A program made the translations under genes and the position numbers. Under the pieces are notes generated by a model that worked only from the letters and a program-made list of their open reading frames with translations, had not been told where the DNA came from and ran no database searches. This document shows positions 1 through 64,000 of a DNA stretch of 64,000 nucleotides, in pieces. How positions within the stretch are numbered: position 1 is the stretch's first letter; every line of letters begins with the position of its first letter. Origin of the DNA: Castellaniella defragrans (GTDB lineage: Bacteria > Pseudomonadota > Gammaproteobacteria > Burkholderiales > Burkholderiaceae_B); assembly GCF_014203015.1 (NCBI RefSeq), contig NZ_JACHIB010000011.1:1-64000 (forward strand). The letters are read 5' to 3'.

Positions 1-2
1 GC

Positions 3-371
3 GACAACGTGGGGATTCTGCTGCGCGGGACCAAGCGCGAGGAAGTCGAGCGCGGCCAGGTGCTGGCCAAGCCCGGCTCGATCCACCCGCACACGGACTT
101 CACGGCCGAAGTCTACATTCTGTCCAAGGAAGAGGGCGGGCGTCACACGCCGTTCTTCAAGGGGTATCGTCCGCAGTTTTACTTCCGCACGACGGACGTG
201 ACGGGCACGATCGAGCTGCCGGCCGACAAGGAAATGGTGCTGCCGGGCGACAACGTGTCGATGACGGTGAGCCTGATTGCGCCGATCGCCATGGAAGAGG
301 GGCTGCGCTTTGCCATCCGCGAAGGCGGCCGTACCGTAGGCGCCGGCGTCGTCGCCAAAATCATCAAGTAA
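3..371 (+). CDS. tuf: Elongation factor Tu, C-terminal part (partial)
   Basis: 3' end of an EF-Tu gene whose start lies before the window. In frame from base 3 it reads DNVGILLRG, and the visible 122 residues cover the end of domain 2 and all of domain 3. Seen: [27 protein letters not shown] and the C-terminal [22 protein letters not shown]-Tu delivers aminoacyl-tRNA to the ribosome as a GTP complex in the cytoplasm; its GTPase domain is off-window. It lies 56 bp upstream of rpsJ, the usual bacterial order at the start of the S10 operon. Confidence 0.97.
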
Positions 372-381
372 TTGATGGATC

Positions 382-404
382 GGCGGGGGGGCATTCCCCC
401 CGCC
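382..404 (+). terminator. GC-rich hairpin between tuf and rpsJ (possible attenuator/terminator)
   Basis: Perfect 9-bp stem, GGCGGGGGG (382-390) pairing with CCCCCCGCC (396-404), with a 5-nt loop. A pyrimidine-rich stretch with a weak T-run (CCTCTCGTTCTTT) follows. It lies directly after the tuf stop and before the rpsJ ribosome binding region. It may be a partial terminator or attenuator; without a clean T-tract this is a moderate call. Confidence 0.5.
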
Positions 405-427
405 CCTCTCGTTCTTTAGGGATTCCC

Positions 428-739
428 ATGAAAAGCCAGAAAATCCGCATCCGCCTGAAAGCGTTCGACTACAAGCTGATCGACCAGTCCGCCGCCGAGA
501 TCGTCGATACGGCCAAGCGCACCGGCGCCGTGGTCCGCGGTCCCGTGCCGCTGCCCACGCGCATCCGCCGCTACGACGTGCTGCGCTCGCCGCACGTCAA
601 CAAGACCTCGCGCGATCAGTTCGAGATGCGCACGCACCAGCGTCTGATGGACATCGTCGATCCCACCGACAAGACCGTGGACGCCCTGATGCGTCTGGAT
701 CTGCCGGCCGGCGTGGACGTCGAGATCGCGCTGCAGTAA
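428..739 (+). CDS. rpsJ: 30S ribosomal protein S10
   Basis: 103 aa, the family's usual length. Seen: the N-terminal [17 protein letters not shown], the loop motif [10 protein letters not shown] and the C-terminal [12 protein letters not shown]10 is a small-subunit head protein and also the NusE partner of NusB in rRNA antitermination. It follows tuf and, unlike in E. coli, is separated from rplC by a strong terminator (776-807), so it may be transcribed mainly with tuf. Confidence 0.98.
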
Positions 740-775
740 TTCCGCCCGGGCCGCCCCGCGGCCCCGTCCGGACCG

Positions 776-807
776 AAGCGCCCTGCCTCTAGGCAGGGCG
801 CTTTTTT
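776..807 (+). terminator. Rho-independent terminator after rpsJ
   Basis: Perfect 12-bp stem, AAGCGCCCTGCC (776-787) with GGCAGGGCGCTT (792-803), loop TCTA, followed by a run of Ts to 807. This is among the cleanest intrinsic terminators in the window. It lies inside what is usually a continuous S10 operon. Confidence 0.93.
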
Positions 808-818
808 CATGCTAGAAT
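790..818 (+). promoter_or_regulatory. Predicted sigma-70 promoter for rplC-rpsQ
   Basis: Extended -10 element TGC-TAGAAT (TG at 810-811, hexamer at 813-818). A 4-of-6 match to the -35 consensus, TAGGCA, lies at 790-795 with a 17-bp spacer. The promoter overlaps the terminator, so rplC and the genes after it could be restarted independently. The 116-nt leader before rplC also holds GGGG-AAACA-CCCC next to the ribosome binding site. Confidence 0.55.
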
Positions 819-934
819 CAAGGGCTTCGTCATCCATTTTCGCCTTTTAGGCGGGGTCGATGGCGAAAGATCACAGCCCCGGCCAATCGCAGTCGGGATC
901 GAAAACTGTGGGGAAACACCCCCCGGAGAAAACA

Positions 935-1624
935 ATGTCGAATTCGACACCTACGCCCGCCGCCTGGCGGCTCGGGCTCGTGGGGCGCAAGGTTGGCATG
1001 ACCCGCATCTTTACCGAGGAAGGCGAATCCATCCCGGTCACGGTGCTGGACGTGTCCAACAACCGCGTCGCCCAGGTCAAGACGCCTGAAATCGACGGCT
1101 ATGCGGCGGTCCAGCTCGCCTACGGCGAGCGTCGCGCTTCCCGCGTGGCCAAGGCCCAGGCCGGCCACTACGCCAAGGCCGGCATCGAAGCCGGCTCCAT
1201 CCTGAAGGAATTCCGCCTGGATCCCGCCCGCGCCGCCGAATTCACGGCCGGCGCCGTGGTCGCCGTGGAATCCGTGTTCGAGGTCGGCCAGCAGGTCGAC
1301 GTCACCGGCACCACCATCGGCAAGGGCTTCGCGGGCACCATCAAGCGCCACAACTTCGGTTCGCAGCGCGCCTCGCACGGCAACTCGCGCTCGCACCGCG
1401 TGCCGGGCTCCATCGGCCAGGCCCAGGACCCGGGCCGCATCTTCCCCGGCAAGAAAATGTCCGGCCACCTGGGTGACGTCACCCGCACCGTCCAGAACCT
1501 GGACGTCGTGCGCGTGGACGCCGAGCGCGGCCTGCTGCTGGTGAAGGGCGCCGTCCCCGGCCACAAGAACGCCGACATCGTCGTGCGCCCCGCCGTCAAG
1601 GCGACGCCCAAGAAAGGAGCCTAA
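935..1624 (+). CDS. rplC: 50S ribosomal protein L3
   Basis: 229 aa from the ATG at 935. This start is chosen over an in-frame upstream ATG at 860 because GGAGAA lies just before it and homologues begin shortly before [12 protein letters not shown]3 binds 23S rRNA near the peptidyl transferase centre and initiates large-subunit assembly. Seen: the conserved [16 protein letters not shown], in which Gln162 corresponds to the glutamine methylated by PrmB in E. coli, and the C-terminal VVRPAVKA region. Two bases separate it from rplD. Confidence 0.95.
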
Positions 1625-1626
1625 TC

Positions 1627-2250
1627 ATGGAACTCAAGCTCCTGAATGATCAGGGCCAGTCCTCGGCCACCGTGGCCGCCGCCGACGAGATCTTCGGCCG
1701 CGACTTCAACGAAGCCCTGGTGCACCAGATCGTCGTGGCCTACCAGGCCAATGCCCGCATGGGCAACCGCGCCCAGAAGAACCGCGAGACGGTCAAACAC
1801 TCCACCAAGAAGCCCTGGCGCCAGAAAGGCACCGGCCGCGCCCGTTCCGGGATGACTTCCTCGCCGATCTGGCGTGGGGGTGGCCGCGCCTTCCCGAATT
1901 CGCCGGACGAAAACTTCAGCCACAAGGTCAACAAGAAGATGTACCGCGCCGGTCTGCGCGCGATCTTCTCGCAGCTGGTCCGCGAAGACCGCCTGGCCGT
2001 GGTCGAGAACTTCACCCTCGACGCCCCGAAGACCAAGCTGGCCGCGGCCAAGCTCAAGGGTCTGGGCATCGCCGAACCCGTCCTGATCATCACCGATGCG
2101 CTGGACGAAAACGTCTATCTCGCGACGCGCAACCTGCCCCACGTGGCGGTCATCGAAACGCGCTACGCCGATCCGCTGTCCCTGGTCCACTACAAGAAAG
2201 TGCTGATCACCAAGCCGGCGATCGCCCAACTCGAGGAGTTGCTGGGATGA
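1627..2250 (+). CDS. rplD: 50S ribosomal protein L4
   Basis: 207 aa, full length. Contains the 23S-binding and exit-tunnel loop, seen as [14 protein letters not shown] followed by the WRGGG segment, and the C-terminal globular part. In E. coli L4 represses its own operon through the S10 leader; here rplC has its own leader after an internal terminator, so any such control may act there. Its stop overlaps the rplW start by 4 bp, which suggests translational coupling. Confidence 0.97.
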
Positions 2251-2543
2251 ATGCCGAACGTCTGATGCAAGTCATTCTGGCGCCCGTCGTGACCGAAAAG
2301 TCCACGATGATCGCCGAAAAGAACAACCAGGTCGCTTTCCGCGTCGTCGCCGACGCCACCAAGCCGGAGATCAAGGCCGCCGTCGAACTGCTGTTCAAGG
2401 TCGAGGTCGAATCCGTGCAGGTCGCCAACCGCAAGGGCAAGGAAAAGCGCTTCGGCCGCTTCATGGGTCGTCGCCGCAACGAACGCAAGGCCTATGTCTC
2501 GCTCAAGGCCGGGCAGGAAATCGACTTTACGGAGGTGAACTAA
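2247..2543 (+). CDS. rplW: 50S ribosomal protein L23
   Basis: 98 aa. L23 sits at the tunnel exit, where trigger factor and SRP dock. Seen: the N-terminal [15 protein letters not shown] and the basic loop [14 protein letters not shown]. The start overlaps rplD by 4 bp and the stop abuts rplB directly (no gap). Normal length and composition. Confidence 0.97.
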
Positions 2544-3371
2544 ATGCCGCTGGTCAAAGTCAAGCCCACGTCCGCCGGTCGCCGGGGCATGATCAAGGTC
2601 GTGCACCCTGAACTGCACAAGGGCCCGGGCTACGCCCCCCTGCTCGAACCGCAATCGCGCAATTCCGGCCGCAACAACAACGGCCACATCACCGTGCGCC
2701 ATCGCGGCGGCGGCCACAAGCAGCACTACCGCGTCGTCGATTTCCGCCGCGACAAGGACGGCATCGTCGCCAAGGTCGAGCGCCTGGAATACGATCCGAA
2801 CCGCACGGCGCACATCGCGCTGCTGTGCTACGCCGATGGCGAGCGCCGCTACATCATCGCCCCGCGCGGTCTGGAAGTCGGTGCCACGGTCGTCTCCGGC
2901 CTGGAAGCGCCGATCCGTGCCGGCAACACGCTGCCCATCCGCGCCATCCCGGTCGGTTCCACCATCCACTGCATCGAGATGCAGCCGGGCAAGGGCGCGC
3001 AGCTGGCCCGCTCGGCCGGCGCGTCCGCCGTGCTGATGGCCCGCGAAGGCGTCTACGCCCAGGTCCGCCTGCGCTCCGGCGAAGTCCGCCGCGTCCACAT
3101 CGACTGCCGCGCCACCATCGGCGAAGTCGGCAACGGCGATCACAGCCTGCGCCAGATCGGCAAGGCCGGCGCGGTGCGCTGGCGCGGTGTGCGCCCGACG
3201 GTCCGTGGCGTCGCCATGAACCCGGTGGATCACCCGCACGGCGGCGGCGAAGGCCGCACCGGCGAAGGCCGCGAACCCGTCAGCCCGTGGGGTACTCCCG
3301 CCAAGGGCTACCGGACCCGTCGTAACAAGCGGACGGACAATATGATTGTCTCTCGCCGCAAGCGCAAATAA
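2544..3371 (+). CDS. rplB: 50S ribosomal protein L2
   Basis: 275 aa. L2 is needed for subunit joining and peptidyl transferase activity. Seen: the N-terminal RNA-binding [14 protein letters not shown] and the highly conserved C-terminal [14 protein letters not shown] containing the functionally critical histidine. Begins immediately after rplW. Confidence 0.98.
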
Positions 3372-3383
3372 GGGGCGAACACT

Positions 3384-3659
3384 ATGTCACGTTCGATCAA
3401 GAAAGGCCCGTTCGTCGATGCGCATCTGATCAAGAAGGTCGATGCCGCCGTCGGGGGCAAAGAAAAGAAGCCGATCAAGACCTGGTCGCGCCGTTCCACC
3501 ATCCTGCCCGAGTTCATTGGGTTGACGATTGCCGTGCACAACGGCCACCAGCACGTTCCCGTCTATATCAACGAGAACATGGTCGGCCACAAGCTCGGCG
3601 AATTCGCCCTGACGCGCACCTTCAAGGGGCACGCGGCGGACAAGAAGGCCAAGAGGTAA
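3384..3659 (+). CDS. rpsS: 30S ribosomal protein S19
   Basis: 91 aa, usual length. Seen: [15 protein letters not shown] at the N-terminus, [14 protein letters not shown] in the middle and the basic C-terminus. S19 forms part of the 30S head with S13 and contacts the A-site tRNA bridge. Spacing of 12 bp after rplB and 3 bp before rplV fits one operon. Confidence 0.98.
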
Positions 3660-3662
3660 GCC

Positions 3663-3992
3663 ATGGAAACTACCGCAGTCATCCGCGGCGTCCATATTTC
3701 CGCGCAGAAGACCCGCCTGGTGGCGGACCTGATCCGTGGGAAGTCCGTGGCGCACGCCCTCAACATCCTGACGTTCAGCCCCAAGAAGGCCGCCGGCATC
3801 CTGAAAAAGGCGCTGGAATCGGCCATCGCCAATGCCGAACACAATGATGGCGCCGACATCGACGAGCTCAAGGTCACCACGATCTACGTCGACAAGGCCC
3901 AGTCGATGAAGCGATTCTCCGCGCGCGCCAAGGGCCGCGGCAACCGCATCGAAAAGCAGACCTGCCACATCGTGGTCAAGGTCGGGGCGTAA
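3663..3992 (+). CDS. rplV: 50S ribosomal protein L22
   Basis: 109 aa. L22 lines the exit tunnel with L4; its extended beta-hairpin corresponds to [20 protein letters not shown] near the C-terminus. Also seen: [18 protein letters not shown]. Full length and in normal operon position. Confidence 0.97.
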
Positions 3993-4001
3993 GGAGTCGC
4001 A

Positions 4002-4793
4002 ATGGGACAGAAAATTCACCCGATTGGGTTCCGCCTCGCGGTCAACCACAACTGGACTTCTCGCTGGTACGCGAACGACAAGGTCTACGGCAGCATGCTC
4101 GCCGAGGACATCCGCGTGCGCGAATACCTGAAGAAGAAACTCAAATCGGCTTCCGTGGGCCGCGTCGTCATCGAGCGCCCCGCCAAGAACGCCCGCATCA
4201 CCGTGTACTCGGCCCGTCCGGGCGTGGTGATCGGCCGCCGCGGCGAGGACATCGAGACGCTGAAGGCCGACCTGCAGCGCCTGATGGGCGTGCCCGTGCA
4301 CGTCAACATCGAGGAAATCCGCAAGCCGGAAACCGACGCGCAGCTGATCGCCGACTCGATCACCCAGCAGCTCGAAAAGCGCATCATGTTCCGCCGCGCC
4401 ATGAAGCGCGCCATGCAGAACGCCATGCGCCTGGGCGCCCAGGGCATCAAGATCATGTCCTCGGGCCGTCTGAACGGCATCGAGATCGCCCGCACCGAAT
4501 GGTACCGCGAAGGCCGTGTGCCCCTGCACACCCTGCGCGCGAACATCGACTACGGCTTCTCGGAAGCGCAGACGACCTACGGGATCATCGGCGTCAAGGT
4601 CTGGGTCTACAAGGGCGACATGCTGCCCAACGGCGAAATGCCCCCGGAAACCGCCGCCCCGCGCGATGAAGAACGCCGTCCGCGCCGTGCGCCGCGTGGC
4701 GATCGCCCCGGCCGCCCGGGCGACAACCGCGGCCGTGGCCGCGGTCCGCGCCGCGATGCCGCCTCGGCCGCTCCGGCGCCTGAAGGAGAATAA
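4002..4793 (+). CDS. rpsC: 30S ribosomal protein S3
   Basis: 263 aa. KH domain with the motif [11 protein letters not shown] near residue 75, then the S3 C-terminal domain ending around residue 210. After it comes a roughly 45-residue low-complexity tail rich in Arg, Gly, Pro and Ala, longer than in the 233-aa E. coli protein and common in Burkholderiales. S3 forms the mRNA entry channel and helicase site of the 30S subunit. Two bases separate it from rplP. Confidence 0.97.
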
Positions 4794-4795
4794 AC

Positions 4796-5212
4796 ATGCT
4801 GTCACCCTCTCGCAGGAAGTACCGCAAGGAACAAAAGGGCCGCAACACCGGCCTGGCCACGCGCGGCGCCCAGGTTTCCTTCGGCGAGTTCGGTCTGAAG
4901 GCCACCGGCCGTGGCCGCCTGACCGCCCGCCAGATCGAAGCCGCCCGTCGTGCCATCAACCGCCACATCAAGCGCGGCGGCCGCATCTGGATCCGGATCT
5001 TCCCGGACAAGCCCATTTCGCAGAAGCCCGCCGAAGTCCGGATGGGTAACGGCAAGGGCAACCCGGAATTCTGGGTCGCGGAAATTCAACCCGGCAAGGT
5101 GCTGTACGAAATGGAAGGCGTGAGCGAGGAACTCGCGCGCGAGGCCTTCCGCCTGGCCGCCGCCAAGCTGCCCATCAGCACGACCTTCGTGTCGCGCCGC
5201 GTGGGCGCCTAG
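4796..5212 (+). CDS. rplP: 50S ribosomal protein L16
   Basis: 138 aa. Seen: [16 protein letters not shown], the [15 protein letters not shown] helix and the central [18 protein letters not shown], which holds the arginine that is hydroxylated in E. coli. L16 sits at the A-site side of the peptidyl transferase centre. Start ATG 2 bp after rpsC, with GGAG in the rpsC 3' end. Confidence 0.98.
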
Positions 5213-5225
5213 GAGAGATCAGGAT

Positions 5226-5417
5226 ATGAAAGCCAGTGAACTGCGCGCCAAGGATGCCGCCGGGCTCCAGACCGAGCTCGAGAGCCTGCTGAAGGCACAA
5301 TTCAACCTGCGCATGCAGCGTGCCACCCAGCAGCTTTCCAACACCAGCCAGTTGGGCAAGGTGCGCCGCGACATCGCGCGCATCCGCACCATCATGACTG
5401 AGAACGCAGGAAAGTAA
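5226..5417 (+). CDS. rpmC: 50S ribosomal protein L29
   Basis: 63 aa two-helix protein at the tunnel exit near L23. Seen: [10 protein letters not shown] and the C-terminal half [15 protein letters not shown]. Preceded by AGGAGA at a normal distance and followed after one base by rpsQ. Confidence 0.96.
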
Positions 5418-5418
5418 C

Positions 5419-5700
5419 ATGACCACCGAAACCCAGAAAGACACCACCAAGCGTCAGCGCACGCTGGTCGGCAAGGTCGTCAGCAACAAGATGGACAAGA
5501 CGGTCGTCGTCAGCGTCCAGACCCGCGTGAAGCATCCCGTGCTGGGCAAGTTCGTCAACCGCACCGCAAAGTACAAGGCGCACGACGAAGCCAACCAGTA
5601 CAACGAAGGCGACACCGTGGAAATCGCCGAAGGCCGCCCCATCTCCAAGTCCAAGTCCTGGACGGTGGTGCGCCTGGTCGAGGCCGTGCGCATCATCTGA
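5419..5700 (+). CDS. rpsQ: 30S ribosomal protein S17
   Basis: 93 aa. OB-fold primary 16S rRNA binding protein; seen: [18 protein letters not shown] and [15 protein letters not shown]. It is the last gene of this S10 operon. The next ribosomal gene, rplN, lies 15.9 kb downstream, and an intrinsic terminator (5831-5851) follows the stop. In E. coli the S10/spc operon border is at the same point. Confidence 0.97.
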
Positions 5701-5710
5701 TGCCGCGCCG

Positions 5711-5778
5711 GGCGGAACGCGGGAAGGTCCTTGCGGACCGTTCCGCGCCCGACCCAGCCGGGCGGCATGCATGCCGCG
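5711..5778 (+). repeat. Dispersed intergenic palindromic repeat, copy A
   Basis: 68-bp element. Its core hairpin is GGTCC-TTGC-GGACC (5726-5739), flanked by the outer inverted repeat GCGGAAC (5712-5718) / GTTCCGC (5740-5746). The rest reads into GCCGGGCGGCATGC. A second copy in inverted orientation lies at 31256-31323. By-eye alignment over all 68 positions gives about four-fifths identity, with the core hairpin identical. Confidence 0.7.
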
Positions 5779-5830
5779 AGGCGGGTGCCGCCCCTTCGAC
5801 CCCGCGCGGCCCCGGCCGCGCACCCCCCAG

Positions 5831-5851
5831 CCCCGCCTTGCGCGGGGTTTT
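5831..5851 (+). terminator. Rho-independent terminator of the S10 operon
   Basis: Stem CCCCGC (5831-5836) with GCGGGG (5842-5847), loop CTTGC, followed by TTTT. It is the first clear terminator downstream of rpsQ and supports the end of the S10 transcription unit here. Confidence 0.75.
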
Positions 5852-6058
5852 GCTTGGGCCGCACCTTTGCCGCGCTTCTTTGCCGCTTCCTTGCCGCCCT
5901 CGGGCTGCCGGACTGCCCTCGTGCTGCCGGGCCGCCGGTCCCCCGAGCTCCTCCCATCGGTCCGGACCGCTCCGGACGGTCCCGGATCGACGAGCGCACC
6001 GGCGGAATCCTGTAGGATGAAGGCTTTCGCAAAAGCTACGCAAGAGCCGCCATCCGCC

Positions 6059-6469
6059 ATGGACATCACCTGTTTCGACGATCTGCTGCAGGCCGCGCGC
6101 CTGCAGCCCGAACCGCAGCGCCTGCTGTTCGTCTTTGCCGCCAGCACGATCCCCGACGACGCCACGCCCGAGCAGAAGGCCCGCCACGCGCGCGGCGAGG
6201 GCGGCGAACTCACGCCCGTGCTGTGCGTGGACAAGACGCCGGACGAACTGGGCGCCTTCGACGCGCTGGTCGAGGAATCGCGCCGCACCGGCCATGACTG
6301 GCAGGTGGTGTTCGTGGCCGCCATGGCCGACCAGTCGGCGTACCTGCCGGACAACAAGGACGTCGATCAGGCCTTCCAGCGCATGACGCAGATGATCAAG
6401 TACGGCACGATCGGCGCGCTGCTGGCCTTCGACCGCACCGGCGAGCCGATCGTGTTCGGCGCCGCCTGA
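6059..6469 (+). CDS. Conserved hypothetical protein
   Basis: 136 aa from the ATG at 6059. An in-frame ATG at 6017 would add 14 residues (MKAFAKATQEPPSA), and neither start has a strong ribosome binding site. Acidic soluble protein with no signal peptide or membrane segment. Seen: FDDLLQAARLQPEPQRLLFVF, then CVDKTP, WQVVFVAAMADQ and the C-terminal LLAFDRTGEPIVFGAA. I do not recognise a characterised family. It stands between the S10 terminator and the gamma-glutamyltransferase gene, same strand. Function unknown. Confidence 0.75.
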   Translation: MDITCFDDLLQAARLQPEPQRLLFVFAASTIPDDATPEQKARHARGEGGELTPVLCVDKTPDELGAFDALVEESRRTGHDWQVVFVAAMADQSAYLPDNKDVDQAFQRMTQMIKYGTIGALLAFDRTGEPIVFGAA

Positions 6470-6535
6470 CCCCGCACGAGCGCACGCCCCGCCCCGCGAG
6501 CCGGGGCCGCGGGGACCGGCATCGGGAGAACGGCC

Positions 6536-8353
6536 ATGAAACCGCCCTTCGGGAAATCGTCCCTCATGAAACCGCGCCTCGCGCGCTGGCTCGGCCCGGG
6601 CCTGCTCGCCCTGCTGGCCGCCTGCGCGCCCCTCCCGCGGTCCGATGCGCCCGCGGCCGGCCCGGTGCCGCCGGCCGCCACCGCACCCGCCACCCGCGCC
6701 GCCGCCGCGGCCTACGATGCCGGCCTGGACGTCTTCCATCCGGTCGCCGCGCGGCATGGCATGGTGGTGTCGGAACAGGAGCAGGCCACGCGCGCCGGCC
6801 TGGCCATGCTGCAGGCCGGTGGCAACGCCGTCGATGCGGCGGTGGCGGTGGGCTTCGCCCTGGCGGCGGTGCTGCCCAACGCCGGCAACCTGGGCGGCGG
6901 CGGATTCATGATGGTGCACGAGGCGCGCAGCGGCCGCGATTACGCCCTGGACTTCCGCGAGACGGCGCCGGCGCGGGCCGCGCGCGACATGTACCTGGAT
7001 GCGCGCGGCGAGGTCGTGGACGGCCGTTCGCTCCACACCCACCTGGCGGTGGGCGTGCCGGGCACGGTCGCCGGCCTGACGCACGCCCTGGCGCGCTGGG
7101 GCTCGCTGCCCCTGTCCCGCGTCATGGCGCCCGCCATCCGCCTGGCGCAGCGGGGCTACCCGGTCAGCCCGACTCTGGCCGACGCCCTGGCGCGGAACGC
7201 CGAACCCATGGGCCGCTGGCCCGCGACGCGCGCCATCTTCTGGCGCGACGGCCGTCCCCTGCGGGCGGGCGAGCCGCTGGTCCAGCGCGACCTGGCGCGG
7301 TCCCTGCGCCTGATCGCGCGTCAGGGGGCCGACGCGTTCTACCGGGGCCCCATCGGCGAGCGGATCGCCGCCGAGATGGCGCGCCACGGGGGGCTGATCA
7401 CGACGCGGGACCTGGCGGGCTACCGCGCCGTCGAGCGCCCGCCCATCGTCGGCGACTACCGCGGCTACCGGATCGTGACCATGCCGCCGCCCAGCTCCGG
7501 CGGCATCCACCTGACGCAGATCCTCAACATGATGGAAACCTGGCCCATCGCCGACTGGGGCGCGGGCGGCGCACGCACGATCCACCACATGGCCGAGGCC
7601 ATGAAGCTCGCCTACGCCGACCGCGCGCAATACCTGGGCGACACGGACTTCGTCGCCGTGCCCGTGGCCGGCCTGACCTCCAAGGCCTATGCCCGCCGGC
7701 TGGCCGCCGGCATCCTGCCCGGGCGCGCCCGGCCGGCGGCAGACATCCGGCCGGGCCGCCCCCAGCCCTACGAAAGTAGCCAGACCACGCACTTTTCCGT
7801 GGCCGACGCGGCGGGCAACGCGGTCGCCGTCACCTATACCCTGAACACGAACTTCGGCAGCGGCATCGTCGCCGCCGGCACCGGCATCCTGCTGAACAAC
7901 GAGATGGACGATTTCTCCGCCAAGCCGGGGGTGGCCAACGTCTACGGCCTGACCGGCGGCGAAGCCAACGCCATCCAGCCCGGCAAGCGGCCGCTGTCGT
8001 CCATGACGCCCACCCTGGTGCTGCGCGACGGCCGGCCCTGGCTGGTCACCGGCAGCCCGGGCGGCGCGCGCATCATCACCACCGTGCTGGAAACCGTGGT
8101 CGATGCCATCGACTTCGGCATGAACCCGGCCGAAGCCGCCGCCCAGCCGCGCTTCCACCATCAATGGCAGCCCGATGAATTGCGGGTGGAAAAGGGTTTC
8201 AGCCCGGATACGCTGGATCTGCTGCGCAGCTATGGCCACCGCGTCGCCGTCAAACCCGCCATGGGCCGCACCCAGACCATCCTGATCCAGGACGGCATCC
8301 TGTACGGCGCCTCGGACCCGCGCAATCCCGACGGCGCCGCCCTGGGCTACTGA
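6536..8353 (+). CDS. ggt: Gamma-glutamyltransferase, lipoprotein form
   Basis: 605 aa. N-terminal nucleophile hydrolase that cleaves the gamma-glutamyl bond of glutathione and transfers it to water or amino acids. The proenzyme self-cleaves before Thr417 in YESSQ|TTHFSV, and the small subunit carries LNTNFGSG, NNEMDDFSAKPG and the substrate loop RPLSSMTPT. The signal peptide ends in a lipobox (LLAAC, Cys about residue 31), so it is probably membrane-anchored and faces the periplasm. The start is set by GGGAGAA 6 nt upstream. It is monocistronic in appearance; fadD converges on it. Confidence 0.93.
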   Translation: MKPPFGKSSLMKPRLARWLGPGLLALLAACAPLPRSDAPAAGPVPPAATAPATRAAAAAYDAGLDVFHPVAARHGMVVSEQEQATRAGLAMLQAGGNAVDAAVAVGFALAAVLPNAGNLGGGGFMMVHEARSGRDYALDFRETAPARAARDMYLDARGEVVDGRSLHTHLAVGVPGTVAGLTHALARWGSLPLSRVMAPAIRLAQRGYPVSPTLADALARNAEPMGRWPATRAIFWRDGRPLRAGEPLVQRDLARSLRLIARQGADAFYRGPIGERIAAEMARHGGLITTRDLAGYRAVERPPIVGDYRGYRIVTMPPPSSGGIHLTQILNMMETWPIADWGAGGARTIHHMAEAMKLAYADRAQYLGDTDFVAVPVAGLTSKAYARRLAAGILPGRARPAADIRPGRPQPYESSQTTHFSVADAAGNAVAVTYTLNTNFGSGIVAAGTGILLNNEMDDFSAKPGVANVYGLTGGEANAIQPGKRPLSSMTPTLVLRDGRPWLVTGSPGGARIITTVLETVVDAIDFGMNPAEAAAQPRFHHQWQPDELRVEKGFSPDTLDLLRSYGHRVAVKPAMGRTQTILIQDGILYGASDPRNPDGAALGY

Positions 8354-8473
8354 GACCGCCGCCGCCTTGCATCAGCCGCCCCGCGTCAGGGCTGCGCGCC
8401 CCCCGGCCGGGACTGTCCGGAGCCTGTTCCGACCGGGGGAGCGCGAAGACCGAGATGCCGGTCAACGCCGCTT

Positions 8474-10153
8474 CTAGGCCGGCTGCTGCGCCTTTTCGTC
8501 GCGCAGTTCCTTGCGCAGGATCTTGCCCACGTTGCTGCGCGGCAGGTCCTCGCGGAATTCCACGAACTTCGGCACCTTGTAGCCCGTCAGCAGCTTGCGG
8601 CAGTGGGCGATCACGTCGGCTTCGGTCAGGTTCGGGTCCTTGCGGATCACGTAGAGCTTGACCACCTCGCCCGAGGCGCCGCTGGGCACGCCGATGGCCG
8701 CGGCCTCCAGGATGCCGGGGTGCTCGATGGCGGCGGCCTCGACCTCGTTCGGGTACACGTTGAAGCCCGACACCAGGATCATGTCCTTCTTGCGGTCCAG
8801 CAGGAACACGTAGCCCTGGTCGTTCATGTAGCCGATGTCGCCGGTCAGCAGCCAGCCGTCCGCGTCGAAGACCTTGGCGGTCTCCTCGGGGCGGTTCCAG
8901 TAGCCGGCCGTGACCTGCGGGCCCTTGACGCAGATCTCGCCCGATTCGCCGATCGCCATGGTGCGGTTTTCGTTGCGGATGGCGACGTCCGTGGACGGCA
9001 CCGGCAGGCCGATCGAGCCGTTGAAATCGACCTTGTCGAGCGGATTGATGGTCACCGCGGGCGAGGTTTCCGTCAGCCCGTAGGCCTGGGCGATGGGCTT
9101 GCCGGTGGTCTTGAGCCAGCGTTCCGCGATGGCTTCCTGGACGGCCATGCCGCCGCCCAGCGTGATGTTCAGCGAACTGAAGTCCAGCCTGGCGAAATCG
9201 GGATGGTTCAGCAGCGCGTTGAACAGCGTGTTCACCCCGGTGAGGGCGGTGAACCGGGCCTTGCCCAGTTCCTTGACGAAGCCGGGGATGTCGCGCGGGT
9301 TGACGATCAGCAGATTGCTGGCGCCCAGCCGCATGAAGGTCAGGCAGTTCGCCGTCAGGGCGAAGATGTGGTAGAGGGGCAGCGCCGTCACGATGCATTC
9401 GCGGTCGCCCTGGCAGTAGGGCCGCACCCAGGCATAGGCCTGGCACACGTTGGCCACCAGATTGCCGTGGCTCAGCATGGCGCCCTTGGCCACGCCCGTG
9501 GTGCCGCCGGTGTACTGCAGCGCCGCCAGGTCGGCGTGCGTCAGCGCGGGGCGCCGGTAGGACGCGCGCGCGCCCTCGGTCAGCACCTCGCGCAGGCGCC
9601 GCGCGCCCGGGATGTTCCAGGCCGGCACCATTTTCTTCACGTGGCGCACCACCAGGTCGGTGATCATGCCCTTGGGAAAGCCCAGCAGTTCGCCCAGCGA
9701 GGTCACCACCACGCGCTTGACCGGGGTGCCGGGCATGGCTTCCTGCAGGGTGTGGGCGAAGTTTTCCGCCACCACCACCGTGGTCGCGCCCGAGTCCGCC
9801 AGCTGGTGGTGCAGTTCGTGCGGCGTGTAGAGCGGGTTGGTGTTGACCACCGTCGCGCCCGCCATCAGCGTGCCGAACAGGCAGATCGGGTATTGCAGCA
9901 GGTTGGGCATCATCAGCGCGACGCGGTCGCCCTTGGACACTCCCTGGGCCTGCAGCCAGCCCGCGAAGGCGCGGGCCTTGTCCAGCGTCTGCGCGTAAGT
10001 CAGGGACGCACCCATGCTGACGTAGGCCGTGTTGCCGGCATACTGCCTGCAGCTTTGTTCAAACAGGTCGACCAGCGAGTCGAAGGCGGCGGCCTGATCG
10101 GTGATGTCAGCCGGCACTCCTTCGGGGTAGTGTTCCAGCCAGATGCGTTCCAT
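8474..10153 (-). CDS. fadD: Long-chain-fatty-acid--CoA ligase
   Basis: 559 aa, close to E. coli FadD (561). Adenylates long-chain fatty acids and transfers them to CoA, trapping them as they enter the cytoplasm. Seen: the ATP-binding loop YTGGTTGVAKGA near residue 213, YGLTETSPAV, the hinge and FadD region VSGFNVYPNEVE, and the C-terminal RSNVGKILRKELR carrying the catalytic lysine. It is last in a minus-strand set running fadL - DUF4442 - chalcone-isomerase-like - fadD, with a 21-bp gap upstream. Confidence 0.93.
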   Translation of the reverse strand: MERIWLEHYPEGVPADITDQAAAFDSLVDLFEQSCRQYAGNTAYVSMGASLTYAQTLDKARAFAGWLQAQGVSKGDRVALMMPNLLQYPICLFGTLMAGATVVNTNPLYTPHELHHQLADSGATTVVVAENFAHTLQEAMPGTPVKRVVVTSLGELLGFPKGMITDLVVRHVKKMVPAWNIPGARRLREVLTEGARASYRRPALTHADLAALQYTGGTTGVAKGAMLSHGNLVANVCQAYAWVRPYCQGDRECIVTALPLYHIFALTANCLTFMRLGASNLLIVNPRDIPGFVKELGKARFTALTGVNTLFNALLNHPDFARLDFSSLNITLGGGMAVQEAIAERWLKTTGKPIAQAYGLTETSPAVTINPLDKVDFNGSIGLPVPSTDVAIRNENRTMAIGESGEICVKGPQVTAGYWNRPEETAKVFDADGWLLTGDIGYMNDQGYVFLLDRKKDMILVSGFNVYPNEVEAAAIEHPGILEAAAIGVPSGASGEVVKLYVIRKDPNLTEADVIAHCRKLLTGYKVPKFVEFREDLPRSNVGKILRKELRDEKAQQPA

Positions 10154-10174
10154 GATGCGGTTCCTTTATGTCAG

Positions 10175-10816
10175 TCAGTTGCTTTTGGATTCCTGGCCCA
10201 GCAGGGCCGCTTTCAGGGATTCCTGGGCCGGGTGGGCACCCAGCCAGACCTTCAGGAGCGCGGTGGCGAAACGGGGATCCTTGACCTCCCCCAGAGCCTT
10301 GCCCTTGAATGATACCGAGACTGTCCCCTGATTGAAAACGATGTCCACCAGATCGCCCGAGGCACCCTCGCCGCCGGTCTTCATGAAGTCCTCGAAATGG
10401 GCGATGGTGCCGGCCATGTCGCGCAGCTCGGCTTCGGTGCAGTTGGCCTTCAGGCCGTCGTTGAGCGCGTCGGTCAGCGCCTTGCTGTTGATGTCGCGCA
10501 GCAGGGTCAGGCGCAGCAGCTGCGGCTCGGCGCTGTTCAGGACCGTCTCGGCGTCCTTCGTCGGCTGCTGCCGGTACAGGGCGGCGACGTAGACGTGGAA
10601 GACGAAGCGCTGGCGCAGCCCGGCGCCGTTCAGGACCAGGTCGTTGCCCGCCACCGTCTGCTGCTGCGGCACTTCCACGTTGGCCACGGTCAGGGCCAGG
10701 GCGGGCGGCGCCGCGCACAGGCCGGCGGCGGCCAGCGCCAGCGCGGCGAACGTGCCGCGCAGCAGGCTGCCGCGCGCGGGCCGCGCGCAATCGATTCCAG
10801 TGTTCGGATGGGTCAT
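10175..10816 (-). CDS. Exported chalcone-isomerase-like protein
   Basis: 213 aa. The start ATG at 10816 overlaps the previous stop in ATGA, giving tight coupling to the DUF4442 gene. Hydrophobic signal peptide (FAALALAAAGLCAAPPALA) with cleavage probably near residue 41, so periplasmic. The mature part has the bacterial chalcone isomerase-like pattern: LVLNGAGLRQRFVFHVYVAALY, then LRLTLLRDINSKALTDAL, FNQGTVSVSFKGK and KVWLGAHPAQESLKAALLG. Proteins of this fold bind fatty acids in plants, and the gene sits between fatty-acid uptake and activation genes. I infer a periplasmic fatty-acid carrier or chaperone; no enzymatic role is supported. Confidence 0.8.
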   Translation of the reverse strand: MTHPNTGIDCARPARGSLLRGTFAALALAAAGLCAAPPALALTVANVEVPQQQTVAGNDLVLNGAGLRQRFVFHVYVAALYRQQPTKDAETVLNSAEPQLLRLTLLRDINSKALTDALNDGLKANCTEAELRDMAGTIAHFEDFMKTGGEGASGDLVDIVFNQGTVSVSFKGKALGEVKDPRFATALLKVWLGAHPAQESLKAALLGQESKSN

Positions 10817-11343
10817 GATGATGCCTCTCCCGCCGCGTCGGGGCGCGGCTTGCGTTGTTTGTAATAGGCCTTGTCGGCCAGGTAGATGGTGCGCCGGACT
10901 TCCGTGTGCACCGTGCCGTCGGCGTCCTTCAGGTCCACCTGATAGACCCGCTCGACCTCGTGCTTGCGGTCCAGCTCCTCGCGGATGCCCTGCAGCTCGG
11001 CTTCCGTCAGGACGAAGTCCGCGTACAGCGTGCGGAATGCGGGCTTGCGGTAGCGGATCTCGGCGGCCTTGTCCCAGATGATGGCGTCCCGGTCCAGGCG
11101 CGCCATCAGCATGCCCACGTGCACGCCGTCGGTGACGGCGAACAGCGAGCCGCCGAAGATCGAGCCCACGATGTTGCGCGTGCGTCGCGTCAGCGGCAGG
11201 CGCACGCGCACGTGCAGCAGGTCGTGGGACACGTAGTCCACCCGGCCTCCCGTCGAACGGAAGGCCGGATGGAGATTGAAGCCCGTGCGCATGGCACGCG
11301 CCCGCCACCGCGGCGGCAGGCGTTTCAACTGCGACAACTTCAT
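10813..11343 (-). CDS. DUF4442 hotdog-fold protein, thioesterase-like
   Basis: 176 aa. Seen: LHPAFRSTGGRV, LPLTRRTRNIVGSIFGGSLFAVTDGVH and IIWDKAAEIRYRKPA, the pattern of the DUF4442 hotdog family related to acyl-CoA thioesterases. No signal peptide, so cytoplasmic. It overlaps the downstream chalcone-isomerase-like gene by 4 bp and lies 22 bp from fadL, within one predicted operon for long-chain fatty-acid uptake. A role in acyl-CoA hydrolysis or binding is inference; the substrate is unknown. Confidence 0.75.
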   Translation of the reverse strand: MKLSQLKRLPPRWRARAMRTGFNLHPAFRSTGGRVDYVSHDLLHVRVRLPLTRRTRNIVGSIFGGSLFAVTDGVHVGMLMARLDRDAIIWDKAAEIRYRKPAFRTLYADFVLTEAELQGIREELDRKHEVERVYQVDLKDADGTVHTEVRRTIYLADKAYYKQRKPRPDAAGEASS

Positions 11344-11365
11344 GCCAGGCTCACGGTCCCCGTCC

Positions 11366-12718
11366 TCAGAAGCGGTGCGAGAACTGCACGCCGAACAGGT
11401 CCGCGCTGCTGTCGTAGTCGCCCTTCAGCACGCCGGCGTCCTTCGACGAGTTGTTGTTCACCGAAGTGCTCTTCACGAACAGGTGGGCATAGCCGACGTC
11501 GATGCTGGTGTTCTTGTTGAAGTTGTACTGCGCGCCCAGCGACAGCCAGTAGCGGTCGTTGTCCGGCAGGGACGACGGGCGGAAGGCGTCGTCGCGCACC
11601 GGCGACTGGTCCCAGGCCACGCCGCCCTTGAAGGTCCAGCTCTCGCTGTACTTGTAGTGCGCGCCCAGGGCCACGCGCCAGGCGTCCTTGAAGCGCAGGT
11701 CGAGCGTGGAGTTCGAGACGCCGCTGTTCTCGATCTTCAGTTCCGGGATGCTGCTCCAGCCCGTCCAGGACACGTCGCCCAGCAGCGTCCAGCGGTCGTT
11801 CAGCTGGTGCACCACGCTGAAGATGGCGGTGTCGGGCAGCTCGACCGTGGTCTCGGCGTCGTATTCGCCCAGCGGCAGCAGGCCCGCGATCGGGTTGGGG
11901 ATGGACATGCCCGGCGCCAGGGCGATCGAGGTCGGGACGCTGCGGTTGCGGAGAGTCGTGGTGCCGTCCGCGTCGATCTTGACCTTGGAGCGGTAGGACA
12001 GGCCGAAGCGGGTATCCGGCGTGGCCTGCCACAGCACGCCCACGTTCCAGCCCCAGCCGTCGCCCTTGGCCTTGACCTTGGCGCTCAGGTCGCCGCCGGG
12101 CAGGGGGATCGGGTTGCCCATCGCGCCCGTCGGGATGGAGGGGACGAATTGCGCCTTGCGGTAGTCCGCGTCCAGGTGCGTGTAGCTCACGCCCGCGCCG
12201 ATCGACAGCGTGTCGGTGGCCTTGAAGGCGATGGACGGATTGATGTTGATGCTCTCGATGGAGAATTTTTCCGAGTGGTAGCGGCCGACCCAGCCTTCGT
12301 CGTAGTCGGTCATCAGGCCGAAGGGCGCGCCCACGCTCAGGCCCAGCCACAGGCGCGGGTTCATTTGCCAGGTGAAGTGGGCGTTGGGCACCACCCCCAG
12401 CGAGCCCGCGTCGCCGCCGTTGCCGCCGCCCGGGCTGCCGCCCAGTGGATTGGTGCTGCCGCCGTCCGAGAACTTGAAGCTCGGCTTGATCGCCACCGCG
12501 CCCGCGCTGACGTTCATGCCCGGCAGCAGCGTCATGCTGGCGGGATTGAAGTAGGTCGCGCTGGCATTCTCGCCGCTGGCGGCGGAGCCGGCGTAGGCGC
12601 TGCCCAGCCCGCTGGCGTTCTGTTCCAGCAGCTGAAAGCCGGCGCCGTGCGCGATGCCCAGGGTGCCCAGGCCCAGGATCATGGCCGACAGGGTCTTGAG
12701 GGTGTAGTGCGTTTTCAT
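11366..12718 (-). CDS. fadL: Long-chain fatty acid outer-membrane transporter
   Basis: 450 aa beta-barrel precursor. Signal peptide MKTHYTLKTLSAMILG to about AHGAG, then the FadL plug signature GFQLLEQNASGLGSAYAG and ATYFNPASMTLLPG, and a C-terminal strand ending in FSHRF with terminal Phe. FadL moves long-chain fatty acids through a lateral opening into the periplasm. It is the first gene of the fadL-to-fadD set. GGAGGT lies before the ATG. Confidence 0.93.
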   Translation of the reverse strand: MKTHYTLKTLSAMILGLGTLGIAHGAGFQLLEQNASGLGSAYAGSAASGENASATYFNPASMTLLPGMNVSAGAVAIKPSFKFSDGGSTNPLGGSPGGGNGGDAGSLGVVPNAHFTWQMNPRLWLGLSVGAPFGLMTDYDEGWVGRYHSEKFSIESININPSIAFKATDTLSIGAGVSYTHLDADYRKAQFVPSIPTGAMGNPIPLPGGDLSAKVKAKGDGWGWNVGVLWQATPDTRFGLSYRSKVKIDADGTTTLRNRSVPTSIALAPGMSIPNPIAGLLPLGEYDAETTVELPDTAIFSVVHQLNDRWTLLGDVSWTGWSSIPELKIENSGVSNSTLDLRFKDAWRVALGAHYKYSESWTFKGGVAWDQSPVRDDAFRPSSLPDNDRYWLSLGAQYNFNKNTSIDVGYAHLFVKSTSVNNNSSKDAGVLKGDYDSSADLFGVQFSHRF

Positions 12719-12963
12719 CGTGTCACCTCCGGTCTAATGGATGAAAAATCGTCTTCGTGCGCAGGCATGCCTGCAGATGGGTACTGCCCGATCAACCACA
12801 TCGGGCCTAGGGTTAAAATAGGGGGTTGATCAGTCCCCGGCCAGGCTGCGGATGCCGCGGCCCTTCAAATGGATCGGACAAAAACTCCCCTGCGGCGCTG
12901 CGGTGCAGCGTCGTCCGGGTATGGGTGGCGGCGTGCCGGAATCGAGCCGGCTGCGGGGCGCAA

Positions 12964-14883
12964 TCAGTCGTCGTCGAGTGTCATGGGTCCCCCCGTGTAA
13001 GGTGCATAGCCCGTTCCGAAGATCACGCCCGCGTTGGCGAGTTCGGCATCGGCGACGACGCCGGCCGCCAGCTGGCGGCGGGTCGCATCGATCAAGGGTT
13101 GCAGCAGGCGGCGCGCCAGTCCGGCCGGCGCCGTGCCCGCCTCGGCGCGGACCGGCTTGCCCTCGCGCCAGCGATAGAATCCCTGGCCGGATTTGCGGCC
13201 CAGTTCGTTGCGCGCCAGATGGCGCGCCAGGCAGGCCGGCGGCTCGGCCCCGGTCAGCTGCGCGCCGGCGTCGCGGGCGATGTCCAGGCCCACCGTGTCG
13301 ATGAGTTCGATCGGCCCCATGGGCATGCCGTAGGCCTTCATCGCGGCGTCGATGGTCTCGGGGCGCAGGCCTTCGTCCACGCAGCGCATGGCTTCCAGCA
13401 TGTAGGGCGCGAGCACGGCATTGACGAGGAATCCGGGCACGCTCTTCACCGGCAGGGGCAGCTTGCCGATCCGGCCGACGAAGGCGCAGGCGGCGGACTG
13501 GGCGCGCGGATCCGTGCCGTCCGCAGCCACGACCTCGACCAGGGGCATCTTCGCCACGGGGTTGAAGAAATGGATCCCCACCAGGCGTTCCGGATGCGCC
13601 AGGTCGCGGCCCAGGTCCTGCAGCGACAGGCTGGAGGTGTTGGTGGCCAGCAGCGCGCCGTCCTTCAGGCGCGGTTCGATCCCGGCGTACAGGCCGCGCT
13701 TGGCGTCCAGGTTTTCGCTGATGGCCTCGATGACCAGGTCGGCGCGGGCGATGCCCTGGCCGTCCGGGTCCGGGATCAGGCGGTCGGCGGTCAGCCGCGC
13801 TTCGCGGGCGGGCCGGATCTTGCGCGCATACAGCGCGTGGGCGCGGCCGATGGCCTGGGCGATGCGCGCGCGGTCCGTGTCCTGCAGGGTGACGGTCAGG
13901 CCCTTGAGCGCGCACCAGGCGGCGATGTCGCCGCCCATCACGCCGGCGCCCACCACGTGGACGTGCCGCACGGGCGCCTGGTCTCCCGCCTTGCCGAAGG
14001 ATTTCAGGCGCTCCTGCATGCGGAACACGCGCAGCAGGTTGCGGGCGGTGTCGGAATGGATGATGGCGTCGATCAGGCCGGGCGCGTCCAGCGCGTCGCC
14101 GGCGTGGTGCGCCCAGATTTCCAGGATGGCGCGCGGGGCCGGGTAGTGGCCCTGCGGGTCGCGTTTTTCCAGGGTCTTGCGGGCCTGGCGCAGCAGCAGC
14201 GGCCGCAGCATCGGGTGGCTGAGCCAGGCGTCCTTGCCCTTCGGGCCGCGCACCGGCTGGCTGGACAGGACGTGGCGCGCGGCGGACTGCTCCGCCAGGC
14301 GGGGCGGCACGCACAGGTCGGCCAGCCCGGCCGCCGCGGCACGGCGCGCGTCCAGCGCGCGGCCGGTCAGCATCATGTCCAGGGCCAGCGGCGCGCCCAC
14401 GCGCCGGGGCAGGCGCAGCATGCCGCCCCAGCCGGGGAAGATGCCCAGCATGACCTCGGGCAGCGACAGGCGCGTGTCGGGCTGGTCCACGACGATCCGG
14501 TAGCGGCAGGCCAGGGCCAGCTCCAGGCCGCCGCCCATGCAGTGGCCCTGGATCAGGGCCAGCGTGGGCCAGGGCACCGCCGCCAGGCGGTTGAAGACCG
14601 TCCAGCCGCGCTCGATGAAGGCGCGCGCCGTGGCGGCGTCGTTCAGCTGCGAGAATTCGTCGATGTCGGCGCCCGCGACGAAGCCGGCGGCCTTGCCCGA
14701 GCGGATCACCAGCGCGGCGGGCGGGGCGGACTGGAAGTGGTCCAGGGCGCGGCCCAGTTCCGCCAGGACCTCGCCCGACAGGCGGTTGACGGAGCTGCCG
14801 GCGCAGTCGATGGTCAGCCAGGCGATGCCCTGCGGATCCACGGCGCAGCGGAAATGGCGCAGGCCCAGGGATTCAAAGCTCAT
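12964..14883 (-). CDS. fadJ: Bifunctional enoyl-CoA hydratase / 3-hydroxyacyl-CoA dehydrogenase
   Basis: 639 aa from the ATG at 14883 (MSFESLGLRHF); a longer upstream reading is not needed. N-terminal crotonase domain (about 1-190) with QGHCMGGGLELALACRYR and the second glutamate in LPEVMLGIFPGWGG. NAD-binding domain from about residue 305 (VHVVGAGVMGGDIAAW), then FNPVAKMPLVEVV and the C-terminal domains ending RKSGQGFYRW. Catalyses the middle two steps of beta-oxidation. Shorter than E. coli FadB or FadJ (about 715-730). It overlaps the thiolase gene by 11 bp; the FadI-FadJ order suggests fadJ rather than fadB. Confidence 0.88.
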   Translation of the reverse strand: MSFESLGLRHFRCAVDPQGIAWLTIDCAGSSVNRLSGEVLAELGRALDHFQSAPPAALVIRSGKAAGFVAGADIDEFSQLNDAATARAFIERGWTVFNRLAAVPWPTLALIQGHCMGGGLELALACRYRIVVDQPDTRLSLPEVMLGIFPGWGGMLRLPRRVGAPLALDMMLTGRALDARRAAAAGLADLCVPPRLAEQSAARHVLSSQPVRGPKGKDAWLSHPMLRPLLLRQARKTLEKRDPQGHYPAPRAILEIWAHHAGDALDAPGLIDAIIHSDTARNLLRVFRMQERLKSFGKAGDQAPVRHVHVVGAGVMGGDIAAWCALKGLTVTLQDTDRARIAQAIGRAHALYARKIRPAREARLTADRLIPDPDGQGIARADLVIEAISENLDAKRGLYAGIEPRLKDGALLATNTSSLSLQDLGRDLAHPERLVGIHFFNPVAKMPLVEVVAADGTDPRAQSAACAFVGRIGKLPLPVKSVPGFLVNAVLAPYMLEAMRCVDEGLRPETIDAAMKAYGMPMGPIELIDTVGLDIARDAGAQLTGAEPPACLARHLARNELGRKSGQGFYRWREGKPVRAEAGTAPAGLARRLLQPLIDATRRQLAAGVVADAELANAGVIFGTGYAPYTGGPMTLDDD

Positions 14884-16177
14884 GTCGGCCCTCCTGCCCG
14901 CAGAGTTCGACCAGCATGGCGCCGCCCTGGCCGCCGCCGATGCAGATGGCGGCCATCCCGCGACGCAGGCCGCGCGCCTGCAGGGCGCGCACCAGGTGCA
15001 GCACGATGCGCGCGCCCGAGGCGCCCACGGGGTGGCCCTGGGCGATGGCGCCACCGTCCACGTTCAGCCGGTCCATGTCCAGGTCTCCCAGCGCGCCGCG
15101 CCCCAGGTGCTCCCGGCACCAGGATTCGTCGCGCCAGGCGGCAAGGCAGCCTAGCACCTGGGCGGCGAAGGCTTCATTGATTTCCCACAAGTCCGGATCG
15201 TTCAGCCCCAGGCCGTGGCGCGCCAGGATGGCCGAGGCCGCGTGCACGGGCCCCAGGCCCATGACGGCGGGGTCCAGGGCGGCCCACTGGGCATCGACGA
15301 TGCGGGCGACGGGCCGCAGGCCGCGCTCGCGCACGGCGCGCTCCGAGGCGAGCAGCAGGAGCGCCGCGCCATCGGTGACCTGGGAGCTGTTGCCGGCGGT
15401 GATGTTGCCGTAGGGCTTGTCGAAGACGGGCTTGAGCCGGGCGAGCTTTTCCGGGGTGGAGTCCGCGCGCACGCCGTCGTCCTCGGCGTACAGCGTGCCC
15501 TTGGCGTCGATCAGCGGCACGATCTCGCCGAAGGCCCCGCGTGCGCGCGCGGCCAGGGCGCGGGCGTGGCTCTGCGCCGCGTAGGCGTCGAGCCGTTCGC
15601 GCGTCACGCCGAAGCGGTGCACCAGGTTCTCGGCGGTCTGGCCCATGGACAGGCCGATCACCGGATCGCTCAGGCCTTTCAGCAGGCCGATCACGGGCTT
15701 GAAGTACGAGGGGCGGAAGCGCCGCAGCAGCGGCAGGCGCTGCGCCAGGGTGCGGGCCTGGTTCCACCGGGCCAGCCAATGGACCATCTCGTCGGGGAAC
15801 AGCAGCGGCGCGCGCGACAGCGCGTCCACGCCGCCGGCCAGGACCAGGTCGTGGCGGCCGGTCTGCAGGCCCATGGCGGCGGAATCCAGCGCCTGCATGC
15901 CCGAGGCGCAGTTGCGCATCACCGTCCAGCCGGGCACGTGGTCGCCGCAGCCCAGGCGCAGGGCGATCACGCGGCCGATGTTGGTTTCGTCGGCCGAGGG
16001 CGCGGCGCAGCCGATCACGACCTCGTCCAGTTCCGTGGCGGCGAAGGACTGGCGCAGCAGCAGTTCACGGCCCGTCTGCACGGCCAGGTCGGACGCGGAG
16101 AACGGGCCCGGCGCGTTGCGGGCCTTGAGGAAGGGGCTGCGCGCCCCGTCGAGGATGTAGACGGGTACGAAGGCCAT
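14873..16177 (-). CDS. fadI: Acetyl-CoA C-acyltransferase (3-ketoacyl-CoA thiolase)
   Basis: 434 aa, nearer FadI (436) than FadA (387). Carries the three thiolase signatures: VMRNCASGMQALDSAA with the acyl-accepting Cys, NEAFAAQVLG, and GGAIAQGHPVGASGARI, with the second catalytic Cys in CIGGGQGGAM. Cleaves 3-ketoacyl-CoA to acetyl-CoA and shortened acyl-CoA. Start ATG shares one base with the fadE stop (TGATG), and the 3' end overlaps fadJ, so fadE, fadI and fadJ are translationally coupled. Confidence 0.9.
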   Translation of the reverse strand: MAFVPVYILDGARSPFLKARNAPGPFSASDLAVQTGRELLLRQSFAATELDEVVIGCAAPSADETNIGRVIALRLGCGDHVPGWTVMRNCASGMQALDSAAMGLQTGRHDLVLAGGVDALSRAPLLFPDEMVHWLARWNQARTLAQRLPLLRRFRPSYFKPVIGLLKGLSDPVIGLSMGQTAENLVHRFGVTRERLDAYAAQSHARALAARARGAFGEIVPLIDAKGTLYAEDDGVRADSTPEKLARLKPVFDKPYGNITAGNSSQVTDGAALLLLASERAVRERGLRPVARIVDAQWAALDPAVMGLGPVHAASAILARHGLGLNDPDLWEINEAFAAQVLGCLAAWRDESWCREHLGRGALGDLDMDRLNVDGGAIAQGHPVGASGARIVLHLVRALQARGLRRGMAAICIGGGQGGAMLVELCGQEGRHEL

Positions 16178-18522
16178 CAGGATCGGGCTCCTGCGGCATC
16201 GGTGCCCGACGGGCCCTGGAAGTCGGGGGCGAAGTCGTCCACGGCGATGACGCGGTCGCGCAGCGCGTTGCGCGCGCGGATGCGGTCCAGTTCGGCGTCG
16301 GTGATGCCGCCGGCCGCGTGGATGGCCTCGGCCATGTCGCGCACGTTGGCGCGCGGATCGGCGGCCGGCACGCGGCCGGCCTTCTCGAATTCGCGCATGC
16401 GGGCCTCGATGGCCTGCGTGTCCAGCACGGCGGCGAAGGCGGCTTCGAGGGCGCCGATGGGCTCGTCCGGATTCCGGGGGACGTAGGTGCCCTGCGTCAG
16501 GCGGTCGCGCGCGCCGCCGGGCTGGCTGATCGCGTCGGCCACGGCCATGGCGAGCCGGTCGGACGGCGCGGCGAACGGCCGGCCCCAGGGGAACAGCAGC
16601 GCGCGCAGGGTCCAGGCCAGGGGGCGGTTGGGGAAGTTGGCCAGCACGCCGGCGAAGGCGTCCTGGGCGCGGCAGAACGCGTCCTGGACCGCCCAGTGCG
16701 CCAGCGGCGCGTCGGCGGCCTGGCGGCCTTCGTCCTGGTAGCGCTTGAGCGTGGCCGAGATCAGGTAGAGCTGCGACAGGATGTCGCCCAGGCGGGCGGA
16801 GATCGATTCGCGCCGCTTCAGCGCGCCGCCCAGCGTCAGCATGGAGACGTCGGCCAGGGTGGCGAAGGCCGCCGAGAAGCGCGTGAGCTGCCGGTAGTAG
16901 CGGGCCATTTCCGGGGCGACGGCGGCGTCGGGGCGGGCCAGCAGGGCGTTCGTGAAGCCGTGGCCGACGGCGCGCAGCGCATTGGCCGTGGTGTGGCGCA
17001 CGTGGCCCCAGAAGGCGCGGTCGAAATCCCGCAGCCCCTGTTCGGCGTCGGCGGCCTGGGCCGCGCGCATCTCGTCGAGCACGTGGGGATGGCAGCGGAT
17101 CGCGCCCTGGCCGAAGATGATCAGGCTGCGCGTGAGGATGTTGGCGCCCTCGACGGTGATGCCCACCGGGAGCTGCTGGTAGGCGCGGCCCAGGAAGTTC
17201 TGCGGGCCCAGGCAGATGCCCTTGCCGCCGATGATGTCCATGCCGTCGTTGACCACGATGCGGCCGCGCTCGGTGACGTGGTATTTGACGATGGCCGAGA
17301 CCACGGCGGGCTTTTCGCCCAGGTCCACGGCGCCGGCCGTCATGACGCGGGCCGCGTCCATCAGGTAGGTGTGGCCGCCGATGCGCGCCAGGGCCTCGGC
17401 GATGCCCTCGAACTTGTGGATGCGGGTGCGGAACTGGTCGCGCACCACGGTGTAGGCGCCCACGGCGCGCGCGGTGAGCTTGGCCATGCCGGTGTAGGAC
17501 GAGGGCAGCGAGATCGAGCGCCCCGCCGCCAGGCATTCCATCAGCATGCGCCAGCCCTGGCCGGCCAGGGCCGGCCCGCCGATGATGAAGTCCAGCGGCA
17601 TGAACACGTCCCGTCCGCGCGTGGGGCCGTTCATGAACATGGCGTCCAGCGGGAAGTGGCGGCGGCCGATCTCCACGCCGGGGTGGTCGGACGGCACCAG
17701 CGCGCAGGTGATGCCCAGGTCGGGCGTGTCGCCCAGCAGGCCGTCGGGGTCGTACAGGCGGAAGGCCAGCCCGAGCAGGGTGCAGACGGGGCCCAGGGTG
17801 ATGTAGCGCTTGTCCCAGGTGACGCGCATGCCCAGGACCTCGCGGCCCTGCCATTGGCCGGTGCACACGATGCCGTGGTCGGGGATGGCGGCGGCGTCCG
17901 AGCCGGCCCAGGGGCTGGTCAGGGCGAAGGCGGGGATGTCCTCGCCGCGCGCCAGGCGCGGCAGGTAGTGGTTCTTCTGCGCGTCGGTGCCGTAGTGCAG
18001 CAGCAGTTCGGCCGGCCCCAGGGAATTGGGCACCATGACGGTGACCGACAGCGCGGAGCAGCGCGTGGACAGCTTGGCGACCACGGCGGAGTGCGCCAGC
18101 GCCGAGAAGCCCAGGCCGCCGTATTCCTTCGGGATGATCATGCCGAAGAAGCGGTGGCTCTTGATGTATTCCCAGGCGTCGGCGGGGATGTCCAGGTCCT
18201 GGCGCGTGACGCGCCAGTCGTCCACCATCGCGCAGACGGCCTCGACCTCGTTGTCGAGGAAGGCCTGTTCGTCCTCGGACAGGCGCGGGGCGGGGATGGC
18301 GTGCAGGGCGCGCGCGCTGGGGCGGCCGCGGAAGAGCGCGCCTTCCCACCAGACGGTGCCCGCCTCCAGGGCCTCGCGTTCGGTGTCCGACATGCGCGGC
18401 AGGATGCGGCGGAAGGTGCGGTACAGGGGCCGGCTGAGGTGCTTGATGCGCAGGTCCGGGCTGCTCAGCACGAAGGCGGCGGCACCCAGCAGCAGGACGA
18501 GGAGGATGAGCAGGAAGGTCAT
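16177..18522 (-). CDS. fadE: Acyl-CoA dehydrogenase, FadE type
   Basis: 781 aa, similar to E. coli FadE (814). Starts with a membrane segment (MTFLLILLVLLLGAAAFVL), followed by the acyl-CoA dehydrogenase core: IPKEYGGLGFSALAHS, LTSPWAGSDAA and GITVEGANILTRSL. The long C-terminal part, from about residue 480, is typical of the FadE/DUF1974 group. Catalyses the first FAD-dependent step of beta-oxidation at the inner membrane. The start at 18522 overlaps the regulator stop by 4 bp (ATGA), which excludes the much longer upstream reading. Confidence 0.92.
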   Translation of the reverse strand: MTFLLILLVLLLGAAAFVLSSPDLRIKHLSRPLYRTFRRILPRMSDTEREALEAGTVWWEGALFRGRPSARALHAIPAPRLSEDEQAFLDNEVEAVCAMVDDWRVTRQDLDIPADAWEYIKSHRFFGMIIPKEYGGLGFSALAHSAVVAKLSTRCSALSVTVMVPNSLGPAELLLHYGTDAQKNHYLPRLARGEDIPAFALTSPWAGSDAAAIPDHGIVCTGQWQGREVLGMRVTWDKRYITLGPVCTLLGLAFRLYDPDGLLGDTPDLGITCALVPSDHPGVEIGRRHFPLDAMFMNGPTRGRDVFMPLDFIIGGPALAGQGWRMLMECLAAGRSISLPSSYTGMAKLTARAVGAYTVVRDQFRTRIHKFEGIAEALARIGGHTYLMDAARVMTAGAVDLGEKPAVVSAIVKYHVTERGRIVVNDGMDIIGGKGICLGPQNFLGRAYQQLPVGITVEGANILTRSLIIFGQGAIRCHPHVLDEMRAAQAADAEQGLRDFDRAFWGHVRHTTANALRAVGHGFTNALLARPDAAVAPEMARYYRQLTRFSAAFATLADVSMLTLGGALKRRESISARLGDILSQLYLISATLKRYQDEGRQAADAPLAHWAVQDAFCRAQDAFAGVLANFPNRPLAWTLRALLFPWGRPFAAPSDRLAMAVADAISQPGGARDRLTQGTYVPRNPDEPIGALEAAFAAVLDTQAIEARMREFEKAGRVPAADPRANVRDMAEAIHAAGGITDAELDRIRARNALRDRVIAVDDFAPDFQGPSGTDAAGARS

Positions 18523-19199
18523 GCGGGGACTCCCGGTAGCGGCGCGCCGGTCGGCAGCGGGGCGCGCAGGCCGCCCAGCAGGAAGGCCATCAGGCGCCCG
18601 AGCAGCGCCTGGGCGTCGATGTTGCCGGTGTCGCCGGGCAGGTTCATGGCCCGGCTGGAGCTTTCGGCGCCCATGATGGCATAGGCCGTGGCGCCCAGCA
18701 TGAAGTGGAAGCGCCAGACGATCTCGGTTTCCGGCACGCCGGGCAGCGAGGCCAGCAGGGCGCGGGTGAAACGGTGCGCGACCGCCGAGCGTTCGGCGGC
18801 GAACAGCGCGCTGATGGCGCCGTTGGGATCGGACATGGTGCTGGACTGCAGCGGCATGAAGGCGCGCCGCTCGGCGCCGGCGCTGCAGGCATGGCGCACC
18901 AGGGGGCCGAAGTAGGCCTCGACGATGGCCGACGGCTTGAGCGGCTGGCCGCCGGCCTTGGCTTCGAGGTCGTCCAGGATGCGCAGGCGTTCGTCGTTCA
19001 GCGCGTCCAGGCGGCGCTGGAACACGGCCTCGACCAGTGCGTCCTTGGAGCCGAAGTGGTAGTTCACGGCGGACAGGTTCACCCCCGCCGCCTGCGTGAT
19101 CTGACGCATGGACGTGTTGTCGTGCCCGTGCTCGGCGAACAGCCGTTCGGCGGCGTCGAGGATGGCATCGCGGGTGAGGGTGGAGCGGGAGGTGGCCAT
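18519..19199 (-). CDS. TetR-family regulator, PsrA-like
   Basis: 226 aa. N-terminal TetR helix-turn-helix (ILDAAERLFAEHGHDNTSMRQITQAAG then VNYHFGSKDALVEAVF) and a C-terminal ligand domain containing IVWRFHFMLGATAYAIMG. Both stretches resemble Pseudomonas PsrA, a repressor of fatty-acid oxidation released by long-chain acyl compounds. First gene of an overlapping operon with fadE, fadI and fadJ. A perfect CAAACGTTTG palindrome lies 10 bp upstream of its start, matching the half-sites known for PsrA, so autorepression is likely. Confidence 0.85.
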   Translation of the reverse strand: MATSRSTLTRDAILDAAERLFAEHGHDNTSMRQITQAAGVNLSAVNYHFGSKDALVEAVFQRRLDALNDERLRILDDLEAKAGGQPLKPSAIVEAYFGPLVRHACSAGAERRAFMPLQSSTMSDPNGAISALFAAERSAVAHRFTRALLASLPGVPETEIVWRFHFMLGATAYAIMGAESSSRAMNLPGDTGNIDAQALLGRLMAFLLGGLRAPLPTGAPLPGVPA

Positions 19200-19208
19200 G
19201 GATTAATT

Positions 19209-19218
19209 CAAACGTTTG
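19209..19218. promoter_or_regulatory. Predicted operator of the PsrA-like regulator
   Basis: Perfect 10-bp palindrome CAAACGTTTG, placed where the transcription start would fall downstream of the minus-strand -10 element at 19226-19231. Pseudomonas PsrA sites have GAAAC/CAAAC half-sites opposite GTTTC/GTTTG with a short spacer; here the half-sites abut. Inference from sequence only. Confidence 0.6.
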
Positions 19219-19225
19219 TTTTAAA

Positions 19226-19231
19226 ACTATA
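19226..19231 (-). promoter_or_regulatory. Predicted -10 element for the regulator-fadEIJ operon
   Basis: TATAGT on the minus strand, 5 of 6 to consensus, in a locally AT-rich stretch. No convincing -35 hexamer lies 17 bp upstream (TACCCA is the best), so the call is moderate. The palindrome 7 bp downstream would overlap RNA polymerase binding. Confidence 0.45.
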
Positions 19232-19307
19232 CACAAGCTGCCTGATTTGGGTATCCGTGTTACCCCTTAGGGCCCTGGGAGAGCAGCCGTGCGCCGGTGA
19301 TTGTTTC

Positions 19308-19336
19308 TTGGGGAAATGCCGCGTCCAGGATACACT
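19308..19336 (+). promoter_or_regulatory. Predicted promoter for the LapD-like gene
   Basis: TTGGGG (19308-19313), 17-bp spacer, TACACT (19331-19336). Both hexamers are partial matches. The start codon of the downstream gene lies 50 bp after the -10, allowing a short leader. Confidence 0.4.
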
Positions 19337-19386
19337 TTCAGGGATTCGTTCCATACGGTTAGTTTCCCTGGTCTAGAAGGTACGCG

Positions 19387-21285
19387 ATGGCTTCCGTGCG
19401 ACAGCTGCTGGTGATTTCATCCCTGGTCATCGCCTGTATCCTTGTAGGCATGCTGGCGATGGGCACCAGCCTGATGGAGCGCCGGCTCGACGCCCAGCTG
19501 CAGACCGACAGCGAAAACGCCGCCGCCACGCTGGCCCTGCTGGTCGCCGCCCAGCCCGACGAGGCCGCGCGCCGGCGGGTGCTGGATGCGGCCTTCCAGC
19601 AGGGGCGCTACGCCGACCTGGCGCTCGCGCCGGACGATCCGGCGGCCGCCGGCTTCCAGTCGCGCCGCCCGGGCCGGTCCGCGGGAGACGCGCCGGGCTG
19701 GTTCGCCGCCCTGGCCGACATCCAGCCCCACCAGGCTTCCCGCCAGGTCGCCGGCGTCGGCACGCTGCGGCTGACCCTGGATGCGGGGCCCGCGCGCGAT
19801 GCGCTCTGGACGCACGTGCAGCAATGGACCTGGCTGGCCCTGGGGCTGGCGGCCTTCTGGGCCCTGTTCGTGGTTGCGCTGGTGGCGCGGGTGCGGCGCG
19901 AGCTGGCCACCGCCGCGGTGGCCGACGCGCCCGAGATCAAGATCAAGCGCACCGAGCCGGTCGAGGACGCCGAGCTCATGGACGACGTCCGCGAACGCAT
20001 CGCGCCCACGATGGACGAACAGATGGCGCGCATCGAGCGGCTGGAAATCGAGCTCAACCGCGACCCGGTGACCGGTCTGGCCAACCGCAGCTATTTCCTC
20101 AACGAACTCAAGCGCATGCTGCGCGACGACTCGCGCCAGGGCGCGGTCAGCGGCTACGTGCTGCTGGTGCGCAGCCGCGACATGGCGCGCCTGCAGAACC
20201 AGACCGAACGCCAGGAGCTGGACGACTGGCTGCGGCTGCTGGGGCGGCGCGTCATCGAGCTGCTGAACGAAACCCCGCAGGTGCGTGCCCTGCCCGCCCG
20301 GCTGACCGGCAGCGATTTCGTGGTGCTGTTCCCCGTGGGCGGCGGCCCCGAGGTCATGCGTCCGGTGCAGAGGCTGCGCGAGCTGCTCGAGACGCTGCGG
20401 GTCAAGCTCGACAGCCACAACCTGTCGCGCTGGGCCTATGCCCTGACGGACTACACCATGCAGTGCACCACCAAGGAAATCCTGACGCGCCTGGACCAGG
20501 CCCTGATGTGCGCCGAGAGCGCCGGCCACGAGGAAATCGAATTCCTGTCCTACGCCGACCACGAGGACGGCGAGCTGCTCATGGGCGAGGCGTCCTGGCG
20601 CACCCTGATCACCCAGGCGCTGGATCACGACCGCCTGTCGCTGGACGTGCGCCGCGTCCAGTACGAGGGCGACGACATCCCCGAGCGCCACGAGGCCGCG
20701 CTGACCCTGCGCGAGGACGACCCGGACCAGCCGCTCATGTCCGGCTTCCTCTTCATGCCGGCCGCCGCGCGCCTGGGCCTGTCCCCGGCCTGCGACATGC
20801 GCGCGCTGTGCCTGGCGCTGAACTGGCTGGGCGAGCACGACGGCGTCCTGGTCATCCGCATGTCGATCGCCACCGTCCTGGACGCCCAGTACCTGGAGGA
20901 AATCCGCCAGATCTGCAGCAACGCCGATGCCGCCCTGCTGCAGCGCCTGGCGGTGGAACTGGACGCCTACGGCCTGAGCCGCCACCTCGAGGCCTTCCGG
21001 GCCTTCGCGCGGGGCGTCATCCAGGCCGGCATGCACGTCGGGCTGCGCGGCCTGGACCAGCAGCCCGACGCCCTGCGCCAGATCCACGAAGTCGATTTCA
21101 CCTACGTGAAGCTGGGCGGCAACTTCGTGCGCGAACTGCTGGCCAGCCCGGGCGGCGTGCAGATGATGGTGGCCGTCACCGAAACCGCCATCGGCATGGG
21201 CATGCGCGTCTATGTGGACGACGCGGACGACCCGGGCACCCGCCGCATGGTGATCGAATACGGCGCGCTGCCGCGCGTCGCATGA
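19387..21285 (+). CDS. LapD-like membrane receptor with degenerate GGDEF and EAL domains
   Basis: 632 aa. TM1 at about 7-27, a periplasmic domain (about 28-145) resembling the LapD_MoxY_N type (ERRLDAQLQTDSENAAATLALL), TM2 at about 147-168, a linker helix, then a GGDEF-like domain (about 225-390) and an EAL-like domain (about 400-632). The GGDEF motif is replaced by TGSDF near residue 305. In the EAL part ExLxR is disrupted (EAALTLR), the DDFG motif is absent, and the final catalytic Glu region reads VYVDDADDP. It is therefore probably a c-di-GMP sensor, not an enzyme. No LapG-type protease is visible nearby. Not co-directional with the fad operon; it precedes the spc promoter. Confidence 0.85.
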   Translation: MASVRQLLVISSLVIACILVGMLAMGTSLMERRLDAQLQTDSENAAATLALLVAAQPDEAARRRVLDAAFQQGRYADLALAPDDPAAAGFQSRRPGRSAGDAPGWFAALADIQPHQASRQVAGVGTLRLTLDAGPARDALWTHVQQWTWLALGLAAFWALFVVALVARVRRELATAAVADAPEIKIKRTEPVEDAELMDDVRERIAPTMDEQMARIERLEIELNRDPVTGLANRSYFLNELKRMLRDDSRQGAVSGYVLLVRSRDMARLQNQTERQELDDWLRLLGRRVIELLNETPQVRALPARLTGSDFVVLFPVGGGPEVMRPVQRLRELLETLRVKLDSHNLSRWAYALTDYTMQCTTKEILTRLDQALMCAESAGHEEIEFLSYADHEDGELLMGEASWRTLITQALDHDRLSLDVRRVQYEGDDIPERHEAALTLREDDPDQPLMSGFLFMPAAARLGLSPACDMRALCLALNWLGEHDGVLVIRMSIATVLDAQYLEEIRQICSNADAALLQRLAVELDAYGLSRHLEAFRAFARGVIQAGMHVGLRGLDQQPDALRQIHEVDFTYVKLGGNFVRELLASPGGVQMMVAVTETAIGMGMRVYVDDADDPGTRRMVIEYGALPRVA

Positions 21286-21325
21286 CTGCCCGGCCCGGGC
21301 GGTACCGGTTTTTTGCAGACCATGC

Positions 21326-21354
21326 TTGCCAAGTCCGCATCGGCATCCTATAAT
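21326..21354 (+). promoter_or_regulatory. Strong sigma-70 promoter of the spc operon
   Basis: -35 TTGCCA (21326-21331), exact 17-bp spacer, -10 TATAAT (21349-21354). This is the best promoter match in the window. It implies a leader of about 210 nt before rplN containing a 6-bp hairpin, CCGGGG (21525-21530) with CCCCGG (21537-21542), close to the rplN start. Confidence 0.85.
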
Positions 21355-21573
21355 GGCCGTCTTGCCCTATAGGGTGTGGTTTGCCATGAGTCCGTCTGGA
21401 TCCGTGGGCCGCGCACAGGGCAGTGGAAGTTCTCGAATTTCAACCCAGGGTGTGCTTGGCCGATCCGATTGGCAACCCAAGCGGCTGCCAAGTATGCCTG
21501 ACGGGACCAAAACTGACTGCGTGGCCGGGGATCATGCCCCGGGCTTCGTTGTTAAGTTGGAACAGGAAAAATC

Positions 21574-21942
21574 ATGATCCAAATGCAGACCACGCTGGAC
21601 GTGGCCGACAACACGGGTGCGCGTTCTGTGATGTGCATCAAGGTGCTGGGCGGCTCCAAGCGCCGTTATGCCGCCATTGGCGACGTCATCAAGGTGTCCG
21701 TCAAGGAAGCGGCCCCTCGCGGACGCGTCAAAAAGGGCGAAATCTACAACGCCGTGGTGGTGCGTACCGCCAAGGGCGTCCGCCGCAAGGACGGCTCGCT
21801 GATCCGCTTCGGCGGCAATGCGGCCGTGTTGCTCAACGCCAAGCTCGAGCCCATCGGCACGCGCATCTTCGGACCGGTCACGCGCGAACTGCGCACCGAG
21901 AAGTTCATGAAGATCGTGTCCCTGGCGCCCGAAGTGCTGTAA
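21574..21942 (+). CDS. rplN: 50S ribosomal protein L14
   Basis: 122 aa. Seen: [20 protein letters not shown], the signature [20 protein letters not shown] and the C-terminal [11 protein letters not shown]14 forms intersubunit bridges and binds the RsfS silencing factor. First gene of the spc operon here, about 220 bp downstream of a near-consensus promoter; GGAA lies just before the ATG. Confidence 0.98.
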
Positions 21943-21952
21943 GGAGCCGATC

Positions 21953-22273
21953 ATGCAAAACATCCGCAAAGGCGACGAAGTCATCGTGCTGTCCGGCCGC
22001 GACCGCAGCCGCCGCGGCACCGTGCTGGCCCGCGTCGGCGCCGACCACGTGCTGGTCGAAGGCATCAACGTCGTGAAGAAGCACGCCAAGGGCAATCCCA
22101 TGGCGGGCACGCCCGGCGGCATCGTCGACAAGACCCTGCCCATCCACATCTCGAACGTAGCGCTCTACAACCCCGAAACCGGCAAGGGCGACCGCGTCGG
22201 CGTCAAGGTCGTGGACGGCGCCAAGGTTCGCATTTTCCGCTCCAACGGCGCCGTCGTTGGCGCGAAGGCATAA
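21953..22273 (+). CDS. rplX: 50S ribosomal protein L24
   Basis: 106 aa. KOW domain at the N-terminus ([19 protein letters not shown]), followed by [12 protein letters not shown] and [16 protein letters not shown]24 is an assembly initiator binding the 5' end of 23S rRNA. AAGGAG precedes the start, 10 bp after rplN. Confidence 0.97.
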
Positions 22274-22287
22274 GGGGCGCGCACAAA

Positions 22288-22827
22288 ATGGCTCGTTTAC
22301 AAGATTTCTACCGCTCCAAGGTCGCTGCCGACCTGCAGGCGAAATTCGGCTACCAGTCGGTGATGCAGGTTCCCCGCATCACCAAGATCACCCTGAACAT
22401 GGGTGTGTCCGAAGCCGTCGCCGACAAGAAGGTCATCGAGAACGCCGTCGGCGACATGACCAAGATCGCCGGCCAGAAGCCCGTGATCACCAAGACCCGC
22501 AAGGCCATCGCCGGCTTCAAGATCCGCGAGGACTACCCGATCGGCTGCATGGTCACCCTGCGCGGCCAGCGCATGTACGAATTCCTGGATCGCCTGATCT
22601 CGGTCGCCCTGCCCCGCGTGCGCGACTTCCGCGGCGTATCGGGCCGGGCCTTCGACGGCCGCGGCAACTACAACATCGGTGTGAAAGAACAGATCATCTT
22701 CCCGGAAATCGAATACGACAAGATCGATGCCGTGCGCGGGATGAACATCAGCATCACCACCACCGCAAAGACCGACGAGGAAGCCAAGGCGCTGCTGAGC
22801 GCATTCAGCTTCCCCTTCCGCAACTAA
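22288..22827 (+). CDS. rplE: 50S ribosomal protein L5
   Basis: 179 aa. Seen: [10 protein letters not shown]-type segment ([16 protein letters not shown]), [13 protein letters not shown] and [18 protein letters not shown]5 carries 5S rRNA into the central protuberance. In E. coli, S8 represses spc translation in the rplX-rplE region; the spacer here is only 14 bp. Confidence 0.98.
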
Positions 22828-22836
22828 GGGGCTGAC

Positions 22837-23142
22837 GTGGCAAAACTTTCCCTCATCAATCGCGACATCAAGCGCGCCAAGCTGGCCGAGAAGTTCGCCG
22901 CCAGGCGCGCCGCGCTGAAGGCGATCATCGCCGACCAGTCCAAGACCGACGAAGAACGCTATCAGGCTCGCCTGGCGCTGCAACAGCTGCCGCGCAATGC
23001 CAACCCCACCCGCCAGCGCAACCGCTGCGTGGTGACGGGCCGCCCCCGCGGCGTGTTCAGCAAGTTCGGGCTGACGCGCCACAAACTGCGTGAAATGGCC
23101 ATGCGCGGCGAAGTGCCCGGCATGACCAAGGCCAGCTGGTAG
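22837..23142 (+). CDS. rpsN: 30S ribosomal protein S14
   Basis: 101 aa with a GTG start (AAGGGG 6-12 nt upstream). Long, zinc-free form: the paired CxxC ligands of the short form are absent and only [15 protein letters not shown] remains. Located in the 30S head. Standard spc position between rplE and rpsH. Confidence 0.97.
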
Positions 23143-23153
23143 GAGAATCACAC

Positions 23154-23549
23154 ATGAGCATGAGCGATCCCATCGCCGATATGCTGACCCGCGTGCGCAA
23201 CGCGCAGATGGTCAACAAGACGTCGGTTTCCATGCCCTCCTCCAAGCTGAAGGCGGCCATTGCCGCCGTGCTGAAGGACGAAGGCTACATCGAGGATTTC
23301 CGCATCGGCGGCGAACAGGCCAAGCCGGAGCTGGAAATCACCCTGAAATACTATGCCGGCCGTCCGGTGATCGAGCGCATCGACCGCGTCTCGCGTCCCG
23401 GCCTGCGCATCTACAAGAGCAGCACCGCCATTCCCCAGGTCATGAACGGCCTGGGCGTGGCGATCGTCTCGACCCCCCGTGGCGTCATGACGGACCGCAA
23501 GGCCCGCGCCAACGGCGTCGGCGGCGAAGTGCTCTGCTACGTGGCATAA
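23154..23549 (+). CDS. rpsH: 30S ribosomal protein S8
   Basis: 131 aa. Seen: [28 protein letters not shown] and the C-terminal [23 protein letters not shown]8 binds the central 16S domain and acts as spc operon repressor in E. coli. AGGAGA precedes the ATG. Confidence 0.98.
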
Positions 23550-23562
23550 GGAGATTCCAACC

Positions 23563-24096
23563 ATGTCACGCATCGCCAAATACCCCGTCGCGCTGCCGAA
23601 AGGCGTCGAAGCCACCATCAGCGCCGGGCAGATCGTCGTCAAGGGCCCGCTGGGCACCCTGACCCAGTCCCTGGACGGCAACGTCCGGGTTTCCCAGGAA
23701 GACGGCCAGCTCACCTTCGCCGTCGCCAACGACTCCCGCCAGGCCAACGCCATGTCGGGTACCGTGCGCGCGCTGGTGAGCAACATGGTCACGGGCGTCA
23801 GCACCGGCTTTGAACGCCGCCTGACCCTGGTCGGCGTGGGCTTCCGCGCTCAGGTCCAGGGCAACGCCCTGAAGCTGCAGCTGGGCTTCTCGCACGACAT
23901 CCTGCACGACATCCCCGACGGGATCAAGATCGAGTGCCCCACCCAGACCGAAATCGTGGTCAAGGGCGCCGACAAGCAGGTCGTCGGCCAGGTCGCCGCT
24001 GAAATCCGCGCCTACCGCGAACCCGAGCCCTACAAGGGCAAGGGCGTGCGCTATGCGGACGAACGCGTGATCCTGAAAGAAACCAAGAAGAAGTAA
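23563..24096 (+). CDS. rplF: 50S ribosomal protein L6
   Basis: 177 aa, two L6 domains. Seen: [27 protein letters not shown] and the signature [14 protein letters not shown] near the C-terminus. Binds the sarcin-ricin region next to the GTPase centre. AGGAG precedes the start. Confidence 0.98.
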
Positions 24097-24117
24097 GCAC
24101 GCAGGCAAGGACGAATC

Positions 24118-24483
24118 ATGGACAAGAAAACTTCCCGTTTGCGTCGTGCCGCGGCCACCCGCCGCAAGATTCACGAGCTGCGCGTGCATCGCCTGGCGGT
24201 GCATCGCACGAATCTGCACATCTACGCCAACATCATTTCGCCGGAAGGCGACCGCGTGCTCGTCAGCGCCTCGACGCTCGAGCCCGAAGTCCGCAAGGAA
24301 CTCGCCAGCCAGAAGGCCAACGGGGGCAACGCCGCCGCCGCCAGCCTGGTCGGCAAGCGCGTGGCCGAGAAGGCCAAGGCTGCCGGCATCGAACTCGTCG
24401 CCTTCGACCGTTCGGGCTTCCGTTACCATGGCCGCGTCAAGGCGCTGGCCGAAGCCGCGCGTGAAGCCGGCTTGAAGTTCTAA
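24118..24483 (+). CDS. rplR: 50S ribosomal protein L18
   Basis: 121 aa. Seen: the basic N-terminus [37 protein letters not shown] and the C-terminal [20 protein letters not shown]. Binds 5S rRNA together with L5 and L25. Confidence 0.97.
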
Positions 24484-24492
24484 GGGAATCAC

Positions 24493-25014
24493 ATGGCTAA
24501 AGCACAAGGCAAGCACGCCCCGGAGCAGGAACGCGACGATGGCATGCGTGAAAAGATGATCGCGGTCAACCGCGTCAGCAAGGTCGTCAAGGGCGGCCGC
24601 ACCATGAGCTTCGCCGCGCTGACCGTGGTCGGCGACGGCGACGGCCGCATCGGCATGGGCAAGGGCAAGGCCCGCGAAGTGCCGGTCGCCGTCCAGAAAG
24701 CCATGGAACAGGCCCGCCGCGGCCTGCTCAAGGTGGCCCTGAAGAACGGCACGCTGCACCACACCGTGGTCGGCAAGCACGGCGCCTCGACGGTGCTGAT
24801 CTCGCCCGCCGCGGAAGGGACCGGCGTGATCGCCGGCGGCCCGATGCGCGCGATCTTTGAAGTCATGGGCGTGCGCAACGTCGTGGCCAAGAGCCTCGGT
24901 TCGAGCAACCCGTACAACATGGTCCGTGCGACCCTCAACGGCCTGCGCGCCTGCTCCACGCCCGCGGAAGTCGCGGCCAAGCGCGGCAAGACCGTCGAAG
25001 AGATCCTGGGATAA
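24493..25014 (+). CDS. rpsE: 30S ribosomal protein S5
   Basis: 173 aa. N-terminal dsRNA-binding fold with [19 protein letters not shown] and the C-terminal ribosomal fold with [19 protein letters not shown]5 shapes the mRNA entry and decoding fidelity site. Three bases separate it from rpmD. Confidence 0.98.
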
Positions 25015-25017
25015 GAC

Positions 25018-25203
25018 ATGGCACAGAAGCAAATCAAAGTCACGCTCGTGCGCTCCGTCATCGGCACGCACAAGTCCCACCGCGCCACCGTGCGCGGCCT
25101 GGGCCTGGGCAAGGTGAACAGCAGCCGCGTCCTGGTCGATACGCCCGAGGTCCGTGGGATGATCCGCAAGGTGGATTATCTGGTCACCGTCTCGGAAGCC
25201 TAA
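25018..25203 (+). CDS. rpmD: 50S ribosomal protein L30
   Basis: 61 aa. Seen: [20 protein letters not shown] and [20 protein letters not shown]. Small large-subunit protein of the usual length, tightly packed between rpsE and rplO. Confidence 0.96.
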
Positions 25204-25213
25204 AGGAATTCAG

Positions 25214-25654
25214 ATGTCCGTCACTCAACTGAACACGCTCGCCCCCGCCGAAGGCGCCAAGCGCCCCCGCCGCCGCGTGGGCCGCGGCATCGGCTCCGGC
25301 CTGGGCAAGACCGCCGGCCGTGGCCACAAGGGCCAGAAGTCCCGCGCGGGCGGTTTCCACAAGGTCGGTTTTGAAGGCGGCCAGATGCCGCTGCAGCGCC
25401 GCCTGCCCAAGCGCGGCTTCACGCCGCTGGGCCGCCACCTGTTCGCCGAAGTCCGTCTGTCGGACCTCCAGGCGCTGCCGGTCGACGAAATCGATCTGCA
25501 GGTCCTGAAGGCCGCCGGCCTGGTGGGCGAGCTGGTCCGCACGGTCAAGGTCATCAAGACCGGCGAACTGTCGCGCAAGGTCACCCTGCGCGGCATCAAT
25601 GCGACGGCCGGCGCCCGCGCCGCGATCGAAGCGGCCGGCGGATCGCTGGCGTAA
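25214..25654 (+). CDS. rplO: 50S ribosomal protein L15
   Basis: 146 aa. Gly/Arg/Lys-rich N-terminal extension ([20 protein letters not shown]) and the later [13 protein letters not shown], with the C-terminal fold ending [13 protein letters not shown] late large-subunit assembly protein. AAAGGAA precedes the ATG. Confidence 0.97.
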
Positions 25655-25663
25655 GGGGCGGCT

Positions 25664-26989
25664 GTGGCCAAAGCTCAGGCACATAAGCCCAGTGCGGGAT
25701 ACGGCGACCTCAAGCGCCGCATCCTGTTCCTCGTGCTCGCCCTGATCGTCTACCGCCTGGGGACCCACATCCCCGTGCCCGGCATCAATCCGGACGCGCT
25801 GGCCGACCTGTTCCAGCAGAACCAGGGCGGCATCCTGGGGCTGTTCAACATGTTCTCCGGCGGCGCCCTGGAGCGCTTCTCCGTGCTGGCGCTGGGGATC
25901 ATGCCGTACATCTCGGCGGCCATCATCATGCAGCTGCTGGCGGTGGTGGTGCCCGCGCTGGAAGCCATCAAGAAGGAAGGCCAGTCCGGGCAGCGCAAGA
26001 TCACCCAGTACACCCGCTACGGCACGGTGTTCCTGGCGACCTTCCAGGCGATCGGCATCTCGGTGGCGCTGGAATCCCAGCCCGGCCTGGTCATCGACCC
26101 GGGCCTGCTGTTCCGCTTCACCACGATCGTGACGCTGGTCACCGGCAGCATGTTCATCATGTGGCTGGGCGAGCAGATCACCGAGCGCGGCCTGGGCAAC
26201 GGCATCTCGCTGCTGATCTTCGCCGGGATCGTCGCCGGCCTGCCCGGCGCGCTGGGCGGCATGCTCGACCTGGTGCGCACGGACTCGATGTCCATCCTGT
26301 CGGCGCTGTTCATCCTGGCCCTGGTGGTGGGCGTGACCTACTTCGTGGTCTTCGTCGAACGCGGCCAGCGCCGCATCACGGTGAACTACGCCAAGCGCCA
26401 GGTGGGCAACAAGCTCTACGGCGGCCAGTCCTCGCACCTGCCGCTGAAGCTGAACATGTCCGGCGTGATCCCGCCGATCTTCGCCTCGTCGATCATCCTG
26501 CTGCCCGCGACGGTCACCAGCTGGTTTTCCAGCAACCCGAACATGCGCTGGCTGGGCGACCTGGCCGCGGCCCTGTCGCCGCAGCAGCCGCTGTACGTGA
26601 CGCTGTATTCCGGCCTGATCATCTTCTTCTGCTTCTTCTATACCGCGCTGGTGTTCAACAGCCGCGAGACGGCGGACAATCTGAAGAAGAGCGGCGCCTT
26701 CGTGCCCGGGATCCGTCCCGGCGAGCAGACCGCGCGCTACATCGACAAGATCCTGATGCGGCTGACGCTGTCGGGCGCGATCTACGTCACGCTGGTCTGC
26801 CTGCTGCCCGAGCTGATGCAGATGCGCTGGAACGTGCCCTTCTATTTCGGCGGCACGTCCCTGCTGATCATCGTCGTCGTCGCGATGGATTTCATGGCGC
26901 AGGCGCAGGCTTACATGATGTCCCAACAGTATGACTCGCTGCTCCGGAAGGCGAACTTCAAGGGCGCCGCGGGCCTACCCATGCGCTGA
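25664..26989 (+). CDS. secY: Protein translocase subunit SecY
   Basis: 441 aa with a GTG start after GGGG. Ten-helix inner-membrane channel; seen: TM1 [21 protein letters not shown], the plug/TM2 region [22 protein letters not shown], and the cytosolic loop [19 protein letters not shown] needed for SecA and ribosome contact. Forms SecYEG for export and membrane insertion. In its normal place after rplO, followed after 5 bp by infA. Confidence 0.98.
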
Positions 26990-26994
26990 AGAAC

Positions 26995-27213
26995 ATGTCC
27001 AAGGACGACGTCATCCAGATGCAAGGGGAGGTCATCGAAAACCTTCCCAACGCAACGTTCCGCGTCAAGCTGGAAAATGGCCACATGGTGCTGGGCCACA
27101 TTTCGGGCAAGATGCGTATGCACTACATCCGGATCCTTCCGGGCGACAAGGTCACAGTGGAGCTCACGCCCTATGACCTGTCGCGCGCCAGGATTGTTTT
27201 CCGCTCCAAGTAG
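26995..27213 (+). CDS. infA: Translation initiation factor IF-1
   Basis: 72 aa OB-fold protein, exact family length. Seen: [36 protein letters not shown] and the C-terminal RARIVFRSK. Occupies the ribosomal A site during initiation. Position between secY and rpmJ is common in betaproteobacteria. Confidence 0.97.
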
Positions 27214-27244
27214 GTAGCGGCCGGTCAAGAACCAGGAGATCACC

Positions 27245-27358
27245 ATGAAGGTAATGGCATCGGTAAAGCGGATCTGCCGCAACTGCAAAATCATCAAACG
27301 TCACGGCGTGGTGCGCGTCATCTGCACCGACCCGCGTCACAAGCAACGCCAAGGCTAA
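27245..27358 (+). CDS. rpmJ: 50S ribosomal protein L36
   Basis: 37 aa, ATG at 27245, with AGGAG 8 nt upstream. Zinc-ribbon form: Cys11, Cys14, Cys27 and His32 are present (CRNC, then CTDPRH). Short basic protein of the large subunit; located between infA and rpsM. Confidence 0.96.
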
Positions 27359-27391
27359 GGCCGGGCACCACGGAATTCACGAGGAACAGTC

Positions 27392-27757
27392 ATGGCCCGT
27401 ATTGCTGGCATCAATATTCCGCCGCACCAACACGCCGAGATCGGTCTGACGGCCATCTTCGGCATCGGCCGCACCCGCGCCCGCAAGATCTGCGAAGCGA
27501 CCGGCATCGAGTACTCGAAGAAGATCAAGGATCTGACCGACGAGGAACTGGAAAAGATCCGTGAACAGATCAACGGCTACACGATCGAAGGCGACCTGCG
27601 CCGCGAAGTGCAGCTGTCGATCAAGCGCCTGATCGACCTGGGCACGTACCGTGGCATGCGCCACAAGCGCGGCCTGCCGGTGCGCGGCCAGCGCACCCGC
27701 ACCAACGCCCGCACCCGCAAGGGTCCGCGTCGCGCCGCAGCGTCCCTGAAGAAATAA
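27392..27757 (+). CDS. rpsM: 30S ribosomal protein S13
   Basis: 121 aa. Seen: [19 protein letters not shown], the helix-two-turn-helix [15 protein letters not shown] and the basic tail [16 protein letters not shown], which contacts P-site tRNA. First gene of the alpha operon by E. coli convention; no separate promoter is evident in the 33-bp gap after rpmJ. Confidence 0.98.
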
Positions 27758-27771
27758 CCCGAGGAAAGAAC

Positions 27772-28170
27772 ATGGCGAAAGCTCAGAGCGGCGCCGCGCG
27801 CGTCCGCAAGAAAGTCAAGAAGAACGTGTCCGACGGGATCGCCCACGTCCACGCGTCCTTCAACAACACCATCATCACCATCACCGACCGCCAGGGCAAC
27901 GCCCTGTCGTGGGCCACGTCCGGTGGCGCCGGCTTCAAGGGCTCGCGCAAGTCGACGCCGTTCGCCGCCCAGGTGGCCGCCGAATCCGCCGGCCGCGTGG
28001 CCCAGGAATACGGCATCAAGACGCTGGAAGTCCGCATCAAGGGCCCCGGCCCCGGCCGCGAATCGTCCGTGCGCGCCCTGAATGCCCTGGGGATCAAGAT
28101 CTCCAGCATTTCGGACATCACGCCGGTGCCGCACAACGGCTGCCGTCCGCCCAAGCGTCGTCGTATCTAA
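27772..28170 (+). CDS. rpsK: 30S ribosomal protein S11
   Basis: 132 aa. Seen: [35 protein letters not shown] and the C-terminal [18 protein letters not shown]. Platform protein near the Shine-Dalgarno helix and E site. GAGGAAA precedes the ATG. Confidence 0.98.
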
Positions 28171-28180
28171 GGGGATCATC

Positions 28181-28804
28181 TTGGCTCGTTACACTGGACC
28201 CAAATGCAAGCTTTCGCGCCGCGAAGGCACCGACCTGTTCCTGAAGAGCGCCCGCCGTTCGCTGGATTCCAAGTGCAAGCTCGAATCCAAGCCCGGCCAG
28301 CACGGCCGCATCTCGGGTTCGCGCACTTCCGACTTCGGCCTGCAGCTGCGTGAAAAGCAGAAACTCAAGCGCATGTACGGCGTGCTGGAAAAGCAGTTCC
28401 GCAAGTACTTCGCCGAAGCCGACCGCCGCCGCGGCAACACCGGCGAGACGCTGATCCAGCTGCTCGAATCGCGCCTGGACAACGTCGTCTACCGCATGGG
28501 CTTCGGCTCCACCCGCGCCGAGGCGCGCCAGCTGGTCAACCACCGCGCCATCGAGCTGAACGGCCGTACCGCCGACATCGCCTCGATGCTGGTCAAGGCC
28601 GGCGACGTGGTCGCCGTGCGCGAAAAGGCGAAGAACCAGTCCCGCATCAAGGAAGCCCTGGAACTGGCGACCGGCAACGGCCTGCCCCAGTGGGTCGAGG
28701 TCGATGCCGCCAAGCTGTCGGGCGTGTTCAAGCAGGCCCCGGATCGTGCCGACGTCGCCCACGACGTCAACGAATCCATGGTCGTGGAACTGTATTCCCG
28801 CTGA
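28181..28804 (+). CDS. rpsD: 30S ribosomal protein S4
   Basis: 207 aa from a TTG start at 28181. The family N-terminus (M)[15 protein letters not shown] begins exactly there and AAGGGG lies 5-10 nt upstream, so an upstream in-frame ATG at 28082 inside rpsK is not used. S4 domain seen as [22 protein letters not shown] and [11 protein letters not shown]. Initiates 30S assembly and represses the alpha operon in E. coli. A TTG start may lower its rate of translation. Confidence 0.95.
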
Positions 28805-28811
28805 TCGATCC

Positions 28812-28898
28812 CGGTGGCCTCGCGCCACCGCGCGGTCTCCGGCCCGCGTCCGGAGGCCGTCCGCCAGCCCACGCCCAGGCGCGCGCCCGGGGTGGGCT
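28812..28898 (+). other. Cluster of three inverted repeats in the rpsD-rpoA spacer
   Basis: Three hairpins follow rpsD: CGGTGGC/GCCACCG (28812-28830), CTCCGG/CCGGAG (28837-28855) and AGCCCAC/GTGGGCT (28866-28898). None is followed by a clear T-tract. They may affect mRNA processing or act as S4-type control elements; the function is not shown. Confidence 0.5.
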
Positions 28899-28984
28899 GT
28901 GGTCTTCCCCGGCTTTGCCGCCGGTTCTTCATGTCCGTCAGCCTTATCGGTGTAACGAGCCGAGGGTATTGAAAAGGAACATCC

Positions 28985-29983
28985 ATGTCCGCACAAGGTT
29001 TTCTGAAACCCCGCACCATCTCCGTCGAAACCCTGGGCGCGCATCACGCCAAGGTCGTGATGGAGCCCTTCGAGCGCGGCTACGGCCACACGCTGGGCAA
29101 CGCCCTGCGCCGCATCCTGCTGTCCTCCATGTCGGGCTACGCCCCCACGGAAGTCCAGATCAGCGGGGTGGTGCACGAATACTCCACGATCGCCGGGGTG
29201 CGCGAGGACGTCGTCGACATCCTCCTGAACCTCAAGGGCGTGGTGTTCAAGCTGCACAACCGCGACGAAGTCACGCTGCAGCTCAACAAGCAGGGCCCCG
29301 GTGAAGTCCGCGCCCGCGACATCGAACTGCCGCACGACGTCGAGATCATCAATCCGGACCACCTGATCGCCACCCTGACGGACAACGGCCGCCTGGAAAT
29401 GCAGATCAAGGTCGAGCAGGGCCGCGGCTACGTGCCGGGCAACGTGCGCGCCCTGGTGGACGACCGTTCGGCCACCATCGGCCAGATCGTGCTGGATGCC
29501 TCCTTCAGCCCCGTGCGCCGCGTCAGCTACGCCGTGGAAAACGCCCGCGTCGAGCAGCGCACCGACCTGGACAAGCTGGTGCTGGACGTGCAGACCAACG
29601 GCGTCATCAGTCCCGAGGAAGCCGTGCGCCAGTCGGCCCGCATCCTGATGGACCAGATCTCCGTGTTCGTGTCGCTGGCCGACAAGGACGCCGGCCAGCT
29701 GACCACCAGCATCTCCTCGACCGGCACGTCGGCGCCGATCGATCCGGTGCTGCTGCGCCCGGTCGACGACCTGGAGCTGACGGTGCGTTCGGCCAACTGC
29801 CTGAAGGCCGAAAACATCTACTACATCGGCGACCTGATCCAGCGCACGGAAAACGAGCTGCTCAAGACTCCGAACCTGGGCCGCAAGTCGCTCAACGAGA
29901 TCAAGGAAGTCCTGGCCGCGCGTGGCCTGACCCTGGGCATGAAGCTGGAAAACTGGCCGCCCGTCGGCCTCGAACGCCCCTGA
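28985..29983 (+). CDS. rpoA: DNA-directed RNA polymerase alpha subunit
   Basis: 332 aa. N-terminal dimerisation domain with [19 protein letters not shown] near residue 25, then the interdomain linker and a C-terminal domain with [20 protein letters not shown] and [20 protein letters not shown], which contacts UP elements and activators. Assembles the RNA polymerase core. Preceded by AAAGGAA and a 180-bp hairpin-rich spacer. Confidence 0.99.
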
Positions 29984-30131
29984 TCGCAGCACCGGCGCGC
30001 GGGCGGCCACCGAGGCCGCGCGCGTGCTAACATCCCGCCCTGGCCGTTTCGGCGGCCGGGATCCAACCCCACCCGGGCCGCGGCTCGTCCGATAGAAGAT
30101 CCGGGTTCCATAGATTCAAAAGGAAATCGAA

Positions 30132-30515
30132 ATGCGCCATCGTCACGGCCTTCGCAAACTGAACCGCACCAGCAGCCACCGTCTGGCCATGTTCCGCAAC
30201 ATGGCGGTGTCCCTGCTGACCCACGAAGCCATCAAGACCACCCTGCCCAAGGCCAAGGAACTGCGCCGCGTGGTCGAGCCCCTGATCACCCTGGGCAAGA
30301 ACCCCACGCTGGCCAACCGCCGCCTGGCCTTCGCCCGCCTGCGCGACCGCGACGCCGTCACCAAGCTGTTCAACGACATCGGGCCGCGCTTCGCCGCGCG
30401 CAACGGCGGCTACACCCGTGTGCTGAAGATGGGCTTCCGCCAGGGCGACAACGCCCCCATGGCCTACATGGAACTGGTCGACCGTCCCGAAGCCGAGGCG
30501 CCGGCCGGCGAATAA
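30132..30515 (+). CDS. rplQ: 50S ribosomal protein L17
   Basis: 127 aa. Seen: [20 protein letters not shown], the helix [18 protein letters not shown] and [20 protein letters not shown]. Last gene of the alpha operon, followed by a strong intrinsic terminator. AAAGGAA precedes the ATG. Confidence 0.98.
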
Positions 30516-30574
30516 GCCGTCCAGGCAGTCCTCCAGGCCTCTCGCCCGCCGCTCTCCGTGGCGGCGATGCGGCG

Positions 30575-30600
30575 AACGGGCCCTCCAGGGGGCCCGTTTT
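30575..30600 (+). terminator. Rho-independent terminator after rplQ
   Basis: Perfect 9-bp stem AACGGGCCC (30575-30583) with GGGCCCGTT (30590-30598), 6-nt loop, ending in TTTT. Marks the end of the spc-alpha transcription unit. Confidence 0.88.
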
Positions 30601-30743
30601 GCATTGCGGGCCGCAGGCGCGCGGTGCGGCCCGCCCTCCGGCATGACGGGGATCAAGACACCTGGGCATGCCGCGCCGCCGGATGCCGCGTCCGGTGCGC
30701 GCCGCGGGTACAATGAGTCCAATACCCACACCGCCCGAAAGCC

Positions 30744-31148
30744 ATGAAAGATCAGACACCTGGCGGCAATCCCGCCCTGGTCGTGCGCCAGGCCGGCGCC
30801 GCCACCGACACCGTGGTGGTGCTCAGCACGGCCCCCGACGAACTCCTGGCCAAGCGCATCGCGCACGTGCTGGTCGAGGAATCGCTGGTGGCCTGTGCCC
30901 AGGTGGGGCCGGCCATCGTCTCCATGTACCTGTGGCAGGGGGAGCTCGAAGGCACGGACGAGGTCCAGCTGCTGTTCAAGACCACGGCGGACACGCTGCC
31001 GGCGCTCTACGAGCGGCTGTGCGCGCTGCATCCCTACGAGATCCCCGAATTCATGGTGCTGGGCGTGCCCGCGGGCAGCCGCGCCTACCTGGACTGGGTC
31101 GCCCAGTCCACCCGGCCCGCCCTCCAGGCCGCCACCCGCGAGGCCTGA
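30744..31148 (+). CDS. cutA: Divalent cation tolerance protein CutA
   Basis: 134 aa. CutA1 fold: VVVLSTAPDELLAKRIAHVL, LVACAQVGPAIVSMYLWQG and LHPYEIPEFMVLG are the conserved segments; homologues form stable trimers and bind metal ions. A leader of about 20 residues precedes the core. A possible -10 element (TACAAT, 30709-30714) lies upstream without a clear -35. Followed by dsbD, the same pair as in E. coli. Confidence 0.9.
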   Translation: MKDQTPGGNPALVVRQAGAATDTVVVLSTAPDELLAKRIAHVLVEESLVACAQVGPAIVSMYLWQGELEGTDEVQLLFKTTADTLPALYERLCALHPYEIPEFMVLGVPAGSRAYLDWVAQSTRPALQAATREA

Positions 31149-31227
31149 GAGGCCCGCGGGGCCCGCCTCCGCCGCATCGCCGTATCCGCTGCGTCCGCCG
31201 CAGCCGCCGTATTCAAGGAAGCCGTTC

Positions 31228-33417
31228 ATGTCGTATCTGCCGGGCTCGTCCATTCCGCGGCCCGTGTGCCGCCCGGCCGCGCCGGGCGTGAATCGGTCCG
31301 CAAGGACCGCCCCGCGTCCCGCCTCGCCTCCCTTCGTGCGCGGGCTGCCGCGCCGCATGGCGGCCCTGCTGGGCATCCTGCTGCTGGCGCTCTGCGGCCT
31401 GCTGCTGGGTTCCGGCCCGGCCCGGGCGGCGGACGACTTCCTGCCGCCCGAGCAGGCCTTCGCCGACACCGCCGCCATGGCCGATCCCCTGACCCTGGAC
31501 GTGCACTGGGAGATCGCGCCCGGCTATTACATGTACCAGGACCGCTTCGAGGTGCGCATCGAGGACGCCCAGGGGCGGCTGCTGGTGTTCCGGCGTTCCG
31601 ACCTGACGCCGGAGGACGCCGAGACCCGCGCGCCGGCCTGGGGTGACGCCCTGCGGCTGCCGCACGGGCGGGTCAAGTACGACCCCACCTTCGAGAAGGA
31701 TATGGAGGTCTTCCACGGCGGCGTGACGCTGCGGACGGCCCTGCGGCCCGGCGCCGGGGGGCCGCTGCGGGTCTCCGTCACCGGTCAGGGCTGCGCCGAC
31801 GAGGGCCTGTGCTATCCGCCCATGACGAAGACCCTGGTCCTGCAGGCCGACGGCGGCGGCTACCGCGCGGTCGGCGAGCAGGTCCGCGACCGGGTGCCGC
31901 CGCCGCGCGACGAGACGCCCGCCGCTGCCGCTCCCGGCGGAGCGCCCGGGACGGACACCGGATTGTCGGCGGCCTTGCGCGGCGGCGCGGGGGCGGCGCC
32001 GGCGGGCGCGCCCGCAACTTCGTCCATGGCTTCGTCCGCAGCCCCTTCCGCGGCCGCCGGGCCGGACGGCGGATCCTGGCTGGACCTGGGCGACGTGGGC
32101 ATGGCGGCCTGGCTGCACCAGGCGCCGCTGTGGCAGATCCTGGCGCTGAGCCTGGCGCTGGGCGCCCTGCTGTCGCTCACGCCCTGCGTGCTGCCCATGG
32201 TGCCCATCCTGCTGGCCGTGATTTCCGGCGGCGGGGGGCCGGTCGGCCGGGCGCGCGGCCTGGGGCTGGCGGCGATCTACGTGCTGGGCATGTCCCTGGT
32301 GTACACCGCGCTGGGCGTGGCGGCCGGCCTGCTGGGCGCGGGCCTGGCCGCCTGGCTGCAATCGCCCTGGGTGCTGGGCACCTTCGCCGTGCTGCTGGCG
32401 CTGTTCGCGCTGGCGATGCTGGACGTCTTCACCCTGCAGGCCCCGGTGGGCCTGCAGTCGGCCATGCAGGCGCGCCTGCAGCGCCTGCCGGGCGGCCATG
32501 CGGGCGGCGTGTTCGTGATGGGCCTGCTGTCGGCTCTGATCGTCGGTCCCTGCGTGGCCGCGCCGCTGGCCGGCGTGCTGCTGTTCATCTCGCAGACCGG
32601 CGACGTGGTGGTGGGCGGCGCCGCCCTGTTCGCCCTGGCCTGGGGCGAGGGCCTGCTGCTGCTCGCCGTGGGCGCGGGCGCCGGCGCCCTGATGCCGCGC
32701 GCCGGGGCCTGGATGACGCCGCTGAAGGCGGGCTTCGGCCTGCTGCTGCTGGCCACCGCCTGGTGGATGGCGCGGCCGCTGCTGGCCGACGGCCTGTACG
32801 TGGCCGGCTGGGTGCTGCTGGCCCTGTGGGCCGCCCTGCTGGCCTGGTCGGCCGCCGCCCAGGGCAAGGGCGAGGCCGGGCCGCTGCGGCTGCTGACGCG
32901 CGCCCTGGCCCTGATGCTGGCCCTCTGGGGGCTGGCGCAGGGCGCCGGGCTGCTGGCGGGCGGGCGCGACATGCTGCGCCCCCTGGCGCCCTTCACCGCC
33001 GGCGTGGCCGGGTCGGGCGGCGCGGCCCTGGCCGCCGCCGATCCCGCCGCGATCCGCGCCCGCTTCACGCGCGTGGCGTCCGTGGCGGACCTGGACGCCC
33101 GGCTGGCGGCCGCCGGCCGGCCCGTGATGCTGGACTTCTACGCCGACTGGTGCGTGTCCTGCCTGGAGATGGAGAAATTCACCTTCAGCGATCCGGCCGT
33201 GGCCGAGCGCATGGACCGCATGCTGCTGCTGCAGGCGGACGTCACCCGCATGACGGACGAGGACCGCGCCCTGCTGGCGCGCTTCGATCTGTTCGGCCCG
33301 CCGGGCATCCTGTTCTTCGATGCGGGCGGGCGGATCATCCCCGAGGCCCGGGTGGTGGGGTTCAGGAAGGCCGAGGCTTTCCGCAAGGTGCAGGACCGGG
33401 TGCTGGGCGGGGGCTAG
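31228..33417 (+). CDS. dsbD: Thiol:disulfide interchange protein DsbD
   Basis: 729 aa from the ATG at 31228, which has AAGGAA 7 nt upstream; an in-frame ATG at 31357 gives 686 aa and a more typical signal peptide (MAALLGILLLALCGLLLGSG to ARA). All three domains are present: periplasmic alpha domain with Cys pair GCADEGLCYPP (about 189 and 195), transmembrane beta domain with TPCVLPM (about 319) and GPCVAAP (about 442), and periplasmic thioredoxin-like gamma domain with YADWCVSC (about 642 and 645). Transfers electrons from cytoplasmic thioredoxin to DsbC, DsbG and cytochrome c maturation. The extra N-terminal 43 residues are partly encoded by a dispersed repeat copy. Confidence 0.93.
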   Translation: MSYLPGSSIPRPVCRPAAPGVNRSARTAPRPASPPFVRGLPRRMAALLGILLLALCGLLLGSGPARAADDFLPPEQAFADTAAMADPLTLDVHWEIAPGYYMYQDRFEVRIEDAQGRLLVFRRSDLTPEDAETRAPAWGDALRLPHGRVKYDPTFEKDMEVFHGGVTLRTALRPGAGGPLRVSVTGQGCADEGLCYPPMTKTLVLQADGGGYRAVGEQVRDRVPPPRDETPAAAAPGGAPGTDTGLSAALRGGAGAAPAGAPATSSMASSAAPSAAAGPDGGSWLDLGDVGMAAWLHQAPLWQILALSLALGALLSLTPCVLPMVPILLAVISGGGGPVGRARGLGLAAIYVLGMSLVYTALGVAAGLLGAGLAAWLQSPWVLGTFAVLLALFALAMLDVFTLQAPVGLQSAMQARLQRLPGGHAGGVFVMGLLSALIVGPCVAAPLAGVLLFISQTGDVVVGGAALFALAWGEGLLLLAVGAGAGALMPRAGAWMTPLKAGFGLLLLATAWWMARPLLADGLYVAGWVLLALWAALLAWSAAAQGKGEAGPLRLLTRALALMLALWGLAQGAGLLAGGRDMLRPLAPFTAGVAGSGGAALAAADPAAIRARFTRVASVADLDARLAAAGRPVMLDFYADWCVSCLEMEKFTFSDPAVAERMDRMLLLQADVTRMTDEDRALLARFDLFGPPGILFFDAGGRIIPEARVVGFRKAEAFRKVQDRVLGGG
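31256..31323 (-). repeat. Dispersed intergenic palindromic repeat, copy B
   Basis: Inverted copy of the 68-bp element at 5711-5778: on the minus strand it reads GGCGGGACGC, then the shared core GGTCC-TTGC-GGACC and GGCCGGGCGGC. It falls between the two candidate start codons of dsbD. Confidence 0.7.
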
Positions 33418-33460
33418 GCGCCCTCGTATCCATCTGCGATGCCTAGTGGTTTCCCTGATA

Positions 33461-33487
33461 TTGAGCGCAGGGGCCTACTGTGATAAT
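33461..33487 (+). promoter_or_regulatory. Possible promoter of the AraC-type regulator
   Basis: Extended -10 TG-T-GATAAT (33479-33487), with TTGAGC at 33461-33466 as a possible -35 at a short 15-bp spacing. The regulator ATG is 36 bp downstream. Confidence 0.4.
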
Positions 33488-33522
33488 GCCCAGGGTAGGA
33501 GAGATTCAAGTCTGGGAATTCG

Positions 33523-34374
33523 ATGTCTTTTGCCATACGCGCATTTCAAGGCCAGTTTGGACGGATTGCCTTGCTGGATATGAATGGCCCCCTTGTGATG
33601 CATGCGCATTCACAATGCCATGTGCTGCTCAAAGTCGGTGGCGAGGACACCTGCTTTTCAGTACGTAACGCGTCCGTTCCTCTGACGGATCGGACCATGG
33701 TGTTGATCAATTCCTGGGAACCGCACGCTTATACGCATCGTCCCGATGCGCCGCGTACTCTCATCCTTGGGCTCTACATCGAACCGCAATGGTTGGTGGG
33801 TATAGAAAAAGCCCTGATCACCAGCGGCAATCCGAGCTTCTTCCAGAGCTCTTGTGCGGAAGTCTCCGATACCGTGCGCGATATGGCCAATGCGTTGGCG
33901 GCCGAAATGCTGTGCGGTGCCGAATTGGCGGGACCAGAGCTGGAGGAACGCCTGTTCGGGCTCATGATTGCCGTGATCGAGTCGTTTGCGCGCTGGCGGA
34001 ATTTCGGCCTGTGGCAAGCGGACAATCTGGCGCGGGTGCAAGATCCGCGCATCCGGCGCACCATCACCTACATGCGGGCCAATGTCGGTGCCGATCTGGA
34101 CGTTAATGCCCTGGCGGCCAAAGCGTGTCTGTCCAGGGCCCATTTCTTCAAACTGTTCCAGCAGTCGACGAATGTGACGCCCCAGGTCTATGCCAACGTC
34201 TTGCGGCTCGAGACGGCGATACAGGATGTCGCTCATACGCAAGAAGCCCTGGCGGATCTGTCGGGACGCCTGGGGTTCAGTGCGCAAAGTCATTTCACCC
34301 GTTTCTTCCACCAGCACGTCGGTGCCACGCCTAGCCAGTATCGCAAGGTCGTGGACGTGATGGCCCGGTCTTAG
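33523..34374 (+). CDS. AraC-family transcriptional regulator
   Basis: 283 aa. N-terminal cupin-like sensor part (MHAHSQCHVLLKVGGEDTCF, NSWEPHAYTHRP), then the C-terminal double helix-turn-helix from about residue 180: DVNALAAKACLSRAHFFKLF and LADLSGRLGFSAQSHFTRFF, ending HVGATPSQYRK. It precedes, and reads in the same direction as, the molybdenum hydroxylase/CoA-ligase operon, so it is the likely activator of that pathway. GC content is visibly lower than in dsbD before it; it marks the left edge of the catabolic island. Confidence 0.88.
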   Translation: MSFAIRAFQGQFGRIALLDMNGPLVMHAHSQCHVLLKVGGEDTCFSVRNASVPLTDRTMVLINSWEPHAYTHRPDAPRTLILGLYIEPQWLVGIEKALITSGNPSFFQSSCAEVSDTVRDMANALAAEMLCGAELAGPELEERLFGLMIAVIESFARWRNFGLWQADNLARVQDPRIRRTITYMRANVGADLDVNALAAKACLSRAHFFKLFQQSTNVTPQVYANVLRLETAIQDVAHTQEALADLSGRLGFSAQSHFTRFFHQHVGATPSQYRKVVDVMARS

Positions 34375-34549
34375 ATTCCACCTCCCCTTCGCTTGCCGGT
34401 CCGGGGCGTTTCCGTCCCGGTGCTTGGGCCATGCACACTGCTTTTGTCGAATAAACAGACTCCATGGTAAATACGCGGACTGCTGGGTAAGGCTCTTTCG
34501 CGCTGCGCTCCCTACACTTTTCCAAACGAATCGCTTTGTGCGAAGAGAG

Positions 34550-37516
34550 ATGATTTTGGAAAACGTAGGCCAACCCTTGGAGCGTGTCGAAGACTTTCCC
34601 CTGCTGACGGGGAGAGCATGTTTCGTTGATGATGCGGGGGTCAAGCCGGGCACTCTGCAGGCCGCGATTCTTCGCTCGCCCCACGCGCACGCCGACATCG
34701 TGTCCATCGATGCGCAAGCGGCATTGCGCTTGCCCGGCGTGCGGGCGGTGCTGACGGGCGCGGATGTCAAGGCGTGGGCAACACCGTTTGCCGTGGGCGT
34801 CAAGCACCCCATGGAGCACTGGTGCATGGCGATTGAACGGGTGCGCTACGTGGGCGAACCGGTGGCGGTCGTCATCGCCGAGTCCCGCTATGTCGCGGAA
34901 GACGCCCTTGATCTGGTGCAGGTCGAGTATCGGGTGCTGGAGGCGGTCGTGGATCCGGAGCGGGCCTTGGCGGAGGATGCGCCGGTGCTGCATGCTGCGG
35001 TCGGCACCAATTCCGTCAATGATCGGCGGTTCAGCTATGGGGATCCGGATGCGGCGTTCGCGGCGGCGGATCGAACGGTCAGCATCAAAGTGCATTACCC
35101 GCGCAATTCCTGTACGCCGATCGAGTGTTTTGCCGTGGTGGCGGAATATCTGCCGGGTGAGGGCGGGTATGACGTCCTGTCGAATTTCCAGGGGCCGTTT
35201 GCTCTGCATCCAGTCATGGCCCGCGCCTTGAAAGTGCCGGGTGCGCGGCTACGCTTGCGCGCGTCGCATGACTCGGGGGGGAGCTTCGGCACGAAGCAGG
35301 CAGTCTCGACGTACGTGGTGCTGCTGTGTTTGGCCTCGCGCAAGGCGGGCGCTCCCGTCAAGTGGATCGAAGATCGATTGGAGCATCTGCAGGCGTCGGT
35401 GTCGGCGACCAATCGTGTGACGACGCTGGAGGCCGCCGTCAGGGACGATGGTGAAATCTTGGCGTTACGGTACGACCAAATCGATGATTGCGGCGCCTAC
35501 CTGCGTGCGCCGGAACCTGCCACGTTCTACCGTATGCATGGCATGCTGACCGGGGCCTACCGGGTCCGGCACCTGGCGGTGCGCAATCGGGTCGTCCTGA
35601 CGAACAAGACCCCCGCCGGGCTGGTGCGGGGTTTCGGTGGCCCACAGATGTATTTCGCGTTGGAGCGGCTGGTCCATCAGGTGGCGGTGGAACTGGCCCT
35701 TGACCCGTTGGAGGTCATTACACGCAATCTGGTCGAGGCGGACTCCTTCCCGTATCGGACCCCCGCGGGGGCGCTGTACGATTCCGGCAATTATCAGCGG
35801 GCGGTCGCGCAAGCCCGGGCAGAGGGCGGTTTGCAGGAGTTGCTGCTGCGGCGCGATGAAGCGCGCCGCGAGGGCCGCCTGTATGGCATCGGCTATTCGG
35901 CGATCGTCGAGCCGTCCATTTCCAATATGGGCTATATCACGACGGCGCTCACGCCAGCGGAGCGGGCCAAGGCGGGTCCCAAGAATGGCGCGATTGCCAG
36001 TGCGACGGTTTCGGTAGATGGCCTGGGCAGCGTCAGCGTGATGGTGGATTCGTTGCCGCAAGGACAGGGGCATCGCACGGTGACGGCGCAGGTCGTTGCC
36101 GATGCCTTGGGCTTGAGCCCGGGCGACATTACCGTCAACACCGAACACGACACGCAAAAAGACGCCTGGTCGATCGCTGCAGGCAACTATTCGAGTCGTT
36201 TTGCCGGCGCCGTGGCGGGTACCGCGCATCTGGCAGCAATGAAGATACGGGGCAAGCTCGCGTTGATCGCCGCCAGCATGCTGGACGTCCCCGCCGAGAG
36301 CATCGAGTTCGGGGGCAGGAAAATCCATTCGGCCGCCAAACCTGATCAGAAGCTGGCATTCCACCGTGTGGCCGGGATGACGCACTGGTCTCCGGGCACT
36401 CTGCCGCCGGGGATGGGGCCGGGCCTGCGCGAGACGGTGTTCTGGACGCCGCCGCACCTGGATGCGCCCGATGAGCGGGATGTGATCAACAGCTCGGCGG
36501 TCTATGGTTTCGTGTTCGACATCTGCGGCCTGGAAGTGGACCGGGTCACGGGGAAGATCCGCATCGACCGTTATGTCAGCCTGCATGACGCGGGCAGGAT
36601 ATTGAACCCCACCCTGGCCGACGGCCAATCGTACGGCGGTTTTGCGCAAGGCCTGGGCGCGGCGTTGATGGAAGAGTTTGTCTATGGCGATGACGGCAGC
36701 TTCCTGTCAGGCACGTTCGCGGACTATCTCGTCCCGACGTGCTGTGAGGTGCCTGACTTGCGGATCCTGCACATGGAAACGCGTTCCCCCTTCACCCCCC
36801 TGGGCAGCAAGGGCATCGGTGAGGGAAACAATATGAGCACGCCGGTGTGTATTGCCAACGCTGCGGCTGACGCGCTGGGCATGTCGGAAATCCGCCTGCC
36901 CCTGACGCCGTCCCGTGTGCATGGCTTGCTGCAGATGGAAGATCCGCCGCCGCGACCCGGCAGCGAGGCGGCAGGGGAGGCGGGGAAAACTGCCGGAGAC
37001 GGCCGTACGCTCCGAATGTCCGGCGCGGTCGATCTGGCCGGCACGCCGGAGCAGATTTACGCCGTGCTGCTGGATCCCGATGCTTTGGCGCGGGTCGTTC
37101 CGGGGTGTCATGCGCTGCAGGCGGTCGCCGAGAACCACTACCGCGCCGATGTGACTTTCGGGATCGGTTTGATCAAGGCGCGGTATGCGGCGCAGATTCA
37201 TCTGACGGATCTGGCGCCGCCTCACGCCTTGTCGCTGGGCGGCAGCGGCATCAGTCCCCTGGGTTCGGTGAGCGGCGATGGGCGTGTGCGCCTGGAGGCC
37301 GTGGACGCCGGCACTACGCGTCTGCATTACGACTATGGCGTATCCGTCAGCGGCAAAGTGGCGGCGGTCGGTAGCCGCATGCTGGAAGGCGCGGCCAAGC
37401 TGGTGCTGCGCCAGCTGTTCGAGCAACTGGGACGGCAGGTCGGTGGCCAGGCCGGCGCGCCCGCATCCCGGTCCTGGTGGCGGCGGCTGTGGGCCTTTTT
37501 GGGAGGGGCGGAATGA
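34550..37516 (+). CDS. hmfA: Molybdenum hydroxylase large subunit fused to a CoxG domain, probable furoyl-CoA dehydrogenase
   Basis: 988 aa from the ATG at 34550 (MILENVGQPLERVEDFPLL); a 42-residue upstream extension has no support. Xanthine dehydrogenase/CoxL-type molybdopterin subunit (about 1-800): GSFGTKQAVSTYV, the cofactor loop LVRGFGGPQMYFALERL and GSKGIGEGNNMSTP with the catalytic glutamate. A Pro/Gly-rich linker (about 800-820) leads to a CoxG/SRPBCC domain (about 822-970: VDLAGTPEQIYAVLLDPDA). Followed with ATGA overlaps by FAD and 2Fe-2S subunits. Together with the CoA ligase and hydratase-family genes this matches HmfABC, which hydroxylates 2-furoyl-CoA. Substrate assignment is inference. 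Confidence 0.75.
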   Translation: MILENVGQPLERVEDFPLLTGRACFVDDAGVKPGTLQAAILRSPHAHADIVSIDAQAALRLPGVRAVLTGADVKAWATPFAVGVKHPMEHWCMAIERVRYVGEPVAVVIAESRYVAEDALDLVQVEYRVLEAVVDPERALAEDAPVLHAAVGTNSVNDRRFSYGDPDAAFAAADRTVSIKVHYPRNSCTPIECFAVVAEYLPGEGGYDVLSNFQGPFALHPVMARALKVPGARLRLRASHDSGGSFGTKQAVSTYVVLLCLASRKAGAPVKWIEDRLEHLQASVSATNRVTTLEAAVRDDGEILALRYDQIDDCGAYLRAPEPATFYRMHGMLTGAYRVRHLAVRNRVVLTNKTPAGLVRGFGGPQMYFALERLVHQVAVELALDPLEVITRNLVEADSFPYRTPAGALYDSGNYQRAVAQARAEGGLQELLLRRDEARREGRLYGIGYSAIVEPSISNMGYITTALTPAERAKAGPKNGAIASATVSVDGLGSVSVMVDSLPQGQGHRTVTAQVVADALGLSPGDITVNTEHDTQKDAWSIAAGNYSSRFAGAVAGTAHLAAMKIRGKLALIAASMLDVPAESIEFGGRKIHSAAKPDQKLAFHRVAGMTHWSPGTLPPGMGPGLRETVFWTPPHLDAPDERDVINSSAVYGFVFDICGLEVDRVTGKIRIDRYVSLHDAGRILNPTLADGQSYGGFAQGLGAALMEEFVYGDDGSFLSGTFADYLVPTCCEVPDLRILHMETRSPFTPLGSKGIGEGNNMSTPVCIANAAADALGMSEIRLPLTPSRVHGLLQMEDPPPRPGSEAAGEAGKTAGDGRTLRMSGAVDLAGTPEQIYAVLLDPDALARVVPGCHALQAVAENHYRADVTFGIGLIKARYAAQIHLTDLAPPHALSLGGSGISPLGSVSGDGRVRLEAVDAGTTRLHYDYGVSVSGKVAAVGSRMLEGAAKLVLRQLFEQLGRQVGGQAGAPASRSWWRRLWAFLGGAE

Positions 37517-38331
37517 AGCCGGCTGGTTTTGATTATGTGCGGGCTGAAAGCCTGGCCGAGGCGCTCGACGTGCTGGGACGGCATGGCGGCGATGTGAAAG
37601 TGCTGGCGGGTGGACAGTCTTTGATGCCGATGCTGAACATCCGGTTGGTGCAGCCCAAGGTGCTGGTCGATATCTCGCGCTGCGCGGAGCTGGATTACAT
37701 CCGTGTGGAGCGCGATCAACTGGCGGTAGGCGCGGCCGTGACGCAATCGGCCTTGCAAGCCTGGCCTGACCTGGAAAAGCAGGTGCCTCTGCTGCCACAG
37801 GTTTTTCCCTGGATCTCGCATTTCCAGATCCGCAACCACGGTACGGTGTGCGGCTCCATCGCCCATGCCGACCCTAGCGCCGAATTGCCGCTTTGCCTGT
37901 CTGCCTTGCAGGGCGAGGTCGTGCTGCGCTCAAGCAAGGGGCGCCGTGTGCTGAAGGCCGATCAGTTCTTTCTAGGCATGTTGAGCACTGCGGTGCGAGT
38001 CGGTGAATTGGTCGAGGAAGTCCGCTTCCCGATTCACGCGGGTTCGGCGCGATACGCCTTCGAGGAAGTCTCGATGCGGCATGGCGATTTTGCCATCGTG
38101 GCCGTGGCCGCCAGGGTGGATGCGGCATCGATCCAGTTGACTGTGGGCGGGGTGGCCGACCGTGCCCAAAGCCGGCAATGGGCGCGTTTGTCCGCGCCGG
38201 ACCTGGAGCTGGCGTTGAATGATTTTGCCTGGGATCTGAGGGCCCAGTCGGATACCCAGGCCAGTGCCCATTATCGGCGGCATCTGGTGCGCCAATTGGG
38301 ACAGCGCGTGATCGAGAGGGCGCAATCATGA
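37513..38331 (+). CDS. hmfB: Molybdenum hydroxylase FAD-binding subunit, probable furoyl-CoA dehydrogenase
   Basis: 272 aa from the ATG at 37513, overlapping the large subunit stop by 4 bp; GGGAGGGGCGG precedes it. CoxM-type FAD domain: VKVLAGGQSLMPMLNIRL near residue 35 and IRNHGTVCGSIAHADPSAEL near residue 100, the two flavin-binding loops, then the CO-dehydrogenase flavoprotein C-terminal domain. Passes electrons from the iron-sulfur subunit to the acceptor. Stop overlaps the next gene by 4 bp. Confidence 0.78.
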   Translation: MKPAGFDYVRAESLAEALDVLGRHGGDVKVLAGGQSLMPMLNIRLVQPKVLVDISRCAELDYIRVERDQLAVGAAVTQSALQAWPDLEKQVPLLPQVFPWISHFQIRNHGTVCGSIAHADPSAELPLCLSALQGEVVLRSSKGRRVLKADQFFLGMLSTAVRVGELVEEVRFPIHAGSARYAFEEVSMRHGDFAIVAVAARVDAASIQLTVGGVADRAQSRQWARLSAPDLELALNDFAWDLRAQSDTQASAHYRRHLVRQLGQRVIERAQS

Positions 38332-38861
38332 AGCATTACGAACGCAGCGCTGCGGTGCTGGTGACGCTGGAACTCAATGGTGTGCCGCGCAGCGGCTATG
38401 CCGAGCCGCGTACGCTGTTGTCCGATTTTTTGCGGCATCAGTTGGGTGCGACGGGTACGCATGTCGGTTGCGAACATGGTGTGTGCGGGGCCTGCACGGT
38501 GCAACTGGATGGCGTGGCCGTGCGCTCCTGTCTGTTGCTGGCGGTCCAGGTCCAGGGGCGCCAGGTGGGGACTGTTGAAGGGTTGGTTGCAGCCGAGGCG
38601 GCGGACCCGCAGCCATTGACCGACCTGCAGCAGGCATTCAAGCGGCATCACGCCTTGCAGTGCGGGTATTGCACTGCCGGGATCCTGATGTCCTGCGAGC
38701 ATTTTCTGCGGCAGGTGCCGCAGCCGACGGAGCAGGAAGTCCGCGAAATGCTGTCGGGGCATCTATGCCGCTGCACCGGGTATCGCAACATCGTCGACGC
38801 CATTCTGGATGTGGTGGCACAGCGCACGAAAAATAGTGAGAAGGAAGATTCGCATGCTTGA
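38328..38861 (+). CDS. hmfC: Molybdenum hydroxylase 2Fe-2S subunit, probable furoyl-CoA dehydrogenase
   Basis: 177 aa. N-terminal plant-type ferredoxin domain with GCEHGVCGACTVQLDG and the fourth Cys in VRSCLLL; C-terminal four-helix [2Fe-2S] domain with QCGYCTAGIL and LCRCTGYRNI. All eight cluster ligands are present. Start overlaps the FAD subunit in ATGA; its stop lies 8 bp inside the following CoA ligase gene. Completes a three-subunit enzyme of the CoxLMS/HmfABC type. Confidence 0.8.
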   Translation: MKHYERSAAVLVTLELNGVPRSGYAEPRTLLSDFLRHQLGATGTHVGCEHGVCGACTVQLDGVAVRSCLLLAVQVQGRQVGTVEGLVAAEAADPQPLTDLQQAFKRHHALQCGYCTAGILMSCEHFLRQVPQPTEQEVREMLSGHLCRCTGYRNIVDAILDVVAQRTKNSEKEDSHA

Positions 38862-40386
38862 TCTGGGCCGCAGTTTTCTTGCCTGCGTTGAACGCAGTCC
38901 CGATGAAATCGCCCTCGTCGATGGAAATGTCCGCTTGAGTTATGCGGCGTGGTTCGAGCACGTGCGCAATGTCGCTGGTGGTTTGCATGCCTTGGGTCTG
39001 CGGCGGGGCGAGCATGTGGTGACCGTGTTGCAGAACCGGTGGGAAACGGCGACCTTGCATTGGGCATGCCAGTTCCTGGGCTTGATTGTGACACCCTTGA
39101 ATTGGCGCGCCAAGGCAGAGGACGTCGACTATTGCATCGAGGATGCACAGGGACGTGCGCTGGTGTTCCAGGACGTGTCGGCGCAGGCCGTCGCGGGGTC
39201 GGTCGCCGCTGCCAAGGTGCATCGGATCGTCGTTGGCGAGGCCTTGGAGAGTGGTGTGGGCGCGACGTTTGCATTCGGGGATTTGCTTTCTTCGGCGCCA
39301 GCGGCCTGCTTGCTGCATGCCGAGGCGGATGATTGGTCGCTGATGCTGTATACCTCGGGCACGACGGGCAGGCCCAAGGGGGTACCTCGGCGCCATCGTC
39401 ATGAACGGGCGGCAGCGCTGGCGCACGTGGCACAGAACCTGTATGCCCGGGGGGAACGCACCCTGGGAGTCATGCCGCTGTATCACACGATGGGGGTGCG
39501 CTCGTTGCTGTCGATGGCGTTGATCGACGGGCGCTTCGTGTGCGTGCCCAAGTTTGACTCGGCGGCGGTGCTGAAGGCCATCGAGAACGAGCGGATCTCG
39601 AGCCTGTACCTGGTGCCGACGCTGTATCACGATGTCGTGTCGCATCCCGATTTTGAGCGTGTGGATGTGTCGTCGGTGCGTCGGTTGGGGTTCGCGGGCG
39701 CGCCCATGAATGCGGATCTCATGCAGAAACTGGTGGCCTTGTTTCTGCCCGAGCTGTTCGTCAACCATTACGGGTCGTCTGAAGTCTATACCTTCTCGAT
39801 CGACCAGCATGCGGCAAAAAAACCGGGCAGTGCGGGCAAGAGCGGCATCAATCAGAGGATTCGGGTCGTCCGGCTCAACACCGGTGACCCCGAGGCTCTC
39901 GCCGCGCCTTACGAGGAAGGTGAAATCATCGCGGATCTGGCCGGAGATGAGGCTTTCGAGGGCTATTGGAACCGCCCCGATGCGGATGCCAGATCCTTGC
40001 GCGACGGCTGGTATTTCACGGGTGATATCGGTTATCTGGACGAGGAGGGCGACCTGTTCGTGGCGGGGCGGACCGATGACATGATCATCAGCGGCGGAGA
40101 AAACATTTCTCCGGTCGAAATCGAGAGTCTGCTGTCCCTGCATCCTGCTGTGGATGAGGTGGCAGTCGTTGGTTTGCCCGATCCGCGTTGGGGGCAGAAG
40201 GTCGTGGCCTTTATCAAGCGGGCGGGCAGTGTGGCCGAAGCAGATTTGGACGAGCATTGCCGCACGTCCGGCCTGGCTAATTTCAAGCGCCCGCGCGAGT
40301 ACGTGTTCGTGCGAGAAGTACCCCGTTCACCGGTGGGCAAGCTGTTGCGGCGCGAACTGGCGGCTCATCAATACGAGCAGGAATGA
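38854..40386 (+). CDS. hmfD: Acyl-CoA synthetase, probable 2-furoate--CoA ligase
   Basis: 510 aa from the ATG at 38854, chosen for AAGGAAG 7 nt upstream. AMP-forming ligase: YTSGTTGRPKGVPRRH near residue 170, NHYGSSEVYTF, GWYFTGDIGYLDEEGD, GRTDDMIISGGENISP and the catalytic lysine in RSPVGKLLRREL. Resembles aromatic-acid (chlorobenzoate-type) CoA ligases in size. It is encoded with the molybdenum hydroxylase, and the known furoate route starts with CoA activation followed by Mo-dependent hydroxylation, so 2-furoate is the inferred substrate. Another heteroaromatic or aromatic acid is possible. Confidence 0.72.
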   Translation: MLDLGRSFLACVERSPDEIALVDGNVRLSYAAWFEHVRNVAGGLHALGLRRGEHVVTVLQNRWETATLHWACQFLGLIVTPLNWRAKAEDVDYCIEDAQGRALVFQDVSAQAVAGSVAAAKVHRIVVGEALESGVGATFAFGDLLSSAPAACLLHAEADDWSLMLYTSGTTGRPKGVPRRHRHERAAALAHVAQNLYARGERTLGVMPLYHTMGVRSLLSMALIDGRFVCVPKFDSAAVLKAIENERISSLYLVPTLYHDVVSHPDFERVDVSSVRRLGFAGAPMNADLMQKLVALFLPELFVNHYGSSEVYTFSIDQHAAKKPGSAGKSGINQRIRVVRLNTGDPEALAAPYEEGEIIADLAGDEAFEGYWNRPDADARSLRDGWYFTGDIGYLDEEGDLFVAGRTDDMIISGGENISPVEIESLLSLHPAVDEVAVVGLPDPRWGQKVVAFIKRAGSVAEADLDEHCRTSGLANFKRPREYVFVREVPRSPVGKLLRRELAAHQYEQE

Positions 40387-40425
40387 TGGTTCCGCTTCAT
40401 AACAAGCACTGAATCAGGAGACAAC

Positions 40426-41607
40426 ATGCAGAAAATTAAATTCATCCAGTACGCGCTCGCGGCCGCATTGTCGGTCGGTTTTGCGGCCAGCCCAACCCAG
40501 GCCGCGGAGCCGATCAAGATCGGCGTGCTGACGCCGCTGTCCGGCACCTATGCCAGTCTCGGGCAGCAGGTCCGCTGGGGGGTGGAGCTGGCGACCCGGG
40601 AGATCAATGCGGCCGGGGGCATCATGGGCCGCCAGATCGTTCTGTTGTTTGAAGACGAGGAAGCCAATCCGGCGGTGGCCACGCCCAAGGCTGAAAAGTT
40701 GTTCCAGGTCGAGAAAGTCGATTTTCTGACAGGGACGGTCAACTCGGGGTCCACGCTGGCCGTGGGGCAGGTGGCCGAGCGCAATGACCGCCTGATCGCC
40801 ACGACGGTGTCTTTTTCCGATGCCATCACGGGCGACAAGTGTTCGCCCAACGTTTTTCGCGTCAATGCCAAGGCCGGCCAGCAGTCGGTGGCGTTGGCGG
40901 CCTGGATGAGCACCGCAGTGCCCGAGGCCAAGGTGTTCTATCTGGGGCCGGATTACGAAATGGGCCGCAGCACGGTGCAGGCTTTCAAGACGGCCGCCGA
41001 GGCCAAGGGCGCCAAGACGATGGGCGAAGTGTTTGCGCCCCTGGGCAACAAAGACTATTCGCCATTCTTCGGCCAGATCCGTGCCGCGCACCCTAATGTC
41101 ATGTACACCTCGGTGGCGGGCAACGACACGGTGCGCCTGTTCAACCAGTTGAGCGAGTACGGCCTGAGCAGGAACCTGATGCTCGTCGGCGCTTCGGGCA
41201 CCGTGACCTCGCAGAACCTGGGGGCCATGGGCAAGGCGGCCGAGGGCTTTACGACGGGTGTGGGCTATTCCGTTGACCTGGACACGCCGGCCAACAAGAC
41301 CTTCGTCAAGACGTTCCAGGATGCTCATCAGGAGCTGCCGGACCTCTATGGCGCGGACTCCTACGGCGTCGTCTATTTCTACAAGGCGGCAGTCGAGAAA
41401 GCGCAGAGCACGGAGACGGCCAAGGTGCGCGCCGCGATGGAGGGCTTGGAGTGGATGACCCCTCAGGGCATGAAAGAGATGCGCGCGGGCGACCACCAAG
41501 CGGTTCAGGACATGTATGTGACGCGTCTGCAGGACGGCAAGTTCAGTGTCTTGAGCAAGGTCGATGGCAAGGATGCGATCGGGCCTGATACCTGCACGCG
41601 CTTTTAA
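40426..41607 (+). CDS. Liv-type ABC transporter substrate-binding protein
   Basis: 393 aa. Signal peptide MQKIKFIQYALAAALS to about PTQAAEP, then the periplasmic binding protein type I fold: IKIGVLTPLSGTYASLGQQ, GGIMGRQIVLLFEDEE and DLYGADSYGVVYFYKAA. AGGAGA precedes the ATG. Lies between the CoA ligase and Liv-type permease genes, so the ligand is probably the pathway's acid rather than a branched-chain amino acid (inference). Followed by a strong hairpin that could raise its level relative to the permeases. Confidence 0.85.
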   Translation: MQKIKFIQYALAAALSVGFAASPTQAAEPIKIGVLTPLSGTYASLGQQVRWGVELATREINAAGGIMGRQIVLLFEDEEANPAVATPKAEKLFQVEKVDFLTGTVNSGSTLAVGQVAERNDRLIATTVSFSDAITGDKCSPNVFRVNAKAGQQSVALAAWMSTAVPEAKVFYLGPDYEMGRSTVQAFKTAAEAKGAKTMGEVFAPLGNKDYSPFFGQIRAAHPNVMYTSVAGNDTVRLFNQLSEYGLSRNLMLVGASGTVTSQNLGAMGKAAEGFTTGVGYSVDLDTPANKTFVKTFQDAHQELPDLYGADSYGVVYFYKAAVEKAQSTETAKVRAAMEGLEWMTPQGMKEMRAGDHQAVQDMYVTRLQDGKFSVLSKVDGKDAIGPDTCTRF

Positions 41608-41624
41608 GGCCATAACCATCAGCC

Positions 41625-41658
41625 GTGAGACGGCCGGTGAACTGGCCGGCCGTCTCGC
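41625..41658 (+). promoter_or_regulatory. Stable intercistronic hairpin after the binding-protein gene
   Basis: Perfect 11-bp stem GAGACGGCCGG (41627-41637) with CCGGCCGTCTC (41646-41656), 8-nt loop, extendable by a G-T and a G-C pair. No T-tract, so it is unlikely to be a full terminator. Such structures protect the upstream mRNA and allow more binding protein than permease. Confidence 0.65.
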
Positions 41659-41682
41659 GGGACAGGACGAGGAGTGAAGCCC

Positions 41683-42576
41683 ATGGGCGGGTTTATCGAT
41701 ACTGTGCAGTTCGTCTTCGCGCCACAGATCATCAATGGTTTGTCGATCGGAGTGGCTGTCGTACTGATGGCACTGGGACTGACCATCATTTTTGGTTTGC
41801 TGGACGTCATCAACATGGCCCATGGCGAGTTTTATGCGCTGGGTGCTTATCTGGGCGTGTCGATGCTGGCCATGGGCGTCGATTTCTGGGTGGCCCTGAT
41901 GCTGGTGCCGTTGCTGATGGCGCCGTTGGGCTACTTGACCGAACGCATGTTGATTCAGCGAGTGTTCCATTCGCGAGATCGACATATGTTGACGCTGCTG
42001 CTGACGTTTGGCATGGCCATCATTCTTGAGGACGTCTACAAGCTGATCTATGGGCCTCAGCCTTTTTCGGTGGAAACCCCGATCAGCGGCGGGAGTGAAA
42101 TCCTGGGCGTGTTCTTTCCCAACTATCGTCTGTTCATGATGGGCCTGGGCATCGTCATCATCGGCGCAGTCTGGCTGGTCGTCTACCGGACTCGTCTGGG
42201 CGCCATGGTGCGCGCGGCGGCGTTCGACAAGCACATGACGGCTTCGCTGGGCGTGTCTGTGTCCCGTGTCTATGCCGGCACCTTCGCCTTTGGCGTGGCG
42301 CTGGCGGGGTTGGCCGGCGTATTGCTGGCGCCCATTTATTCCGTGTTCCCCACCATGGGCAAGGACTTCATCCTCATGGCCTTCAGTGTCGTGATCGTAG
42401 GCGGCTTGGGTAGCGTCAAGGGCGCCCTGATCGCCGGCCTGCTGTTGACCCAGATTCAAGCCATTTCCAGTTTGTATATTTCACCGTCCTGGTCCGATCC
42501 GCTGGTCTTCGGGATCATGGTACTGGTGCTGATGGTCCGCCCTCAGGGCCTGTTCGGGAGGTTGGGCCATGCCTGA
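41683..42576 (+). CDS. Liv-type ABC transporter permease (LivH-like)
   Basis: 297 aa from the ATG at 41683, with AGGAG 8 nt upstream; a GTG 9 bp earlier would overlap that site. Multi-helix permease: INGLSIGVAVVLMALGLTII, LDVINMAHGEFYALGAYLG and the cytoplasmic coupling region RAAAFDKHMTASLGVSVSRV, then GGLGSVKGALIAGLLL. Overlaps the next permease gene by 8 bp. Confidence 0.87.
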   Translation: MGGFIDTVQFVFAPQIINGLSIGVAVVLMALGLTIIFGLLDVINMAHGEFYALGAYLGVSMLAMGVDFWVALMLVPLLMAPLGYLTERMLIQRVFHSRDRHMLTLLLTFGMAIILEDVYKLIYGPQPFSVETPISGGSEILGVFFPNYRLFMMGLGIVIIGAVWLVVYRTRLGAMVRAAAFDKHMTASLGVSVSRVYAGTFAFGVALAGLAGVLLAPIYSVFPTMGKDFILMAFSVVIVGGLGSVKGALIAGLLLTQIQAISSLYISPSWSDPLVFGIMVLVLMVRPQGLFGRLGHA

Positions 42577-43609
42577 TGGAATCATATTCCCGGCGCCCTG
42601 GCGCATCGTCAAGGCGCGGACGCCCGAGGACCGGACGCGCGATATCCTGCGCAAGTTCGCCTATCTGTTCATCGCGTTGGCGCTGGCGTTCGCGGCCTTC
42701 GCCCATGTTGCCCAGGATGTGTTCTTTTTCCGTCTGGCGACGGAGGCCCTGCTGTTCGGGGGGCTGGCCATGGGGGTCGATCTGCTGCTGGGCTATGCCG
42801 GGCTGCTGTCCCTGGGTCATGCGCTGTTCTTCGGCCTGGGCGCCTACGTTTCCGCCTTGGTCCTCAAGGACGTGGCGCCGTCGTTCTGGCTGGCGATGTT
42901 CGTCACGCTGTGCGTGGCGACAGGGGCTGGCGCGGTGGCGGGCATTATCGCGATCCGGGCGCGCGGTGTCTATTTCGCTCTGATCACCTTCGGCATGGCC
43001 GAGGTCGTGGCCAAGGCAGTGTTCAATACGCCCGAGCTGGGAGGGTCCGACGGTATCATCGGCGTCCCCATCATTGATGTGAATCTGCTGTTCTTCACGG
43101 TGCGCAGTAATGATCCCGCCGGTTTCTTCCTGCTGACGCTGGCGGTGATCATGGGGTTTTATTTCGCACTGGAGGCATTGCTGCGCACGCCCTTCGGCCG
43201 CTTGATTGTCGCCGTCAAGGCGAACGAGGATCGCGTCCCGTTTCTGGGGTTCAGCGCACAGCGCCATAAGTTTCTGGTGTTCGTCATGGCTTCCAATGTC
43301 GCGGCCTTGTCGGGGGCGCTGTATCCCATGCTGCGGGGATTCGTCTCGCCCGAGCTGATGTTTTTCCACACCTCTGGGAATGCGGTCATCACCGTGATTC
43401 TGGGCGGGCTGGGCACGCTGATCGGACCGTTGTACGGTAGCGTGATCCTGGCCGCGCTCAAATCGGTGGTGGGCTCATTCACGGAGCATCATCTCATCAT
43501 CATCGGCGCACTGTTCATGGTGGCGGTCATCTTTTTCCCTAAAGGCCTGGTTGGATTCCTGAGGGCCAGGATCGAAGCCCGCGCGGTGTCCACCGGAGAA
43601 GCATCGTGA
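42569..43609 (+). CDS. Liv-type ABC transporter permease (LivM-like)
   Basis: 346 aa. A short cytoplasmic N-terminus, then about ten helices: LLLGYAGLLSLGHALFFGLG, the coupling segment VAVKANEDRVPFLGFSAQRH and ILGGLGTLIGPLYGSVIL. Pairs with the LivH-like protein as the transmembrane core. Its stop overlaps the GTG start of the following ATPase gene. Confidence 0.87.
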   Translation: MPDGIIFPAPWRIVKARTPEDRTRDILRKFAYLFIALALAFAAFAHVAQDVFFFRLATEALLFGGLAMGVDLLLGYAGLLSLGHALFFGLGAYVSALVLKDVAPSFWLAMFVTLCVATGAGAVAGIIAIRARGVYFALITFGMAEVVAKAVFNTPELGGSDGIIGVPIIDVNLLFFTVRSNDPAGFFLLTLAVIMGFYFALEALLRTPFGRLIVAVKANEDRVPFLGFSAQRHKFLVFVMASNVAALSGALYPMLRGFVSPELMFFHTSGNAVITVILGGLGTLIGPLYGSVILAALKSVVGSFTEHHLIIIGALFMVAVIFFPKGLVGFLRARIEARAVSTGEAS

Positions 43610-44388
43610 GCGCGCCGGCCGAATCCATGCGCATCGCGCGTGACGTTGTCCTGGACGTCCAGGAACTGTCCATCGCCTTTGGGGCATTGAAGGCCGTGGA
43701 CCAGGTGAGCTTCCAGGCGCGGCAAGGAGAGATCACTTCGCTGATCGGGCCGAACGGCGCGGGCAAGAGCACGCTGTTCAACCTCGTCAGCGGGGCGCTG
43801 CGGCCCATGCGGGGCACGGTTCGGTTCGGTGACAAAGAAGTGACGGGCATGCGGCCCAATCAGCTTCTGCGCGAGGGGCTGGCACGTTCGTTCCAGATTA
43901 CGCGGCTGTTTTTCGACCTGTCGGTCATCGAGAACCTGCGTCTGGCGGCGCACGTACTCGAACCCGTGCGGCGGGCCTTCATGCCTTTGTCGTGCAGCAG
44001 GCAGGCTGCACAGCGTGTCGACGAGCTGGTGCACCAATTTTCCTTGGAGAAAAAGCTCAACGAGCTCGCGGGCTACTTGTCGCATGGTGAGCAGCGCCGG
44101 CTTGAGATCGCGCTGGCGCTGGCCTCGCGGCCTCGGATGCTTCTGCTGGATGAACCGACACAGGGCATGTCGCATACCGATACGGAGGAGGCGGCCGCGC
44201 TGATCAAATCCCTGGCCGGGGACGTGTCGGTGCTACTCGTCGAGCACGACGTGGGCATGGTGATGAACCTGTCCGACCATGTCGTGGTCATGGCGCAGGG
44301 TAAAAAGCTGGCCGAGGGCATGCCGCAGGACGTACGGGCCAATCCGGCGGTGCAGGTGGCCTATTTTGGGGAACGCCGAGATGCTTGA
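43606..44388 (+). CDS. Liv-type ABC transporter ATPase (LivG-like)
   Basis: 260 aa, GTG start in a GTGA overlap with the permease stop. Walker A GPNGAGKST, signature SHGEQRRLEIALA (the first residues are diverged from LSGGQ), Walker B MLLLDEPTQGMS and the C-terminal BCA-type ending VQVAYFGER. Drives uptake with the LivF-like subunit. Confidence 0.88.
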   Translation: MSAPAESMRIARDVVLDVQELSIAFGALKAVDQVSFQARQGEITSLIGPNGAGKSTLFNLVSGALRPMRGTVRFGDKEVTGMRPNQLLREGLARSFQITRLFFDLSVIENLRLAAHVLEPVRRAFMPLSCSRQAAQRVDELVHQFSLEKKLNELAGYLSHGEQRRLEIALALASRPRMLLLDEPTQGMSHTDTEEAAALIKSLAGDVSVLLVEHDVGMVMNLSDHVVVMAQGKKLAEGMPQDVRANPAVQVAYFGERRDA

Positions 44389-45088
44389 AATGGAAGACGT
44401 GCATGCGTATTACGGCCTCAGTCACGTGCTGCAGGGGGTTTCGCTGACCGTGGGCGCGGGAGACGTCGTGTTGTTGTGCGGCCGTAATGGGGTGGGCAAA
44501 ACGACCACCATCAAGACCATCGCGGGCTGGGTGAAGCCGCGCCAGGGCAGCATCCGCTTCAACGGCGTGGTGATGAACGGACTGGAAGCGGATCGTATCT
44601 GCCGGTTGGGGGTTGGTCTGGTCCCCGAGGACCGGCGCATCTTTCCAGGGTTGACGGTAGAGGAAAATCTGAAGCTCGGTCTGCTGCAAGCGCCTGGGCG
44701 GTCGGCGAAAGCCGCCAGAATGGCCATTGAGCGCACCTACGCGCAGTTTCCACGCCTGAAGGAGCGCCGCGCGCAAATGGGTACCGCCCTGTCTGGGGGC
44801 GAGCAGCAGATGCTGGCCATTGCCCGCGTCCTGGTCGGCGAGCCCCGTTTGCTGCTGATCGATGAGCCCACCGAAGGGCTGGCGCCGATCATCGTCGATG
44901 AAATTTTCGCCATCATCCAGCAGCTTCGGGAAACGGGTGTGCCCATCCTGCTCGTCGAACAGAACGTGCATCGGGCCTTGGAGTACGCCTCGAGCTTTTA
45001 TGTGTTGGAGCGAGGACAGATCATTCTGGCGGGCGAGGGCGCATCGGATACCGATCGGCAGGCGCTCAACGAAGCCATTGCGGTTTAG
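44381..45088 (+). CDS. Liv-type ABC transporter ATPase (LivF-like)
   Basis: 235 aa from the ATG at 44381 (MLEMEDVHAYYG), overlapping the LivG-like gene by 8 bp; upstream in-frame codons belong to that gene. Walker A GRNGVGKTT, ALSGGEQQMLAIARVL signature and LLLIDEPTEGLAPII Walker B. Completes a full Liv-type importer (one binding protein, two permeases, two ATPases). Confidence 0.88.
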   Translation: MLEMEDVHAYYGLSHVLQGVSLTVGAGDVVLLCGRNGVGKTTTIKTIAGWVKPRQGSIRFNGVVMNGLEADRICRLGVGLVPEDRRIFPGLTVEENLKLGLLQAPGRSAKAARMAIERTYAQFPRLKERRAQMGTALSGGEQQMLAIARVLVGEPRLLLIDEPTEGLAPIIVDEIFAIIQQLRETGVPILLVEQNVHRALEYASSFYVLERGQIILAGEGASDTDRQALNEAIAV

Positions 45089-45120
45089 CACCAATCTTTT
45101 GATTCACCATGGGGAAAAGC

Positions 45121-45927
45121 ATGACAGCATTGAAACATTCCGCACAGATCCTGTTGGGGCAACTGGACGGTTTTTCGGTCGAGATCGACGAGGCACGCGA
45201 GCGTGCCGACATCATCCTGCATCGTCCGCCCTTCAACGTCATTTCCATGCCGCAGCGCGATCAACTGAGGCTGGTGTTCGAGTCCCTGGACGAGAATCCC
45301 ACTGTCCGTGTCATCGTGCTGCGCGCACAGGGCGAGCACTTCTCCAGCGGGGGCGATATCAAGGGCTTCCTGGAGGCCTCGCCGGAGCATGTATCCAAGC
45401 TGGCCTGGAACATTGCGGCGCCGGCGCGCTGTTCCAAGCCGGTGGTCGCCGTCAATCGCGGCTATTGCTTTGGTGTGGGTTTCGAGATTTCCCTGGCCTG
45501 CGATTTCCGGCTGGTTTCCGAGACGACTCAGTATGCGTTGCCGGAGCAGAAGCTGGGCCAGATTCCAGGTTCGGGTGGTTCCGCGCGCCTGCAGAAACTG
45601 ATCGGGATCACCCGCACCAAGGATGTCGTCATGCGCTCACGGCGCATTTCCGGCCAGCAGGCATACGATTGGGGCATCGCCACGGCGTGTGTCGTGGACG
45701 CCGAATTGGAAAGCGCAGCGGATGCGCTGGTGGATGAACTGCGCAAGTTTTCTCCACTTGCCCAGCGCACGGCGAAGAAGCTGCTCAACGATACCGAGGA
45801 TGCATCGCTGACGAGTGCCATCGAATTGGAAGGGCATTGCTACAGCCGGCTGCGCTCCTCCGATGATTTCCGTGAAGGGGTGGAGGCTTTCCATGCCAAA
45901 CGCGCCGCTCACTTCGTGGGGTCCTGA
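45121..45927 (+). CDS. hmfE: Enoyl-CoA hydratase-family enzyme, probable 2-oxoglutaroyl-CoA hydrolase
   Basis: 268 aa from the ATG at 45121, preferred over an ATG at 45109 because GGGGA fits its spacing. Crotonase fold: LHRPPFNVISMPQRDQLR, oxyanion-hole segment HFSSGGDIKGFLEASPEHV, VNRGYCFGVGFEISLACDFR and PEQKLGQIPGSGGSARLQ. In the known furoate pathway a protein of this family releases 2-oxoglutarate from its CoA thioester after ring hydroxylation. Its place in the same operon as the ligase and dehydrogenase supports that reading; a hydratase for another acyl-CoA cannot be excluded. Confidence 0.7.
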   Translation: MTALKHSAQILLGQLDGFSVEIDEARERADIILHRPPFNVISMPQRDQLRLVFESLDENPTVRVIVLRAQGEHFSSGGDIKGFLEASPEHVSKLAWNIAAPARCSKPVVAVNRGYCFGVGFEISLACDFRLVSETTQYALPEQKLGQIPGSGGSARLQKLIGITRTKDVVMRSRRISGQQAYDWGIATACVVDAELESAADALVDELRKFSPLAQRTAKKLLNDTEDASLTSAIELEGHCYSRLRSSDDFREGVEAFHAKRAAHFVGS

Positions 45928-45992
45928 GCGCGGCATTTGGGTGGCGGCCCTGCTGGGCCGTCCTCTTCGGGCAGCGGGCTGGAGGCGTCATC

Positions 45993-47045
45993 GTGGACAA
46001 TATCGACTTCATCGTTCTGAAGACCTTGGCGGACTGGCGTGCGCTGGGCCGGCCCGCCTTGCTGGTCACGGTAGCTCGAACCTGGGGGTCTTCGCCGCGC
46101 CCAGTCGGGTCGATCATGGCGCTGTGTGCCGATGGTTCAGTCATCGGTTCTGTTTCAGGTGGGTGTATCGAGGACGATCTGATTGCACGGTATCGCGGTG
46201 ATGCCGGCGGTCCGATCGACACTTGGCATGCACGCTCCGGCGTCGAAGTTCTGAAGTACGGCATTCAGGCCGACGAGGCGCACCGGTTCGGGCTGCCGTG
46301 CGGCGGCACGCTGGAGCTGGTGCTTGAATACAATCCCGACCCGATGCTCCTGGATCAATTGATCCGCCGCCTGAGGGAAGGCAGATTGGTGCGAAGGACG
46401 CTGAGCCTGGATGATGGCCGCGTCACGCTGGTCGACAGTGTGGCATCTGACATCCTGGCGATGGATGCGCGGACATTGTCGACGACGTTTGGTCCAAGCT
46501 ACCGGATGCTGCTGATCGGTGCGGGACAGCTGGCCGAATACCTGGCCACCATGGCGCTGTTTTCAGGCTTTACTGTGACGGTTTGCGATCCGCGGATTGA
46601 ATATACGCGCAGCTGGGCCGTTGCGGGTGCCGTGCTGAGCCATGATATGCCCGACGATGCCGTCATCGCCCTGCGGCCCGATCGGCGGACCTGCATCGTC
46701 GCCCTGAGTCACGACCCAAAACTTGACGACATGGCGTTGATGGAGGCGCTGAATTCTGAGGCATTCTATGTGGGCGCCATCGGCTCTCGTCGAAATCAGG
46801 ATGCCCGGCATGCGCGGATGATCGAGTATTTAGACATGACCAAGGCTGCCATGAGCCGCTTGCGCGGTCCGGTTGGGTTGTTTATTGGCAGCAAGACACC
46901 CGCGGAGATCGCTGTCAGCATCATGGCGGAAATTATTGCGGTCAAGAATGGTGTCCCGCTGACCAAGGACCTTGATGTTCGTGCGGCTAAGAATCGAATT
47001 CAGTTGCAACAGGACGAGAATATGTGCGGGCTGGTCCACTCCTGA
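45993..47045 (+). CDS. XdhC/CoxI-family molybdenum enzyme maturation factor
   Basis: 350 aa, GTG start with GGAGG 7 nt upstream. N-terminal XdhC domain (ALLVTVARTWGSSPRPVGS, GSVSGGCIEDDL) and a C-terminal Rossmann domain (RMLLIGAGQLAEYLATMA, YVGAIGSRRN). Members bind molybdenum cofactor and insert the sulfurated form into xanthine dehydrogenase-type enzymes. Downstream of the furoate genes, so it very likely matures the hydroxylase encoded at 34550-38861. Confidence 0.87.
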   Translation: MDNIDFIVLKTLADWRALGRPALLVTVARTWGSSPRPVGSIMALCADGSVIGSVSGGCIEDDLIARYRGDAGGPIDTWHARSGVEVLKYGIQADEAHRFGLPCGGTLELVLEYNPDPMLLDQLIRRLREGRLVRRTLSLDDGRVTLVDSVASDILAMDARTLSTTFGPSYRMLLIGAGQLAEYLATMALFSGFTVTVCDPRIEYTRSWAVAGAVLSHDMPDDAVIALRPDRRTCIVALSHDPKLDDMALMEALNSEAFYVGAIGSRRNQDARHARMIEYLDMTKAAMSRLRGPVGLFIGSKTPAEIAVSIMAEIIAVKNGVPLTKDLDVRAAKNRIQLQQDENMCGLVHS

Positions 47046-47079
47046 TGGTCGCCGCCTGTTGCCGGATGGCTGGCTGAGA

Positions 47080-47721
47080 TTACGTCAAGCTGCGGATGTG
47101 TGTCGTCGGCGGTAGATCCGATGGCGTGTCGATGTCGCGTAGGATGCCTGGGTCGGTCACGATGACCTCTCGCACGGGGTATTGCTGCAATAGTGCACGA
47201 GCTCCTCGGTCTCCCTCCAGGCTCAGCAGCCGCTGCCGGTGCCACGCACTGAAAGCGACCGGGTTGCCGCGATGTCCGTTCCAGACCGGCGCCGCGATGT
47301 CGGCTCCTTGAGTCAGGGCATCGACCAGGGCCTGAAGGGTGGATTGCTGGACAAACGGCATGTCGGCCAAGGCAATGAGGCAGCCGGCATGCTGGGGCGT
47401 CGCCAGGATTCCGCAGACCAGCGAGGCTGCCATCCCCCGGCCTGCGTCGGGGCAGCTCAGGACGCGACAACCTGCGGATGCCAGGAGCCGGCTCAGCGCG
47501 CTCGTGTGGTCACGGACGATGGCGATGACATCGGGCAGCACGGCCAGCAGAGCAGACGCGCTGGCGGCGGCAACGGGCGTGCCATCTGCGAGAGGCTGCA
47601 TCAGCTTGTTCAACTGGCCGGTGGGATCGAAGCGTGTCCCCCGGCCCGCCGCTAGCAGGATTCCAGCGATTTGACGTGGCGAGTCACCTGCCTGGATCGG
47701 CGCCGGGCCGTGCTGAGCCAT
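47080..47721 (-). CDS. MobA/MocA-like molybdenum cofactor nucleotidyltransferase
   Basis: 213 aa. Nucleotidyltransferase N-terminus AGILLAAGRGTRFDPTGQLNKL, then VSCPDAG-type segment (LSCPDAGRGMAASLVCGI) and LIALADMPFVQQSTLQALV, ending with the metal-site region GHRGNPVAF. MocA proteins convert molybdopterin to the cytosine dinucleotide used by xanthine dehydrogenase-family enzymes. Convergent with the XdhC-family gene, 34 bp apart. This pairing suggests the dedicated cofactor route for the island's hydroxylase. Confidence 0.82.
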   Translation of the reverse strand: MAQHGPAPIQAGDSPRQIAGILLAAGRGTRFDPTGQLNKLMQPLADGTPVAAASASALLAVLPDVIAIVRDHTSALSRLLASAGCRVLSCPDAGRGMAASLVCGILATPQHAGCLIALADMPFVQQSTLQALVDALTQGADIAAPVWNGHRGNPVAFSAWHRQRLLSLEGDRGARALLQQYPVREVIVTDPGILRDIDTPSDLPPTTHIRSLT

Positions 47722-47769
47722 ATTCCGGGGTACTTCTTTGTCTGGAGTGATGGGGCGGCGTGGGCACCG

Positions 47770-48585
47770 TCAGGGTTCGGGCTGGCCGCCGGTGGGCTCG
47801 TCCGTGCGGCTCAGTTCCCGGGCCTCGTCGGCCTCGTCCGCGGCCGGCTTGCGCTTTTCGATGGCGGCGCCGGCCAGGATGCCGATCTCGTACAGCAGGC
47901 ACAGCGGCGCGGCCAGCAGGATCTGGCTGAGGACGTCGGGCGGCGTCACCACGGCGGCGACGACGAAGGCGCCGACGACCACGTAGCCGCGGACCTCGCG
48001 CAGTTTCTTCACCGTGACCATGCCGGTCTTGACCAGCAGGACGACCGCGATCGGGACCTCGAAGGTGACGCCGAAGGCGATGAACATGGTCAGCACGAAA
48101 TTGACGTAGGCCTCGATGTCCGGCGCCGGAGTGATGGACTGCGGCGCGAAGTGGGCGATGAAGCTGAAGACCGTGTGGAAGACCACGAAATAGCAGAACG
48201 CCATGCCCAGCAGGAACAGCAGGGTGCTGGAGATGATCAGGGGCAGCGCCAGGCGCTGTTCGTGGCGGTACAGGCCCGGGGCGACGAAGGCCCAGGCCTG
48301 GTACAGGACCACCGGCAGGGCCAGCACGAAGGACGCCAGCAGGGTGACCTTGATCGGCACCATGAAGGGCGTGATGACGCCGGTGGCGATCATGCGCGTG
48401 CCCTGGGGCAGCGAGGCCAGCATGGGCTGGGCCAGGATGTCGTAGATCAGCGACGGGCCCGGATAGATGAACAGCACCACGAAAATGGCCAGCACGGCCA
48501 TCACGGCCCGCAGCAGGCGCGTGCGCAGTTCGATCAGGTGCGAGATGAAGGTGTCCTGGGACGAGGCGTCGGAAGCGTCTGTCAT
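47770..48585 (-). CDS. tatC: Sec-independent protein translocase TatC
   Basis: 271 aa. Six-helix membrane protein: FISHLIELRTRLLRAV at the N-terminus (the twin-arginine receptor face), PFMVPIKVTLLASFVLALP and YVVVGAFVVAAVVTPPDVLSQ. TatC with TatB recognises folded cofactor-loaded substrates carrying an RR signal. The C-terminal acidic tail of about 25 residues is variable. Last gene of hinT-like - tatA - tatB - tatC. Confidence 0.97.
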   Translation of the reverse strand: MTDASDASSQDTFISHLIELRTRLLRAVMAVLAIFVVLFIYPGPSLIYDILAQPMLASLPQGTRMIATGVITPFMVPIKVTLLASFVLALPVVLYQAWAFVAPGLYRHEQRLALPLIISSTLLFLLGMAFCYFVVFHTVFSFIAHFAPQSITPAPDIEAYVNFVLTMFIAFGVTFEVPIAVVLLVKTGMVTVKKLREVRGYVVVGAFVVAAVVTPPDVLSQILLAAPLCLLYEIGILAGAAIEKRKPAADEADEARELSRTDEPTGGQPEP

Positions 48586-48593
48586 GCCGTGCT

Positions 48594-49070
48594 TCAGTGG
48601 CTGGTATCGGTGGAGGCCGGCGCGGACCGGGGCGCGGACGCGGGCTCGGGGCTGCGTTCGGCGGCCGGTGCCGGAATCGCGGGCGCGCTGGCGGCGGGCT
48701 CGGCCGGGGCGGCGCCCGACGCGGGCGCGTCGGCGGAAGCGGGCCGCGTGTCGAGCGCCTGGCGGGCCTGGTCCAGGGTGTCCTTGAGAGCCTGCGAGGG
48801 CTGGGTGACGGCGGCCCTGAGCTCGTCCACCGACGAGGTCATGGACGACTGCACGGAACGGGCGGCGTCTTCCATCTGGTGCTTGATGTCGCCGATCTCC
48901 TTCAGGTCCATTTCCTTCTGGATGTCGGACTTGACCTCGTTCACGTAGCGCTGGGCGCGGCCGAGCAGGTGCCCGACCGTGCGGGCGACCTTGGGCAGGC
49001 GTTCGGGCCCGATGACGATCAGCGCGATCACGCCGATCAGCATCAGTTCGCTGAAGCTGACATCAAACAT
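48594..49070 (-). CDS. tatB: Sec-independent protein translocase TatB
   Basis: 158 aa. N-terminal membrane helix with MFDVSFSELMLIGVIALIVI and the hinge GPERLPKVART, an amphipathic helix, then a long Ala/Pro/Ser-rich tail (about 100-158). TatB links TatC to the signal peptide. Only 8 bp separate it from tatC. Confidence 0.95.
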   Translation of the reverse strand: MFDVSFSELMLIGVIALIVIGPERLPKVARTVGHLLGRAQRYVNEVKSDIQKEMDLKEIGDIKHQMEDAARSVQSSMTSSVDELRAAVTQPSQALKDTLDQARQALDTRPASADAPASGAAPAEPAASAPAIPAPAAERSPEPASAPRSAPASTDTSH

Positions 49071-49094
49071 GGTGGATCCGGTGCGCGGCGGCGA

Positions 49095-49325
49095 TCAGGC
49101 GTCGGTCTTTTCGCGGGCCTGGACGTCCACGGTGCCGTCGTCCCGGGTCTGCTGGGTGACGGCCGGCTTGGCGGCGGAGTCGTCCTGGGCGTCTTTCATG
49201 CCCTTCTTGAAGCCCTTGACGGCGCCGCCGAGGTCTTCGCCGATGTTGCGCAGTTTTTTCGTGCCGAAGATCAGGGCCACGATGACCAGGACGATCAGCC
49301 AGTGCCAGATGCTGAAGCTACCCAT
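49095..49325 (-). CDS. tatA: Sec-independent protein translocase TatA
   Basis: 76 aa. One membrane helix ([20 protein letters not shown]), the conserved [20 protein letters not shown] amphipathic helix and an acidic tail. TatA oligomers form the Tat pore or membrane-thinning patch. 24 bp upstream of tatB on the minus strand. Confidence 0.96.
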
Positions 49326-49334
49326 GAGAACTCC

Positions 49335-49703
49335 TTAGGCGGCCGGGGCCGCGCGGTTTGACCAGGGGCGTTGGCCGCCCAGGATGTGGAAATGCAGGTG
49401 ATCGATTTCCTGGCCGCCCTCGGTGCCGGTATTGGCCACCAGGCGGAAGCCGCCGGCGGGCATGGGGTTGCAGCCGTTGGCGAAGGCGAGCTCGGATGCC
49501 AGGCGCAGCATGCGGGCCAGCCATTCGCCATCGTCGGGACCGATGTCGGCCAGCGAGGCCAGGTGGTGCTTGGGGATCAGCAGCAGGTGCACGGGCGCCG
49601 CCGGGTTGATGTCGTGGAATGCGAGGAATTCGTCGTCTTCGTGGACAATGCGGGCGGGGATTTCGTGCCGTGCGATTTTACAGAACAGACAATCGTGGCT
49701 CAT
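49335..49703 (-). CDS. hinT: HIT-family nucleotide hydrolase/transferase (HinT-like)
   Basis: 122 aa. HINT-type histidine triad protein: CLFCKIARHEIPARIVHEDD at the N-terminus with zinc-type cysteines and the triad HLHFHILGG near residue 105. Hydrolyses adenosine 5'-phosphoramidates. 9 bp upstream of tatA. The 174-bp stretch between this gene and hisE has no clear ORF. Confidence 0.9.
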   Translation of the reverse strand: MSHDCLFCKIARHEIPARIVHEDDEFLAFHDINPAAPVHLLLIPKHHLASLADIGPDDGEWLARMLRLASELAFANGCNPMPAGGFRLVANTGTEGGQEIDHLHFHILGGQRPWSNRAAPAA

Positions 49704-49877
49704 GGGGATCTACGGGGCGGGGCCGGACATCGGCCCGTTCAGTCCCATATGTTGCCATATTTTCGCGCAGGCGGGTTTGACCGTGCGCGTGCGGGGGCGG
49801 AGTGTGCGGGTATGTCCGGAGGGGGCGCTCCGAGGGGAGGCTCCCGGGGGACGCGGGGCGGGCGGCGCGCGCGGGAC

Positions 49878-50222
49878 TCAGTCCCTGGGCCGGGACGCTT
49901 TTTCCTCCAGCCCGGACAGGCCTTCGCGGCGGGCCAGTTCGGCCAGCACGTCCTCGGGGCGCAGGTCGAAGTGCGTCAGGGCGACCAGGCAGTGATACCA
50001 CAGGTCGGCGGTCTCGGCGACGATGCGCTCGCGCGTGCCGTCCTTGGCGGCCATGACCAGCTCGGTGGCTTCCTCGCCGATCTTTTTCAGGAAGGCGTCC
50101 GGGCCGCGCGCGAGCAGCTTGGCGGTGTAGGACGTCTGCGGGTCGCCGCCGCGGTCGGGCCGGCGCGTCGCCAGGGTGTCGGCCAGCCGGGCCAGGGTGT
50201 CGGCGGTGGAGGGAGTCGTCAT
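49878..50222 (-). CDS. hisE: Phosphoribosyl-ATP pyrophosphatase
   Basis: 114 aa. All-alpha MazG-like fold: the metal-binding [15 protein letters not shown] and [18 protein letters not shown]. Second step of histidine biosynthesis, hydrolysing phosphoribosyl-ATP. Separate from hisI here (not fused as in E. coli), 66 bp downstream of it, and the last his gene of the set. Confidence 0.95.
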
Positions 50223-50288
50223 GTGGAGGGATCCGTGATCGAAGGAAGGCCGGGCCGAGGGAGCCGGCCCGGCGTGTCCGGCGTGCGC

Positions 50289-50750
50289 TCAGTGGCCGCC
50301 CGGGTGGGGATGGGCGTGGGAGTGGCCGTAGATGGTGTCGGGGTCTTTCAGCACCGGGTCCTGGACGGTCCAGGCCGGCGCGTCGCCGTCCAGGTCCAGG
50401 CTGCGGTAGAAGCAGCGCTCGCGTCCGGTGTGGCAGGCGATGCCGCCGATCTGGGTGATCTTGAGCAGCAGCACGTCGCCATCGCAGTCCAGGCGGATGT
50501 CGTGGACCTGCTGGACGTGGCCCGATTCCTCGCCCTTGCGCCAGAGGCGCGCGCGCGAGCGCGAGTAGTACACGGCGCGGCCGGTGCGCACGGTCTCGCG
50601 GACGGCGTCGGCGTTCATCCAGGCCATCATCAGCACGGTGCCGGTCTTCGCATCCTGGGCGATGGCGGGGATCAGGCCCTGGTCGTCGAAGCGCAGGGCC
50701 GCCAGCCAGTCTTCGGCCGCGCCGGACGCGGGCTGCGCGGGCGCCGTCAT
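50289..50750 (-). CDS. hisI: Phosphoribosyl-AMP cyclohydrolase with His-rich tail
   Basis: 153 aa; the ATG at 50750 overlaps the hisF stop in ATGA. Seen: [55 protein letters not shown] and [11 protein letters not shown] with zinc and magnesium ligands. Third step of histidine biosynthesis. The C-terminus carries a histidine-rich tail, [12 protein letters not shown], beyond the usual fold. Confidence 0.95.
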
Positions 50751-51598
50751 GCGGGCGCCTGCGCGGCAGCGGCGGCGCGCACCGGGATGCCCTGGGCGGC
50801 GAGGAAGGCCTTGGCCTCGGCCAGGGTGTGCTGGCCGAAGTGGAAGATGCTGGCCGCCAGCACGGCGCTGGCGTGGCCCAGGGTGACGCCGTCGGCCAGG
50901 TGCTGCAGCGTGCCCACGCCGCCCGAGGCGATCACCGGCACCGGCACGGCGTCCGAGACCGTGCGGGTCAGTTCCAGGTCGAAGCCGGACTTGGTGCCGT
51001 CGCGGTCCATGCTGGTGAGCAGCAGTTCGCCGGCGCCCAGGTCGGCCATGCGGCGCGCCCATTGCACGGCGTCCAGCCCCGTGGCGCGGCGGCCGCCGTG
51101 GGTGAAGATTTCCCAGCGCGGGGGCTCGTCCGCGCCGGAGACGCGGCGGGCGTCGAGCGCCACGACGATGCATTGCGAGCCGTGGTGGCGGGCGGCCTCG
51201 GCCACGAGTTCGGGACGGGCGACCGCCGCGCTGTTGATCGAGACCTTGTCGGCGCCCGCGTCCAGCAGGCGCTGCACGTCGGCCACCTGGCGCACGCCGC
51301 CGCCCACCGTCAGGGGGATGAAGACCTGGCGCGCCACGGCTTCGATGATGGGCAGGATCAGGCCGCGGTCGTCGGAGGTGGCGGTGATGTCGAGGAAGGT
51401 GAGCTCGTCGGCGCCCTGCTCGTCGTAGCGCCGGGCGATTTCCACCGGGTCGCCCGCGTCGGTCAGGTTGACGAAGTTCACGCCCTTGACCACGCGCCCG
51501 GCGTTGACGTCCAGGCAGGGGATGATGCGGCGGCACAGGCCCGAGTAGCCCGGGCGGTCGGCCGCGGCGGGGGCGGCCGGGGAGGCGGTGGCGTTCAT
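50747..51598 (-). CDS. hisF: Imidazole glycerol phosphate synthase, cyclase subunit
   Basis: 283 aa, with a 25-residue Ala/Pro-rich N-terminal extension before [23 protein letters not shown] barrel with catalytic aspartates in CLDVN and [14 protein letters not shown], and phosphate loops VGGGVR and ASGGVG. Works with HisH to make IGP and AICAR. ATGA overlaps on both sides (hisA and hisI). Confidence 0.96.
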
Positions 51599-52374
51599 GC
51601 GCCGGCGTCCTGGCCGCCGGATTCCCCGGCCGGCGAGCCGAGCAGTTCGTCGGCGAGGCTTTGCGCGGCGGCGAAATCCAGGGTGCCCTCGTACAGGCTG
51701 CGGCCCAGGATGGCGCCCTCGACGCCTTCGTGGGCCACGCCGCACAGCGCGCGGATGTCCTCCAGCGAGGCGACGCCGCCCGAGGCGATGACCGGGATGC
51801 GCACGTGCTGCGCCAGGCGCACCGTGGCTTCGATGTTGACGCCCGAGAGCATGCCGTCGCGGCCGATGTCGGTGTAGATGATGGACTCGCAGCCGTAGTC
51901 CTCGAATTTCCGCGCCAGGTCGAGCACGTCGTGGCGCGTCAGCTTCGACCAGCCGTCGGTGGCGATCTTGCCGTCGCGCGCGTCCAGGCCGACGATGATG
52001 TGGCCGGGGAAGGCCGAGCAGGCGTCGCTCAGGAAGCCCGGGTCCTTGACCGCCGCGGTGCCGATGATGACGTAGGAGATGCCGTTGTCCAGATAGTATT
52101 CGACCGTGTCCAGATCGCGGATGCCGCCGCCGATCTGCACCGGGATGGCGTCGTCGACGGCGTCCACGATGGCCTGGATGGCGGCGCGGTTGCGCGGCTT
52201 GCCGGCCACGGCGCCGTTCAGGTCCACCAGGTGCAGACGGCGCGCGCCCTGGGCGGTCCATTGTTCGGCCATGGCGGCGGGATCTTCGGAAAACACGGTG
52301 GCCTTGTCCAGGTCGCCCTGGCGCAGGCGCACGCATTGCCCGTCTTTGAGGTCGATGGCGGGGATGAGCAGCAT
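51595..52374 (-). CDS. hisA: Phosphoribosylformimino-5-aminoimidazole carboxamide ribotide isomerase
   Basis: 259 aa from the ATG at 52374 ([20 protein letters not shown]); an upstream in-frame TTG would add 49 non-homologous residues. TIM barrel with [30 protein letters not shown] and [13 protein letters not shown]. Fourth step of histidine biosynthesis. The 3' end overlaps hisF by 4 bp. Confidence 0.96.
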
Positions 52375-52423
52375 GGTCGTCGTGGTCGGTGCTGAAAGGA
52401 GAGGGCGTGCCGGGAGCCGGGTG

Positions 52424-53068
52424 TCAGGGCTGCCAGCGGGTGAAGTTGCGGTACATCCGCAGCCCGGGAGCTGCGCTCTTTTCTGGGTGGAACTGTACGG
52501 CAAAAATATTGCCGTCTGCAATGGCGCAGCAGAACGGCAGGCCGTGGTGGCTGATGCCGGCCGTGAGCGCCGGGTCGGCGGGTTCGGCGTAGTAGCTGTG
52601 GACGAAGTAGAACGGCGTGTCCTGGGCGATGCCTTCCCAGAGCGGGTGGGCGCGGGTCTGGGTGACGGCGTTCCAGCCCATGTGGGGGACTTTCAGCCGC
52701 GCGCCGCCGTCGACGGCGTGATCGAAGGCCGGCCCCTGGAAGCGGCGCACGCGCCCGGCGAACAGGCCCAGGCCGGGGGTGTCGCCCTCGTCGCTCGCCT
52801 CGAACAGCATCTGCTCGCCCACGCACACGCCCAGCAGCGGCTTTTCGCGCGCGGCCCGCAGCACCGCCTCGCGCAGGCCGGAGGTGTCCAGCGTGCGCAT
52901 GCAGTCGGGCATGGCGCCCTGGCCGGGGAACACGACGCGGTCGGCGGCGTGGATCGCCCCGGCGTCGCGCGCGATGCGGATGTCGTGGTCGGGGGCGGCG
53001 GCTTGCAGGGCGCGGGCGACGGAATGGAAGTTGCCCATGCCGTAGTCGACGATGGCGATGCGGGTCAC
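52424..53068 (-). CDS. hisH: Imidazole glycerol phosphate synthase, glutamine amidotransferase subunit
   Basis: 214 aa from the GTG at 53068 ([17 protein letters not shown]), set by the family N-terminus; no strong ribosome binding site is visible. Class I amidotransferase: nucleophile Cys in [13 protein letters not shown], and the His/Glu pair in [10 protein letters not shown]. The usual GICLGMQ reads GVCVGEQ here. Supplies ammonia to HisF. Confidence 0.93.
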
Positions 53069-53141
53069 GATGCGGGAGTCCTGGGACGGTCTATGAGTCT
53101 GCGACGGGTCTGTGGTGCCGGGAGCGGGGCTGCGGCGCGCC

Positions 53142-53729
53142 CTACAGCGAGCCCTTGGTCGAGGGGATGGCGCCGCCGGCGCGCGGATCGACCTCGGTGG
53201 CCATGCGCAGCGCCCGGCCGAAGGCCTTGAAGATGGTCTCGCACTGGTGGTGGGCGTTTTCCCCGCGCAGGTTGTCGATGTGCACGGTCGCCAGGGCGTG
53301 GTTGACGAAGCCCTGGAAGAATTCGCGCGCCAGGTCGACGTCGAACGCGCCGATGCGCGCCCGGGCGTAGTCCACGTGATAGAACAGGCCGGGGCGGCCG
53401 GACAGGTCCACCACCACGCGCGACAGGGATTCGTCCAGCGGCACGTAGGCGTGGCCGTAGCGGCGCAGGCCGGCCTTGTCGCCCGCGGCGGCGGCGAAGG
53501 CCTGGCCCAGGGTGATGCCGACGTCCTCGACGCTGTGGTGGTCGTCGATGTGGGTGTCGCCATCACAGTGGATGTCCAGGTCGAACAGGCCGTGGCGGGC
53601 GATCTGGTCCAGCATGTGGTCCAGGAAGGGCACGCCGGTGTTCAGCGTGCGCGTACCGGTGCCGTCCAGATTGAGGCTGACGCGGATGCGGGTTTCCTGG
53701 GTGTTGCGTTCGATGGTGGCGGTGCGCAT
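53142..53729 (-). CDS. hisB: Imidazoleglycerol-phosphate dehydratase
   Basis: 195 aa, monofunctional (no phosphatase domain). Manganese-binding motifs [18 protein letters not shown] near residue 65 and [18 protein letters not shown] near residue 165. Sixth step of histidine synthesis. Separated from hisD by only 62 bp, so no hisC lies between them. Confidence 0.96.
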
Positions 53730-53791
53730 GGGCGAAGGGCGGGTCTTTCGGAGTGGAGGCGCGCGGCCCCGCCGGGGCCGCGCGGGCGGAT

Positions 53792-55099
53792 TCAGGGCTG
53801 GGGATCCAGGCGCAGCGAGGCGCTGGCGGCGTGGGCGTGCAGGCCCTCGCCCGTGGCCAGGGTGGCGGCGATGCGGCCCAGGGTCTGGGCGCCGGCCTGC
53901 GAGACCTGGATCAGGCTGCTGCGCTTCTGGAAATCATACACGCCCAGCGGCGAGGAGAAGCGCGCGGTGCGCGCGGTGGGCAGGACGTGGTTCGGCCCGG
54001 CGCAGTAGTCGCCCAGGGATTCGGAGCTGTAGGCCCCGAGGAAGATCGCGCCGGCGTGGCGCACCAGGGGCAGCAGGGCCTGCGGATCGCGCACGGAGAG
54101 CTCCAGGTGTTCCGGCGCGATGCGGTTGACGATGTCACAGGCCTGTTCGAGGCTGCCGGTGCGGATCAGGGCGCCGCGGTTGGCCAGGCTGACGCGCAGG
54201 ATGTCGGCGCGCGGCTGGGCCGGCAGCAGGCGTTCGATGGCGGCCTGGACGGCGTCCAGGTAGCCGCCGTCCGGGCACAGCAGGATGGCCTGGGCCAGTT
54301 CGTCGTGCTCGGCCTGGGAGAACAGGTCGATGGCGAGCCATTCGGCCGGCGTGGAGCCGTCGGCCACGATCAGGATTTCGGAGGGGCCGGCGATCATGTC
54401 GATGCCCACCGTGCCGAACACGCGGCGCTTGGCCGCCGCGACGTAGGCGTTGCCCGGCCCGACGATCTTGTCCACGGCGGGCAGCGTGCGCGTGCCGTAG
54501 GCCAGGCCGCCCACGGCCTGGGCCCCGCCGATGGCGAACACGCGGTCCGCCCCGCCCAGGGCGGCGGCGGCCAGCACCATGGGGTTGCGCGCGCCGCCGG
54601 GCGTGGGCGTGACCATGATGAGTTCGGGCACGCCGGCGACCTTGGCCGGGATGGCGTTCATCAGCACCGAGGACGGGTAGGCGGCCTTGCCGCCCGGCAC
54701 GTACAGGCCGACGCGGTCCAGCGGGGTGACCTGCTGGCCCAGCACCGTGCCGTCGGGTTCGGTGTAGGTCCAGGTCTCGGCGCGCTGGTGCTCGTGGTAG
54801 CGGCGCACGCGGTCGGCGGCGGCTTCCAGCGCCGCGCGCTGGTCGGCGGGCAGGCCGTCCAGGGCCGCCTGCCAGTCGGCGCGGGGGATTTCCAGCGCCT
54901 CCAGGCGATCGGCCCGGACGTGGTCGAAGCGCGCCGTGTAGTCCAGGATGGCCGCGTCGCCGCGCGTGCGCACGTCGTGCAGGATGTCGCGCACGGCGGT
55001 CTCGATGGCCTCGTCCTGGGACGCGTCGTAGGCCAGCAGCCGGGTCAGGGCCGCGTCGAACTCGGGGGAACGGGCATCCAGGCGGTGAATCAGGGACAT
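53792..55099 (-). CDS. hisD: Histidinol dehydrogenase
   Basis: 435 aa. Seen: the nucleotide and substrate segments [64 protein letters not shown] (zinc ligands) and [17 protein letters not shown]. Oxidises histidinol to histidine with two NAD+. The 163-bp gap to hisG contains no ORF I can support. Confidence 0.97.
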
Positions 55100-55262
55100 G
55101 ATGGAAATCGGGTCGGAATCGGGGGGCGGAAAGCGGGGCGGCGCGCGGCCGCGCCGCGCGCGGGCCGTTCGCGGCGGCCGCGACGGGTCTATCTTAGCCG
55201 GAATTCCCGCCGTCCGAGCGGGCGGCGGCCGCGGGCGGCGGTGGCGCGGGCCCCGGCGGCCT

Positions 55263-55928
55263 TCAGGCCATCGCGGCCGAGGCCCGGCCGAAGGCGTCCA
55301 GGAAGGGCTGCAGGCGCTCGCCCTTCATCTTGAGCGCGGCCTGGTTGACGATCAGGCGCGAGGAGATCTGGCGGATTTCCTCGACCTCGACCAGGCGGTT
55401 GGCGCGCAGCGTGCCGCCCGAGGACACCAGGTCCACGATGGCGTCGGCCAGGCCCACCAGCGGAGCCAGCTCCATCGAGCCGTAGAGCTTGATGATGTCC
55501 ACGTGCACGCCCTTGGCGGCGAAGTGCTCGCGCGCGGCGCGCACGTACTTGGTGGCGATGCGCAGGCGCGAGCCCTGGCGCACGGCGGCCTGGTAGTCGA
55601 AGCCTTCGGGCGCGGCCACGCACAGGCGGCAGCGGGCGATGTTCAGGTCGATGGGCTGGTACAGCCCGCCGGGGTGCTGCGCCATGTGCTCGTGCAGCAC
55701 GTCCTTGCCGGCGATGCCGAAGTCGGCCGCGCCGTACTGGACGTAGGTGGGCACGTCCGAGGCGCGCACGATGATGATGCGCAGCGCGTCCGAGTCGGTG
55801 GGCAGGATCAGCTTGCGCGAGGATTCCGGGTTTTCCGGCACGCCCACGCCGGCGGCGGCCAGCAGCGGCAGGGTCTCTTCAAAGATGCGGCCTTTGGACA
55901 GGGCCAGGGTGAGGGGGGGAAGGGCCAT
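55263..55928 (-). CDS. hisG: ATP phosphoribosyltransferase, short form
   Basis: 221 aa; lacks the C-terminal regulatory domain, so it is the HisG-S type that needs HisZ (not in this window). Seen: [38 protein letters not shown] and [20 protein letters not shown], the PRPP-binding stretch. First committed step of histidine biosynthesis and first gene of the his set, 30 bp after murA. Confidence 0.95.
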
Positions 55929-55958
55929 GTGGAGCCTGTCGCCTAATTGATTGGGTGC

Positions 55959-57204
<1,246 letters not shown>

Positions 57205-57212
<8 letters not shown>

Positions 57213-57456
57213 TGCTCTTGGCGGCCTCGTATTCGGCGGGCGTGAGGGTGCGCATCGACAGGGCGTGGATTTCCGCGCGCATGCGTTCGCCCAGCGCCTG
57301 GTAGACCGCCTGGTGGCGCGCCAGCGTGCGCTTGCCCTCGAAGACGGGGCTGACGATCAGGGCCTCGAAGTGGGCGCCGTCGCCGTAGACTTCGAGGTGC
57401 TCGCAGGGGAGGTTGTCGGCGATGTACTGGCGGACGTGGTCGGGGGTGGGAGACAT
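57205..57456 (-). CDS. BolA/IbaG-family protein
   Basis: 83 aa. BolA fold: [40 protein letters not shown] and [20 protein letters not shown], with conserved Cys17 and His65-region ligands for Fe-S binding with glutaredoxin. Its place next to murA matches E. coli ibaG. Overlaps murA and lies 3 bp after the permease gene. Confidence 0.9.
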
Positions 57457-57459
57457 GGG

Positions 57460-58251
57460 TCAGCTCCGTAGTTTGTAGCCGCGCGCCAGCAGGCGCAGGG
57501 CGAACAGGCTCAGGGCCACGGCGACGGCCAGCACGATGGCCAGGCCGCGCCAGGGGGAAACGTCGGACGCCGCGAAGAATCCGTAGCGGAAGCCGTCGAT
57601 CATGTAGAACACCGGATTCCAGCGCGAGACGGCCTGCCAGAAGGGCGGCAGGCTGTGGATCGAGTAGAACACGCCCGACAGGAAGGTGGCGGGCACGATC
57701 AGGAAGTTCTGGAAGGCCGCCAGCTGGTCGAATTTTTCCGACCAGAGGCCCGCGACCAGCCCCAGCACGCCCAGGATCCAGCAGGACAGCACCGCGAAGG
57801 CCAGCAGCCACAGCGGCGCCGCGACCGGCAGGCGCACGAAGAACAGCGCCACCAGCCAGACACAGGCGCCCACGGACAGGCCGCGCGCCACCGCCGCCAG
57901 GATGTAGGCGGCGAAGATCTGGCGGTGGGAGAAGGGCGGCAGCAGCACGAAGATCAGGTTGCCGGTGATGCGGCTCTGGATCAGGGACGAGGACGGATTG
58001 GCGAAGCTGTTCTGCAGCATGCTCATCATCATCAGCCCGGGGATGAGGAAGGCGGTGTAGGAGATCGTGCCGTACACCTGCACGCGGTCCTCCAGCACGT
58101 GGGAGAAGATCAGCAGGTACAGCAGCGCCGTCACCACCGGGGCGGCGATGGTCTGCAGGCCGACCTTCCAGAAGCGCATCAGCTCCTTGTGCAGCAGGGT
58201 CGGGAAGCCCGAGCCCATCTCGGGGCGGGCCTGGGAGACGGGGCGGATCAC
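57460..58251 (-). CDS. ABC-2 type exporter permease
   Basis: 263 aa from the GTG at 58251, which has GGAGG 7 nt upstream and overlaps the ATPase stop. Six predicted helices; seen: HKELMRFWKVGLQTIAAPVV, PGLMMMSMLQNSFANPSSSL, LSGVFYSIHSLPPFWQAVSR and NPVFYMIDGFRYGF, the YadH-type pattern. An in-frame ATG at 58218 is the alternative start. Substrate unknown; sits between Mla and murA genes, so an envelope lipid or glycan role is possible. Confidence 0.88.
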   Translation of the reverse strand: MIRPVSQARPEMGSGFPTLLHKELMRFWKVGLQTIAAPVVTALLYLLIFSHVLEDRVQVYGTISYTAFLIPGLMMMSMLQNSFANPSSSLIQSRITGNLIFVLLPPFSHRQIFAAYILAAVARGLSVGACVWLVALFFVRLPVAAPLWLLAFAVLSCWILGVLGLVAGLWSEKFDQLAAFQNFLIVPATFLSGVFYSIHSLPPFWQAVSRWNPVFYMIDGFRYGFFAASDVSPWRGLAIVLAVAVALSLFALRLLARGYKLRS

Positions 58252-59039
58252 AGCTCGGCCTCCAGCACGGAATCGTCGTGCATGATGCGCACGAAGGCGT
58301 CTTCCAGGTCGGCGCCGCCGACCCGCGCCATCAGGGCCTGAGTGGTGTCCAGCGCCACGATCTGGCCGGATTTCAGCATCGCCACGCGCCCGCACAGGGA
58401 TTCGGCTTCTTCCAGGTAGTGGGTGGTGAGCAGGATCGTGTGGCCGGCCTGGTTCAGGCGCGTGATGAAGTCCCACAGCGTGCGCCGCAGGTCCACGTCC
58501 ACCCCGGCGGTGGGCTCGTCCAGGATGATCACGGGCGGGCGGTGCACCAGGGCCTGCGCCACCAGCACGCGGCGCTTCATCCCGCCCGAGAGCTCGCGCA
58601 TGTTGGCCTCGGCCTTGTCCAGCAGCCCCAGGTTGTCCAGGATCTCGTCGATCCAGTCGTCGTTGTCGCGCAGGCCGAAATACCCCGACTGCAGCCGCAG
58701 CGTCTCGCGCACGGTGAAGAAGGGGTCGTAGACGATTTCCTGGGGCACGACGCCCAGCGACTGGCGCGCGCGGCGGAAGTCGCTCACCACGTCGTAGCCG
58801 CAGACCCGCGCGCTGCCCTCGGTGGCGCGGGACAGCCCGGCCAGGATGGAGATCAGCGAGGTCTTGCCTGCGCCGTTGGGGCCCAGCAGGCCGAAGAATT
58901 CGCCGTGCTCGACCGTCAGGCTGACGTCGCGCAGGGCCTGGAAGCCCTCGGGCGCGGGGCGGCCGCTCAGGCGGTCGCGCCAGGATCGCTGGCGCGGGGC
59001 GTAGATTTTGGAGACGTGTTGCAGATCGAGAGCGGGCAT
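58248..59039 (-). CDS. ABC-2 type exporter ATPase
   Basis: 263 aa from the ATG at 59039 (MPALDLQHVSKIYAPRQ). A longer start at 59072 is possible, but a minus-strand TATAAT (59083-59078) lies immediately before it. Walker A GLLGPNGAGKTSLI, signature ELSGGMKRRVLVAQAL, Walker B VIILDEPTAGVD and the H-loop TTHYLEEAE. YadG-type partner of the permease; stop overlaps the permease GTG. Confidence 0.88.
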   Translation of the reverse strand: MPALDLQHVSKIYAPRQRSWRDRLSGRPAPEGFQALRDVSLTVEHGEFFGLLGPNGAGKTSLISILAGLSRATEGSARVCGYDVVSDFRRARQSLGVVPQEIVYDPFFTVRETLRLQSGYFGLRDNDDWIDEILDNLGLLDKAEANMRELSGGMKRRVLVAQALVHRPPVIILDEPTAGVDVDLRRTLWDFITRLNQAGHTILLTTHYLEEAESLCGRVAMLKSGQIVALDTTQALMARVGGADLEDAFVRIMHDDSVLEAEL

Positions 59040-59077
59040 GAGCGGGCGATGCGCCACTGAAGTGGGCGCCATCGGAC

Positions 59078-59083
59078 ATTATA
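59078..59083 (-). promoter_or_regulatory. -10 element upstream of the ABC exporter-bolA-murA-his set
   Basis: Consensus TATAAT on the minus strand; no good -35 lies 17 bp upstream. It would place the transcription start about 30 nt before the ATG at 59039. May start a unit separate from mla. Confidence 0.4.
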
Positions 59084-59292
59084 AGCGGTCGGGGGGATAG
59101 GACTGCCCGGCCCTTCCTCGTCCGGGTGGGCGGCGGGCAAACTCGGCCTGCGGCCTCAGACAGTGCCCGCCGAATTCCCCCACTTTCCCTTCGGAAGCCG
59201 CCGGCGCCTCACGCGCTTGCCCCGCCTCCCACGCCGCTCCCGGGACCGGATTTGCAGTTCGCGGAGGGGGGCGGGAGGGGAGGAGAGCCGCG

Positions 59293-59940
59293 TCACTGCT
59301 TCGCGTTCAGCGCCTTGATCAGCCCGTCGATCCCGTTGCTGCCGATTTCGGCGGCGAACTGGTTGCGGTAGTTCTGGATCAGCCAGATGCCTTCGACGTT
59401 CAGGTCGTAGACCTTCCAGCCCGCGTCCGTGCGTTCCAGCCGGTAGTCCACCCCGATCGCCGGGCTGTTCGGCTGTGAGATCGTCGTGCGCACCACCGCG
59501 TCGTCGGCCTTCGGGTCGCCGCGGAACGGCAGCACCGAGATCGTCGTGCCCGCGGTCACCCGCGTGAACGCCCCGCTGTAGGTGCGGATCAGCGTTCCCG
59601 TGAACGCCTGCACCAGCGACTGCTGCTGGGCCGCCGAGGCCTGGCGCCAGTAGCGTCCGGCCGCCAGGCGGGTGGTCTTGTTCATGTCCACGTACGGCAG
59701 CGCGTAGCGGCGCACCAGGGCCGCGATGTGGGTCGGCTCGCCGCGCAGCGCCTGCGGGTCGGCCTTCACCGCGTCCAGCATGTTGTTCGCCACGGCTTCG
59801 AGGAAGTCGTTCGGCGCGGCCTTGGGGTCGGGGATGCGCTCGGCCGCGCCGGCGGATGCGGCGGACAGGACCAGCGCGGCGCCCAGCAGGCACAGGCCGC
59901 CCGCCCGGCGCAGGACGTGCAGGAAAGAAGGAAAATTCAT
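59293..59940 (-). CDS. mlaC: Phospholipid-binding periplasmic protein MlaC
   Basis: 215 aa. Signal peptide ending about SAASAGAAE, then the Tol_Tol_Ttg2 fold: ADPQALRGEPTHIAALVRRY, GRYWRQASAAQQQSLVQAFT and GWKVYDLNVEGIWLIQNYRN. Carries phospholipid between outer-membrane MlaA and inner-membrane MlaFED. Between MlaA and the ABC exporter; the 209-bp stretch after it (to 59084) has no room for a full MlaB gene. Confidence 0.92.
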   Translation of the reverse strand: MNFPSFLHVLRRAGGLCLLGAALVLSAASAGAAERIPDPKAAPNDFLEAVANNMLDAVKADPQALRGEPTHIAALVRRYALPYVDMNKTTRLAAGRYWRQASAAQQQSLVQAFTGTLIRTYSGAFTRVTAGTTISVLPFRGDPKADDAVVRTTISQPNSPAIGVDYRLERTDAGWKVYDLNVEGIWLIQNYRNQFAAEIGSNGIDGLIKALNAKQ

Positions 59941-60019
59941 CGTCGTCTCCGTGTGGCGTCCGCCCGGGCGGGGCGGACGGTTCGGTGCCCGGGCCGGACG
60001 CGGCCCCGGGCGAGCGGTT

Positions 60020-60859
60020 TCATTGCGCGGGTGTTGCGTCCGGATCCTCGTAGACCGGCAGGCCCTGGTCGGCGGGTGCCGGCACGTGTTCCAGGGACTC
60101 CTCGGTGGAGGCGCGGCTGCCCTGCTGGCGGCTGTCCAGCATGGCCTTGCGGCGCTGCAGGTAGGCGTCGCGGATGAAGCTGTACTTGTCGAGCGCGATC
60201 TGGTCCACCAGGCGGTCGGCTTCCAGCAGGCTGGCGCGCGTGTCCACGATGTACAGGCCCAGCAGCGAATTGCGCACCGGCACGTTGTCGATGGCGAACA
60301 CCGCGCTGGTGGGCGAGACCGGCGAAGCCAGGGACGCGGCGAAGGCCGCGCTGTCGCGCACCGTGCTGGGGCCGAGGAAAGGCATCACGAAGTACGGCCC
60401 CTGGCCCAGGCCCCAGACGCCCAGCGTCATGCCGAGGTCGTTGGGGATCCTGCGCGCTCCGTGCATCGAAGCGACGTCGATGCAGCCGCCCAGGCCCGCG
60501 GTGGAATTGAACAGCACCCGGCCGAACGTGTCCACGAAATCGCGGCCGCGCCCCTGCAGCAGGCTGTTGACGCCCGACCACACGTCGGCCAGGTTGCCGA
60601 AGATGTTGTGGATGCAGGTGCGCACCGGCCGCGGGGTGACGGTCTCGTAGCCCGTGGCGATGGGCTTGAGCACGGCGCGGTCCACGGTGTCGTTGAAGCG
60701 GTACATGCCGCGGTTGTAGGATTCCCAGGGGTCGTTGGGCGAGGGATTGGGCACCTGGGCGCAGCCGGCCATCAGGGCGGCCGCCGCCAGGGCCAGACCC
60801 GCGCGGGCCGTCGGACGGCGGAAGTGGGGCGCGGCCGGCGTCGGGGCGGAGGGGTTCAT
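60020..60859 (-). CDS. mlaA: Outer-membrane lipoprotein MlaA (VacJ)
   Basis: 279 aa. Lipobox LMAGC at about residue 33, then PNDPWESYNRGMYRFNDTVD, RVLFNSTAGLGGCIDVAS and GLGQGPYFVMPFLGPSTVRD. MlaA removes mislocalised phospholipids from the outer leaflet. A disordered tail of about 45 residues follows. Encoded inside the mla cluster (between mlaD and mlaC), unlike E. coli where it is elsewhere. Confidence 0.93.
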   Translation of the reverse strand: MNPSAPTPAAPHFRRPTARAGLALAAAALMAGCAQVPNPSPNDPWESYNRGMYRFNDTVDRAVLKPIATGYETVTPRPVRTCIHNIFGNLADVWSGVNSLLQGRGRDFVDTFGRVLFNSTAGLGGCIDVASMHGARRIPNDLGMTLGVWGLGQGPYFVMPFLGPSTVRDSAAFAASLASPVSPTSAVFAIDNVPVRNSLLGLYIVDTRASLLEADRLVDQIALDKYSFIRDAYLQRRKAMLDSRQQGSRASTEESLEHVPAPADQGLPVYEDPDATPAQ

Positions 60860-61016
60860 GTCGTGTCTCGTGGAATCGGGATCGGGGCGGCGTGGACGTG
60901 CCGCGGGGTTTTTCGGCGTGATGCGGAACGGATGCGCAACGGTACGGTGCGAAAGCGCCGCGTACGGATGCCGCGTAGGGTGTGTAAATGCGTATTGTAA
61001 GTGTAAAGGAAGCCGG

Positions 61017-61544
61017 TCAACGGGCGGGGGCGGGCGCGGCCGCGCCTGCGGCGTCCGGGCCGGCCGCCGGGCCTTTCGCCGCCGAGCCTTCCTTTTCGGC
61101 CGAGCTGTACAGGAACTTGCTGATCAGGTCCTCCAGCACCACCGCGGACTGGGTGAATTCGATCGTGCCGCCGTCGGCCAGGTTCTGGTCGTCGCCCCCC
61201 GGGGTCAGGCCGATGTACTGCTCGCCCAGCAGGCCCGAGGTCAGGATCGAGGCCGAGGAGTCCTTGGGGAAGGCGTAGGGCTGTTCCAGCGACAGCGTGA
61301 CCGTGGCCTGGAAGCGCTGGTTGTCGAAGCCGATCTGCGCGACCCGCCCGACCACCACGCCGCTGCTCTTCACCGGCGCGCGGACCTTCAGCCCGCCGAC
61401 GTTGTCGAAATGGGCGTGCACCTGGTAGGTGGGGGCGAAGGAAAAGGAGCTCATGTTGCCGGCGCGCAGCGCCAGGAACGCCAGGGCGACCAGGCCCAGC
61501 AGGATGAACAGGCCTACCCAGAAATCGGTTTTTTCGCGTGTCAT
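61017..61544 (-). CDS. mlaD: Mla phospholipid transport substrate-binding protein MlaD
   Basis: 175 aa from the ATG at 61544 (MTREKTDFWVGLFILLGLVA); an upstream TTG is not used. One N-terminal membrane anchor, then an MCE domain: VHAHFDNVGGLKVRAPVKSS, LLGEQYIGLTPGG and GGTIEFTQSAVVLEDLISKF. Forms a hexameric ring on MlaE. Ala/Pro-rich C-terminal tail. Confidence 0.93.
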   Translation of the reverse strand: MTREKTDFWVGLFILLGLVALAFLALRAGNMSSFSFAPTYQVHAHFDNVGGLKVRAPVKSSGVVVGRVAQIGFDNQRFQATVTLSLEQPYAFPKDSSASILTSGLLGEQYIGLTPGGDDQNLADGGTIEFTQSAVVLEDLISKFLYSSAEKEGSAAKGPAAGPDAAGAAAPAPAR

Positions 61545-61583
61545 GAATTCGTTCCGCAGGTTTCGGTTGGCGAACAACGGGTT

Positions 61584-62372
61584 CTAGTGGGCGAACATCA
61601 GCGCCGTCAGCAGGAAATCCAGCCCCAGCACCGCCAGCGCGCCGCTGACCACGGTACGGGTGGTGGCGCGCGAGACGCCTTCGGGGGTGGCGCGCGCCGT
61701 CCAGCCCTGGTAGAGGGCGATCAGGGTCACGACGACGCCGAAGACCAGGCTCTTGATGACGCCGTTGAGCACGTCGTCGATGACGTCCACCCCGTCCTGC
61801 ATCTGCGACCAGAAGGCGCCCGGATCGATGCCGATCAGCATCACGCCCACGAACCAGCCGCCCAGGATGCCGACCATGGAAAAGACCGCCGCCAGGACCG
61901 GCATGGCGATCACCCCGCCCCAGAAGCGCGGCGCCAGGACCCGGCGGATCGGGTCCACGGCCATGACTTCCATGGCGGCGATCTGCTCGCCGGCCTTCAT
62001 CAGGCCGATCTCGGCCGTCAGCGACGTGCCGGCCCGCCCGGCGAACAGCAGCGCCGTGACCACCGGCCCCAGTTCGCGCGTCAGCGACAGGGCCACCAGC
62101 AGGCCCAGGGCTTCTTCCGAGCCGTAGCGGTTCAGCGTGTAGTAGCCCTGCAGGCCGAGCACGAAGCCCACGAACAGGCCCGAGACGCCGATGATCAGCA
62201 GGGAATGGTTGCCGATGAAATGGACCTGCTGGGCGGTCAGGCGCGGGCGGCGCAGCACCACGCCGCTGCGCGCCAGGATGGCCGCGAACAGGCGGGCGAA
62301 GGCGCCCAGGCCGGTGATCATGGTCATGAAGCCATGCCCCAGCGCGGCGATGCGGCTTGCGAGAACGCTCAT
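61584..62372 (-). CDS. mlaE: Mla phospholipid transport permease MlaE
   Basis: 262 aa. MlaE-type permease: VHFIGNHSLLIIGVSGLFVG, GPVVTALLFAGRAGTSLTAE and MKAGEQIAAMEVMAVDPIRR, ending in hydrophobic helices. Overlaps mlaF by 4 bp (ATGA). Confidence 0.95.
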   Translation of the reverse strand: MSVLASRIAALGHGFMTMITGLGAFARLFAAILARSGVVLRRPRLTAQQVHFIGNHSLLIIGVSGLFVGFVLGLQGYYTLNRYGSEEALGLLVALSLTRELGPVVTALLFAGRAGTSLTAEIGLMKAGEQIAAMEVMAVDPIRRVLAPRFWGGVIAMPVLAAVFSMVGILGGWFVGVMLIGIDPGAFWSQMQDGVDVIDDVLNGVIKSLVFGVVVTLIALYQGWTARATPEGVSRATTRTVVSGALAVLGLDFLLTALMFAH

Positions 62373-63190
62373 GAACCCCTCCGGGCGGCGAACCAGCGTT
62401 CAAAGGCCGGCGTCAGGGGATAGTGGAAGCCGATCGGGCCGTCGGGCCGGCCTTCCAGGAACTGCTGCAGGTATTCGTCCTGCGAGGCCGACAGTTCCGC
62501 CGGCGTGCCCTGGGCGATCAGCCGGCCCTGGCCGATGAGGTAGACCCGGTCCACGATCGCGAAGGATTTGGCGACGTCGTGCGTGATCAGGATCGAGGCG
62601 CAGTCGAGCTGGTCCGTCAGGCTGCGGATCAGCTGCGCCGTGATCCCCAGGGAAATCGGATCCAGCCCGGCGAAGGGCTCGTCGTAGAGGATGAGTTCGG
62701 GTTCCAGCACGATGGCGCGCGCCAGGGCCACGCGCCGCGCCATGCCGCCGGAGATTTCCGAGATCCGCAGATGCGCGGCGTGCCGCAGGCCGACGGCCTG
62801 GAGCTTGTCCAGCACCCGTTCCAGGATCTGCTGCTCGGAGATGCGGGTGTGCTCGCGCAGCGGGAAGGCCACGTTCTCGAAGACGTTCAGGTCGGTGAAC
62901 AGGGCGCCGCTCTGGAACAGCACGCCCATGCGCTGGCGCACGGCGCGCAGCGGCTCGCCTTCCAGGCTGGCCATGTCCTGGCCGAACACGCGGATCCGCC
63001 CGGCCTGCGCCCGCAGCTGGCCGGTCATGGCCCGCAGCAGCGTGGTCTTGCCCGAGCCCGAGCCGCCCATCATGGCCACCACCTGGCCCCGCATGGCCCG
63101 CAGGTCGATGCCGCGCAGCACGGTGAACTCGCCGTAGCCGAGCGAGACGTCATCGAAGGTGACAAGGGGATCGGAGGGGGTGTCGGTCAT
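62369..63190 (-). CDS. mlaF: Mla phospholipid transport ATPase MlaF
   Basis: 273 aa from the ATG at 63190 (MTDTPSDPLVTFDDVSLGYG); upstream in-frame codons look non-coding. Walker A MMGGSGSGKTTLL, signature EISGGMARRVALARAI, Walker B LILYDEPFAGLDPIS and ITHDVAKSF. First mla gene; 165 bp separate it from gltD, with no ORF seen there. Confidence 0.94.
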   Translation of the reverse strand: MTDTPSDPLVTFDDVSLGYGEFTVLRGIDLRAMRGQVVAMMGGSGSGKTTLLRAMTGQLRAQAGRIRVFGQDMASLEGEPLRAVRQRMGVLFQSGALFTDLNVFENVAFPLREHTRISEQQILERVLDKLQAVGLRHAAHLRISEISGGMARRVALARAIVLEPELILYDEPFAGLDPISLGITAQLIRSLTDQLDCASILITHDVAKSFAIVDRVYLIGQGRLIAQGTPAELSASQDEYLQQFLEGRPDGPIGFHYPLTPAFERWFAARRGS

Positions 63191-63355
63191 GGGAAGGGGC
63201 GGACGCCTGTCTGTCGTATGGATTGTACCCGGCTTGCCGCCGCGCACATCTCCCGGCGTCCCGGCAGGTTCGTCCGTCCCTCCGCAAGTCCGTCACGGCA
63301 CGCCCGCGCCCCGCGGGTCCGCCCTTCGCGGGTCCGTCCCGGCGGGGGCGGCGCC

Positions 63356-64000
63356 TCAACGCGGCAGGACCGACGCCCCCATCAGGTACTCGTCTACCGA
63401 GCGCGCGCACTGCCGCCCTTCGCGGATCGCCCACACCACCAGCGACTGCCCGCGCCGCATGTCCCCGGCGGCGAACACCTTCGCCCGGGAGCTGCAGTAG
63501 TCGTCCGTGTTCGCCCGCGCATTGCCGCGCCCGTCCGCGTCCACCCCGAACGCGTCCAGCACCGAGCGCACCGGCGACACGAAGCCCATCGCCAGCAGCA
63601 CCAGGTCGGCCTGGATCTCGAAGCGCGAATCCTTCACCTCGCGCATCTTCATCTGGCCCGTGGCCTTGTCCTTCAGCCACTCCAGGCGCGTCGCGACCAG
63701 CTTTTCCACCTTGCCGCCCTTGCCCTCGAAGGCCTGGGTGCCCACCGCCCAGTCGCGCTGGCAGCCTTCCTCGTGCGAGGACGAGGTGCGCAGGCGGATC
63801 GGCCAGTAGGGCCAGGTCAGCAGCTTGTCCTCTTCCTCCGGCGGGCGGAACATCAGCTCGAATTGCGTCACCGAGGCCGCGCCCTGGCGGTTGCTCGTCC
63901 CCACGCAGTCCGACCCCGTGTCACCGCCGCCGATCACCACCACGTGCTTGCCCTTGGCATTGATCGGCTTGGCGATGCGGTCGCCGTGGTTGATCTTGTT
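63356..64000 (-). CDS. gltD: Glutamate synthase small subunit, C-terminal part (partial)
   Basis: 215 codons to the window edge; the N-terminus is off-window. Seen: the NADPH-binding Rossmann loop [49 protein letters not shown] and the FAD-binding [19 protein letters not shown], with the C-terminal [12 protein letters not shown]. GltD feeds NADPH electrons to GltB for glutamate synthesis. Confidence 0.95.

Follow-up and report, generated by a model that had tools for sequence, protein, structure and literature searches.

A probably horizontally acquired hmf-type gene island of Castellaniella defragrans with a predicted role in growth on 2-furoate

The hmfABCDE pathway of Cupriavidus basilensis HMF14 and Pseudomonas comprises a furoyl-CoA dehydrogenase, a furoyl-CoA synthetase and a 2-oxoglutaryl-CoA hydrolase, and the Pseudomonas clusters also carry an AraC regulator and the XdhC-type protein PsfD (excerpts of PMC6678421 and PMC12064950). 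Since furoate is the meeting point of furfural and 5-hydroxymethylfurfural (HMF) breakdown, such clusters matter for the detoxification of plant-biomass hydrolysates and for furan bioplastics. We analyzed the first 64,000 nucleotides of contig NZ_JACHIB010000011.1 of Castellaniella defragrans (the window), which carry the same A to E genes, with these three enzyme functions as predictions, together with an AraC and an XdhC-type gene. The best explanation of the whole, including the proposed regulation, uptake and catalysis, is very probably an hmf-type block, likely acquired horizontally, that serves growth on 2-furoate, with furfural as a further substrate if the host oxidizes it. The pathway chemistry is already known. 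What is new here are the insertion site, a tandem repeat upstream of hmfA, the co-occurrence of an importer with HmfA and a CoxG domain fused to HmfA; the switch site, the importer and the likely membrane anchor appear less familiar in the literature we surveyed than the chemistry.

Gene content and insertion site

Between positions 33523 and 47721, the window codes for an AraC regulator, an HmfABC-type molybdenum hydroxylase, the CoA ligase HmfD, a five-gene ABC importer of the branched-chain type, the crotonase HmfE, an XdhC protein and a MocA-like protein (Table 1). The original prediction had named genes of these classes, and every one was found as a long open reading frame (ORF) within the range it had given. 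The Pfam families fitted the proposed classes for 13/13 island proteins: AraC HTH; MoCoBD_1/2 with the a/b hammerhead; FAD_binding_5; Fer2/Fer2_2; AMP-binding; Peripla_BP_6; BPD_transp_2 and ABC_tran, twice each; ECH_1; XdhC_CoxI/XdhC_C; and NTP_transf_3. The best NCBIfam match of the MocA-like protein was MocA/YgfJ, with 99 bits under a cut-off of 186.

Table 1. Coordinates of the island features within the window
Feature	Position	Strand	Evidence or remark
Inserted block	33406..47827	.	Unmatched in the DNA of G003; starts at the end of dsbD and reaches into the last 58 bases of tatC
AraC-family regulator, 283 aa, predicted furoate-responsive activator	33523..34374	+	HTH_18 1.6e-20
Predicted operator before hmfA, two direct repeats GAC-N5-GGTAA, 20 bp start to start	34458..34490	+	Repeat searches
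hmfA, large (Mo) subunit, predicted 2-furoyl-CoA dehydrogenase, 988 aa, fused CoxG and C-terminal tail	34550..37516	+	MoCoBD_1/2, hammerhead, COXG; alignments; tree
CoxG/SRPBCC domain of HmfA and tail ending SWWRRLWAFLGGAE	37013..37516	+	COXG 4.9e-17; PDB 2pcs 8.4e-30, 8uds (CoxG) 4.3e-6
hmfB, FAD subunit	37513..38331	+	FAD_binding_5 8.7e-45; ATG start inferred inside ORF from 37477
hmfC, [2Fe-2S] subunit	38328..38861	+	Fer2_2 8.2e-29
hmfD, predicted 2-furoyl-CoA synthetase	38854..40386	+	AMP-binding 2.5e-67; ATG start inferred inside ORF from 38809
Importer, periplasmic binding protein	40426..41607	+	Peripla_BP_6 1e-86
Importer, permease 1, LivH/UrtB type	41674..42576	+	BPD_transp_2
Importer, permease 2, LivM/UrtC type	42569..43609	+	BPD_transp_2
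Importer, ATPase 1, LivG/UrtD type	43606..44388	+	ABC_tran
Importer, ATPase 2, LivF/UrtE type	44381..45088	+	ABC_tran; ATG start inferred inside ORF from 44279
hmfE, candidate crotonase-family 2-oxoglutaryl-CoA hydrolase	45109..45927	+	ECH_1 1.7e-46
XdhC-type maturation factor (role of PsfD)	45993..47045	+	XdhC_C 5e-35
MocA/MobA-like nucleotidyltransferase, predicted molybdenum-cofactor cytidylyltransferase	47080..47721	-	NTP_transf_3 7.4e-35

The island lies, as had been proposed, between dsbD (30895-33417, + strand) and tatC (47770-48585, - strand). In 6/9 genomes of the same genus, dsbD and tatC are adjacent at a site lacking the block, and genome G025 of another genus has the identical order AraC-ABCD-importer-E. 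The island was probably acquired horizontally. Its GC content (0.61-0.65) compares with 0.67-0.73 in the right flank and 0.70-0.76 on the dsbD side; as proof of transfer, this is weak because positions 20000-29000 also have 0.63-0.68. When 300-base stretches around the two junctions were compared, no direct repeats of 9-12 bases were found; a few short inverted matches of 9-11 bases were present. The window contains no tRNAs or Rfam elements. The insertion-site evidence, like the CoxG fusion and the operator-like repeat, had not figured in the original prediction.

Relatives of the enzymes and the predicted pathway

The closest full-length relatives of HmfA, 64-78% identical, lie in hmfABCDE clusters. 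We compared the island with five named plasmid clusters of Cupriavidus, Paraburkholderia and Burkholderia (L023, L024, L025, L026 and L030), with which its five Hmf proteins share 58-81% identity: HmfA 64.7-67.7% over its full length, HmfB 58.3-62.2%, HmfC 66.9-70.8%, HmfD, encoded adjacently, 62.9-66.6% and the crotonase-family HmfE 78.1-81.2%. This distance resembles that between two studied clusters, as HmfA to HmfE of C. basilensis and P. pseudoalcaligenes are reported to share 64, 59, 77, 61 and 80% (excerpts of PMC6678421). Biochemically tested HmfA-E proteins did not surface in the sequence collections searched, which were not queried by accession, and the one C. basilensis record examined contained a more distant hydroxylase (34%) rather than the HMF14 cluster.

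A profile scan with HmfA retained 80 loci, 58 of which had 2.5 kb upstream and 9 kb downstream; among these 58, HmfD was found in 54, HmfE in 53, AraC in 39 and UbiD (at least 50% identity) in 19. In the tree, the HmfA of the window pairs with that of the Candidimonas bin L033 (SH-aLRT 99) inside a clade of 26 rows (support 98), apart from the clade that accompanies other ligases and hydrolases. The match to HmfABCDE on which the original prediction was built is thus supported by clade membership and identity. Closer similarity of the ligase or hydroxylase to enzymes for another acid was looked for and not seen, the best relatives of both lying in hmfABCDE clusters. These comparisons lend good support to the furoate reading.

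The presence of the CoxG domain, and of both models among the NCBIfam matches, could be taken as signs of an aerobic CO dehydrogenase or a 4-hydroxybenzoyl-CoA reductase. However, the large subunit scored only 426 bits against a cut-off of 991 for the former and 374 against 995 for the alpha subunit of the latter, and HmfD and HmfE, encoded adjacently, are to our knowledge not components of either system. We consider this assignment extremely improbable. Among the NCBIfam models, that for the glyceraldehyde dehydrogenase alpha subunit matched the large subunit best and likewise remained below its cut-off (472 versus 790).

A related ring acid, such as thiophene-2-carboxylate, a substituted furoate or pyrrole-2-carboxylate, might replace or accompany furoate as the substrate, with CoA ligation, ring hydroxylation and hydrolysis following the same logic. 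The substrate is assigned from neighboring genes and homology, and the enzyme type does occur in other settings: the second clade of large subunits adjoins other acyl-CoA ligases, 29-56% identical to the Agrobacterium one (L032 itself, L069, L077, L079, L080 and L100), and some of its loci also adjoin alpha/beta hydrolases. The only UbiD of the genome is just 29% identical to the UbiD of furan clusters. On the other hand, the island groups with clusters many of which have UbiD and UbiX genes, and its HmfD and HmfE are 63-81% identical to those of the named plasmids, which makes the related acid quite unlikely. UbiD and UbiX genes are present in 4/5 of the plasmid clusters, three of which also have a GMC oxidoreductase, and UbiD also occurs outside the hmf clade, L069 of the other clade having one at 57%. 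With the distant UbiD as its sole copy in the genome, a 2,5-furandicarboxylic acid (FDCA)/HMF branch (hmfFGH) was rejected.

With furoate as the substrate, HmfD would convert it to 2-furoyl-CoA, which HmfABC would hydroxylate at carbon 5, its molybdenum cofactor presumably being prepared with the help of the XdhC and MocA-like proteins. The hydroxylated product would tautomerize to a lactone, which would then be opened, and HmfE would release 2-oxoglutarate. In HmfE, the glutamates of the GVGFE and LPEQ stretches align with glutamates of 5zai. The island had been predicted to carry everything needed. Regulator, importer, catalytic and maturation genes are indeed present, but no enzyme could be assigned to the ring-opening step. 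The island contains no alpha/beta hydrolase for lactone opening; elsewhere in the genome, two genes are 41% and 33% identical to the alpha/beta hydrolase beside the L049 cluster. A lactone hydrolase conserved with the core was not apparent either, this family occurring in only 5/89 loci compared (ORFs of at least 150 aa).

Predicted operator and ABC importer

The AraC protein is 72% identical to that of G025 and 42-56% identical to the AraC proteins beside those other hmf clusters where it was the better-scoring query. A TACACT box resembling a -10 element (34513-34518) starts 22 bp past the second repeat before hmfA. Allowing three mismatches, the operator-like repeat has a single match in the window and none in 100 shuffles. 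Among the loci compared, in which the repeat had first been spotted by eye, it precedes hmfA (score of at least 13/16) in 41/52 loci with AraC, 0/14 with LysR only and 2/21 with neither. The 11 AraC loci under the threshold include 5/9 of those sharing the importer (L046, L050, L053, L054 and L088). As the loci were picked around HmfA, the closeness of repeats at other positions to furan genes is partly by construction, and a whole-genome search is the fairer test of it. Of 200 family genomes, 34 bear HmfA; with one mismatch allowed, 19 of these have the tandem repeat before hmfA and the other 15 lack it.

We propose that furoate or a product of it acts via the AraC-type protein, which would bind the two tandem sites just upstream of the -10 box and, as a predicted activator, switch on hmfABCD, the ABC genes and hmfE. 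Among the titles and abstract beginnings surveyed, we noticed no report of an AraC operator for furoate; the predicted site could be developed into a testable furoate sensor.

The five ABC genes sit between hmfD and hmfE, and the importer would take up furoate. Its binding protein (E-value of 1e-100 or better, with at most nine candidates scored per genome) occurs in 13/200 family genomes, all among the 34 with HmfA (hypergeometric 1e-11, ignoring relatedness). In G005, where the importer is divergent from hmfA, a separate repeat (14/16) lies some 200 bp upstream of the gene for the binding protein. None of the loci compared combined the importer with an MFS (at least 50% identity) or BenE-type gene. 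These three observations speak against an importer that serves another solute, such as another furan acid, an amino acid or urea, with the catabolic genes acting as described, and we judge this unlikely. In its favor, NCBIfam labels the importer parts as LIV- or urea-type, all below cut-off, and the ABC importer of L046 adjoins a tripartite-type binding protein. In P. umsongensis GO16, moreover, two cluster transporters are implicated in uptake, one in that of HMFCA and the other in that of FDCA; mutants lacking either one grew on furoate comparably to the wild type (excerpts of PMC12064950), so an importer may be unneeded for furoate itself. AraC is one regulator choice among several, as the ABC importer is among transporters, and neither therefore defines the substrate. 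The titles and abstract beginnings surveyed revealed no link between furoate and ABC or branched-chain transporters; ABC importers of hmf clusters may have been described before in the most relevant survey, that of Donoso et al. 2021 (PMC8091172). With furoate as the transported solute, the binding protein is a candidate furoate-binding protein.

The CoxG domain of HmfA and comparison with known systems

The CoxG domain (PF06240) at the C terminus of HmfA scored 62.4 bits over a cut-off of 22.2, and a short basic and hydrophobic C-terminal tail follows in most HmfA rows listed. Membrane association has been described for CoxG of aerobic CO dehydrogenase (excerpts of PMC13240472 and PMC11962113). 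The fused domain and tail suggest membrane anchoring: they probably tether the enzyme there and may also transfer electrons to quinone, a testable answer for the destination of the electrons from furoyl-CoA oxidation. No report tying CoxG to furoyl-CoA or HmfA was noticed among titles and abstract beginnings; PMC8941161 contains both terms. A wider proposal is that furoyl-CoA dehydrogenase is membrane-anchored and feeds quinone directly via its built-in CoxG, and that the lower furoate pathway of many proteobacteria is one AraC regulon under a conserved tandem GAC-N5-GGTAA operator, which also switches on the importer of each lineage. We put this forward tentatively, leaning slightly against its holding as a whole.

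CoxG of aerobic CO dehydrogenase (PDB 8uds) belongs to the same sequence family as the HmfA domain, which differs in being fused to the catalytic subunit. On pHTA426 of Geobacillus, a separate gene encodes CoxG, and this protein and PDB 2PCS agree at 151/152 residues; the PDB entry, titled only 'Conserved protein', thereby gains a context as the stand-alone CoxG of a furoate-type cluster. Compared with the HMF14 and Pseudomonas clusters, for which the excerpts describe BenE, HmfI and HmfT transporters, the island has its ABC importer between D and E, includes the MocA-like gene and lacks adjacent hmfF, G or H. The AraC-hmfABCDE-ABC clusters of Dinoroseobacter shibae pDSHI01 and Azospirillum oryzae share the regulator type, enzymes and importer with the island, their binding proteins being 68 and 74% identical to that of the window. 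In both, hmfE precedes the importer, whereas it follows in the island, and the D. shibae cluster additionally has UbiD and UbiX genes.

Content and insertion site of the island

Every gene that the original prediction had named was found as an open reading frame within the island, each with the expected Pfam families, and the predicted flanks likewise held, with dsbD on the left and tatC, followed by tatB, on the right. The starts of hmfA, hmfB, hmfD, and the second ATPase gene were inferred from translations. The part of the dsbD ORF before residue 180 has no Pfam match, for which a wrong upstream start may be the cause.

Coordinates of the features discussed (in the window unless another locus is named)
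Feature	Position	Remark
dsbD ORF	30895-33417	840 aa; DsbD N-terminal domain begins only at residue 180
Match to G003 ends	33405
Predicted furoate island	33523-47721
Predicted operator	34458-34490	upstream of hmfA
hmfA start	34550	large Mo subunit
hmfB start	37513
hmfD start	38854	CoA ligase
Importer binding protein gene	40426-41607
Second ATPase start	44381
Match to G003 restarts	47828	58 bases into tatC
CoxG gene, pHTA426 (L027)	12433-12891	directly after hmfA
HmfABC, Agrobacterium (L032)	10001-16548	HmfD/E not adjoining
Operator-like sites, L055	20889-20923	two, back to back

A tatC match was present in all ten genomes of the genus, that of the window (G000) included. In six of the other nine (G001, G003, G004, G005, G008, and G009), dsbD adjoins tatC with 34-140 bp between the tblastn ends; the two genes lie about 1.5 kb apart in G006, and dsbD was not found in the stretch examined for G002 and G007. 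The DNA match between the window and G003 breaks off close to the end of dsbD and resumes within tatC. Two of the nine carry hmfA (G005 and G006), in G005 at another site and with a divergent importer. A genome of another genus, G025, keeps the gene order of the window at 68-85% identity per protein. Because the dsbD-tatC junction is empty in six of the nine relatives and the same gene order recurs in G025, the comparison supports acquisition of the island as one block. No mobility gene was noted.

A predicted operator upstream of hmfA

Upstream of hmfA, the motif GAC-N5-GGTAA occurs twice at a spacing of 20 bp. The stricter GACT-N4-GGTAA pattern matched once in the window against none in 100 shuffles, and the rest of the genome held a single further match, with three mismatches. 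The operator was scored in 87 loci, two of the original 89 being too short upstream. The threshold of 13 of 16 positions was reached in 41 of the 52 loci with an AraC gene, none of the 14 with LysR only, and two of the 21 with neither; among 3617 random pieces drawn from these loci, 10 reached it. With one mismatch allowed, 200 family genomes yielded 29 sites, and a reversed control pattern 20. Nineteen of the 29 lie at most 500 bp before hmfA on the same strand, each in a different one of the 34 HmfA-bearing genomes; three of these 19 genomes, G000, G025, and G214 (L034 by coordinates), were among the sequences in which the repeat was first noticed. The other ten lie elsewhere: G086 has two of them on its HmfA contig, and four are in genomes without HmfA (n = 166). 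As 15 of the 34 HmfA-bearing genomes have no site before hmfA at one mismatch, the operator is not universal.

Across 91 scanned loci, there were 48 sites with at least 14 of 16 positions: 36 scored before hmfA, one more in L161 also preceding hmfA, and 11 others. Three of these 11 precede hmfE in L036 and L047 (115, 157, and 727 bp off), and one, in G005, precedes the binding protein gene of the importer. The L055 sites stand before UbiD and before a large permease-like ORF, lying back to back between the two; this arrangement suggests that the regulon includes another kind of importer. In five Bradyrhizobium loci (L061, L070, L071, L096, and L112), such a site stands before the gene for a tripartite-type binding protein, which makes that gene a candidate for furan-acid uptake.

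A TA-NNN-T hexamer starts 22 bp past the second repeat in eight of nine rows compared from the window's group, the spacing expected for an activator that adjoins the -35 region. Of the 45 operators in all, 12 have the hexamer at 22 bp and five at 23 bp, so the promoter is less clear outside this group.

Importers linked to the hmf genes

Scoring was confined to the top candidates of a preliminary search, with at most nine per genome for the binding protein and at most four for HmfA. On that basis, 13 of 200 family genomes have the binding protein (E 1e-100 or better), and every one of them belongs to the 34 that have HmfA (E 1e-200 or better). Nine of the best 80 loci among the matches listed have the importer (binding protein at 55% or above). 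An MFS gene (50% or above) is present in 21 of the 58 loci that have sufficient flank, and no locus combines it with the importer. A BenE-type family, one of whose members was confirmed by Pfam, occurs in 19 of 89 loci and is absent from the nine importer loci and the 21 MFS loci; L046 has the importer plus a tripartite-type binding protein. The ABC, MFS, and BenE-type systems look like interchangeable importers. It is unlikely that the importer serves a solute other than furoate, a reading to which we gave a little more weight than its initial, very small one because two cluster transporters of P. umsongensis are dispensable for furoate, according to PMC12064950. We infer that furoate is the ligand.

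HmfA architecture and comparison with known systems

HmfA runs on past its molybdenum domains into a CoxG domain, which has conserved positions in an alignment of 50 rows. Most of the C-terminal tails compared end in a short basic and hydrophobic stretch, like SWW-RLL--LG in the window's group; this tail is absent in several rows, such as L090 (truncated), L098, and L106. In contrast to the fused domain of the window, CoxG of Geobacillus kaustophilus pHTA426 is a separate gene, whose product matches PDB 2PCS, an entry that is listed under 'Conserved protein', in 151 of 152 residues. A literature search at listing level on CoxG with furoyl-CoA or HmfA found no report of the fusion. PMC13240472 and PMC11962113 describe CoxG as anchoring CO dehydrogenase to the membrane, with a proposed link of this enzyme to quinone. 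For an archaeal glycerol-3-phosphate dehydrogenase, PMC11962113 argues that CoxG serves as an anchor alone, so membrane anchoring of HmfA is likelier than a direct quinone role. A joint reading, in which CoxG would anchor HmfA and pass electrons straight to quinone while an AraC/GAC-N5-GGTAA regulon includes the importer, claims that direct role, and we therefore lowered it from an even chance to a somewhat doubtful one.

A profile from 14 large subunits was scanned over the genome collection, and frequencies apply to the best 80 loci among the matches listed. In the 58 of these with enough flank, HmfB and HmfC were always present, HmfD in 54 and HmfE in 53; L052 lacks HmfE only, and L077, L079, L100, and L103 lack both. 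In a large-subunit tree of 86 rows (quick method, SH-aLRT support only, L103 left out), the sister of the window is L033, a Candidimonas genome bin. Both fall inside a 26-row group that is betaproteobacterial by name or source, bar L101, labelled gammaproteobacterial. A second clade of eight rows (support 90), six with other ligases, lies outside the window's clade, its exact place unsure owing to long branches. The HmfABC-like hydroxylases (53-58%) of L032, L077, L079, L100, and L103 stand without HmfD/HmfE beside other acyl-CoA ligases; those of L032, L100, and L103 also adjoin alpha/beta hydrolases. The five loci perhaps encode a pathway for another ring acid. G086 and G019 each have two separate HmfA copies, one in G086 being more distant (1198 vs 1735 bits).

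HmfE aligns two Glu with those of 5zai, a crotonase-fold dehydratase, which we take to be the catalytic pair of the fold; because both are retained, HmfE might do either hydrolytic step. According to PMC6678421, lactone hydrolysis has no assigned gene, and HmfE is a proposed thioesterase. The Pseudomonas cluster has a putative hydrolase, hyd (PMC12064950), whose counterpart is missing from the window's island. The operator, importer linkage, and HmfA architecture, of which no description was found in the portions of literature searched, are testable.

By tblastn, the large subunit matched 244 plasmid records, 27 of them at 60-80% identity, and gene contexts were examined in ten records out of the 60 listed. 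On plasmids of Cupriavidus oxalaticus, Paraburkholderia aromaticivorans, and Burkholderia aenigmatica, the five hmf genes adjoin UbiD and UbiX family genes, in the latter two with a GMC oxidoreductase and an MFS gene as well; the unannotated P. phymatum record has this full set by tblastn. The five hmf genes of C. pinatubonensis are accompanied by XdhC as well as an MFS gene, with no UbiD within the stretch examined, and the C. basilensis record examined has a distant hydroxylase only. We presume the UbiD, UbiX, and GMC genes to be HmfF, G, and H, following the usual naming as well as PMC6678421 and PMC12064950. Sequence comparison makes a furoate island with known chemistry a well-supported assignment. 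Geobacillus has a cluster resembling that of the window at 39-56% identity, and Dinoroseobacter shibae and Azospirillum oryzae combine AraC, hmfABCDE, and five ABC genes, the same gene set as in the window.
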